Below are positions 1-35,347 of a DNA stretch of 35,347 bases, piece by piece (position 1 is the stretch's first letter; each line of letters starts with the position of its first letter). The stretch covers positions 1 to 35,347 of the forward strand of contig CANEWJ010000011.1 of NCBI GenBank assembly GCA_947442625.1. The letters run 5' to 3'. The position numbers and the translations under genes were made by a program. This DNA comes from Chitinophagaceae bacterium. GTDB taxonomy: Bacteria; Bacteroidota; Bacteroidia; Chitinophagales; Chitinophagaceae. Under the pieces are notes generated by a model. That model ran no database searches, was not told where the DNA came from, and worked only from the letters and a program-made list of their open reading frames with translations.

Positions 1-1
1 T

Positions 2-673
2 GAAACATTTAAGGCATGGCGAGATGGCGGTGAGCGTTGCTCGGGAAGGTTCGATGAAAAGGGTGCGTGGAAATCAAACCTGACAACCCGAACTCCCGGT
101 TATGATCAGGGGGGTAAAAAAATTACTGGCGTGGAAAAAATATTTGATACAAAAGTTTACAGCGACAATGTTTGGGGATTGAAATGGGTTGATGGTAAAA
201 ATGATACATTTGGAAATTTCCCCAGGTACTTCAGGCATGAAGAAGGTCAACTGGTGGCAATACCAGCATCGGAGGTGCCTGCCGAAACCAATCTCCTGAA
301 CAAAGAGTTTAGATTGGCAAAACAAGGTGAGCCCTATACTTCTCCCGGCAAAGGAGCCTGGACCAGTCCCGGTGCTGCTGCAGGCCCTTATACAGTCACG
401 CTTATCGACGGGTCTGAAGTTACCTATTCCTGGTACCGTTTTGTTGATCAACCATCCTTCCAACAATACAACTGGAGCGAAGAGAAAAAAGATAAATTAC
501 AGGCTTTCATTGAAAAAGTTCATGCGCAATGGCCTATTGACCGAGATTACATGGCTCCGCCAACAATGGGGGAATTGGTGGCACTTGATTCAGCTTTATT
601 GGTTACGCCTCCAAAGGGTATGGAATTAGGGTATGTTCCAATAGTAACAAGCCAGAAAGCCGCTTTCAAATAG
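2..673 (+). CDS. Unrecognised protein, C-terminal part (5' end outside window)
   Basis: The reading frame is open from base 2 to the TAG at 671-673 with no stop, so this is the last 223 residues of a longer protein that begins before the window. A GTG at 131 could serve as a start but coding-quality sequence continues upstream of it, so I treat it as internal. The segment is rich in Trp, Tyr, Gly and Pro and has no membrane segment, repeats or catalytic motif I can name; the composition suggests a soluble or secreted globular domain. I do not recognise the family. The gene ends 116 bases before the convergent permease gene. Confidence 0.7.
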   Translation, partial: ETFKAWRDGGERCSGRFDEKGAWKSNLTTRTPGYDQGGKKITGVEKIFDTKVYSDNVWGLKWVDGKNDTFGNFPRYFRHEEGQLVAIPASEVPAETNLLNKEFRLAKQGEPYTSPGKGAWTSPGAAAGPYTVTLIDGSEVTYSWYRFVDQPSFQQYNWSEEKKDKLQAFIEKVHAQWPIDRDYMAPPTMGELVALDSALLVTPPKGMELGYVPIVTSQKAAFK

Positions 674-789
674 AAACGAATGAGTCATTTTATTGAAGGG
701 GAAGATTATTTTTTCCTAGAAAACAGATATTCGGCTAATTGATGAAAATGATTTCATGCGCGTAACATTCGAAAGAAATAATCAGCCAA

Positions 790-1764
790 TCAAAACACCT
801 GAATCAAAAAATAATACAAAGGCAGCCCAATGGTAATATTGAATGGAAACGTGACCCCCAGTGCCATGGGGATATAAAGACCCGGGTCTGATTTGGGTGC
901 AGCCAGCCGCATGGCCGCTGGTACTGCAATGTAAGATGCACTTGCTGCAAGGATGGCGAAAATGAATCGGTTCCCAATTTGTTCAGTAACAAGTCCACTT
1001 GCAATGGCACCAAAACATCCATTGAACAAGGGTAAAATGATGGCAAGCAGAAAAACAAACATGCCATGTTTTCTGAAGCTTGCGAATCGTTTTACAGTGA
1101 TCATTCCCATTTCTAGTAAGAAAATGGCCAGAAATCCCTTGAATATATCTGTGGTGAATGGTTTGATCCCCTCAGCCTGTTTAGAGTCTGCAATGATGCC
1201 GATGATCAGGCTGCCCATGATCATCAAGACACTACCATTGGAAACAGCGTGCTTTAGGATCCCCTTCATTCCAACCGTATTTTCCCTGCTTTTGTCGTAT
1301 TTCATGATCAATATAAAGCCCATTACGATGGCAGGAAATTCCATCAAGGCAATTACGGCAATCATGTGTCCTCCAAAAGGGATGGACTGCATTTCAAGGA
1401 ATGATACTGCCGATACAAATGTTACGGCACTCACTGAGCCATACGAAGCCGCAATGGCTCCTGCATTGCTTATTCCTACCTTATTTTTTGCGAGAAAAAA
1501 TGTATTGATGGGTATGATAGCAGCAATGATTACGCCAAAAATCAGGGAGTACCCAATTTCTGAACTGAAATGACTATGCTCCAGTTCTTGCCCTCCCTTA
1601 AACCCAATGGAAAAGAGCAGGTAAAGCGATATGAATTTTATTGAAGGAGCGGGAATTTCCAAATCGCTTTTCATCATTGCCGCTACAATGCCGAGCAGAA
1701 AAAAAAGCAGGGTTGGGTTGGTTAAATTTGAAGCAAGTACTTCGAAACTATTGTTGTTTATCAT
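790..1764 (-). CDS. sbtA: SbtA-type sodium-dependent bicarbonate permease
   Basis: This 324-residue protein is almost wholly hydrophobic, with about ten predicted membrane segments, and matches the Sbt_1 family: an N-terminal segment with NPTLLFFLLGIVAA, then a Gly/Ala/Ser-rich stretch (AAIAASYGSVSAVTF, roughly residues 103-117) and a second similar stretch near the C-terminus (residues ~270-300, AASASYIAVPAAMRLA). Family members take up bicarbonate with sodium across the inner membrane; cyanobacterial SbtA is the type case. It follows the dihydroorotase-like gene by 9 bases and must be its operon partner, under the divergent LysR gene. No SbtB-like PII gene is adjacent. The family call is firm; bicarbonate as the substrate in this organism is inferred. 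Confidence 0.87.
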   Translation of the reverse strand: MINNNSFEVLASNLTNPTLLFFLLGIVAAMMKSDLEIPAPSIKFISLYLLFSIGFKGGQELEHSHFSSEIGYSLIFGVIIAAIIPINTFFLAKNKVGISNAGAIAASYGSVSAVTFVSAVSFLEMQSIPFGGHMIAVIALMEFPAIVMGFILIMKYDKSRENTVGMKGILKHAVSNGSVLMIMGSLIIGIIADSKQAEGIKPFTTDIFKGFLAIFLLEMGMITVKRFASFRKHGMFVFLLAIILPLFNGCFGAIASGLVTEQIGNRFIFAILAASASYIAVPAAMRLAAPKSDPGLYIPMALGVTFPFNITIGLPLYYFLIQVF

Positions 1765-1773
1765 TTACTTTTT

Positions 1774-3129
1774 TTACCTTGATTTGCTGAATTTTAGCCG
1801 CATGCCCGAAGGTTTTGATACAATGGCTCCCTCGTCATACGCCAGTTCGCCATTGACAAATACTTTCCTGATTTTACTGCGAAATATTCGGTCCATAACG
1901 GGAGACCATTGGCATTTGTAGCGCAAATTAGCTGTAGTTACTTTCCATGGGTCATTGAGGTTTACCATTGTCAGGTCTGCAAAATATCCTTCACGAATAA
2001 ACCCCCTTTCTTTTATTCTATAGACTTCTGCCACTTGATGACTTGTTTTTTCTACAATTTTTTCAAGGGAAATCTGGTTCTTGTGGTACATTTCGAGAAG
2101 GACTGGTAAAGCATGTTGTATCATGGGGCCCCCAGGTTTAACCGCTTCGTAATTGCCCAGTTTTTCTTTCCAATCATGGGGAGCATGATCGGTGGCAATG
2201 ATGTCAATCTTGTTGTCATGCAAAGCCTGCAAAAGCGTCAACTGATTCTCTTTGGGTTTTATCGAAGGATTCCACTTGATCTTGTTACCCAGTTGCAAGT
2301 AGTCTTCAGTATTGAAATATAAATGATGAACACAGGCTTCGGCTGTAATTCTTTTCTTATAGGTAGGCGCTTCATGGTCAAAAAGCAAGGCTTCAGCACC
2401 CGTAGATACATGCAAGAGATGCAATCGATTGTTGTGTTTCTTTGTCAATTCCACCAGTTTCTTTGTTGAGGAAAGACATGCAAGCTCACTTCTGATTACA
2501 CTGTGGTCACTTGGGGGAATTTCAGTATTCCATTTTTGTTTGCTTTTTAGAAAGTTTGCATTGATGATGCTTTCATCCTCTGAATGCAGGGCAACCAGAT
2601 GTTCGCTCCTGGAAAAAAGTTTCTCAAGATATTCAGGTGAATTGCAAAGGAGGGAGTTGGTTTTGTCAAAATAGAGACCATCATCCGTTAGGCCGCATAC
2701 ATCTTCTGTACTGATTGTAAGGGCCTCTTCAAGATTGTCATGGTTCAATCCCATGAAGAAAGAGAAATTACCAAAGGATCGTTGCGCAGCCCTTGCATAT
2801 TTTTCCTCCAGAATTTCTTTTGTAAGTACATTGGGCATGGTATTGGGCATATCCATATATGAGGTAACTCCCCCTGCAATACCTGCGATTGATTCTGACT
2901 CGATATCGCCTTTATAGGTCAGACCGGGGTCTCTAAAATGCACGTGGGCATCAATTACTCCCGGAATCAAAATGCTGTCCTTGGCGTCTATTTCTTTGAC
3001 CAGCATATTCCCAGGAAGACCAATGGATGTGTCAATTTTTTCTATCCTTTCGTTTCGGATATAAACATCACCATGGAAATCTTGTTTTTCATTGATGATT
3101 CTGGCGTTTTTTATGATTGTATGGCTCAT
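1774..3129 (-). CDS. Dihydroorotase-like cyclic amidohydrolase
   Basis: A 451-residue amidohydrolase-fold protein. The metal site is visible: HVHFRD (H62, H64), a later His in ALHSED (H182), HLLHVSTG, and ATDHAPH with the catalytic Asp. The residue that is a carboxylated Lys in many Bacteroidota dihydroorotases is replaced by an Asp in CGLTDDG (D149), as in the Bacillus/Aquifex class I enzymes. Dihydroorotase closes carbamoyl-aspartate to dihydroorotate in pyrimidine synthesis. The gene is first in a two-gene operon with the bicarbonate permease, 9 bases apart, and divergent from a LysR gene. It may be the main PyrC or a paralogue with another cyclic-amide substrate; the rest of the pyrimidine pathway is not in the window. 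Confidence 0.85.
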   Translation of the reverse strand: MSHTIIKNARIINEKQDFHGDVYIRNERIEKIDTSIGLPGNMLVKEIDAKDSILIPGVIDAHVHFRDPGLTYKGDIESESIAGIAGGVTSYMDMPNTMPNVLTKEILEEKYARAAQRSFGNFSFFMGLNHDNLEEALTISTEDVCGLTDDGLYFDKTNSLLCNSPEYLEKLFSRSEHLVALHSEDESIINANFLKSKQKWNTEIPPSDHSVIRSELACLSSTKKLVELTKKHNNRLHLLHVSTGAEALLFDHEAPTYKKRITAEACVHHLYFNTEDYLQLGNKIKWNPSIKPKENQLTLLQALHDNKIDIIATDHAPHDWKEKLGNYEAVKPGGPMIQHALPVLLEMYHKNQISLEKIVEKTSHQVAEVYRIKERGFIREGYFADLTMVNLNDPWKVTTANLRYKCQWSPVMDRIFRSKIRKVFVNGELAYDEGAIVSKPSGMRLKFSKSR

Positions 3130-3372
3130 TGTTATGGATTACAGTAACAAGTCCATTAGATCAGATTTCAAGGCCTTGCAAATGACTGGAAATTCCCCAT
3201 GTGCTTCTAAAAATAAGGGGCGAAGTACATTTTCTTTTTTGTGTAGAAACATCACTAGGCATACCTTTCTCACTAGTGTACGTTTCATATACTATTCTTG
3301 CTTATGCAAAGATTAATGATTTATTTTACATATTATTATTTATGTTTGTAGTTATATACATAAATAATAATT
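3130..3372. promoter_or_regulatory. Divergent control region between amidohydrolase operon and LysR gene
   Basis: This 243-base AT-rich spacer separates two divergent transcription units. The LysR side has a -7 element TATGTTTG at 3341-3348, 24 bases before the ATG. No clean TAnnTTTG was found for the minus-strand operon; the nearest candidate is TAATCTTTG (minus strand, 3315-3307), with one base too many. An 8-base palindrome CACTAGTG lies at 3271-3278. The operator candidate is listed separately. Confidence 0.6.
3332..3371. promoter_or_regulatory. Inverted repeat, candidate LysR operator overlapping its own promoter
   Basis: Left arm 3332-3344 (attattatttatg) and right arm 3359-3371 (cataaataataat) are perfect 13-base reverse complements separated by 14 bases. 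The left arm covers the first half of the -7 element at 3341-3348 and the right arm touches the start codon at 3373. LysR-type regulators bind interrupted dyads and commonly repress their own gene, so this is a good operator candidate; the arms are very AT-rich, which lowers the weight of the match. Confidence 0.5.
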
Positions 3373-4296
3373 ATGAATTATTCCCTCAATCAACTCGCTA
3401 TTTTCCTGAAAATTGTTCAAACAAAAAGCATAACAAAGACTGCTGAGGCCATGCATCTTACACAACCGGCTGTCTCGATCCAACTTAAAAATTTTCAGAC
3501 CCAATTTAGTATCCCTCTTATTGAAATAATCAATAAGAGAGTGTACATAACAGAATTTGGAAGGGAAATAGCTGAGTCAGCACAAAACATCATGAATGAA
3601 ATCAGTCTCATTGACAACCGATTGACAAAGTATAGTGGATCCCTTACAGGAACATTAAGAATGTCATGTGTTTCTACTGGGAAATATGTACTTCCTTATT
3701 TTCTTGCTGATTTTCTAAAGGAGAATCAAAATGTAGACCTGAGCCTGGATGTATCCAATAAATCTATGGTGCTTGATTTGCTGGAGCAAAATCAATCAGA
3801 CTTTTCTTTGGTTTCTGTTCTCCCCATGCACGCTAAGCTGCAAAAAATTGAACTGATGCCCAACTCACTTTACCTGATAGGGGCAGGCAATCAATCTATC
3901 CACGCTGACGCAATCAACAAGCAAACCCTTGAAAAGCTGCCCCTGATTTATCGTGAAGAAGGATCTGCAACCCGAATGGCCATGGAGAAGTTTATTGAGA
4001 AGAATAGAATTTCGGTAAAAAAGAAAATTCAGCTCACTTCCAATGAAGCGGTAAAACAAGCGGTTATTGCAGGCATTGGCTATTCTATCATGCCTGTCAT
4101 TGGCCTCAAAAATGAATTGGAGCGCAAGCAGCTGCAGATTTTTCCGATCAAAGGATTGCCCATCAAAACTTCTTGGAACCTGGTTTGGCACCGAAAGAAA
4201 AAGCTTTCCCCTGTTGCAACAGCCTTTAAAGAATATATTGAAAATCACAAGAAGGAAATCATTGATGCAAACTTTAGCTGGATTCAAGGGTTGTAG
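3373..4296 (+). CDS. LysR-family transcriptional regulator
   Basis: A 307-residue protein with an N-terminal winged helix-turn-helix (residues 1-60, containing ITKTAEAMHLTQPAVSIQLK) and a C-terminal effector-binding domain (about 90-295). The layout is that of CysB/CbbR/CmpR-type LysR proteins. It is divergent from the amidohydrolase-permease operon, the classic position for a LysR regulator and its target. In cyanobacteria and autotrophs, CmpR/CbbR-type members control inorganic-carbon genes including sbtA, which makes the permease a plausible target. Its own promoter contains a long dyad, suggesting autoregulation. It could also influence the nad operon, which begins 62 bases downstream in the same direction but has its own -7 element. 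The effector is unknown. Confidence 0.9.
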   Translation: MNYSLNQLAIFLKIVQTKSITKTAEAMHLTQPAVSIQLKNFQTQFSIPLIEIINKRVYITEFGREIAESAQNIMNEISLIDNRLTKYSGSLTGTLRMSCVSTGKYVLPYFLADFLKENQNVDLSLDVSNKSMVLDLLEQNQSDFSLVSVLPMHAKLQKIELMPNSLYLIGAGNQSIHADAINKQTLEKLPLIYREEGSATRMAMEKFIEKNRISVKKKIQLTSNEAVKQAVIAGIGYSIMPVIGLKNELERKQLQIFPIKGLPIKTSWNLVWHRKKKLSPVATAFKEYIENHKKEIIDANFSWIQGL

Positions 4297-4335
4297 TCGT
4301 ATGATGCTTAATTTTTCTTCTATGCTATGATTATA

Positions 4336-4343
4336 TATCTTTG
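4336..4343 (+). promoter_or_regulatory. -7 element of the nadCAB promoter
   Basis: TATCTTTG matches the Bacteroidota -7 consensus TAnnTTTG and lies 15 bases before the nadC ATG, giving a very short leader. No good TTTG -33 element is seen about 20 bases upstream. Confidence 0.55.
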
Positions 4344-4358
4344 TGAAACTGTTGGTGT

Positions 4359-5222
4359 ATGAATGAACTAAAGGCAGACTGGTTTGGTCTTACAATAGAC
4401 CGGTTCATCGATGCTGCCCTTGCTGAAGACTTGGGAGCAGGAGACCTCACGAGCTTGTCCACCATTGCAACAGGGCAACAGGGTACAGCATTATGCCATA
4501 TCAAGGAAGACTGTACCATAGCAGGAATTGAATTGTCTGAAAAGATTTGTGCCAGGGTTGATCCATCCCTTGGGGTATCCTTCACGGTTAAAGATGGCGA
4601 CAGTATTTCATCAATTGCCTGTATCGGTGAGATAACAGGCTCAATACATTCTATTTTACAACTTGAGCGCCTCCTGCTCAACTGCATGCAACGCATGAGT
4701 GCTATTGCTACCAAAACCCGCAGGTTGGTTGATCTTGTCGCTCCTTATGGGGTACAGCTGTTGGATACCCGCAAAACAACCCCGAATTTCAGGATTTGCG
4801 AAAAATGGGCGGTCCGTATTGGCGGGGGAGTCAACCATCGGTTTGGCTTGTATGACCAGATGCTCATCAAGGACAATCATGTTCAGGCAGCGGGAGGCAT
4901 CCGAAATGCCATTCAATTGTGTTTAAAGTATAGGCAACAGCACAATAGCCAGGTGCCATTGATTGTTGAGGTCAAAAATTCAGAGGAATTCATCATTGCC
5001 AAGGACTGTATAGAAGTTGACAGGATACTGATTGACAATGTCAAGCCAGATCAGATTTATCAGTTGATAGCCCTCAACGATACAAAAAAAACAATCGAAG
5101 CTTCCGGTGGCATCAATGCATCCAACATGATGGAGTATGCCCAAACCGGTATTGATTTTATTTCTATGGGAGATTTGACGCACCATGTTGAATCTGTTGA
5201 TATTTCATTAAAAATTAAGTAA
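4359..5222 (+). CDS. nadC: Nicotinate-nucleotide pyrophosphorylase (carboxylating), quinolinate phosphoribosyltransferase
   Basis: This 287-residue protein has the usual length for NadC. The active-site regions are clear: LLDTRKTTPNFRICEKWAV, then RIGGGVNHRFGLYDQMLIKDNH, VEVKNSEE, and the C-terminal EASGGINASNM phosphate-binding loop. It converts quinolinate and PRPP to nicotinate mononucleotide, CO2 and pyrophosphate in the cytosol, the last step of the de novo NAD branch. It is first in nadC-nadA-nadB; its TAA is one base from the nadA ATG, implying co-translation. Transcription probably starts at the -7 element just upstream. Confidence 0.96.
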   Translation: MNELKADWFGLTIDRFIDAALAEDLGAGDLTSLSTIATGQQGTALCHIKEDCTIAGIELSEKICARVDPSLGVSFTVKDGDSISSIACIGEITGSIHSILQLERLLLNCMQRMSAIATKTRRLVDLVAPYGVQLLDTRKTTPNFRICEKWAVRIGGGVNHRFGLYDQMLIKDNHVQAAGGIRNAIQLCLKYRQQHNSQVPLIVEVKNSEEFIIAKDCIEVDRILIDNVKPDQIYQLIALNDTKKTIEASGGINASNMMEYAQTGIDFISMGDLTHHVESVDISLKIK

Positions 5223-5223
5223 G

Positions 5224-6204
5224 ATGTTGTTCGAAAACGAGATAGCACGTGTGGGATATTTGAGCAGGTCTGTTCCGGATGGGATTGATCTGAAAGCAGA
5301 GATTCTTAATATGAAAAATGAGAAAAATGCTGTCATTCTTGCGCATTATTATGTAAGTGAAGACATACAGTCCATCGCAGATTTTGTGGGGGATAGTTTA
5401 GCGCTTGCGCAGGCCTCCAAAAAACAATCGGCAGACATCATTGTTTTTTGTGGTGTGCACTTCATGGCAGAAACAGCCAAAATATTGAATCCCAGGGCCA
5501 AAGTTCTGTTGCCAGATCTTAACGCAGGGTGCTCATTGGCAGATGCTGCGCCAGAAGCAGAATTTATGGCTTTCAAAGCCCAATATCCCGATGCCATCGT
5601 AGTAAGTTATATCAACTGCAGTTCTGAGATCAAGGCCTTGAGTGATTATATCTGCACTTCTTCAAATGCCATAGAAGTTGTCAATGCCATTCCAAAAGAT
5701 AAACACATCATTTTTGCACCTGACAAAAACTTGGGCATGTATGTGCAGCAGGTTACTGGCAGAGACCTGATCCTCTGGGATGGCGCCTGCATTGTGCATG
5801 AGAATATCTCATTGGACAAGCTGCAAGGTTTGATGGAAAAGCATCCTGATGCTTCCTTGATTGCCCACCCGGAGTGCCTTCCTGCTTTGCTTGAAAGGGC
5901 CAGTTTCGTTGGTTCTACCAAAGCCCTGCTGGAACATGTGCAGGTTTCATCCTTGTCCAAATTTATTGTGGCAACAGAAGCTGGCATCCTGTACCAAATG
6001 CGAAAAGCAGCTCCTGACAAGTTGATTATTCCTGCGCCAGCTTTGGAGTCCAATTCCTGTGCTTGTTCTGAATGTCCTTACATGAAAATGAATACCTTAG
6101 AAAAATTGTACAATACCTTGTATTACGAACTGCCTGAAATCAATGTCAATGAAAAAACACAGGCAGGAGCGTTAAAGGCATTGAACAACATGCTTTCCAT
6201 TTAA
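5224..6204 (+). CDS. nadA: Quinolinate synthase A
   Basis: A 326-residue NadA. The three cysteines that hold the [4Fe-4S] cluster are present: C103 in NAGCSLAD, C218 in HPECLPALL, and C284 in CSECPYMKMN. The early substrate-binding segment VILAHYYVSEDIQSIADFVGDS is also typical. The enzyme condenses iminoaspartate from NadB with dihydroxyacetone phosphate to give quinolinate, and is oxygen-sensitive through its cluster. It sits between nadC and nadB with one-base gaps on both sides, so the three proteins are made together. Confidence 0.96.
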   Translation: MLFENEIARVGYLSRSVPDGIDLKAEILNMKNEKNAVILAHYYVSEDIQSIADFVGDSLALAQASKKQSADIIVFCGVHFMAETAKILNPRAKVLLPDLNAGCSLADAAPEAEFMAFKAQYPDAIVVSYINCSSEIKALSDYICTSSNAIEVVNAIPKDKHIIFAPDKNLGMYVQQVTGRDLILWDGACIVHENISLDKLQGLMEKHPDASLIAHPECLPALLERASFVGSTKALLEHVQVSSLSKFIVATEAGILYQMRKAAPDKLIIPAPALESNSCACSECPYMKMNTLEKLYNTLYYELPEINVNEKTQAGALKALNNMLSI

Positions 6205-6205
6205 G

Positions 6206-7720
6206 ATGACACATCCACATGTTGATATTGTCATTGTCGGTTCTGGGATTGCAGGCTTGTCAACCTTTCTTTATCTGTCTGAATCGGAAGAATTTAAGGA
6301 TGGAAAACTTTCCATTTGCATGATGGCAAAATCAACAGTAGAAACCACCAATACAACCTGGGCCCAAGGGGGAATTGCAGCAGTGCATGCCATGGGTGAT
6401 GATTTTGAAAAGCATATCGAGGATACCATGGTTGCCGGTGCACACCTGAATGAAAGGCATGTTGTCAAGAAAGTGGTTGAGGCAGCGCCGGCTTTGTTGA
6501 ATGACCTGATCAGGTGGGGTACTTGTTTTGACAAGAATGCCGCCAATGATTATGATTTGGCCAAAGAGGGTGGACACAGCGAGGCCAGAATTTGGCATGC
6601 GGAAGATCAAACGGGCCATGCCATTCAGTCTGCACTGGTGGAGCATGTATTCGAATCGGCCCATGCGAAAGTCCTTGACAATACTTTATTGGTTGATGCC
6701 ATCAAGGATAGCAATGGGCAGTTTCACCTGCATTTGTATGATGAATCCGAAAATCGTTTTTTTGAAGTAACCACTTCAAAACTGGTATTGGCAACCGGTG
6801 GAGCAGGCATGTTGTACAGCAAAACAACCAACCAACATGTTGCCACCGGCGATGGTATATTCATCGCAAAAAAATTGGGGGCAACCATTGAAAACCTTTC
6901 CTATATTCAGTTTCATCCAACAGGGTTGTTTCATGATGGAAATATTGCTTTCCTGGTATCTGAAGCGCTCAGGGGTGCTGGTGCAGTATTGCGGAATCAA
7001 CACGGTGAGGCGTTCATGCATCAATATGATGAAAGGCTGGACCTTGCGCCAAGGGATATTGTTTCAAGGGCTATCCATGCCGAGATGAGAAAACATGGAG
7101 ATGCATGTGTATTCTTGGATGCCACCCACCTATCACCAGCAATGATTGATCAGCATTTCCCTGCCATCAAAGAGAGGTGCAAAGCCTTGCTCAATATCGA
7201 TATTACAAAAGAAATCATCCCGGTAGTTCCTGTACAGCATTATTCTTGCGGAGGAATCAAGGTAGATGCTTTTGGTGAAACAGGTGTTCCAGGGTTGTAT
7301 GCGATAGGAGAGGTTGCCTCAACAGGATTGCATGGCGCCAATCGCCTTGCTTCCAATTCCTTGCTTGAAGCCATTGCATTTGCGAAATTTGCAACAGAAA
7401 AACTTTTGGATCTTCCTGATGCCGAACAAGCAGTTCCAGTAAGTTTTAAAAAGGAGTGTTTTGGCATTGACAGGAATCTAATTCAACACCTGCTCAGTCA
7501 ACACGCTGGAATAATTAAAAATACAAAAGGGTTGAAAGCGGCGCTGTCTGCACTTCAAAACCTTCAATCAAATGCCCCTGTCGTTGAGTTCAATCCCTAT
7601 GACCACACGTCAGGGGTTTTGCTGGAAGTGGGTATCATGCTCATTGAGGATGCGCTGAAGCAGGAAAAGAACAGGGGCGTATTTTTCAATGAAGACCTAG
7701 TGAATGACCTTGTGCCGTAA
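6206..7720 (+). CDS. nadB: L-aspartate oxidase
   Basis: A 504-residue flavoprotein of the succinate dehydrogenase/fumarate reductase family. It shows the FAD dinucleotide fold IVGSGIAGLS near residue 9, TTWAQGGIAAV near 50, the active-site region around HPTGL, and the FAD-binding GLHGANRLASNSLLEA. It oxidises L-aspartate to iminoaspartate for NadA. It is the last nad gene; its final 24 bases overlap the 3' end of the convergent ribD gene. Because it uses FAD, its position beside the riboflavin genes places a flavin consumer next to flavin synthesis. Confidence 0.96.
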   Translation: MTHPHVDIVIVGSGIAGLSTFLYLSESEEFKDGKLSICMMAKSTVETTNTTWAQGGIAAVHAMGDDFEKHIEDTMVAGAHLNERHVVKKVVEAAPALLNDLIRWGTCFDKNAANDYDLAKEGGHSEARIWHAEDQTGHAIQSALVEHVFESAHAKVLDNTLLVDAIKDSNGQFHLHLYDESENRFFEVTTSKLVLATGGAGMLYSKTTNQHVATGDGIFIAKKLGATIENLSYIQFHPTGLFHDGNIAFLVSEALRGAGAVLRNQHGEAFMHQYDERLDLAPRDIVSRAIHAEMRKHGDACVFLDATHLSPAMIDQHFPAIKERCKALLNIDITKEIIPVVPVQHYSCGGIKVDAFGETGVPGLYAIGEVASTGLHGANRLASNSLLEAIAFAKFATEKLLDLPDAEQAVPVSFKKECFGIDRNLIQHLLSQHAGIIKNTKGLKAALSALQNLQSNAPVVEFNPYDHTSGVLLEVGIMLIEDALKQEKNRGVFFNEDLVNDLVP

Positions 7721-8800
7721 CAAGATGTCTTCTCCTATGGTCATTGATTCCAGTAACTGAAGCCTGATGGCATCATCCATTGGTTGGATTTGGCTGCTGT
7801 TAAATTGATTGATTGCCGCATTGTCCATGAGGATACGTGGACATAGAAATGTATAGATCTCATCTACTGCTTTTGCATCCATCATGGCTGCATTCATTGA
7901 GCCTCCTGCTTCAATCAATACCTGGCAAATATTTCTTTTGAGCAATTCCTTGTGAAGCATTTCTAGGTCAAACAATCCATGTTGCACTGGGATTGTGATG
8001 ATTTCAACATAGGGCAGTTCCGTTGTTATTCCAGTCTTGTCTGTGACCAGGTAAATCTTGGATTGATTTCTTGTATAAAAGACGGAATGGTGATGATGCT
8101 TTTTTTCTAGCAACGCAAGGTTTCTGTCAAAAATAATCAGGCTTAATTCTTGTTCCGGTTGATCCTTGACCCTGATGTTCATGGTTGCGTTGTCTCTCAA
8201 CACCGTTTTTGCCGTTGTCAAGATTGCATCTGCTGCAGTTCTCAGGTATTGGTGAACATGCTCACGGCTTTCTTCATTGGAAATCCATTGGCTTTTTCCT
8301 GAGCTGTCTGCTATCTTTCCATTCAAGGTAATGGCTGATTTTAGCACATACTTGGGTCTTTTCTGGATTTGGTTGATGTTGAAGGTGTCGTTCAGGGCTA
8401 CCATGTCAGGCATTAACAGTTTCTCTACAATAACGCCGTTTTCTTGTAAAATCCGTGCCCCAGAGACAAGAGGGTTGGGGTCCATAGACCCTATGACAAC
8501 CCTTGGAATCCTGTGCTTGATGATCAGATCGGTGCAAGGAGGTGTTTTGCCGGTATGGGAACAGGGTTCAAGTGTAACATACAGTGTGCAGGTATCCAGC
8601 TTTGCCCCATGGCCAATCGCCTGATGAATGGCGATAACCTCCGCATGTGCTTCCCCTGCTTTTTGGTGAAAACCTTCTCCTGCTATTTCACCATTTTCAG
8701 AAACAACAACGGCGCCCACAAACGGATTGGGCCTGATGGCTTTGGGGTTTGCCTGTCTGGCCAATAAAAATGCCCTCTGCAAATACTGTTCTGCTGTCAT
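7697..8800 (-). CDS. ribD: Bifunctional riboflavin deaminase/reductase RibD
   Basis: A 367-residue protein with both expected domains. The N-terminal cytidine-deaminase-like domain has the zinc site HAE (H52, E54) with C80 and C89 in PCSHTGKTPPC. The C-terminal reductase domain (about 145-360) contains LKSAITLNGKIAD and LIEAGGSMNAAMM. It deaminates the pyrimidine product of GTP cyclohydrolase II and then reduces the ribose side chain. It is divergent from ribE with only 43 bases between the start codons, so the two rib units share one promoter region. Its 3' end overlaps nadB by 24 bases in the convergent orientation. Confidence 0.95.
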   Translation of the reverse strand: MTAEQYLQRAFLLARQANPKAIRPNPFVGAVVVSENGEIAGEGFHQKAGEAHAEVIAIHQAIGHGAKLDTCTLYVTLEPCSHTGKTPPCTDLIIKHRIPRVVIGSMDPNPLVSGARILQENGVIVEKLLMPDMVALNDTFNINQIQKRPKYVLKSAITLNGKIADSSGKSQWISNEESREHVHQYLRTAADAILTTAKTVLRDNATMNIRVKDQPEQELSLIIFDRNLALLEKKHHHHSVFYTRNQSKIYLVTDKTGITTELPYVEIITIPVQHGLFDLEMLHKELLKRNICQVLIEAGGSMNAAMMDAKAVDEIYTFLCPRILMDNAAINQFNSSQIQPMDDAIRLQLLESMTIGEDILLRHKVIH

Positions 8801-8807
8801 TTAGGAT

Positions 8808-8815
8808 TATCTTTG
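8808..8815 (+). promoter_or_regulatory. -7 element of the ribE-ribBA-ribH promoter
   Basis: TATCTTTG fits TAnnTTTG and lies 28 bases before the ribE ATG. The -33 element, which would fall inside the start of ribD, is not clear. Confidence 0.55.
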
Positions 8816-8820
8816 CCCCT

Positions 8821-8828
8821 CAAATTTA
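8821..8828 (-). promoter_or_regulatory. -7 element of the ribD promoter
   Basis: On the minus strand this reads TAAATTTG, matching TAnnTTTG, 20 bases before the ribD ATG. It lies five bases from the opposing ribE -7 element, so polymerase at one promoter would obstruct the other. Confidence 0.5.
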
Positions 8829-8843
8829 CCTACAAAAGACCAT

Positions 8844-9437
8844 ATGTTTACCGGAATCGTGGCCAGCGCTTTTATTGAAGCAATCAGCAGGGAAGAGAAT
8901 GGATGGATTTTGCAGGTTGCCGCCCCCTTGATTGCGCCAAAGGTCCAACTGGGCGACAGTGTTGCCATCGACGGCGCCTGTTTGTCTGTCTTTAAAGTAG
9001 AAGGGGAGGTCTTGTGGTTTTATGTTTCTCCAGAGAGCATAGATAAAACAGTCATACGCTACTATACCCAGGGTACCAAGGTGAATATTGAGTTGCCCAT
9101 GCAGCCAACAGGTTATCTGGGAGGGCATTATGTGCTCGGTCATGTTGATGCCACTGCTGTTGTAACCAAGATCATTCCTGGAGATCAGGCATGGTTTTTT
9201 ACGATTACTGTTCCCGAACCATTTTCCAAATACGTTGTTTACAAAGGATCGGTCGCCATCAATGGTGTGAGCCTGACCATCAATCAGGCTGTTGATCAAC
9301 AGATTGAACTGTGCATCATTCCCATCACCATTGAAAAAACCAACATGTCTCTTTTGAAGGAGAATGATTTGGTGAATGTAGAATTCGATATTCTGGCAAA
9401 ATACACTGAGCAGCTTTTACTTAAAAGGGACAATTGA
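8844..9437 (+). CDS. ribE: Riboflavin synthase (alpha subunit)
   Basis: A 197-residue protein made of two lumazine-binding beta-barrel repeats: the first begins at MFTGIVAS with later VAIDGACLSV, and the second begins near residue 98 (GHVDATAVV) with VAINGVSLTIN. The conserved MFTGIV start supports the chosen ATG. It dismutates two 6,7-dimethyl-8-ribityllumazine molecules to riboflavin and the pyrimidine that RibH reuses. It is the first gene of ribE-ribBA-ribH, with one base between its stop and the next ATG. Confidence 0.96.
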   Translation: MFTGIVASAFIEAISREENGWILQVAAPLIAPKVQLGDSVAIDGACLSVFKVEGEVLWFYVSPESIDKTVIRYYTQGTKVNIELPMQPTGYLGGHYVLGHVDATAVVTKIIPGDQAWFFTITVPEPFSKYVVYKGSVAINGVSLTINQAVDQQIELCIIPITIEKTNMSLLKENDLVNVEFDILAKYTEQLLLKRDN

Positions 9438-9438
9438 T

Positions 9439-10638
9439 ATGTTTGACGCGATTGAAGAGGCCATGTTTGAATTCAGGAATGGGAATCCCATCCTGGTGGT
9501 GGATGATGAATCAAGAGAAAATGAAGCGGATATTATTTTTCCTGCCGGAACTGCCAACCAGTCTAAATTAAATTTTTGTGCTTCAGAAGGCAAGGGGCTG
9601 GTGTGTATCGCCATTGATACCCAAACTGCACAGCGATTGAATTTGTCACCAGTGCGTTCAAACAAGAAAGACACTTTCCATACTGCATTTTATGACTCAA
9701 TTGATGCAGCAGCAGCTTTTGGTATTTCGACAGGAATCTCTGCCAAAGAGCGTGCCATTACTGCATTTCACATTGCCAATCCCCAAAGCAAACCAGAAGA
9801 TTTTATCAAGCCAGGGCATTTGTTTCCTGTGGTGTCCAAAGACGGTGGTGTGCTGGTGAGAAGTGGTCATACGGAAGCGGCAGTTGATTTGTGCAGGCTG
9901 ACTGGTCATGAACCAGCGGCCATCATTTGTGAAGTGATGGATGCAGCGGGAGACATGATGCGCAGGAATGAGCTTTTTAGTATGGCAAGGGAGAAGCAGA
10001 TGAAGATCATCAGCATCCAGCAAATCATCGATTACAGGGTACAAACGGAGAACCATCTTGTCTCTGTGTCAACATCAACCTTACCCACAAAATTTGCCAA
10101 TTTTGGGATGGAGGTCTTGAAAAACACCTTGACCGGCTCAGAACACCTGTTGGTTTCATTGAAAAACACTCCTAAAGTTCCATTGGTCAGGATTCACAGC
10201 GAATGCCTGACGGGTGATGTTTTTGGCAGTTTGCGGTGTGATTGTCAGCAGCAGCTGATGTCATCCCTTGCTGAAATTGCAGCCCAGGGCCATGGTTATG
10301 TCATCTATTTGAGAGGGCATGAAGGGCGTGGCATTGGAATTGGGAATAAGGTGGCTGCATATGCTTTGCAAGAAAAAGGGCACAATACCTATGAAGCCAA
10401 TGAAATACTGGGCTTCCCTAAGGACAACAGGAATTTTACTGATGCGATTTGGATGCTGCGGCATTTGGGGATTGGTGATTTTGAATTGATCAGCAATAAC
10501 CCATCTAAAATAAACGCTTTGCAAGCAGCTGGATTCCAGTTTGTTGTCAAGCAATTGCCCGTTGAAGCCAACCCTTACAACCAGCAATACCTGGATGATA
10601 AAATCAAATTAGGAAACCATCGCTTAAAATTCTTATAG
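9439..10638 (+). CDS. ribBA: Bifunctional 3,4-dihydroxy-2-butanone-4-phosphate synthase / GTP cyclohydrolase II
   Basis: A 399-residue fusion. Residues 1-200 are the DHBP synthase domain with DDESRENEADIIF and SGHTEAAVDLCRLTG. Residues ~205-399 are GTP cyclohydrolase II with its zinc cysteines C256, C267 and C269 (SECLTGDVFGSLRCDC) and the GHEGRGIGI loop. It supplies both precursors of riboflavin, from ribulose 5-phosphate and GTP. Both active sites look intact, unlike fusions in which one half has decayed. Its stop codon directly abuts the ribH ATG. Confidence 0.96.
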   Translation: MFDAIEEAMFEFRNGNPILVVDDESRENEADIIFPAGTANQSKLNFCASEGKGLVCIAIDTQTAQRLNLSPVRSNKKDTFHTAFYDSIDAAAAFGISTGISAKERAITAFHIANPQSKPEDFIKPGHLFPVVSKDGGVLVRSGHTEAAVDLCRLTGHEPAAIICEVMDAAGDMMRRNELFSMAREKQMKIISIQQIIDYRVQTENHLVSVSTSTLPTKFANFGMEVLKNTLTGSEHLLVSLKNTPKVPLVRIHSECLTGDVFGSLRCDCQQQLMSSLAEIAAQGHGYVIYLRGHEGRGIGIGNKVAAYALQEKGHNTYEANEILGFPKDNRNFTDAIWMLRHLGIGDFELISNNPSKINALQAAGFQFVVKQLPVEANPYNQQYLDDKIKLGNHRLKFL

Positions 10639-11070
10639 ATGATTGCTATTGTAAAAGCCCAGTTCAACAGTGAAATAACAGACCTGCTCGAAGCCGGTTG
10701 CACGGATTACCTCAAAGAACAAAATGTTCCATTCAAAGTCTTTGAATGTCCTGGTGCTGTTGAAACAGTTGTCTACACCAGCAGGCTATTGGCTACGTAC
10801 AAGTATAAAGCCATCATTGTGATTGGGGCCATCATCAAAGGAGATACAGATCACTATGAGTATGTATGCCAGTATGTGACCAATGGATTCAGTCATCTGT
10901 CTGCAATGCAAGTAACAAACATCACACCCATCATCTTCGGGATTCTCACCACTGAAAATGAATTGTTGGCCTACGAAAGGGCTGCTCCAGACAAGATGAA
11001 CAAGGGCAAATCTTTTGCAGAAACGGCCTTGTTCATGATCAAGGCATTTAAAGATCTTTCCTGGTTTTAA
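10639..11070 (+). CDS. ribH: 6,7-dimethyl-8-ribityllumazine synthase
   Basis: A 143-residue RibH. The substrate-binding loop is CPGAVETVVYTSRL (around residue 36), followed by IVIGAIIKGDTDHYEYV with the catalytic His, and PIIFGILTTENELLAYERA. It joins the pyrimidine from RibD with dihydroxybutanone phosphate from RibBA. It is last in the riboflavin operon and starts with no gap after ribBA. It is a little shorter at the N-terminus than the usual ~155 residues, but no upstream start is possible without overlapping ribBA. Confidence 0.94.
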   Translation: MIAIVKAQFNSEITDLLEAGCTDYLKEQNVPFKVFECPGAVETVVYTSRLLATYKYKAIIVIGAIIKGDTDHYEYVCQYVTNGFSHLSAMQVTNITPIIFGILTTENELLAYERAAPDKMNKGKSFAETALFMIKAFKDLSWF

Positions 11071-11120
11071 ATTCCGGGATATTCTATAGAAAACAAATTG
11101 TTGGGTATAGGCTATTGTTT

Positions 11121-11450
11121 CTAGGCCATTGCAGTGTAGTCATCATGAAAACCCAGTATATTGTCAAACTGCTGAAATTCATGTTGCACATGCATGGTAG
11201 TCAGCACCATGGCTTTCATGCCAGCATTGTATGCAGATTCTACGCCTTTGGGAACATCTTCAAAAACGAGGCATTCTTCCGGATGCATGCCCAATAATGA
11301 TGCGCATTTGAGATAGGTCTCAGGGTCAGGCTTGCTCTTTGAAACATCGTCAGCACTTACAATTGCATCAAAATAATCGCGAATAGCCAATCCGTCCAAA
11401 ACGAAATCAATATTTTTTACAGTTGGATGTACCCAAGCTGAAAAAGTACA
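11121..11450 (-). pseudogene. HAD-family phosphatase remnant (N-terminal half missing)
   Basis: The minus-strand frame opens after a TGA at 11453-11451 and carries about 110 residues ending at 11121. It shows the second half of a HAD sugar-phosphatase/phosphoglucomutase: NIDFVLDGLAIRDYFDAIV, the motif III Lys in SKSKPDP, and motif IV VFEDVPKGVESAYNAG. The nucleophile motif DxDGT, the cap domain and the motif II Ser/Thr are absent, and only 13 bases separate the stop from the inositol oxygenase gene. The only starts in frame are weak (TTG at 11399). I read it as a deletion remnant between the riboflavin operon and the inositol genes; a functional short protein is unlikely. Confidence 0.75.
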
Positions 11451-11463
11451 TCAAAAAATAACT

Positions 11464-12348
11464 TTAGAACTTCAGTGTTCTTGGCAGGTATTTTTCAATA
11501 AGCGCTGTATAATAGGGCTTCAATACTTTCCAATCTGGTGGTTCTGGGCATTTGGAATACAGGTCATATGGATTGAACAATTGAACCCATTGCAACATGT
11601 CCCTGTCATGGTCATCCAATAAATGCTCATATGCACCTTCACGGTGCCAGGCATAGAACGAATGGTAACGGAGCATGTAAAGGGCCGATTCGGGAAGATG
11701 ATCTTTCATCATCTGATAAATGTATTCATCATGGCCCCAGCTCATGTGTACATTGCGCAAACCGCAATTGGGCTCATAAATACCATATTTCGTATTGTAG
11801 AGTGGGTTGTTAAAATCAGGATTTTCTTTGAAGAATTCTGGGTAGATGATTTTGTCAGAATAGGCACATCCAACAGGGAATGTATCACCCACTACTGCCC
11901 ACTGGGGCTCGCCAAACAGGCAGAGCACTTTTCCCATATCATGCATCAGGCCCACCAGCACCATCCAGTCAGGATGTCCATCTCTTCTGATGGCTTCAGA
12001 GGTTTGAAGCAAATGCTGGAACTGATCAAGGTCTGTGTCTGGATCTGAATCGTCCACGAGTTCATTCAAGAAATCAAATGCATCCCAGATGGGCATTTCC
12101 TTCTTGTCAAAAGAAAGGTATTGCCTTCTTTTTTCCATGACAAAATCGTGTGTCTGGTAGGTATGGTTCAACCTGTAAAATTCACGAACGGTATCGCGTG
12201 CAGGTTCTTCATAGTTCCTGTATGATTCAGTAGCCTTGGCTGTAGCAATTTTTTCTGGATCAGGATACCTTTCCAGCAAATCGTCTTCCCACTCATCAAG
12301 GCTTCCCAGTGGATTGATTTCTTTTGTGGAGAACTGATTGTTCTGCAT
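11464..12348 (-). CDS. myo-Inositol oxygenase
   Basis: A 294-residue MIOX. All di-iron ligands of the HD-type fold can be matched: H112 (HLLQTSE), H136 and D137 (LMHDMGK, with K140), H206 (SWGHDEY), H229 (YHSFYAWH) and D262 (NPYDLYSKC). The enzyme cleaves myo-inositol with O2 to D-glucuronate in the cytosol. It is divergent from a sodium:solute symporter 144 bases away, whose substrate may therefore be inositol, and near a flavin reductase that could supply electrons to activate the di-iron site. No uronate isomerase or other downstream glucuronate gene is in the window. MIOX is best known from eukaryotes but occurs in several Bacteroidota. Confidence 0.93.
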
Positions 12349-12492
12349 GGTGATTTGCTTTTATTGATTGAATTGAAGTTAAAAATTATCTTGAAGAATT
12401 CTTAAAAGGAAGTGATTTATTTCTGCTCAATCATTCATTTTTAGGGATTTTTTGCGTATTTTAAGGTCAATTAACCCAAGCCAACGTTTGAT

Positions 12493-14154
12493 ATGAATCT
12501 TCATTTTGCCGATTATCTTGTTATTCTCATCTATTTCGTTTTTGTCGTTGCCGTAGGTGTTATCATCAAGAAAAAAATCACTTCCAGCAATGATTTTCTG
12601 AACAGCAACAAGAGCATACCCCTATGGATCACTTCGATTGCATTTATTTCTGCCAATCTTGGTGCCCAGGAGGTGCTGGGGATGGTGGCTTCAGGGGCCA
12701 AGTATGGCATCATGACGGTCCATTTTTATTGGGTGGGTGCCATCTTTGCCATGGTGTTTCTCGGTGTATTCATGATGCCATTCTATTACGGCAGCAAAGC
12801 AAGAAGTGTCCCGGAATATCTTTTTTTGCGGTTCGATGAAAAGACAAGGGCATTGAATGCACTCACATTTGCCGCCATGACCATTTTCTCTTCAGGGATT
12901 TCACTCTATGCATTGGCCAAACTATTGGAGGTTATCCTTCATTGGAATTTTGACCTCTGTATTTGGATTGCAGCGGGGATTGTCATGGCCTATACCTTGC
13001 TAGGGGGGCTTACCAGTGCAGTATACAATGAAGTGTTGCAGTTTTTTCTGATTGTACTGGGCCTATCGCCCCTGGTGATTGTTGCACTGCAAGATGCTGG
13101 TGGATGGGATACCATCAAAACAAACCTTGAACCGCAATTGACGCATGCATGGAAGTACATGGGTGATGCAGATGCCAACCCCATGGGCATCCATTTTATG
13201 TCATTGATATTTGGATTGGGTTTTGTCATGTCATTTGGCTACTGGTGCACAGATTTCCTTGTTGTCCAACGTGCCATGATCGCCAAAAACATGAGTGCTG
13301 CCCAACGCACACCAATCATCGCTGCCATCCCAAAAATGTTCATGCCGCTGATTGTTGTTCTCCCCGGTGTCATTGCCATTGCCTTGACCAAGTCAGCGTT
13401 GGATTCAGGCGATTACAGGATTCCAACCGATGCCACTGGTGGATACGATTATACCATGACCCTTCCTTCATTGATTGCACATTATTATCCCAGCGGTTTG
13501 TTGGGAGTAGGCATAACGGCATTGATTGCATCATTCATGAGCGGGATGGCAGGCAATGTAACGGCTTTCAATGCAGTGTTTACCTATGATATCTACCAGG
13601 CGTATTTCTTTAAAAACAAATCTGACAAGCATTACCTAAACGTCGGCAAGCTTGTTACCCTTTTTGGTATTTTGTTTTCCATTGGCACTGCTTATATCGC
13701 TGCCAGCTTCAACAACATCAATGATTTTCTTCAACTGGTGTTCAGCTTTGTCAATGGTCCTCTTTTTGCCACCTTCCTGTTGGGGATGTTCTGGAAAAGG
13801 ACAACCGGGCATGGTGCATTCTGGGGTTTGGTTGCTGGTACCCTTGCCGCAGCCATCACCCATGGCCTGACCATTGCTGAGGGAAAGGGTGGATGGATCT
13901 CCCCCATCTATCCCATCAGCAGCGGAATGGGCCAGGCATTCATTGTTGCTTCTTTTTCCTGGATGGCCAATTTCTTTACAACAATCGCCGTCAGCCTTGT
14001 TACCAAACCCAAGCCTGACGAGGAGTTAAGAGGATTGGTTTATTCGTTGACAGAAAAAGTATATGGCACTGAAAAGCGGTGGTACCTGAAGCCGGCGCCA
14101 TTGGGTATCATCTTGCTGGTCATCACTATTCTATTGAACATTATTTTCTTCTAA
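12493..14154 (+). CDS. Sodium:solute symporter (SSS family), probably for inositol or a sugar
   Basis: This 553-residue membrane protein has about 13-14 membrane segments and belongs to the SSS family (SGLT-like): ISANLGAQEVLGMVASGAKYG near residue 53, LGGLTSAVYNEVLQFF near 170, and GLGFVMSFGYWCTDFLVVQRA near 245, typical of the sugar/inositol branch. It imports its solute with sodium. The divergent inositol oxygenase suggests myo-inositol as substrate (inference). A 57-residue membrane protein gene begins 10 bases after its stop and an FNR-type reductase follows. I found no clear TAnnTTTG in front of it. Confidence 0.9.
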   Translation: MNLHFADYLVILIYFVFVVAVGVIIKKKITSSNDFLNSNKSIPLWITSIAFISANLGAQEVLGMVASGAKYGIMTVHFYWVGAIFAMVFLGVFMMPFYYGSKARSVPEYLFLRFDEKTRALNALTFAAMTIFSSGISLYALAKLLEVILHWNFDLCIWIAAGIVMAYTLLGGLTSAVYNEVLQFFLIVLGLSPLVIVALQDAGGWDTIKTNLEPQLTHAWKYMGDADANPMGIHFMSLIFGLGFVMSFGYWCTDFLVVQRAMIAKNMSAAQRTPIIAAIPKMFMPLIVVLPGVIAIALTKSALDSGDYRIPTDATGGYDYTMTLPSLIAHYYPSGLLGVGITALIASFMSGMAGNVTAFNAVFTYDIYQAYFFKNKSDKHYLNVGKLVTLFGILFSIGTAYIAASFNNINDFLQLVFSFVNGPLFATFLLGMFWKRTTGHGAFWGLVAGTLAAAITHGLTIAEGKGGWISPIYPISSGMGQAFIVASFSWMANFFTTIAVSLVTKPKPDEELRGLVYSLTEKVYGTEKRWYLKPAPLGIILLVITILLNIIFF

Positions 14155-14164
14155 AACAAGCAAC

Positions 14165-14338
14165 ATGTCTGAAAAATTAAATCAACTGAGCTTTATCATT
14201 GGCGTTTTTTTCATTTTGGTTGCCCTTGTTTTGTTGATTGGTTATTTAACAACCAGTTCTCTCAAACACGGCATCAATCTTTACACTGGAATGGCCATGA
14301 TGATTTTTGGATTGGTAATGATTAAACTCAAAGCCTGA
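14165..14338 (+). CDS. 57-residue two-pass membrane protein
   Basis: ATG at 14165 opens a 57-codon frame ending in TGA at 14336-14338. The protein begins MSEKLNQLSFIIGVFFILVA and has two hydrophobic stretches (about 9-27 and 41-54) joined by a short polar loop with TTSSLKHG. It lies 10 bases after the symporter stop and 47 bases before the reductase start, in the same direction, so it is probably co-transcribed. The clean hydrophobic pattern and the fit into the operon argue that it is real. It could be an accessory subunit of the symporter; I do not recognise a family. Confidence 0.65.
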   Translation: MSEKLNQLSFIIGVFFILVALVLLIGYLTTSSLKHGINLYTGMAMMIFGLVMIKLKA

Positions 14339-14385
14339 GCAATGCATAGTCAGCCCACCATTCATTCAAATTAATAATTTAGCTT

Positions 14386-15117
14386 ATGGCAGCTCAACCA
14401 TGGCAAACAGGAAAGATCATCCGCATAGAAAATGAAACAGCCTCCACTAAAAAGTTCTGGATACAAATTCCTGGGCTCGAAAGGTTTGATTTCATTCCTG
14501 GCCAGTTTGTAACATTGGATCTTCCCATTCACGAACAGCCCAACAAGCGCTGGAGAAGCTATTCCATCGCATCGGCTCCCGATGGAACCAATGTTTTTGA
14601 ATTGATCATTGTCCTCATGGAAGGTGGTTTGGGAACAACCTATTTATTCAATGAAGCTGTTGTTGGTACTGCTTTTCCGGTCCGTGGTCCACAGGGTCAT
14701 TTTGTATTGACCGACCCTATTGCCACAGACATTTTTATGGTATGCACGGGAACAGGCATCGCACCATTTCGTTCCATGATCCAGCACATCCACCACAACA
14801 ATATCCCCCACAAGGATATTTACCTGGTGTATGGCACCAGAAAATGCCAGGATGCTTTGTATCTCGATGAGCTCCTTGACCTTAAGCATACACTGCCAAA
14901 CTTCCACTACTTCCCGACTTTCTCAAGGGAAGAGACTGTTGCGGAGGGGCTATCCATTGGCTATGTCCATGGGGTCTATGAACAGCTGATGAAAGGAAAA
15001 ACAGCAATGCCCCATTTCTATCTCTGTGGCTGGAAAGACATGATCACAGAGGCCAGGCAACGCATTCAAGACTTGGGTGTCGATAAAAAATCAATCCATT
15101 TCGAATTATACGGTTAA
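14386..15117 (+). CDS. FAD-binding ferredoxin-NADP reductase-type oxidoreductase
   Basis: A 243-residue protein with the two FNR domains: an FAD-binding barrel with RSYSIASAPD (near residue 51) and a Rossmann NAD(P) domain with MVCTGTGIAPFRSMI (near 119), VYGTRK, and a C-terminal HFELYG. No iron-sulfur domain is fused. It moves electrons between NAD(P)H and a small carrier or a partner oxygenase. It follows the symporter and the 57-residue protein and is close to the inositol oxygenase, whose di-iron centre must be kept partly reduced; a role as its reductase is attractive but unproven. It may instead be a general ferredoxin/flavodoxin reductase. Confidence 0.85.
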   Translation: MAAQPWQTGKIIRIENETASTKKFWIQIPGLERFDFIPGQFVTLDLPIHEQPNKRWRSYSIASAPDGTNVFELIIVLMEGGLGTTYLFNEAVVGTAFPVRGPQGHFVLTDPIATDIFMVCTGTGIAPFRSMIQHIHHNNIPHKDIYLVYGTRKCQDALYLDELLDLKHTLPNFHYFPTFSREETVAEGLSIGYVHGVYEQLMKGKTAMPHFYLCGWKDMITEARQRIQDLGVDKKSIHFELYG

Positions 15118-15141
15118 ATTGATTCAATTAAACAAAAAAAG

Positions 15142-15852
15142 ATGAGACAAACAGCAATGAACTTATTGATAGGATGTGCATTCTTATTCATTTCAATGTC
15201 AATCATGGCACAAAAAAAGATCAACGACAGCTGGATAGATTGGGCCAATTTCAAAAAGTATGAGGCCGAAAACAAAAAGGTAGAGCCAGCATTGAAGCAA
15301 GAAAAACGCGTTGTATTTATGGGCAATTCCATTTTTGAGGGTTGGATCAGGCTTCGTCCCGAGTTTTTTTCTGGTAAACCATATTTTGACAGGGGTATCA
15401 GCGGGCAAACAACTCCGCAAATGCTGTTGAGAATGTATGATGATGTAATCGCTTTGCAACCAGATATCATGGTGCTAAAGGCCGGCATCAATGATATTGC
15501 AGAAAACAATGCCCCCTACAATCCTGACCATACACTCGACAACATCAAGGCCATGGCACAACTGGCCAGGTTCAACAAGATCAAGGTAATTCTTTGTTCC
15601 GTGTTGCCGGCATCTGACTTCAGGTGGCGTCCAGGGCTTCAGCCCGGCGATAAGGTGATTGCACTCAATGAGGCCATCAAGCAATTCGCCGATGAGAACA
15701 AGTTTTATTATCTGGACCTTTACAGCTCGGTGGTAGATGACAACAAGGGCATGAGAAAAGAATATGCCAGTGATGGCGTTCATCCTACAGTTGAAGGATA
15801 CAAAGTGATGGAGCCCTTGCTTGAAGAGGCCATCAGAAAAGTGAGAAAATGA
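15142..15852 (+). CDS. Secreted SGNH/GDSL-family hydrolase
   Basis: A 236-residue protein with an N-terminal signal peptide (hydrophobic to about residue 22, then MAQKK). The SGNH blocks are present: S63 in VVFMGNSIFEGW, G88 in DRGISGQTT, N117 in KAGINDIA, and D211/H214 in ASDGVHPT. Such enzymes are esterases or lipases, often carbohydrate or acyl-sugar esterases in Bacteroidota. It starts 24 bases after the flavin reductase and is likely in the same operon. An alternative ATG at 15160 would shorten the signal peptide by six residues. Its stop codon and that of the opposing gene form the six-base palindrome TGATCA (15850-15855). The substrate is unknown. Confidence 0.88.
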   Translation: MRQTAMNLLIGCAFLFISMSIMAQKKINDSWIDWANFKKYEAENKKVEPALKQEKRVVFMGNSIFEGWIRLRPEFFSGKPYFDRGISGQTTPQMLLRMYDDVIALQPDIMVLKAGINDIAENNAPYNPDHTLDNIKAMAQLARFNKIKVILCSVLPASDFRWRPGLQPGDKVIALNEAIKQFADENKFYYLDLYSSVVDDNKGMRKEYASDGVHPTVEGYKVMEPLLEEAIRKVRK

Positions 15853-16308
15853 TCAACGCCTTCTTCCGGTTCTGTTGATGAGCTTTGGGATGATGGTATC
15901 AAACCTTATTTGTTGTGCTGGCGTACAGAACTTGCGCAATTTTGTAAAGTGCATATAAGTCCTTGAATCAATTTCAAGGGTTTTTTTGCTGATCATCAGC
16001 AGGATATTTTCTGCAGTACTGTCCTCAAGACTTTTGTCCAATTGCAGGTAAAGGCTGTCTTTGAGTTGGCGAACATCACCCCACAATGGTTTCATGTCTT
16101 TGAAGTATTCTTCCTTCAGAACCTTGAATGTATCAATTTGGTCCTGTTCGAGGCCAACCTCGGCATACCAGGCAGAAACATCATTGCCTTTTCTTTTCTT
16201 TTCCATTGGATGATTGCCGGACTGCAGGAGGAGGTATCCGAGCAAAATATTGGAGGCAACCAAAATGATTACCAGAAAAAGCATCCACTTGTATCTTGTT
16301 TGGCTCAT
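15853..16308 (-). CDS. Membrane-anchored Spy/CpxP-like periplasmic protein
   Basis: A 151-residue protein with one N-terminal membrane anchor (about residues 8-28) and a helical, charged remainder with spaced Leu/Lys segments (DTFKVLKEEYFKDMKPLW, QLKDSLYLQLDKS) and a terminal TPAQQIRFDTIIPKL, the layout of the LTxxQ/metal-resistance (CpxP/Spy/CnrX) group. Such proteins sense or buffer periplasmic stress. Its ATG shares one base with the TAA of the preceding gene (TAATG), indicating translational coupling in the operon with the sigma factor. The metal or stress sensed cannot be told from the sequence. Confidence 0.75.
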   Translation of the reverse strand: MSQTRYKWMLFLVIILVASNILLGYLLLQSGNHPMEKKRKGNDVSAWYAEVGLEQDQIDTFKVLKEEYFKDMKPLWGDVRQLKDSLYLQLDKSLEDSTAENILLMISKKTLEIDSRTYMHFTKLRKFCTPAQQIRFDTIIPKLINRTGRRR

Positions 16309-16622
16309 TATGGTAGTTCGTTTGTTTCGTAAGGATTCAGGTCATGCTGCACATATTCAGCGGCAAGGGGCTGCCCCACATCATCCGTTGTATTCTTCTT
16401 GTTGACGCTTGTTACCAAGTAACCATTGATGGCGATGAAAAACAAGGCGATGGCCAATGCGAAGGCTGGGCGGGTGATGAACCGAAAAAATACCATCTCC
16501 GGCCTATTTTCCTCTTTTTTCATCCTGGCCTGAATCCTGGTGAAAAGAAAAGGAGACCCCTCTGCCCTTTGGATTCCCTCCAGGCTGTTGATGACTTCTT
16601 CTGATGTAAATTTCTTTTTCAT
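16308..16622 (-). CDS. Single-pass membrane protein, putative anti-sigma factor
   Basis: A 104-residue protein from the ATG at 16622; this start is preferred to an in-frame GTG at 16655 because an AAGGA-type ribosome site lies just before it. Residues ~1-45 are a charged cytoplasmic part (SLEGIQRAEGSPFLFTRIQARM), followed by one membrane segment near residues 50-67 and a short periplasmic tail. Its place directly after an ECF sigma gene and before a periplasmic Spy-like gene is that of an anti-sigma factor, though no ZAS/anti-sigma motif is visible. The role is inferred from position and topology. Confidence 0.65.
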   Translation of the reverse strand: MKKKFTSEEVINSLEGIQRAEGSPFLFTRIQARMKKEENRPEMVFFRFITRPAFALAIALFFIAINGYLVTSVNKKNTTDDVGQPLAAEYVQHDLNPYETNELP

Positions 16623-16670
16623 GTTTTCCTTCTTTATAGTAGATGCCTTTTTCACCAGGACATTGCGGTC

Positions 16671-17240
16671 CTAGTTCAAGTTATAAAAGTTTTTTAATAT
16701 TTCCTTTAGGTTTGTCTTTGCCCTGTGCAATAATGATTCAACGGCGGAAAGACTGGTTTTCATGATTTCGGCAACCTCTTGATAGCTTAATCCTTCCACC
16801 TTGTTGAGCACAAATGCAATCTGTTGATTTTCAGGCAATTCCTTGATTGCTTTGAAAAGAATGGTGGATTTCTCCCTGTTGTCCAGGGTTACGCCGGGGT
16901 GATGAAAATCAGCAAGTTCGATGGTGGGTTCATTGTTTTCACCCAAAATAGGGCTTAAAAAGCCAAATCTTTTTTTCCTTTTTTTTCTTCGGATAAACTC
17001 CAGGGCAGTAGTCACTGCTACCCGGTATACCCAAGTGGAAAGGGCAGATTCACCCTTGAATTGGTGGATCGACTCAAAAACCTTGATGAAAACATCCTGC
17101 GTCACATCTTCGGTGTCTTCATGGTTTTGCAGAAAACCCAACACTGTATTGAAAACAAGTGATTGCCGGGTTTCCACCAAATCCTTGAAGGCAAGGCCAT
17201 CGCCCGCTTTTAACCGCAATATCAGTTCCTGCTCAACCAA
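16671..17240 (-). CDS. ECF-type RNA polymerase sigma factor
   Basis: A 189-residue sigma-70-family protein with region 2 (DVTQDVFIKVFESIHQFK, STWVYRVAVTTALEFIRR) and region 4 (ELPENQQIAFVLNKVEGLSYQEVAEIM, SAVESLLHRAKTNLKEIL). The only sensible start is a TTG at 17240: the frame has a stop 12 bases upstream and no internal Met until well into region 2. It heads a three-gene operon with a membrane protein and a Spy-like periplasmic protein, so it probably responds to an envelope signal. A weak TACCTTTA on the minus strand about 25 bases upstream could be its -7 element. Confidence 0.92.
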   Translation of the reverse strand: MVEQELILRLKAGDGLAFKDLVETRQSLVFNTVLGFLQNHEDTEDVTQDVFIKVFESIHQFKGESALSTWVYRVAVTTALEFIRRKKRKKRFGFLSPILGENNEPTIELADFHHPGVTLDNREKSTILFKAIKELPENQQIAFVLNKVEGLSYQEVAEIMKTSLSAVESLLHRAKTNLKEILKNFYNLN

Positions 17241-17369
17241 AACGATTTTTTATTTGTACCGGACTAAAGGTAATCAGAATTGATGCTGTTTTTCACCTTT
17301 AATCCAATAATTCTATGATTGGCGAAGCGCTTATTCTTTCCTTAGATTTCCTAACTCCAAATTTTTGTT

Positions 17370-17377
17370 TAAGTTTG
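17370..17377 (+). promoter_or_regulatory. -7 element before the hydroxyproline deaminase operon
   Basis: TAAGTTTG matches TAnnTTTG and ends 16 bases before the ATG at 17394. TTTC at 17347-17350, 19 bases upstream, can serve as the -33 element. Confidence 0.55.
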
Positions 17378-17393
17378 AAAAAAACTAGACAAT

Positions 17394-18293
17394 ATGGCTT
17401 CATTTCAATGGAAAGGTGTTTTTCCCGCCTTGCTTACTCCTTTTGATGCCGATGACCAGGTAGACCTTGCTATGTATGATAAAAATTTGGATGCCCAAGT
17501 GGAGGCTGGAATACATGGAATCATCATTGGGGGCTCCTTAGGGGAGGCGAGTACACTCAGCTTGGAGGAGAAAGAGCTGCTGGTAAGGTTTTCTGTAAAA
17601 AAGCTTGCTGGAAAACTGCCTGTAATCATGAACATTGCGGAAGGTTCCACCAGGGAAGCCATCCAACAAGCAATTTTTGCGAAAGAATGGGGTGCTGATG
17701 GCATCATGCTGCTTCCCCCCATGCGCTATAAAGCAGACGACAGGGAGGTTGTGGAATTTTTCAAGGCGGTAGCCGCCAATACTGAGCTGCCCATCATGAT
17801 TTACAACAATCCGGTGGATTATAAGATTGATGTTACCCTTGATATGTTTGAAGAATTGTCATCTATTCCCCATATCAATGCCATCAAGGAATCCACCCGT
17901 GATGTTACCAATATTACCCGTTTAAAGAACAGGTTTGGTGATCGATATGCCGTACTCTGTGGCGTGGATCCTTTGACCATAGAAGAATTGGCCCTGGGCG
18001 CAGATGGTCTGGTGGCAGGTTTGGTGGATGCATTTCCAAAGGAAACCGTGGTCATGTACACCCTCGTAAAAGAAGGAAAGTTAGCGGAGGCCATCAAGAT
18101 CTACCGTTGGTTCATGCCCCTGCTTGAGCTGGACATCCATCCCAAACTGGTGCAATACATCAAGTTGGCTGCTGCCCAAACGGGTATTGGTACTGAGCAC
18201 GTGCGTGCACCACGCTTGCCATTGGTTGGTGAAGAGCGGGAAAGAATCCTCAAGGTCATCAATGATGGCATTGCAACCAGGCCAGTGCGCTAA
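17394..18293 (+). CDS. DapA-family enzyme, probable delta1-pyrroline-4-hydroxy-2-carboxylate deaminase
   Basis: A 299-residue class I aldolase-fold protein of the dihydrodipicolinate synthase family. The Schiff-base Lys is K165 (NAIKESTRD) and the Tyr of the catalytic triad is Y137 (MIYNNP). The phosphate-loop region reads GGSLGEAS instead of the GTTGE of true DapA, so lysine synthesis is unlikely. Immediately downstream is an alpha-ketoglutarate-semialdehyde dehydrogenase, and the window also holds a hydroxyproline epimerase and a D-amino-acid dehydrogenase. That context points to the deaminase that turns pyrroline-4-hydroxy-2-carboxylate into alpha-ketoglutarate semialdehyde. A keto-deoxy-sugar dehydratase (for example of the arabinonate pathway, which also ends in that semialdehyde) is the main alternative. 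Confidence 0.8.
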   Translation: MASFQWKGVFPALLTPFDADDQVDLAMYDKNLDAQVEAGIHGIIIGGSLGEASTLSLEEKELLVRFSVKKLAGKLPVIMNIAEGSTREAIQQAIFAKEWGADGIMLLPPMRYKADDREVVEFFKAVAANTELPIMIYNNPVDYKIDVTLDMFEELSSIPHINAIKESTRDVTNITRLKNRFGDRYAVLCGVDPLTIEELALGADGLVAGLVDAFPKETVVMYTLVKEGKLAEAIKIYRWFMPLLELDIHPKLVQYIKLAAAQTGIGTEHVRAPRLPLVGEERERILKVINDGIATRPVR

Positions 18294-18347
18294 CAACAAA
18301 TCAAGGTATTGCCTTCAAGGGGGATGCCAAGAAAAATAAATTATACC

Positions 18348-19805
18348 ATGTTTTCAGATGCAACCATAGAACAGGTGAATGATGCCATGATTCAATCTGG
18401 CAAGGCTTTCAAGACGTATTCCAAATCCTCATTGGAACAGCGTGCCAGTCTCATGCGCGCCATCGCAACAGAGATTGAGGCATTGGGTGATGCACTCATC
18501 GAAGTGACCATGAGGGAAACCAATCTTCCTGAAGCAAGGCTGAAGGGAGAGCGGGGGAGAACCATGTACCAGTTGACCAGTTATGCTGATGCCTGCGAAA
18601 AAGGCGATTGGCTTGAAGCAAGGATCTGCACGGCCCTCCCAGACAAAGTACCTGCAAGACCTGATATCAGGAAAATGTTGGTTCCATTGGGTCCAGTGGT
18701 GGTCTTTGGCTCAAGCAATTTCCCTTACGCGTACTCCACTGCAGGTGGAGACACGGCTTCCGCCCTTGCCGCTGGTTGTACCGTGGTGGTCAAGGCACAT
18801 CCTGCTCATCCGGAAACATCAGCCATGGTTGCGGGTGCCATCAGCAAGGCCCTCACAACAATGGAGATGTCTCAAGATATCTTTATTCATCTCAATGGGG
18901 CCTCCCATGCAGTGGGAGAGGCACTCGTAAAACATGAGCAGGCAAAAGCTGTTGGGTTCACTGGTTCTTTCACCGGGGGAATGGCATTGTTCAAATGGGC
19001 CAACCAAAGAAAAGAACCGATCCCCGTTTTTGCAGAAATGGGCAGTGTCAATCCGGTATTTTTATTGGAAGAAAAATTGTCTTCAGATCCAGCAGGCATC
19101 GCCAAGATGTATGCAGATTCCATCAGCCTGGGTGTAGGACAGTTTTGCACCAACCCCGGCATCATCATCGGCATTGACTCCGCAGCATTGCAGGCGTTCA
19201 TATCCTTTTTGGGAGAAAAAATGGATGCCATCACCGTAGGTAAAATGCTGCATCAGGGCATTGCTGATGCATATGTCCAAAAAGCGGCAACAATACTCCA
19301 GCATGCTGATGTTTCAATTGTTTCTTCATCTGTGGATGCTGCAAGTTTGTTGGCTCCCAGGCCCATCATCGCTTCCGTATCTGCAACTGCATTTTTAGAG
19401 AATCCATCCTTGAAGGAAGAAGTATTTGGACCATTTTCTCTGGTAGTGGTTTGCAACAGCGCCGAAGAAATGAAGGCTGTTGCAGCGGCAATGGATGGCC
19501 AACTCACCTCAACCATCATGGCAACAGAAAACGAGGCTTTGGCCAACACGGAAATCATTGATTTGGTGGCAGAAAAATGTGGCAGGATCATCATGAACGG
19601 AGTTCCTACTGGTGTAGAGGTTTGTTATGCCATGCAACATGGTGGGCCTTTCCCCGCATCTACAGATCCAAGGTTCACCTCCGTTGGGCCGGATGCCATC
19701 AAGCGCTTTGCCCGTCCCATGTCTTTCCAAAACTACCCCGATGCATTGCTGCCTGATGAATTGAAAAGCGAAAATCCGTTGATGATCCATCGAATCATCG
19801 AATAA
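18348..19805 (+). CDS. Alpha-ketoglutarate-semialdehyde (2,5-dioxovalerate) dehydrogenase
   Basis: From the ATG at 18348 this is a 485-residue aldehyde dehydrogenase; the frame extends upstream to an ATG at 18324, but MFSDATIEQ fits the usual start of the family. The catalytic residues are C267 (VGQFCTNPG) and E230 (FAEMGSVNP), and GSSNFPYAYSTAGGDTASALAAG is typical of the NADP-dependent 2,5-dioxovalerate branch. It oxidises alpha-ketoglutarate semialdehyde to alpha-ketoglutarate. It follows the DapA-family gene by 54 bases, so the two carry out the last two steps of hydroxyproline breakdown. Confidence 0.88.
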   Translation: MFSDATIEQVNDAMIQSGKAFKTYSKSSLEQRASLMRAIATEIEALGDALIEVTMRETNLPEARLKGERGRTMYQLTSYADACEKGDWLEARICTALPDKVPARPDIRKMLVPLGPVVVFGSSNFPYAYSTAGGDTASALAAGCTVVVKAHPAHPETSAMVAGAISKALTTMEMSQDIFIHLNGASHAVGEALVKHEQAKAVGFTGSFTGGMALFKWANQRKEPIPVFAEMGSVNPVFLLEEKLSSDPAGIAKMYADSISLGVGQFCTNPGIIIGIDSAALQAFISFLGEKMDAITVGKMLHQGIADAYVQKAATILQHADVSIVSSSVDAASLLAPRPIIASVSATAFLENPSLKEEVFGPFSLVVVCNSAEEMKAVAAAMDGQLTSTIMATENEALANTEIIDLVAEKCGRIIMNGVPTGVEVCYAMQHGGPFPASTDPRFTSVGPDAIKRFARPMSFQNYPDALLPDELKSENPLMIHRIIE

Positions 19806-19813
19806 ACAAGCAC

Positions 19814-21544
19814 ATGAGAAGCATCTTTTTTGCCTTCTTGTTTTTTGCCCATTTTTCTCATGCGCAAACAACACCTGAGCCTTCACATCCTTTATTGAAA
19901 TCAGCCCTGAAAAAAATTGCAGCCTTCAATGAGCAGGAAAGAAAGCTGGACCTGGCTGCTGGCTTTCCACTGGGTTTGCATGGAGAAGCTGAAGCCAAAA
20001 GAAGGCATGATTTTTTTGTTGGCTTGGAGAAGGAAATCAGGTCGATTGATACCCGTCAATTGGACTTTACAGACGAGATCAATGCCGCTTTGCTGTTGTA
20101 TAGTTTTGAAGATGATATTTCTGATTTTAAATATGCTTCCTACCTCAATCCTATTCTTTCAGAAGGAGGATTCCATACGAATATTACAGGTATTGCCAGT
20201 GCAAGGATCAACAGTTTGAAAGATGCAGAAGACTATATCGCCAAGCTGAATGATTTGCCCCGTTACATGGAAGAACATTTTAGCCTTATGAGGAAAGGGC
20301 TTGCGGTTGGTATCGCACAACCCTATGATGTTGTAGCGCAGATCTCCAATACCTATGAAGTACACATTGTTACAGACCCCGAGGCTTCATCCTTTTGGAG
20401 GCCATTCGCAAAAAAGCCTGCAGGTATTGCTGATCCTGCATGGAAGGAAACGCTCCAGAAAGGCCGCCAGGCCATCCTTTTCAGTGCCGTTGTTGCTTAC
20501 AAGAATGTCAAGTCTTTTTTTGAAAACGAATATTTGGCCAAGGCCCCCAAGAAACCCGGGGCACAATTTTTCCCATCTGGTTTGGCTTTTTATGAGGAAA
20601 GGGTCAAGCATTTTACCACCACTGATCTGGGCTATGATGCTATCTACACTATTGGATTGAAAGAAGTGGCACGCATCAAACTGGCCATGGAAGAAGTGAA
20701 ATCACAGGTAGGTTTTCAGGGCGACATGAAGGCATTTATCCTATCGCTGAGAACAGATCCCCAATTCTATCCCACCAGTGGAGAAGCGCTCTTGAAAGAG
20801 GCCTCGTACATTGCCAAAAAAATTGATGGAAAACTGCCCACCCTTTTTGGTAGGCTTCCCCGTCAGCCTTATGGCGTAGAACCAGTGCCATCAGAGATAG
20901 CGCCAACCTATACGGCAGGGAGGTATTCCCCTGCACCCATCAAAAGCACCAGGTCCGGGAACTATTGGGTCAATGTGTACAACCTGCCTTCAAGAAGTCT
21001 TTACACATTAGAGGCGCTCACCTTGCATGAGGCCGCACCAGGCCATCATCTTCAAATGGCACTTACACAGGAGCTTGAAAACCTTCCCAATTTTCGCAGG
21101 AATCTCTATGTCAATGCCTTTGGTGAAGGCTGGGGATTGTATGCAGAATCCCTGGGGTATGACATTGGGCTTTACAAAGATCCTTACAGCCGGTTTGGAC
21201 AATTGACCTACGACATGTGGAGGGCCTGCAGGCTGGTGATTGATGTTGGTCTTCATGCCAAAGGCTGGAGCAGGGATCAGGCTGTGTCTTACCTTGCAGA
21301 CAATACCGCTCTTTCTTTGCATGAAGTCAATACAGAAATCAACCGGTATATTGCCTGGCCCGGTCAGGCATTGGCCTATAAAATGGGTGAGTTAAAAATC
21401 AAGGAGCTGCGCAAACGGGCAACATCAGCGCTGGGAGATAAATTTGATATCAGGCAGTTTCACGATCTGCTGCTTTCCGAAGGAACCCTCACCTTGCGAT
21501 TGATGGAAAAACTGGTTGATAGGTACATCGAAACAACCAAATAA
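19814..21544 (+). CDS. Secreted DUF885 protein, metallopeptidase-like
   Basis: A 576-residue protein with a signal peptide (MRSIFFAFLFFAHFSHAQ). It belongs to DUF885: the hallmark HEAAPGHHLQ is at 405-412 and EGWGLYAES follows with E438, an arrangement resembling a zinc metallopeptidase site (His/Glu pair, His, then a distal Glu). The first part (25-330) is helical. It starts 8 bases after the dehydrogenase stop, so it shares the hydroxyproline operon; secretion and the peptidase-like site suggest release of peptides or amino acids outside the cytoplasm, but the activity is not proven. Its last 85 bases overlap the convergent sterol-desaturase-family gene. Confidence 0.85.
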   Translation: MRSIFFAFLFFAHFSHAQTTPEPSHPLLKSALKKIAAFNEQERKLDLAAGFPLGLHGEAEAKRRHDFFVGLEKEIRSIDTRQLDFTDEINAALLLYSFEDDISDFKYASYLNPILSEGGFHTNITGIASARINSLKDAEDYIAKLNDLPRYMEEHFSLMRKGLAVGIAQPYDVVAQISNTYEVHIVTDPEASSFWRPFAKKPAGIADPAWKETLQKGRQAILFSAVVAYKNVKSFFENEYLAKAPKKPGAQFFPSGLAFYEERVKHFTTTDLGYDAIYTIGLKEVARIKLAMEEVKSQVGFQGDMKAFILSLRTDPQFYPTSGEALLKEASYIAKKIDGKLPTLFGRLPRQPYGVEPVPSEIAPTYTAGRYSPAPIKSTRSGNYWVNVYNLPSRSLYTLEALTLHEAAPGHHLQMALTQELENLPNFRRNLYVNAFGEGWGLYAESLGYDIGLYKDPYSRFGQLTYDMWRACRLVIDVGLHAKGWSRDQAVSYLADNTALSLHEVNTEINRYIAWPGQALAYKMGELKIKELRKRATSALGDKFDIRQFHDLLLSEGTLTLRLMEKLVDRYIETTK

Positions 21545-22737
21545 GCACCTACCAGATAGGGGATGGAAGCATGGTATTTTTCTGCACCAAACCACCCACC
21601 GGTACTGTAGACCAGGAAGATGGCAGTGATACATTTTATTCCCTCCCAAACAAAGGCATATTTATCTCCATCCATCATTGAGGTCAGTGCATAGATGTAA
21701 AGGAAGATGAACAATCCATAAAGGAAAATTCCTGGGCTGCCGATGTCAGCAAGGTTTCCAAAGAGATATGAAATAAAAAGCAGGAGAAAAACCAGTTGGA
21801 TCATTGCCCAGGCCCTGAGCCCTGTGCTGCTGGGTGGACCGTATTTCTCGAACGCATAGACATCCTCAATTTTTTTTAGCGGATATTTCTCCATCATGTC
21901 TGCTGGTCTCCATCCCGTTGGCATGAACCAGATCCTGGCCTTGTCCATCCAGTGGCTTGTTCTCCAGGCATCAGCCACCAAACCCAACATGTGTTGAAAA
22001 TTGATTTTGATGGGGTTCCATGTGGCAACGGGATGCGTGATCCCATAGACCGGAGGAATGTCTTTGCGCTCTTCCTGGAAACTGCCAAAAAGCTTGTCCC
22101 ATACAATGAAAACCTGTGAATAGTTTTTATCGATGTATTCAGGGTTGATGGCATGGTGAACCCTGTGGTGCGATGGGGTTACAATGATTTTCTCTAAAAC
22201 ACCCATCCTGCCAATGTGTTGTGTATGGTACCAGAACTGAATAAACAGGTGAAGCGGTGCAACAATGGCAATCACATTGCCCGGTACGCCGAGCAAGGCT
22301 GCTGGCAAGAGAAAAAACGTGAACAATTTGAAAAAAACGGAGATGCTTTGCCTCAGGGCACAGGCCAGGTTGAACTCTTCACTGCTGTGGTGAATGATAT
22401 GGGCATTCCAGAATATATTGGTAGTGTGTTGAATCCTGTGTATCCAATAACCAGAGAAATCAAGTGCAATAAAGGCGATGACATATACAGCCAGGCCTTC
22501 TTCAATCCTGGTGATGGCCAGATTCCTGACCATCCAGCCATAACTGATGATGGCCACACTAAGGCCCAATACATCCTTGGTAACATTGGTGATGCCAGAT
22601 GCAAGTGATGAAACCATGTCCATGGTCCTTACCGTGTCATGGCCTTTCCTCCAGCCATACCATTTTTCCAGCAACACCAAGAGCAGGAATATCGGCATGG
22701 CGATCAATAAAATCTTACCATAAGTCTCCATATACAA
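21460..22737 (-). CDS. Sterol desaturase/fatty acid hydroxylase-family membrane protein
   Basis: A 425-residue integral membrane protein. The histidine clusters for a di-iron site are clear: HRIQHT and HIIHHSSEEFN (about 110-130) and HTQHIG with PSHHRVHH (about 180-205). The N-terminal part has four membrane segments, and a second hydrophobic block (about 310-400) gives a C-terminal extension beyond the core domain. Family members hydroxylate or desaturate lipids or isoprenoids with O2. It interrupts the two plus-strand hydroxyproline units and overlaps the DUF885 gene by 85 bases at the 3' end. It starts 46 bases from the epimerase gene, divergently. A link to hydroxyproline use is not evident. 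Confidence 0.88.
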   Translation of the reverse strand: MYMETYGKILLIAMPIFLLLVLLEKWYGWRKGHDTVRTMDMVSSLASGITNVTKDVLGLSVAIISYGWMVRNLAITRIEEGLAVYVIAFIALDFSGYWIHRIQHTTNIFWNAHIIHHSSEEFNLACALRQSISVFFKLFTFFLLPAALLGVPGNVIAIVAPLHLFIQFWYHTQHIGRMGVLEKIIVTPSHHRVHHAINPEYIDKNYSQVFIVWDKLFGSFQEERKDIPPVYGITHPVATWNPIKINFQHMLGLVADAWRTSHWMDKARIWFMPTGWRPADMMEKYPLKKIEDVYAFEKYGPPSSTGLRAWAMIQLVFLLLFISYLFGNLADIGSPGIFLYGLFIFLYIYALTSMMDGDKYAFVWEGIKCITAIFLVYSTGGWFGAEKYHASIPYLVGAYLVVSMYLSTSFSINRKVRVPSESSRS

Positions 22738-22783
22738 CCAATTAGATTTCCAATTTCGTTCATTTTATTTAAATTGTACACCT

Positions 22784-23836
22784 ATGTCTACCCAACCCCT
22801 TTCTCTTTTGTTGAATCATGCAACACACCAGTTGTCTGGTCATGTTTTTGAGTGTGTTGATGCCCATACCTGTGGCAACCCTGTGCGGTTGGTCGTCTCA
22901 GGCGGACCTGCATTAGAAGGCAACAACATGAGTGAGAAAAGGCAGCATTTTTTGCGCGAATTTGATTGGATAAGAAAAGGGTTGATGTTCGAACCCCGGG
23001 GCCACGACATGATGAGCGGTAGCATCCTTTATCCACCGCATGATCCTGAGAATGATTTTGCCGTGCTGTTTATTGAAACCAGTGGTTGTTTGCCCATGTG
23101 TGGCCATGGTACCATCGGAACCATCACAGCAGCCATTGAATCGGGGCTCGTAAAGCCCAAGGTCAGTGGAAAAATAAGGATGGAAGCGCCGGCCGGGCTG
23201 GTGCAGATTGAATACACAATGACTGGTGATAAAGTCAGTTCTGTCAGACTCACCAATGTTCCAGGATACCTGGACCAGGCTGATTTGGCGGTGGATTGCC
23301 CTGGGCTTGGAAGCATCAGGGTGGATGTTGCTTACGGCGGAAATTTTTATGCCATTGTTGATGTGCAGGAAAACTTCCCTGGCTTGGAACATTTTACTGC
23401 AGACCAGCTCATCAGCATGGCAAGGCAACTCAGGAAAAATATCAATGCAAAATACACATTCGTGCATCCGGAAGATCCAACGATCAATGGGTGTAGTCAT
23501 ATCCTCTGGTGTGGTGTCGTCATCGATCCCACGTCTACGGCACGCAATGCTGTCTTCTATGGCGACAAGGCCATCGACCGTTCACCCTGCGGAACAGGCA
23601 CCAGTGCCCGCATGGCGCAATGGTATGCCAAAGGGATGTTGAAAAAAGGCGATGCATTCATCCACGAAAGCATCATTGGAAGCAGGTTCATCGGCCGCAT
23701 AGAAGAAGAAACTGCTGTCAATGACAAGCCCGCCATGCGCCCCTCCATTGAAGGATGGGCCAAAATTTACGGACACAATACCATTTCCATCGACCTTGAA
23801 GACGACCCCTATGCACATGGGTTTCAAGTTATCTAA
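22784..23836 (+). CDS. 4-Hydroxyproline 2-epimerase (proline racemase family)
   Basis: A 350-residue protein of the proline racemase superfamily. Both catalytic cysteines are present, C106 in PMCGHGTIG and C269 in DRSPCGTGTSARMA, so it is a racemase/epimerase and not a hydroxyproline dehydratase, in which one Cys is replaced by Thr or Ser. It should convert trans-4-hydroxy-L-proline to cis-4-hydroxy-D-proline, the first catabolic step. Proline racemase is possible from sequence alone, but the nearby D-amino-acid dehydrogenase, deaminase and semialdehyde dehydrogenase favour hydroxyproline. It is the first gene of a run that continues into two glycosidases, with 9 bases to the next ATG. Confidence 0.88.
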   Translation: MSTQPLSLLLNHATHQLSGHVFECVDAHTCGNPVRLVVSGGPALEGNNMSEKRQHFLREFDWIRKGLMFEPRGHDMMSGSILYPPHDPENDFAVLFIETSGCLPMCGHGTIGTITAAIESGLVKPKVSGKIRMEAPAGLVQIEYTMTGDKVSSVRLTNVPGYLDQADLAVDCPGLGSIRVDVAYGGNFYAIVDVQENFPGLEHFTADQLISMARQLRKNINAKYTFVHPEDPTINGCSHILWCGVVIDPTSTARNAVFYGDKAIDRSPCGTGTSARMAQWYAKGMLKKGDAFIHESIIGSRFIGRIEEETAVNDKPAMRPSIEGWAKIYGHNTISIDLEDDPYAHGFQVI

Positions 23837-23845
23837 AATGTGATT

Positions 23846-26224
23846 ATGAAAAAAAACGTTCTATTTATCTTGTGCATGATTACAGGATCAGTGTATTCCC
23901 AACAAAGTGATTTGTTGCGATATGATAAACCCGCTTCATTTTTCGAGGATGCTCTCCCCATTGGCAATGGGCGCATCGGTGGAATGGTTTACGGGGGAAT
24001 CAGCAAAGACCGCATATCATTGAACGAAGCAACCCTTTGGGCTGGTTATCCGGTAGATGCCAACATGAATCCAGATGCCAAAAAGTACCTTCCTTTGGTG
24101 AGATCAGCACTTTTCGCAGGCGATTATAACAAGGCCGACAGCCTCGTAAAATTCATTCAGGGCAAATTCTCTGCCTCATATGCCCCGCTTGGAAATCTTC
24201 TCATGAATTTCAACATCAACGAAATTTCCAATTATTCGAGGGTGCTGGACATGAGCAGGGGCGTAGTCAATGTTTTTTTTGAAGCGGACGATACAAAATA
24301 TGCTCGTACGTATTTTGTGTCTTATCCTGATCAACTGATGTTTGTAAAACTCAGTGCCAAGGGGAAGAACAAGATGAATGTGGAACTAACCCTGAATAGT
24401 TTACTTCAACACAAAGCAATGATTTCTCCAGCAGGCCTGGTGATGAATGGAATGGCACCATCCCTTGCTGAGCCAAGCTATCGTGGTAACATGCCCAATG
24501 CTGTGCAGTACGACAGTGCCAATGCCATGCGGTTTGCCGGTATAGTTAAAGTCTTGTCCAACAATGGAAAACAAATCAATACTGATTCCTCAGTTCAACT
24601 TTCTGGTGCAACAGAAATATTGGTGGCTGTATCAATGGGAACCAGTTTCAATGGTTTTGACAAGCATCCGGTGAATCAAGGCAAAAATGAGAAAAGGATG
24701 GCGGAGGAGCCATTGCAAAAACCTGGCTTGGAAAACTACGACCTGGTCCTCAAAAAACATACAGCTGATTTTTCAAAATATTATCAACGTGTTTCCTTGG
24801 ACCTGGGAAAATCAGCTGCCCAGCTGTTGCCGGTTGACCAACGCCTGAAAAACTTTGCGAAAGGTGGGACTGATAATGCTTTGGTGGCTTTGTATTTTCA
24901 ATTTGGCCGATACCTGATGATCAGTTCTTCACGTACTCCAGAAGTGCCCATCAACCTGCAAGGGATCTGGAATGAGCAGGTCCGTCCTCCTTGGAGCAGC
25001 AATTATACGATCAACATCAATACAGAAATGAATTACTGGCCTGTTGAGACCACCAATCTCTCTGAGTTTCACCAGCCCATGATGGGATTCATCAAAAACC
25101 TGAGCAAGACTGGCGCCATTACTGCAAATTCATTCTATGGTATGGATGGATGGGTAGCACACCACAACTCTGACATTTGGGGCATTTCAAATCCAGTGGG
25201 TGACTTTGGAAAAGGAAAGCCTGTTTGGGCCAACTGGACAATGGGTGGAACATGGATGAGCACCCATCTTTGGCAACATTTCCTTTTTTCCAACGATACG
25301 GCATTTCTCAAAAGGGACGCTTATCCAATCATGAAGGGAGCTGCCCTGTTCTGCCTGCAATTTCTAGTGAAAGATCCCAAGGGGAGTCTGGTGACAGCTC
25401 CTTCAACCTCTCCTGAAAATATATTCGTTACAGATAAAGGGTTTAAAGGTGCAGTTCTTTTTGGAGGAACTGCCGATCTCGCCATGATCCGTGAATTGTT
25501 TTCCAATGTCATAGCTGCCGACAAACTGTTGAAAAAAGATCCCGTTTTTTCCAATCAATTGAAGGATGCACTTAAGAACCTGCATCCATATCAAATTGGC
25601 AGCAAGGGAAACCTGCAGGAATGGTACTATGATTGGGCAGACAATGATCCGAACCACAGGCATGTTTCCCATCTCTTTGGACTATATCCTGGGGCCTCAA
25701 TAACCATGTCTAAGCAACCTGCATTGGCCAACGCTGTCAAACGATCCCTTGAGTTGCGCACCAACAATGGAACGGGTTGGTCCATCGCTTGGAAGATCAA
25801 CCTCTGGGCAAGATTGCAGAATGGTGAGCGGGCCTATGATGCCATCAAGAGCATCCTTACCTATTATCCTTCAGACCGCAACGAAGTCAAAATGGCCGGA
25901 GGCGGAACCTATCCGAATCTGTTTGACGCTTGCCCTCCTTTTCAGATTGACGGCAACTTTGGTGCAACCGCAGGGATTGCGGAAATGCTGATGCAGAGCC
26001 ATGATGGTGAAATCCTGTTGCTGCCTGCTTTGCCTGTGGAGTGGCCAACGGGTGCTGTCAAAGGATTGAAGGCAAGGGGCAATTTAACCGTTGATATTGC
26101 ATGGGAAAATGGAAAACTCAAGAAAGCGGTTGTTACCCCATCAAAGTCCATCAATAAGCAGGTCAGGTATGGTGATAAAACATGGCAGATCAGTTCCAAT
26201 AAACCACTCCTCATCCAATTCTAA
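23846..26224 (+). CDS. Secreted GH95 alpha-L-fucosidase/alpha-L-galactosidase
   Basis: From the ATG at 23846 (an in-frame GTG at 23840 is less likely) this is a 792-residue protein with a signal peptide ending near VYSQQ. GH95 features appear in order: the N-terminal beta domain ([14 protein letters not shown]), the (alpha/alpha)6 barrel with asparagines N390 and N392 ([12 protein letters not shown]), the catalytic acid E524 (TSPENIF), and D702 in [12 protein letters not shown]. The residue two before N390 is Thr388, where typical fucosidases have His, which hints at alpha-L-galactosidase activity. It removes terminal alpha-L-fucose or L-galactose from plant glycans in the periplasm or outside. 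It is flanked by the hydroxyproline epimerase and a GH127 gene. Confidence 0.92.
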
Positions 26225-26241
26225 ATCAACAAACTTTTATT

Positions 26242-28209
26242 ATGTCTACCATCAGGATTTTTACTACAGTATTGTTCATGCTTGTTTCCTTTTGGGGGAA
26301 TGCCCAGCAGGCCAGTGTTCATATCAGCCCTGTCAACTTTTCAAAGGTGGTCATCAATGATGATTTTTGGAAACCCAAAATTGACAAGGTGGCTACCAAA
26401 ACCCTGGATGCCTGTGTTTACCAAACCGAAGTGAATACCGGAAGGATCCGAAATTTTGAAAAGGCAGCAAGGGCAAAGGGGGAAAAACACGAAGGGATTT
26501 TTTATGATGATTCCGATGTTTACAAAGCAATTGAAGCAATGGCTTATGCCATTAAGCTCACGGGGAATAAAGCACTTGAACAAAAAGCAGATGAGTGGAT
26601 TGACAAGATCGCTGCAGCACAGCAAGCGGATGGGTACCTCAATACCTACTATACCCTCACTGGATTGGACAAGCGTTGGTCTGACATGGACAAGCACGAA
26701 GATTATTGTGGCGGACACATGCTGGAAGCCGCAGTAGCTTATTTCGATGCAACAGGAAAGAAGAAATTACTTGAAGTAAGCAAACGTTGGGCTGATCATT
26801 TTGATGCAACATTTGGTCCAGGAAAAAGAAACTGGGTAACAGGTCACCAGGAGCTGGAGCTGGCACTGGTTAAATTGTACAAGACCACAGGAGAAAAAAG
26901 ATACCTCAAATTGGCCGACTGGCTGCTGTCTGAAAGAGGAAAGAACCATGGCGTAGGCAGTCAATGGAAAAATGGCAAGGGTACCGATTATTCCCAAGAC
27001 CTGCTTCCGGTGAAGGAACAGTCAGAAATAACAGGACATGCAGTGCGCGCCATGTATCTCTATACCGGCGCGGCAGATGTGGCTGCACACACCGGAGACC
27101 AAGACTACTTGTTGGCCATGAGAAGGGTATGGCAGGATGTGGTTTTTCGCAACATGTATATTACGGGTGCCATAGGTTCTGCAGGAAAGAACGAAGGCTT
27201 TTCTAAGGACTATGATTTGCCCAATGAACAGGCCTATTGTGAAACATGTGCCTCTGTGGGCATGGTGTTCTGGAACCAGCGCATGAACAGCCTTACAGGT
27301 AAAGCTGAATACATCGATGTACTGGAAAGAAGTTTATACAACGGTGCATTGGATGGACTTTCATTGAGTGGTGATCGTTTTTTCTATGGCAATCCACTGG
27401 CCTCACAGGGCAATCACAACCGCAGGGAATGGTTTGGCACTGCATGCTGTCCATCCAATATTGCAAGATTGATTGCTTCGGTCGGCGGGTATGTTTATGG
27501 CCAGGAAAGCAATACCATCTACATCAATCTTTTTGTGGGCAGTGAATCTTCATTTGATCTGGCATCATCAACCATGAAAATAAAAACATCAACTTCTTAC
27601 CCATGGCAAGGAAATGTTAGCTGCAGTATTTCCATGAGTAAAAAAGAAAAAGCGGCTATTGCATTCAGGATTCCAGGGTGGCTCAGGAATACGCCAGCAC
27701 CTGGCAATCTTTATTCATTCCTTAACCAATCAAATGCTGCGCCAACAGTACTTGTCAATGGCAAATTGGTTGCATTCAAAGAAGAGAACGGTTATGCCGT
27801 CATTGAAAAAGAATGGAAAGATGGTGATAAGGTAGAATACACAATGCCCATGGAAGTGCGCAAAATCGGCGCAACAAAAGAGCTTGTTGACAACAATCAT
27901 CGGATGGCACTGCAACGCGGTCCACTTGTTTATTGCATTGAGGGTGCAGACAACAATGGAAAAGCATGGAATATTTTTTCCCCAGTAACTGCCAAGTTTG
28001 AGACGGAAAATTTTAATGTGCTTGATGAAAAAGTAATCAGCCTTGTTTCAACATTGCCTGTTTTACAAATTGATGCTGATGGACAATCAACCAAAACCGT
28101 AAACCAAAAAGTGCGCGCAATTCCGTATTATACGTGGTGTAACCGGGGAAGCAATCCCATGCAGGTATGGTTGCCAACAGTATACAAGGACATCAAAATA
28201 AATTACTAG
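26242..28209 (+). CDS. Secreted GH127-type beta-L-arabinofuranosidase
   Basis: A 655-residue protein (DUF1680/GH127) with a signal peptide ending near GNAQQ. The zinc-thiolate active site of HypBA1-type enzymes can be matched: E334 and C336 in CETCASVG, the nucleophile C402 with C403 in GTACCPSNI, and the general acid/base E318 sixteen residues before E334. It has the (alpha/alpha)6 barrel (about 60-430) followed by beta-sandwich domains. Characterised GH127 enzymes cleave beta-L-arabinofuranose linked to other arabinose or to hydroxyproline in extensin-type proteins. It lies 17 bases after the GH95 gene, in a run with hydroxyproline catabolic genes. GH146 or another related family cannot be ruled out. 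Confidence 0.9.
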   Translation: MSTIRIFTTVLFMLVSFWGNAQQASVHISPVNFSKVVINDDFWKPKIDKVATKTLDACVYQTEVNTGRIRNFEKAARAKGEKHEGIFYDDSDVYKAIEAMAYAIKLTGNKALEQKADEWIDKIAAAQQADGYLNTYYTLTGLDKRWSDMDKHEDYCGGHMLEAAVAYFDATGKKKLLEVSKRWADHFDATFGPGKRNWVTGHQELELALVKLYKTTGEKRYLKLADWLLSERGKNHGVGSQWKNGKGTDYSQDLLPVKEQSEITGHAVRAMYLYTGAADVAAHTGDQDYLLAMRRVWQDVVFRNMYITGAIGSAGKNEGFSKDYDLPNEQAYCETCASVGMVFWNQRMNSLTGKAEYIDVLERSLYNGALDGLSLSGDRFFYGNPLASQGNHNRREWFGTACCPSNIARLIASVGGYVYGQESNTIYINLFVGSESSFDLASSTMKIKTSTSYPWQGNVSCSISMSKKEKAAIAFRIPGWLRNTPAPGNLYSFLNQSNAAPTVLVNGKLVAFKEENGYAVIEKEWKDGDKVEYTMPMEVRKIGATKELVDNNHRMALQRGPLVYCIEGADNNGKAWNIFSPVTAKFETENFNVLDEKVISLVSTLPVLQIDADGQSTKTVNQKVRAIPYYTWCNRGSNPMQVWLPTVYKDIKINY

Positions 28210-28242
28210 GACCAATTGGAGAAGGACAATTCCTAATTCAAC

Positions 28243-28250
28243 TAACTTTG
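28243..28250 (+). promoter_or_regulatory. -7 element before the D-amino-acid dehydrogenase gene
   Basis: TAACTTTG matches TAnnTTTG and ends 14 bases before the ATG at 28265. The nearest TTG is 24 bases upstream (28216-28218), rather far for a -33 element. The flavoenzyme may thus have an added promoter inside the larger run. Confidence 0.5.
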
Positions 28251-28264
28251 GAAAAAAGGAAAAC

Positions 28265-29506
28265 ATGAGCAAGGTTATCGTAGCAGGTGGGGGTGTAATT
28301 GGGCTGTGTACAGCCTATTACCTGAACAAAGCTGGCCATGAAGTAATCTTGATTGACAAGGGAGACCTGAAACATGGTACATCTTTCGGCAACGCAGGAT
28401 ACATTTCGCCCAGTCATTTTATTCCGCTTGCCTCGCCCGGTATTGTTGCCAAGGGTTTGCAGTGGATGCTGAGCTCCAGTTCACCTTTTTACATCAAGCC
28501 CAGGCTCAACATGGATCTTATCCGATGGGCACTGACCTTCTGGAAAAGGTCCGGCAAGGCTACAATGGAAAGAAATATCCCTCATCTCAACAATATTCTT
28601 CACCTGAGCCGTGAACTCACTTCGGAAATCCGTAACGATTTGGGCAATCAATTCCGGATGGAGGAAAAGGGATGTTTTATGCTCTATAAAAGTGCCCTGA
28701 CTGAAAAGCATGAGATTGAATTGGCAAAGGAGGCAGCGGCATTGAATATTGAAACCAAAGTGTTCAGCGCAAAAGAGGTCCAGGCCATGGAGCCAGCGGT
28801 GGAGGTCAATGTAAGGGGAGGGGTTTTGTATCCCATTGATGCCCATTTGCATCCTGGCGATTTGATGAAAACCATTCACGATCATTTGCAGCAGTCGGGG
28901 GTACAATTTCAGCTGGAAACCACCATTACTGGATTTGAAAAACACGGAAGAAAAGTAACCAAGGTATTGACAGATAAAGGGGATTTTTCCGGAGATGAGA
29001 TTATTTTGGCCACAGGCTCATGGCTGCCCGTAACCAGCCGAGACCTTGGTATAAACCTTCTTCTCCAAGCGGGTAAAGGGTATAGCATGACTTTCGATGC
29101 CGTTGAAAAAAACCTTCATTATCCTGCAATCCTTGTCGATGACAGGGTGGCAATGACGCCAATGGGTGCTGATCTTAGGATGGGCGGAACCATGGAAATC
29201 AGTGGTATCGGCTCACCCATGCTGATGAAAAGGGTTCAGGCCATTTTCAAGGCTGCAAAAAATTATTATCCGGATCTCCCTGTAAGTTTTCCTGCCCAGG
29301 ACAAGATTTGGCATGGACTGAGGCCTTTGAGTCCAGACGGTCTTCCTTATATTGGCCGGCATTCATCATTTGATAACATCGTCATGTCAGGTGGCCATGC
29401 GATGCTTGGCCTCTCTCTTGCAGCGGCATCAGGGAAGTTGGTAGAAGAGATTGTTGGCGGGCGAGATACAAGTATTGACATCAGTGCATTTAATGTAGAA
29501 CGATAA
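28265..29506 (+). CDS. D-amino-acid dehydrogenase-type FAD oxidoreductase, probable cis-4-hydroxy-D-proline dehydrogenase
   Basis: A 413-residue DadA/DAO-family flavoprotein. The FAD fold is at the N-terminus (VIVAGGGVIGLCTAYYL, then Asp in LIDKGD), HGTSFGNAGYISPSH follows, and the C-terminal block reads HGLRPLSPDGLPYIGRH and GHAMLGLSLAAASG. It should oxidise cis-4-hydroxy-D-proline, made by the epimerase upstream, to delta1-pyrroline-4-hydroxy-2-carboxylate, passing electrons to the respiratory chain or O2. Bacterial D-hydroxyproline dehydrogenases are either multi-subunit or single-chain; no small partner subunits are next to it, so it would be the single-chain type. D-proline or D-alanine as substrate is possible. 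Confidence 0.87.
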   Translation: MSKVIVAGGGVIGLCTAYYLNKAGHEVILIDKGDLKHGTSFGNAGYISPSHFIPLASPGIVAKGLQWMLSSSSPFYIKPRLNMDLIRWALTFWKRSGKATMERNIPHLNNILHLSRELTSEIRNDLGNQFRMEEKGCFMLYKSALTEKHEIELAKEAAALNIETKVFSAKEVQAMEPAVEVNVRGGVLYPIDAHLHPGDLMKTIHDHLQQSGVQFQLETTITGFEKHGRKVTKVLTDKGDFSGDEIILATGSWLPVTSRDLGINLLLQAGKGYSMTFDAVEKNLHYPAILVDDRVAMTPMGADLRMGGTMEISGIGSPMLMKRVQAIFKAAKNYYPDLPVSFPAQDKIWHGLRPLSPDGLPYIGRHSSFDNIVMSGGHAMLGLSLAAASGKLVEEIVGGRDTSIDISAFNVER

Positions 29507-29522
29507 AAAATAAATCAAGTAT

Positions 29523-30356
29523 ATGAAAAAATCAATGTTATTGTTTTTATTGGTGATGGGTATGGTATCAGGTGCAATGGCCCAAAGCCTCAACAAATTA
29601 TGGGCTACCGATACCACCCTGAAAGTTCCTGAATCTGTGCTGCTGGACAGCAAGAACCAGCGTTTGTATGTTACCAATATTGATGGCAAGGGCCCCTGGG
29701 ACAAAGATGGCAAAGGGTCTATTTCATTGCTAACCCTTTCCGGAAAAATCCTTAATCCCGATTGGATCAAAGGATTGCATGCCCCCAAAGGCATGACCAT
29801 GTTCAGTGATTTTCTGGTTGTAGCGGATGTCGATTCAGTTGTAATCATTGAGGTTACCAAGGCACAGATTGTAAAAAAGCTTTACATCGAAGGGGCAAAA
29901 GCATTGAATGACATCACATCAGACAAGCGTGGCAACATGTACGTGTCAGATTCCAAGACCCAAAAAATCCATTTTATTGATATAGATAAGCTGGAAGCCA
30001 GTTTGTTTGCTGAGGGGCTCAAAGGCTTGAATGGCCTGCATTATGTTGACAAGACCTTGTACTTTACAGATGCTGGTGCACTTTACAAATTTGGGAAAGA
30101 CAAATCAAAAATACTGATCACTGAAGGCATGGAAGGCGGCACCGATGGCATAGAACAAGTAGATGAAAATACTTTTCTAGTTTCCTGCTGGGCAGGTTCT
30201 ATATGGTTGGTAAAAATGAATGGTGAAAAGAAATTGTTGCTGGATACCAGGAAAGAGGGCATAAATACTGCTGACATTGGGTACGATAAGAAAAATAAAA
30301 TTGTTTATGTTCCTACATTTTGGAAGAACCATGTGGTTGCTTACCAGCTCCAATAA
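29523..30356 (+). CDS. Secreted SMP-30/gluconolactonase-like beta-propeller protein
   Basis: A 277-residue protein with a signal peptide (MKKSMLLFLLVMGMVSGAMAQ). The rest is a six-bladed beta-propeller with repeated YVTN, MYVSDSKTQKIHFID and LYFTDAGALYKF strands. Candidate metal ligands of SMP-30 lactonases are seen in PESVLLD, LNDITSD and GTDGIEQ. It begins 17 bases after the flavoenzyme and ends before a strong terminator, so it is the last gene of the run. Lactonase activity, for example on a sugar lactone from arabinose or galactose, is possible, but many secreted Bacteroidota members have no known role. Confidence 0.75.
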   Translation: MKKSMLLFLLVMGMVSGAMAQSLNKLWATDTTLKVPESVLLDSKNQRLYVTNIDGKGPWDKDGKGSISLLTLSGKILNPDWIKGLHAPKGMTMFSDFLVVADVDSVVIIEVTKAQIVKKLYIEGAKALNDITSDKRGNMYVSDSKTQKIHFIDIDKLEASLFAEGLKGLNGLHYVDKTLYFTDAGALYKFGKDKSKILITEGMEGGTDGIEQVDENTFLVSCWAGSIWLVKMNGEKKLLLDTRKEGINTADIGYDKKNKIVYVPTFWKNHVVAYQLQ

Positions 30357-30371
30357 TTGACACAAAAGAAA

Positions 30372-30415
30372 AAAAAGAAAGGCACAAAGTATTCAACCTT
30401 TGTGCCTTTCTTTTT
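30372..30415. terminator. Bidirectional intrinsic terminator
   Basis: A perfect 18-base inverted repeat (30372-30389 and 30398-30415) with an 8-base loop has a G/C-containing core GGCACAAAG, flanked by A-runs on one side and T-runs on the other. It can stop transcription from both strands and sits between the convergent beta-propeller and M1 peptidase genes. Confidence 0.9.
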
Positions 30416-30430
30416 GTGTTGCTACAATGA

Positions 30431-32911
30431 TTATTTTCCCATCTTGCTTTCAAGGTATTTTACCATTTCTGTGTTCCCAAACATCTTCAGTTTGGCCATA
30501 ATGCCTCCGAGGATCATGCCATTGATATACGGGTTGGTCTGTTCTTTCACTCCTGCAGGTATTTCATCCCTGAAAGCCGTAATCAAATCGATTGATTTTT
30601 TTATCCGATCATTGCTTTTCATTGACCCTGTCATTTCACCGATCTGCTGCATCAGCATGAACTTTTCATTGGTCAATCCCATTGAAGTAAACTTATCAGC
30701 CAGTTTGTCAAAAACTTCCTCCTTGCCAGAGGCAACCAGGATGGAGTTGATGGCATTATCCAATTTTCCTTTTGCAGGTTTGTTGGACAATTCCATTGCA
30801 TACTTGAGTGCAAGCACACTGTCCGTTTTGGATAGCGCTTCCAAAGCAGCTCCTGACACAGCATAAGATGAGTCATTGATGTTTTTTTCAAAGAGAGAAG
30901 CATATTTTGCATCGGCTGTTTTGCCCAATCCCTCTATCATGCTCGCCTTGACAGGCCTGTTGGTTTCCTTGTTCACCAACACGGCAACTGTCTCCTCAAA
31001 GGTTTTTCTGATGCGGTCTTTTTTCATATCAATTTTACCCATCGCAAGCAATCTTATGCCATGGAAAGGATCATTGAGGGCATCTTTCAAGAGTGCCAAG
31101 GCCTTGGGATCATCCGTCTTCTTGCCACAGAAATCAACTGCTTCTTTTCTGTCAAGGTAATTTCCCGCCTGATAATACTGGTGGATGTAGTTGTCTAGGC
31201 TTTTGTTCTCTTTCTTCTCACAAAGCAGGATTTTCTCTCCATCAAAATTGATCAGGTCCGGCTTCGTGGTGGAAGCAAAACTGAAACTGTCTACAGCATG
31301 CTCAATCCAAACCTCATTCCTGGTCCTGGTCTTGCCATTGTAAACATCAATGAAGGTGGGTATTCTGAATACTTTTCCTGTGGTTTGTGTTTGCTTTACA
31401 ATCACCGTTGCCTTTTGTGCTGCTTCATTGTATTTATATTGGATGTCCAGTTTTGGATGACCATTGCCAAAATACCATTGGTTGAAATACCAGGTAAGGT
31501 CCATTCCACTAACCTCTTCAAAAGCAAGGCGCAAATGATGGGCTTCAGCAGACTTGAATTTGTTGCTGCTCAGGTAAAGGTTCAATCCCTTAAAAAACGC
31601 ACTGTCTCCAATATGTTTTCTCAACATGTGCAAGATCCTTCCGCCTTTTTGATAGCTGACGGCGTCAAACATTTGCTCCCTGTCTTCATAATAAAAACGC
31701 ACAAGGTCTTTTTTGGAATTGTCACCCATCAGGTACGTTTGCAAACCGCTGAAATTTTCAGCATCACCGGCATCCTTACCGTACTTGTATTCATCCCAAA
31801 GGGTTTGGCTATAATCAGCAAAGGATTCATTGAGGGTAAGGTTGCTCCAGCTTTCGGCTGTTACATAATCGCCAAACCATTGGTGAAACAATTCGTGTGC
31901 AATGGTGCCTTCCCAGATATTCCCATCTGTCAGTTCTCTTGCATCCTGTTGGGCGGTTTCCTGGTGGATGGTAGCGGTGGTGTTTTCCATGGCGCCTGCC
32001 ACATATTCCCTTCCTGTAATTTGGCTGTACTTGACCCAGGGGTATTCAACACCAGTGATTTTCGAGAAATAGGTCATCATTTCTGGTGTGTTGCCAAAGA
32101 TTTTCTTGGCCACCGGTCCGAATTCCTTTTCAACATAATAATTCACTTCCTTTCCCTTCCACGAATCTTTTATCACGGCATAGTCGCCCACGCCCATGAA
32201 GAACAGGTAAGGAGAGTGGGGAAGGTCCATTTTCCAGTAATCGGTTCTGGTGCCGTCATTGTTGTTCTTCTGGCTTACCAATTTCCCATTGCTAAGGCTC
32301 ACATATTTGGATGGCACAGTCATGTAAATCTCCTGGGTTGTTTTTTGTTGGGTCTGATCAATTGTGGGAAACCAAACGGAGTTGGATTCCGTTTCACCCT
32401 GTGTCCAAATCTGGATGGGTTTATTTTTTTCCTCTCCCTTGGGGTTGATGAAATAAAGACCTTTCACGCCCAGCATGGGGTCTGCTCCTGCCTCTTTCTC
32501 ATATTCATTGGGCTTGGATACATAATTGATGTAGACGGTATAGTTTTCACCCTTTTTGTATGTCTTTGGAAGCTTTATGGCCAGTTGTTTCCTGTCATAA
32601 CCATATTCCAGGTTTTTCAAGGACTTGTCAGGCTGAACCATGGATACCTGAATGATGTCCATTCCTTTTGCATCCAGCGTTAAAGCTGCTGTTGGATTGA
32701 AATGCGGCGTCAGTGTAATCCATGCCTTTCCCAAAAGAAAAGTCTTCTCGTAGTCAAACCGCACATCAAGTTTGGTATGAACAAGGTTGTTAACCCTTGT
32801 GGGGGTATACCGGGGTGTTTTTTTCCAGCTTGAGTCAACAGCTCCTTTTCCCTGGGAAAATCCCATGATAGAAAGGGTGCTTACAAGCAATAAAATCAAG
32901 TAATGTTTCAT
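30431..32911 (-). CDS. Secreted M1-family aminopeptidase
   Basis: An 826-residue protein with a signal peptide (ILLLVSTLSIMGFSQ). The M1 signature is complete: exopeptidase motif GAMEN before the zinc site, HELFH at 339-343 and the distal Glu E362 in LNESFADY. The N-terminal beta-saddle domain spans about 40-260 and a helical HEAT-like domain the last 270 residues. It removes N-terminal residues from peptides in the periplasm. It is a single gene with its own -7 element and a terminator at its end; peptide supply to the neighbouring hydroxyproline locus is possible but unproven. Frames on the opposite strand over this gene are not coding. Confidence 0.95.
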   Translation of the reverse strand: MKHYLILLLVSTLSIMGFSQGKGAVDSSWKKTPRYTPTRVNNLVHTKLDVRFDYEKTFLLGKAWITLTPHFNPTAALTLDAKGMDIIQVSMVQPDKSLKNLEYGYDRKQLAIKLPKTYKKGENYTVYINYVSKPNEYEKEAGADPMLGVKGLYFINPKGEEKNKPIQIWTQGETESNSVWFPTIDQTQQKTTQEIYMTVPSKYVSLSNGKLVSQKNNNDGTRTDYWKMDLPHSPYLFFMGVGDYAVIKDSWKGKEVNYYVEKEFGPVAKKIFGNTPEMMTYFSKITGVEYPWVKYSQITGREYVAGAMENTTATIHQETAQQDARELTDGNIWEGTIAHELFHQWFGDYVTAESWSNLTLNESFADYSQTLWDEYKYGKDAGDAENFSGLQTYLMGDNSKKDLVRFYYEDREQMFDAVSYQKGGRILHMLRKHIGDSAFFKGLNLYLSSNKFKSAEAHHLRLAFEEVSGMDLTWYFNQWYFGNGHPKLDIQYKYNEAAQKATVIVKQTQTTGKVFRIPTFIDVYNGKTRTRNEVWIEHAVDSFSFASTTKPDLINFDGEKILLCEKKENKSLDNYIHQYYQAGNYLDRKEAVDFCGKKTDDPKALALLKDALNDPFHGIRLLAMGKIDMKKDRIRKTFEETVAVLVNKETNRPVKASMIEGLGKTADAKYASLFEKNINDSSYAVSGAALEALSKTDSVLALKYAMELSNKPAKGKLDNAINSILVASGKEEVFDKLADKFTSMGLTNEKFMLMQQIGEMTGSMKSNDRIKKSIDLITAFRDEIPAGVKEQTNPYINGMILGGIMAKLKMFGNTEMVKYLESKMGK

Positions 32912-32930
32912 ATTCAGATGGTTTATGTTG

Positions 32931-32938
32931 CAAATATA
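32931..32938 (-). promoter_or_regulatory. -7 element of the M1 aminopeptidase gene
   Basis: On the minus strand this reads TATATTTG, matching TAnnTTTG, with 19 bases to the ATG at 32911. A TTGG lies about 23 bases upstream. Confidence 0.55.
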
Positions 32939-33010
32939 TCAAGGCAATGGTTTAAGATTTGCCAATTTTGATGGATGGTAAAATCCTTGCTTTGTGAATC
33001 ATTCTTTTAT

Positions 33011-33018
33011 TAGATTTG
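33011..33018 (+). promoter_or_regulatory. -7 element of the DUF4476 gene
   Basis: TAGATTTG matches TAnnTTTG; a TTG at 32987-32989 is 21 bases upstream as a -33 element. The first ATG of the gene is only 4 bases downstream, so either the mRNA is leaderless or translation starts later, at 33047. Confidence 0.55.
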
Positions 33019-33022
33019 TGCT

Positions 33023-34201
33023 ATGTCAATTTATTCAGGTATTCGGATGTTTTGCATGTTCATGGCCGTGATGGCTTTTCAGTGCTTGAGTGCCCAGCAT
33101 TATATTTTCATTGAGGCAGACGGCCAGCAGCCATTTTACCTCAAACAGGGAAACACGATGGTGTCTTCATCTGCAGCTGGGTTCCTGATTCTCCCGAAGA
33201 TTAAAGCGACAGAGATGGAATTCTCCATCGGCTTTCCCAAAAATATTTACCCTGAGGTCGCATTCTATATCAATGGAACCGACCGCGACCGTGGCTTTCA
33301 ATTGAAGCAGATGGAAGGGCAGGGCTGGTCTTTGTTCGACCGCACCAGCCTGGAAGTGATCAAAGGCGCGGTGCCCCAATCCGCACCCATTGAAATGAAA
33401 TTGCCACAGAAAGAGGAGGGCAGCTTTGCAAAACTTTTGGCTGGTGCAACTGACGATACATCATTGCTGGAAAAAATGCCCAAGAAAGACAGTGCAGCGC
33501 AGACCTTGCCTGGCAAGTCCATCACAAAGCCGGAGTTGACAGCTGTTGCTACAAAATCTGGTTTGAAAGACAGCCTCATTGAAAAAGCCAAGGTTGCCCA
33601 ACCTCTGATTTCCATCAGCACCCAAATGGAGGATGATGATGTTAAAAGATTGGTTTTTATAGAGAAAACAATCAAAGGAATGGCTGATACCATCAGTGTA
33701 GAGATTGAAAAGAGGAAGACTGTTGCACCAACAGAACCCATGGCGCAGCCAAAGGATGCTGGGTTGATGGAGAGGCCTTCAAAAGCCATTGCTGATCCTA
33801 TCCTTTCTCCAGACACCATTTTTCATGTAAGCAAGCCTACCATTGATAGCGATAGCAGCAAAACGAATGCCCAAGTTTCAAAAGCAAGTCCGATCATTGT
33901 TTGTGATCGTCCCATTGCCGATTACAAGGATATTCGGGCATTGCAGAAGAAGTTGCTGGGAATTGCATCAGACAATGAGCAGCGCAATTATACTGTTAAG
34001 GTATTTGGTCAAAAATGTTTCAACACCAAGCAGGCACTTGAAATCGGATGGTTTTTTGTTGACGAGACAAGCAGGCTTCAGTTGTTCAAGGCATTGAAAC
34101 CACTCATTGCTGATCAAGCTTCTTTTGGAAACCTTGAAGCTTCTTTTTTCAAGGAAGAAAATATCATCGCCTTCAGAGCCCTTGTTGCAGAAAGCAATTG
34201 A
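33023..34201 (+). CDS. Secreted DUF4476 protein
   Basis: A 392-residue protein (384 if started at the ATG at 33047, which better fits the promoter spacing and gives a compact signal peptide, MFCMFMAVMAFQCLSAQ). Residues ~25-120 form a beta-rich domain with HYIFIEADGQQPFYLKQ, the middle (120-300) is low-complexity and Lys/Pro/Ala-rich, and the C-terminal 95 residues are the DUF4476 domain (DYKDIRALQKKLLG, GWFFVDETSRLQLFKAL). DUF4476 proteins are common in Bacteroidota and have no established role. Its stop codon is 14 bases before the truA ATG, so the two are probably co-transcribed. Confidence 0.85.
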   Translation: MSIYSGIRMFCMFMAVMAFQCLSAQHYIFIEADGQQPFYLKQGNTMVSSSAAGFLILPKIKATEMEFSIGFPKNIYPEVAFYINGTDRDRGFQLKQMEGQGWSLFDRTSLEVIKGAVPQSAPIEMKLPQKEEGSFAKLLAGATDDTSLLEKMPKKDSAAQTLPGKSITKPELTAVATKSGLKDSLIEKAKVAQPLISISTQMEDDDVKRLVFIEKTIKGMADTISVEIEKRKTVAPTEPMAQPKDAGLMERPSKAIADPILSPDTIFHVSKPTIDSDSSKTNAQVSKASPIIVCDRPIADYKDIRALQKKLLGIASDNEQRNYTVKVFGQKCFNTKQALEIGWFFVDETSRLQLFKALKPLIADQASFGNLEASFFKEENIIAFRALVAESN

Positions 34202-34215
34202 ATAAACCCTCAGGC

Positions 34216-34968
34216 ATGCCAACTTATTTTTTATCCTTAGCATACAAGGGGACTCGCTTTGCGGGTTTTCAGATTCAGGACAATGCCATCACCATCCAGG
34301 GGCAGGTAGAAAGGGCGATGGCCACCTACCTTAGGGAAAACGTCCAATTGACAGGTTCCTCCAGGACCGATGCTGGGGTGCATGCCAACAGAAATTTCTT
34401 TCATTTCTCCATTGATCGCCAGCTCAAGGACGAATGTGTATACCACATCAATGCCATTTTGCCTCCCGATATTGCCATTACCGGTATTTACCCTGTACCA
34501 GAAGGAAGCCACAGCAGATTTGATGCTATAGGGAGGAGATACAAATACTATATATACAACAGCAAGAACCCCTTTCTGGATGACCGGTCTTGGTTTTATC
34601 CTTATCCAATGGACCTTTCCAGCCTCAATCAGGCAGCCAGCTCCCTGTTAGGACTGCATGATTTTACCAGCTTCGCCAAAAGAAGAACACAGGTATATAC
34701 CCATATGTGTACTATTTCCGTTTGCCAGTGGCATGAAACTGCAGATGGTTGGGTTTTTACAGTTGAAGGCAACCGCTTTCTCAGGGGGATGGTCAGGGCC
34801 CTGGTAGGAACAATGGTTAAAGTTGGGCGCCAAAAGATCAGTGTTGAATCATTCCAAAATGTGTTGTTATCAAAAGACAGTGCCATGGCTGATTTCACTG
34901 CACCCGGTCATGGATTGTTCCTTGATGATGTTATTTATTCCAGTGAAATAGCCGTATTGTTGAAGTAA
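34216..34968 (+). CDS. truA: tRNA pseudouridine(38-40) synthase
   Basis: A 250-residue TruA from the ATG at 34216; an upstream TTG at 34198 overlaps the preceding stop and is not needed, since MPTYFLSLAYKGTRFAGFQ is the usual start. The catalytic Asp is D52 in SSRTDAGVHA; RRYKYYIYN and NRFLRGMVRALVGTMVKVG are also characteristic. It makes pseudouridine at positions 38-40 of the tRNA anticodon arm. It is the last gene before the apparent rRNA operon. Confidence 0.95.
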   Translation: MPTYFLSLAYKGTRFAGFQIQDNAITIQGQVERAMATYLRENVQLTGSSRTDAGVHANRNFFHFSIDRQLKDECVYHINAILPPDIAITGIYPVPEGSHSRFDAIGRRYKYYIYNSKNPFLDDRSWFYPYPMDLSSLNQAASSLLGLHDFTSFAKRRTQVYTHMCTISVCQWHETADGWVFTVEGNRFLRGMVRALVGTMVKVGRQKISVESFQNVLLSKDSAMADFTAPGHGLFLDDVIYSSEIAVLLK

Positions 34969-35046
34969 AATGCATCAAGTTTTTTTGCCTCAAAACCCTT
35001 GCTGGGATTGATTTTCAATATTTTGCAAAAAAACAAATCAATTTAA
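34969..35046. other. Non-coding spacer with a 10-base inverted repeat
   Basis: No gene is seen. A perfect 10-base dyad, GTTTTTTTGC at 34979-34988 and GCAAAAAAAC at 35025-35034, encloses 36 bases. It is too AT-rich and its loop too long for a standard terminator; it may only reflect A/T-rich DNA upstream of a strong promoter. Confidence 0.4.
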
Positions 35047-35079
35047 TTTGGAACGTATGAGAAATGCTTCCTATATTTG
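35047..35079 (+). promoter_or_regulatory. Upstream promoter (P1) of the presumed rRNA operon
   Basis: TTTG at 35047-35050 and TATATTTG at 35072-35079 are separated by 21 bases, a full match to the Bacteroidota primary-sigma promoter. The sequence just before it is A/T-rich, as an UP-like element would be. Confidence 0.75.
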
Positions 35080-35153
35080 CATCCCGCTACACAAAAAGCG
35101 CAGTTCTTCGAAATAAAATCAGGTCAAATTTTTACGTTTCATTTGAATAAAAA

Positions 35154-35185
35154 TTTGCAGATATAATTTTAAACAGCTAATTTTG
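35154..35185 (+). promoter_or_regulatory. Downstream promoter (P2) of the presumed rRNA operon
   Basis: TTTG at 35154-35157 and TAATTTTG at 35178-35185 are 20 bases apart, a second full consensus match 106 bases after P1. Transcription should start near 35191, at a small hairpin with 5-base arms (35190-35194 and 35200-35204). Confidence 0.72.
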
Positions 35186-35190
35186 CACTC

Positions 35191-35347
35191 CCAATTCGGT
35201 TGGGCAGTTTTGCAAGAGGCTGAAAGATCTTTGAAAGTTTGGAAAGCAGTAACACTCAAATAACCGTCGCAAGATGGTTAGAGGTAAGGTAAGACGCAAT
35301 TATTAGTTTTTTTTGAATTTGAGCAATCAATTTCTACATTATTTACA
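35191..35347 (+). other. Probable pre-16S rRNA leader
   Basis: No open frame is seen. The stretch has a boxA-like GATCTTTGAAA at 35226-35236 and ends with an A/T-rich segment finishing in CATTATTTACA. In Chitinophagaceae such a segment commonly sits directly before the 16S rRNA gene, which would begin just past the window. The rRNA itself is not visible, so this rests on promoter strength and remembered leader layout. Confidence 0.6.

Follow-up and report, generated by a model that had tools for sequence, protein, structure and literature searches.

In many Bacteroidota, both from lakes and from other habitats, arabinose-stripping enzymes appear to be encoded beside the genes of hydroxyproline (Hyp) catabolism, an arrangement that suggests one locus using both halves of hydroxyproline-rich wall glycoproteins. 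We describe this arrangement in a 35,347-nucleotide stretch of a Chitinophagaceae genome, referred to here as the window, and in its relatives. The joining of Hyp catabolism and arabinosidase genes is real and recurrent, and we regard the locus as probably a utilisation locus for hydroxyproline-rich cell-wall glycoproteins of plants or green algae. Such walls store much carbon and nitrogen in these glycoproteins, whose protein part is protected by arabinose chains.

A hydroxyproline pathway interleaved with glycosidase genes

The window holds a predicted gene set for trans-4-hydroxyproline catabolism, with the epimerase linked to DadA-type, DapA-family and aldehyde dehydrogenase genes (Table 1). 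The chemistry established for these enzyme families leads from Hyp to alpha-ketoglutarate. The four-enzyme pathway is split over two same-strand runs, the second of which reads epimerase, GH95 and GH127 (both probably secreted), flavoenzyme and 277-aa protein, with intergenic gaps of 3, 17, 55 and 16 bases. All of the genes named in the original prediction were found at their places by profile scans and residue checks. The signal-peptide-like starts of the GH95, GH127, DUF885 and 277-aa proteins were judged by eye.

Table 1. Genes in and around the locus, with positions in the window
Feature	Position	Strand	Profile or motif
ECF sigma factor upstream of first run, candidate regulator	16671..17240	-	PF08281, PF04542
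DHDPS-family (DapA-family) enzyme, candidate deaminase of the cyclic Hyp imine (LhpC-type)	17394..18293	+	PF00701 208.9 bits
Aldehyde dehydrogenase, candidate alpha-ketoglutarate semialdehyde dehydrogenase	18309..19805	+	PF00171
DUF885 protein, signal-peptide-like start, putative metallopeptidase	19814..21544	+	PF05960 510.5 bits; HEAAPGHH
FA_hydroxylase-family membrane protein, antisense between the runs, divergent from the epimerase	21460..22737	-	PF04116
4-hydroxyproline 2-epimerase	22784..23836	+	PF05544; NF010578
GH95 glycosidase, signal-peptide-like start, fucosidase or L-galactosidase type	23840..26224	+	PF22124 589.7 bits
GH127 glycosidase, signal-peptide-like start, probable beta-L-arabinofuranosidase	26242..28209	+	PF07944 348.6 bits
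DadA-type FAD oxidoreductase, candidate cis-4-hydroxy-D-proline dehydrogenase (LhpB-type)	28265..29506	+	PF01266
277-aa protein, signal-peptide-like start, weak SGL/NHL similarity	29523..30356	+	SGL 15.8 bits

The epimerase scores 588.9 bits against the NCBIfam model for 4-hydroxyproline epimerase (cut-off 376) and keeps both catalytic cysteines, in MCGHG and SPCGTG; the curated models for proline racemase and 3-Hyp dehydratase both score far under their cut-offs. The DHDPS-family protein carries Lys165 within KEST, which we take to be the Schiff-base residue. The aldehyde dehydrogenase starts at a TTG (18309) or an ATG (18348), and when counted from the latter its Glu230 and Cys267 motifs are present. 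The FAD oxidoreductase reaches 267 bits against the D-amino acid dehydrogenase model, under the cut-off of 383, and among the matches listed no NCBIfam equivalog exceeds its cut-off for the DadA-type, DapA-family or aldehyde dehydrogenase proteins.

The GH127 and GH95 enzymes

The window GH127, the one PF07944 glycosidase over cut-off in its genome, is a probable beta-L-arabinofuranosidase, as judged from sequence and a predicted model. Both accessory domains are matched, and the three-domain fold holds a conserved site comprising the zinc ligands (Glu, Cys, Cys, Cys), the nucleophile Cys and the acid/base Glu. Residues H142, Y145, H194 and R273, named as HypBA1 substrate residues in an excerpt of PMC10850190, are all kept. 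Each of the four residues occurs in 106 to 108 of 108 aligned rows, the window included. By sequence and structure comparison the protein lies nearer to BT3674 and Ara127N than to HypBA1, and its predicted model is closest to BT3674 (6ex6; TM 0.87). The same excerpt of PMC10850190 describes GH127 and GH146 members that take arabinose off Hyp-linked chains. Assignment as an aceric acid hydrolase was rejected (NF049879, 426.4 bits against a cut-off of 950), the aceric acid hydrolase BT_1003 (5mqo) being the weakest GH127 match in both sequence and structure.

The GH95 protein has a three-domain architecture over Pfam cut-offs, and its best PDB match is BH0842 (2rdy; 719.6 bits). The original prediction treated this gene as part of the locus, but as a fixed part it is not supported by the relatives: GH95 occurs in just 6 of the 139 epimerase neighbourhoods of the family described below, and a close relative (L177) retains the four pathway genes and GH127 without it. 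In a second family, 0 of the 74 matches listed (of 103 counted) in epimerase genomes lie within 28 kb of the epimerase. GH95 is a variable cargo of the locus.

Other genes of the window

The DUF885 gene and the antisense FA_hydroxylase gene went unmentioned in the original prediction. The former sits in the first run, and its HEAAPGHH is presumably a metallopeptidase motif. Two DUF885 ORF groups occur in 26/139 epimerase neighbourhoods, and the gene is missing from the near relatives L177 and L180. The FA_hydroxylase group is found in 47 of 142 loci and that of the 277-aa protein in 24 of 142; a lactonase assignment for the latter was set aside, its SGL score falling under the cut-off of 26.3. 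Membership of an SSS symporter at 12493-14154 in the locus is not supported; its homologues beside araA are 25-27 percent identical, and it adjoins a myo-inositol oxygenase. Among the 30 window ORFs scanned there is no SusC/SusD pair, as had been noted at the outset, and neither GH121 nor GH43, the partner families of the HypBA1-HypBA2-HypAA system. No evident Hyp importer was found at the window locus.

Linkage across the family of the window

We examined 294 genomes of the family and found the epimerase in 139. Neighbourhoods extended up to 20 kb, with one place per genome, and were shorter on small contigs, so the linkage counts are lower bounds; the denominators of 139 include two loci (L142 and L158) without a grouped epimerase ORF. 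Genes of relatives come from a simple script that calls the longest ORFs, and single linkage was used to group them. Each group takes its name from one scanned representative, with part of the small groups covered by the scan, and the GH127 group mixes the window type with a longer one (about 805 aa).

The DadA-type, DHDPS-family and aldehyde dehydrogenase groups lie near the epimerase in 116, 108 and 101 of the 139 neighbourhoods, respectively. GH127 or GH146 stays with the epimerase in 55/139 neighbourhoods, spanning 30 of the 58 epimerase-bearing genera, against 6/139 expected by chance for an assumed genome of 4.5 Mb with 10 copies. With both flanks at least 5 kb long, the count is 46/101, and both families occur together in 21/139 neighbourhoods from 14 genera. 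Lacibacter luteus TTM-7 is a named relative with the joined locus, and the L. luteus locus L236 includes a GH146. The genetic joining of Hyp catabolism and beta-L-arabinofuranosidase-family genes, predicted from the window, thus recurs in gene order across genera, as it does in the second family. There, 12 of 36 epimerase genomes have a GH127, GH146 or GH51 gene within 10 kb, where 0.35 would be expected, expected counts being based on rounded genome sizes.

The epimerase-DadA gap is a frequent site of this cargo. No usable epimerase-DadA pair was available in 28 of the 139, and of the 111 pairs, five with DadA upstream were left out, giving 106 ordered pairs. The gap holds extra genes in 56 of these; all inserted genes are co-directional in 53 of the 56 inserts, and a GH127, GH146 or GH51 gene lies within 35 of them. 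The slot also holds GH5/GH2-like and GtaA-like proteins, candidate new glycosidases for which one representative each gave no match in a solved-structure sequence search. Peptidase ORF groups (five groups from four families) occur in 34/139 neighbourhoods, an amino-acid permease in 14/139, SusC in 15/139 and SusD in 7/139.

Neither partner is confined to the joint locus. Hyp use does not need GH127 or GH146, since 84/139 neighbourhoods are without them in the stretch examined and 50/106 pairs are empty. Conversely, of the 80 nearest named GH127 loci, 52 have neither epimerase nor DadA within the flanking DNA examined (for loci whose two flanks reach 5 kb, the figure is 36/52), and three of the unlinked loci are GH51-GH127-GH146-araA clusters. 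In a congener (G053, locus L173), the same FA_hydroxylase and NHL-type genes flank GH127, with neither epimerase nor DadA there and no epimerase match in the genome at 1e-60.

At the genome level, the epimerase co-occurs with GH127/PF07944 in raw counts that ignore kinship and genome size: 108/139 genomes with the epimerase against 36/155 without it in the window's family, 12/17 against 12/230 in a further genome set, and 31/36 against 23/75 in the second family. Within the second family, GH95 is present in more genomes (77/111) than GH127/PF07944 (54/111).

Repeated changes of linkage

An origin of the linkage in one clade was rejected, label changes being repeated on both the epimerase and GH127 trees. 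With unlinked rows left out where either flank was under 5 kb, the epimerase tree has 27 linkage changes (13 forced by starred branches) over 109 rows, and the GH127 tree has six, all forced, over 92 rows. For an arabinosidase strictly between epimerase and DadA, 17 changes (9 forced) were counted over 106 rows. Before this filter the counts were 31 (16 forced) for the epimerase and 10 (8 forced) for GH127, which are too high because loci on short contigs count as unlinked, as in G250, whose GH127 lies on another contig than the epimerase (L174). In a careful tree of 24 rows, the linkage label was no more clustered than in shuffles. Trees were built with FastTree, with HypBA1 and other references as long branches, and the best tblastn segments serve as GH127 rows for named loci.

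Proposed function and alternatives

In the proposed mechanism, a variable cassette of secreted or periplasmic glycosidases, consisting of GH127 and GH95 in the window and supplemented in relatives by GH146, GH51, a GH5-like protein and further members, would strip the L-arabinofuranose chains that shield Hyp. Peptidases would free the Hyp, which would then be imported into the cytoplasm. There, the epimerase would convert it to cis-4-hydroxy-D-proline, the flavoenzyme would yield the cyclic imine, the DapA-family enzyme would form alpha-ketoglutarate semialdehyde, and the aldehyde dehydrogenase would complete the route to alpha-ketoglutarate. We infer the import step, common induction, the exact glycoprotein and action by these particular proteins; arabinogalactan proteins or green-algal glycoproteins fit as well as extensin, the substrate originally predicted. 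Some features of the window speak against this reading: its genome shows a single PF07944 glycosidase over cut-off, no GH51 and no L-arabinose isomerase (araA), and the locus is without SusC/SusD or an evident Hyp importer.

The pattern could arise if the epimerase-DadA gap were an insertion hot spot that tolerates cargo, with glycosidases landing there as elsewhere and no functional coupling. Cargo does differ even among near relatives, as GH95 illustrates; 21 of the 56 inserts are without GH127, GH146 or GH51; and other inserts include an aldose epimerase alone (genus g85), Gfo (g91) and a metallo-beta-lactamase-fold protein. The cargo is nevertheless non-random, with GH127, GH146 or GH51 accounting for 52 of the 113 inserted genes, and in relatives arabinosidase genes are found on other sides of the Hyp operon too. 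Among the matches listed for the second family, GH95 does not lie close to the epimerase, though it is the more widespread gene there. We consider such a hot spot without coupling unlikely.

The glycosidases might instead serve arabinose alone, the arabinosidases being drawn not to Hyp but to the DapA-family and aldehyde dehydrogenase genes shared with the oxidative L-arabinose route, which also ends via alpha-ketoglutarate semialdehyde, a DapA-family enzyme and an aldehyde dehydrogenase. Searches of the window genome found no araA, yet an IlvD/Edd protein scores 859.7 where the L-arabinonate dehydratase cut-off is 882, its gene adjoining one for a GntP permease; araA is found in 0 of the 6 genus members carrying the epimerase or GH127 (G000, G053, G139, G203, G250 and G286). 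Against this, in 35 pairs arabinosidases are flanked by the epimerase and DadA genes, which are the ones specific to Hyp, araA and araB each occur near the locus in 5/139 relatives, and the presence of peptidases and permeases agrees with a protein source, making an arabinose-only role improbable. We think it very improbable that the substrate is arabinogalactan or arabinan, with Hyp use serving another source such as collagen. The nearest solved structure, BT3674, does help break down larch arabinogalactan, according to the excerpt of PMC10850190, but Hyp is abundant in arabinogalactan proteins too, the window genes and those neighbour representatives that were scanned include no collagenase-type family, and the linkage would require another reason. 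Within the favoured glycoprotein-utilisation reading, the widespread both-halves locus and the araA-less lineage of the window allow a tentative extension, doubtful as it is, in which L-arabinose, oxidised via arabinonate, and Hyp may meet at alpha-ketoglutarate semialdehyde and be finished by the same aldehyde dehydrogenase.

Comparison with known systems

In the bacterial systems that we found described, use of the sugar and use of the imino acid are handled separately. The recurrent joined operon can serve as a genetic marker of bacteria with a possible capacity to use the entire glycoprotein, and it points to GH127 and GH146 enzymes worth testing on Hyp-linked arabinose. The lhp operons for trans-4-hydroxyproline encode an epimerase, a D-Hyp dehydrogenase, an imine deaminase and a semialdehyde dehydrogenase. 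The window locus carries genes for the same four enzyme types and differs by the glycosidases between the epimerase and dehydrogenase genes. HypBA1-HypBA2-HypAA of Bifidobacterium longum and XeHypBA/XeHypAA of Xanthomonas euvesicatoria likewise use GH127 and GH146 arabinofuranosidases for Hyp-linked arabinose; both were described for the sugar, to which the window locus adds the Hyp pathway. In X. euvesicatoria, an excerpt of PMC6085000 places a broken prolyl oligopeptidase gene next to XeHypBA/XeHypAA, and the main text of that paper does not contain the word ‘epimerase’. Proposed glycoprotein degradation in Latescibacteria likewise involves GH127, inferred to attack the extensin of green-algal walls; the excerpt of PMC4454575 names arabinose release and describes no Hyp pathway or joint locus. 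Bacteroidota PULs for RG-I (BT0349, GH146) and arabinogalactan (BT3674, GH127) draw on the same glycosidase families, according to the excerpt of PMC10850190, whereas the window locus is without SusC/SusD and has an amino-acid pathway at its core instead of a sugar pathway.

Joining of hydroxyproline catabolism and arabinofuranosidase-family genes

The genetic joining of trans-4-hydroxyproline (Hyp) catabolism and arabinofuranosidase-family genes is real and recurrent. At a threshold of 1e-60, 139 of the 294 genomes in the window's family carry the epimerase, 144 carry a relative of the window GH127 protein and 108 carry both. Neighbourhoods of up to 20 kb were taken from one epimerase place per genome (138 plus the window). 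The gene-order comparison in related Chitinophagaceae proposed by the original prediction shows GH127 or GH146 recurring near the epimerase in 55/139 neighbourhoods and 30 of 58 genera (GH127 in 44, GH146 in 32, both together in 21 from 14 genera), where GH146 is identified from one representative by its domains and a match to BT0349. Approximately 6 of 139 would be expected by chance for a 4.5 Mb genome with an assumed 10 copies. Restricting the count to neighbourhoods with 5 kb or more on each side gives 46 of 101 neighbourhoods and 25 of 46 genera linked. Across the epimerase tree, linkage must change state 27 times once unlinked rows with short flanks are removed, and well-supported branches force 13 of these changes (31 and 16 before removal). 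The original prediction had joined the Hyp pathway to both GH127 and GH95; the former association stands, but GH95 occurs in only 6/139 neighbourhoods (GH51 in 10) and is missing, along with the DUF885 gene, from the near relative L177.

A second family of the same class carries the epimerase in 36 of 111 genomes, with a PF07944 gene within 10 kb in 12 of the 36 versus 0.35 expected from the copy numbers and sizes of these genomes. GH95, the control, is commoner there than PF07944 (77/111 versus 54/111 genomes), and among 74 listed of the 103 GH95 matches in the epimerase genomes, the closest approach to the epimerase is 28 kb. Class-wide, PF07944 is present in 12 of 17 epimerase genomes versus 12 of 230 others, raw counts that ignore kinship and genome size.

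Locus organization

The window is contig 11 of a 2.6 Mb genome in 211 contigs (completeness 92 percent). ORF and domain scans located the Hyp pathway genes, GH95 and GH127 where they had originally been placed, in two same-strand runs with intergenic gaps of 3 to 55 bases. The epimerase passes the curated 4-hydroxyproline epimerase model (588.9 bits, cut-off 376); for the DadA-like, DapA-like and aldehyde dehydrogenase proteins, assignment draws on family, residues and context rather than an equivalog model. The FA_hydroxylase ORF group occurs in 47 of 142 loci, directly before the epimerase in many relatives. An AraC-type regulator is found in 42/139 epimerase neighbourhoods; the window has an ECF sigma factor instead.

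Features of the window and of two cargo proteins in relatives
Feature	Position	Content
Contig-start fragment	2-673	Matches the C-terminal region of a GH95-type protein of 1355 aa (44 percent to L152, a locus in a relative); Pfam search gives no match of its own
Possible inositol uptake pair	11464-14154	Divergent genes for myo-inositol oxygenase and a sodium:solute symporter
Upstream genes	15853-17240	ECF sigma factor, two small genes without Pfam match
First same-strand run	17394-21544	DapA-like, aldehyde dehydrogenase, DUF885 protein
FA_hydroxylase-family gene	21460-22737	Antisense, between the runs, divergent from epimerase
Second same-strand run	22784-30356	Epimerase, GH95, GH127, DadA-like flavoenzyme, 277-aa protein
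GH5/GH2-like cargo	L200:3564-4613	TIM barrel
GtaA-like cargo	L050:4894-7293	Six-hairpin; DUF4964/DUF5127

In 106 pairs DadA follows the epimerase downstream on its strand, directly adjacent in 50 and separated by intervening genes in 56, all co-directional in 53 of these filled slots. The pairs with an empty slot point to DapA, aldehyde dehydrogenase and DadA as partners of the epimerase rather than of the glycosidases. GH127, GH146 or GH51 occupies 35 of the 56 filled slots (17 genera), and the other 21 lack them. The 113 inserted genes comprise GH127 (29), GH146 (20), GH51 (3), GH5/GH2-like protein (10), aldose 1-epimerase (10), GtaA-like (8), Gfo/Idh/MocA (8), amino-acid permease (5), metallo-beta-lactamase-fold (4), a small unnamed ORF group (4), melibiase-like (3), GH95 (2) and seven singles. 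The GH5/GH2-like and GtaA-like proteins each occur in 10/139 neighbourhoods and 7 genera; sequence searches of solved structures returned no match for one GH5/GH2-like representative and no relative for the GtaA-like protein of L050.

Peptidases accompany the epimerase in 34/139 neighbourhoods, in five ORF groups (two DUF885, Xaa-Pro aminopeptidase, S9/DPP IV and M1). SusC is found in 15, amino-acid permease in 14, SusD in 7, and L-arabinose isomerase and FGGY kinase in 5 each.

The window GH127

Pfam recognises three domains in the window GH127, the catalytic one and two accessory ones. Aligned to HypBA1, the protein keeps the zinc ligands, nucleophile cysteine, acid/base glutamate and the four substrate residues H142, Y145, H194 and R273, bearing out the predicted intact zinc-thiolate site. 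Each site is conserved in 106 to 108 of 108 alignment rows (window included, gaps scored as misses). The substrate residues and Glu-Cys-Cys-Cys zinc site are named in PMC10850190. Among solved structures, the sequence search ranks 6ex6 (487 bits) above 4qjy (474.5), HypBA1 (353.5) and 5mqo (266.7). The AlphaFold2 model (mean pLDDT 81.8, several loops near the active site low) matches BT3674 (6ex6), Ara127N (4qjy) and HypBA1 in that order. Because BT3674 is closest and BT_1003 (5mqo) last among GH127 structures, the protein is likelier a beta-L-arabinofuranosidase than an aceric acid hydrolase, but HypBA1-like action on Hyp-linked chains is no more than a candidate function.

Plain arabinoside use and the fate of arabinose

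Among the best 80 of 324 GH127 loci in named genomes, an epimerase or DadA lies in the flanking DNA available in 28 and was not seen there in 52; narrowing these 80 to loci flanked by 5 kb on each side leaves 52, of which 16 show the linkage and 36 do not. Three unlinked loci (L218, L245 and L253) are GH51-GH127-GH146-araA clusters without Hyp genes, and this GH127 type therefore also serves plain arabinoside use. In the congener G053 (locus L173), GH127 sits between the same flanking genes as in the window without epimerase and DadA, and no epimerase match was found elsewhere in that genome at 1e-60. Arabinose isomerase occurs in 10 of 41 genus members; it is absent from G053 and from the five congeners seen here to have epimerase and GH127 (G000, G139, G203, G250 and G286), and neither it nor GH51 was found in the window genome. 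An oxidative arabinose route would end in alpha-ketoglutarate semialdehyde, an intermediate shared with Hyp catabolism. A second IlvD/Edd protein in the window genome adjoins a GntP-type permease and scores 859.7 bits, below the 882 cut-off of L-arabinonate dehydratase. Such a route might meet Hyp catabolism here; no arabinose dehydrogenase was identified.

Setting and comparison with known systems

Our preferred interpretation of the joined locus is HRGP utilisation, with substrate, import and regulation all putative. Among the best 80 of 324, the closest named locus is from the Chitinophagaceae metagenome genome Tobar2m (95 percent in GH127), followed by bin ErkenSummer (93 percent), both probably lake samples. 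Single records of Ferruginibacter (L216) and Terrimonas (L247) share the joined locus, as does Lacibacter luteus (L236). For bacteria living in lakes, HRGP walls of green algae would be no less plausible than plant extensin as the source.

In the open-access literature, as far as its text was available, we saw no report of a single locus that combines 4-hydroxyproline epimerase, or Hyp catabolism, with GH127, GH146 or extensin, subscription papers lying mostly outside the search. HRGP use has been proposed for Latescibacteria on the basis of GH127 (PMC4454575), and a prolyl oligopeptidase pseudogene adjoins the Xanthomonas enzymes (PMC6085000). PMC10850190 describes a Bifidobacterium longum GH127 that targets arabinose chains on extensin-type glycoproteins, a GH146 from this species that targets Hyp-linked arabinose, and a Xanthomonas GH146 whose chief activity is on Araf-beta-Hyp.
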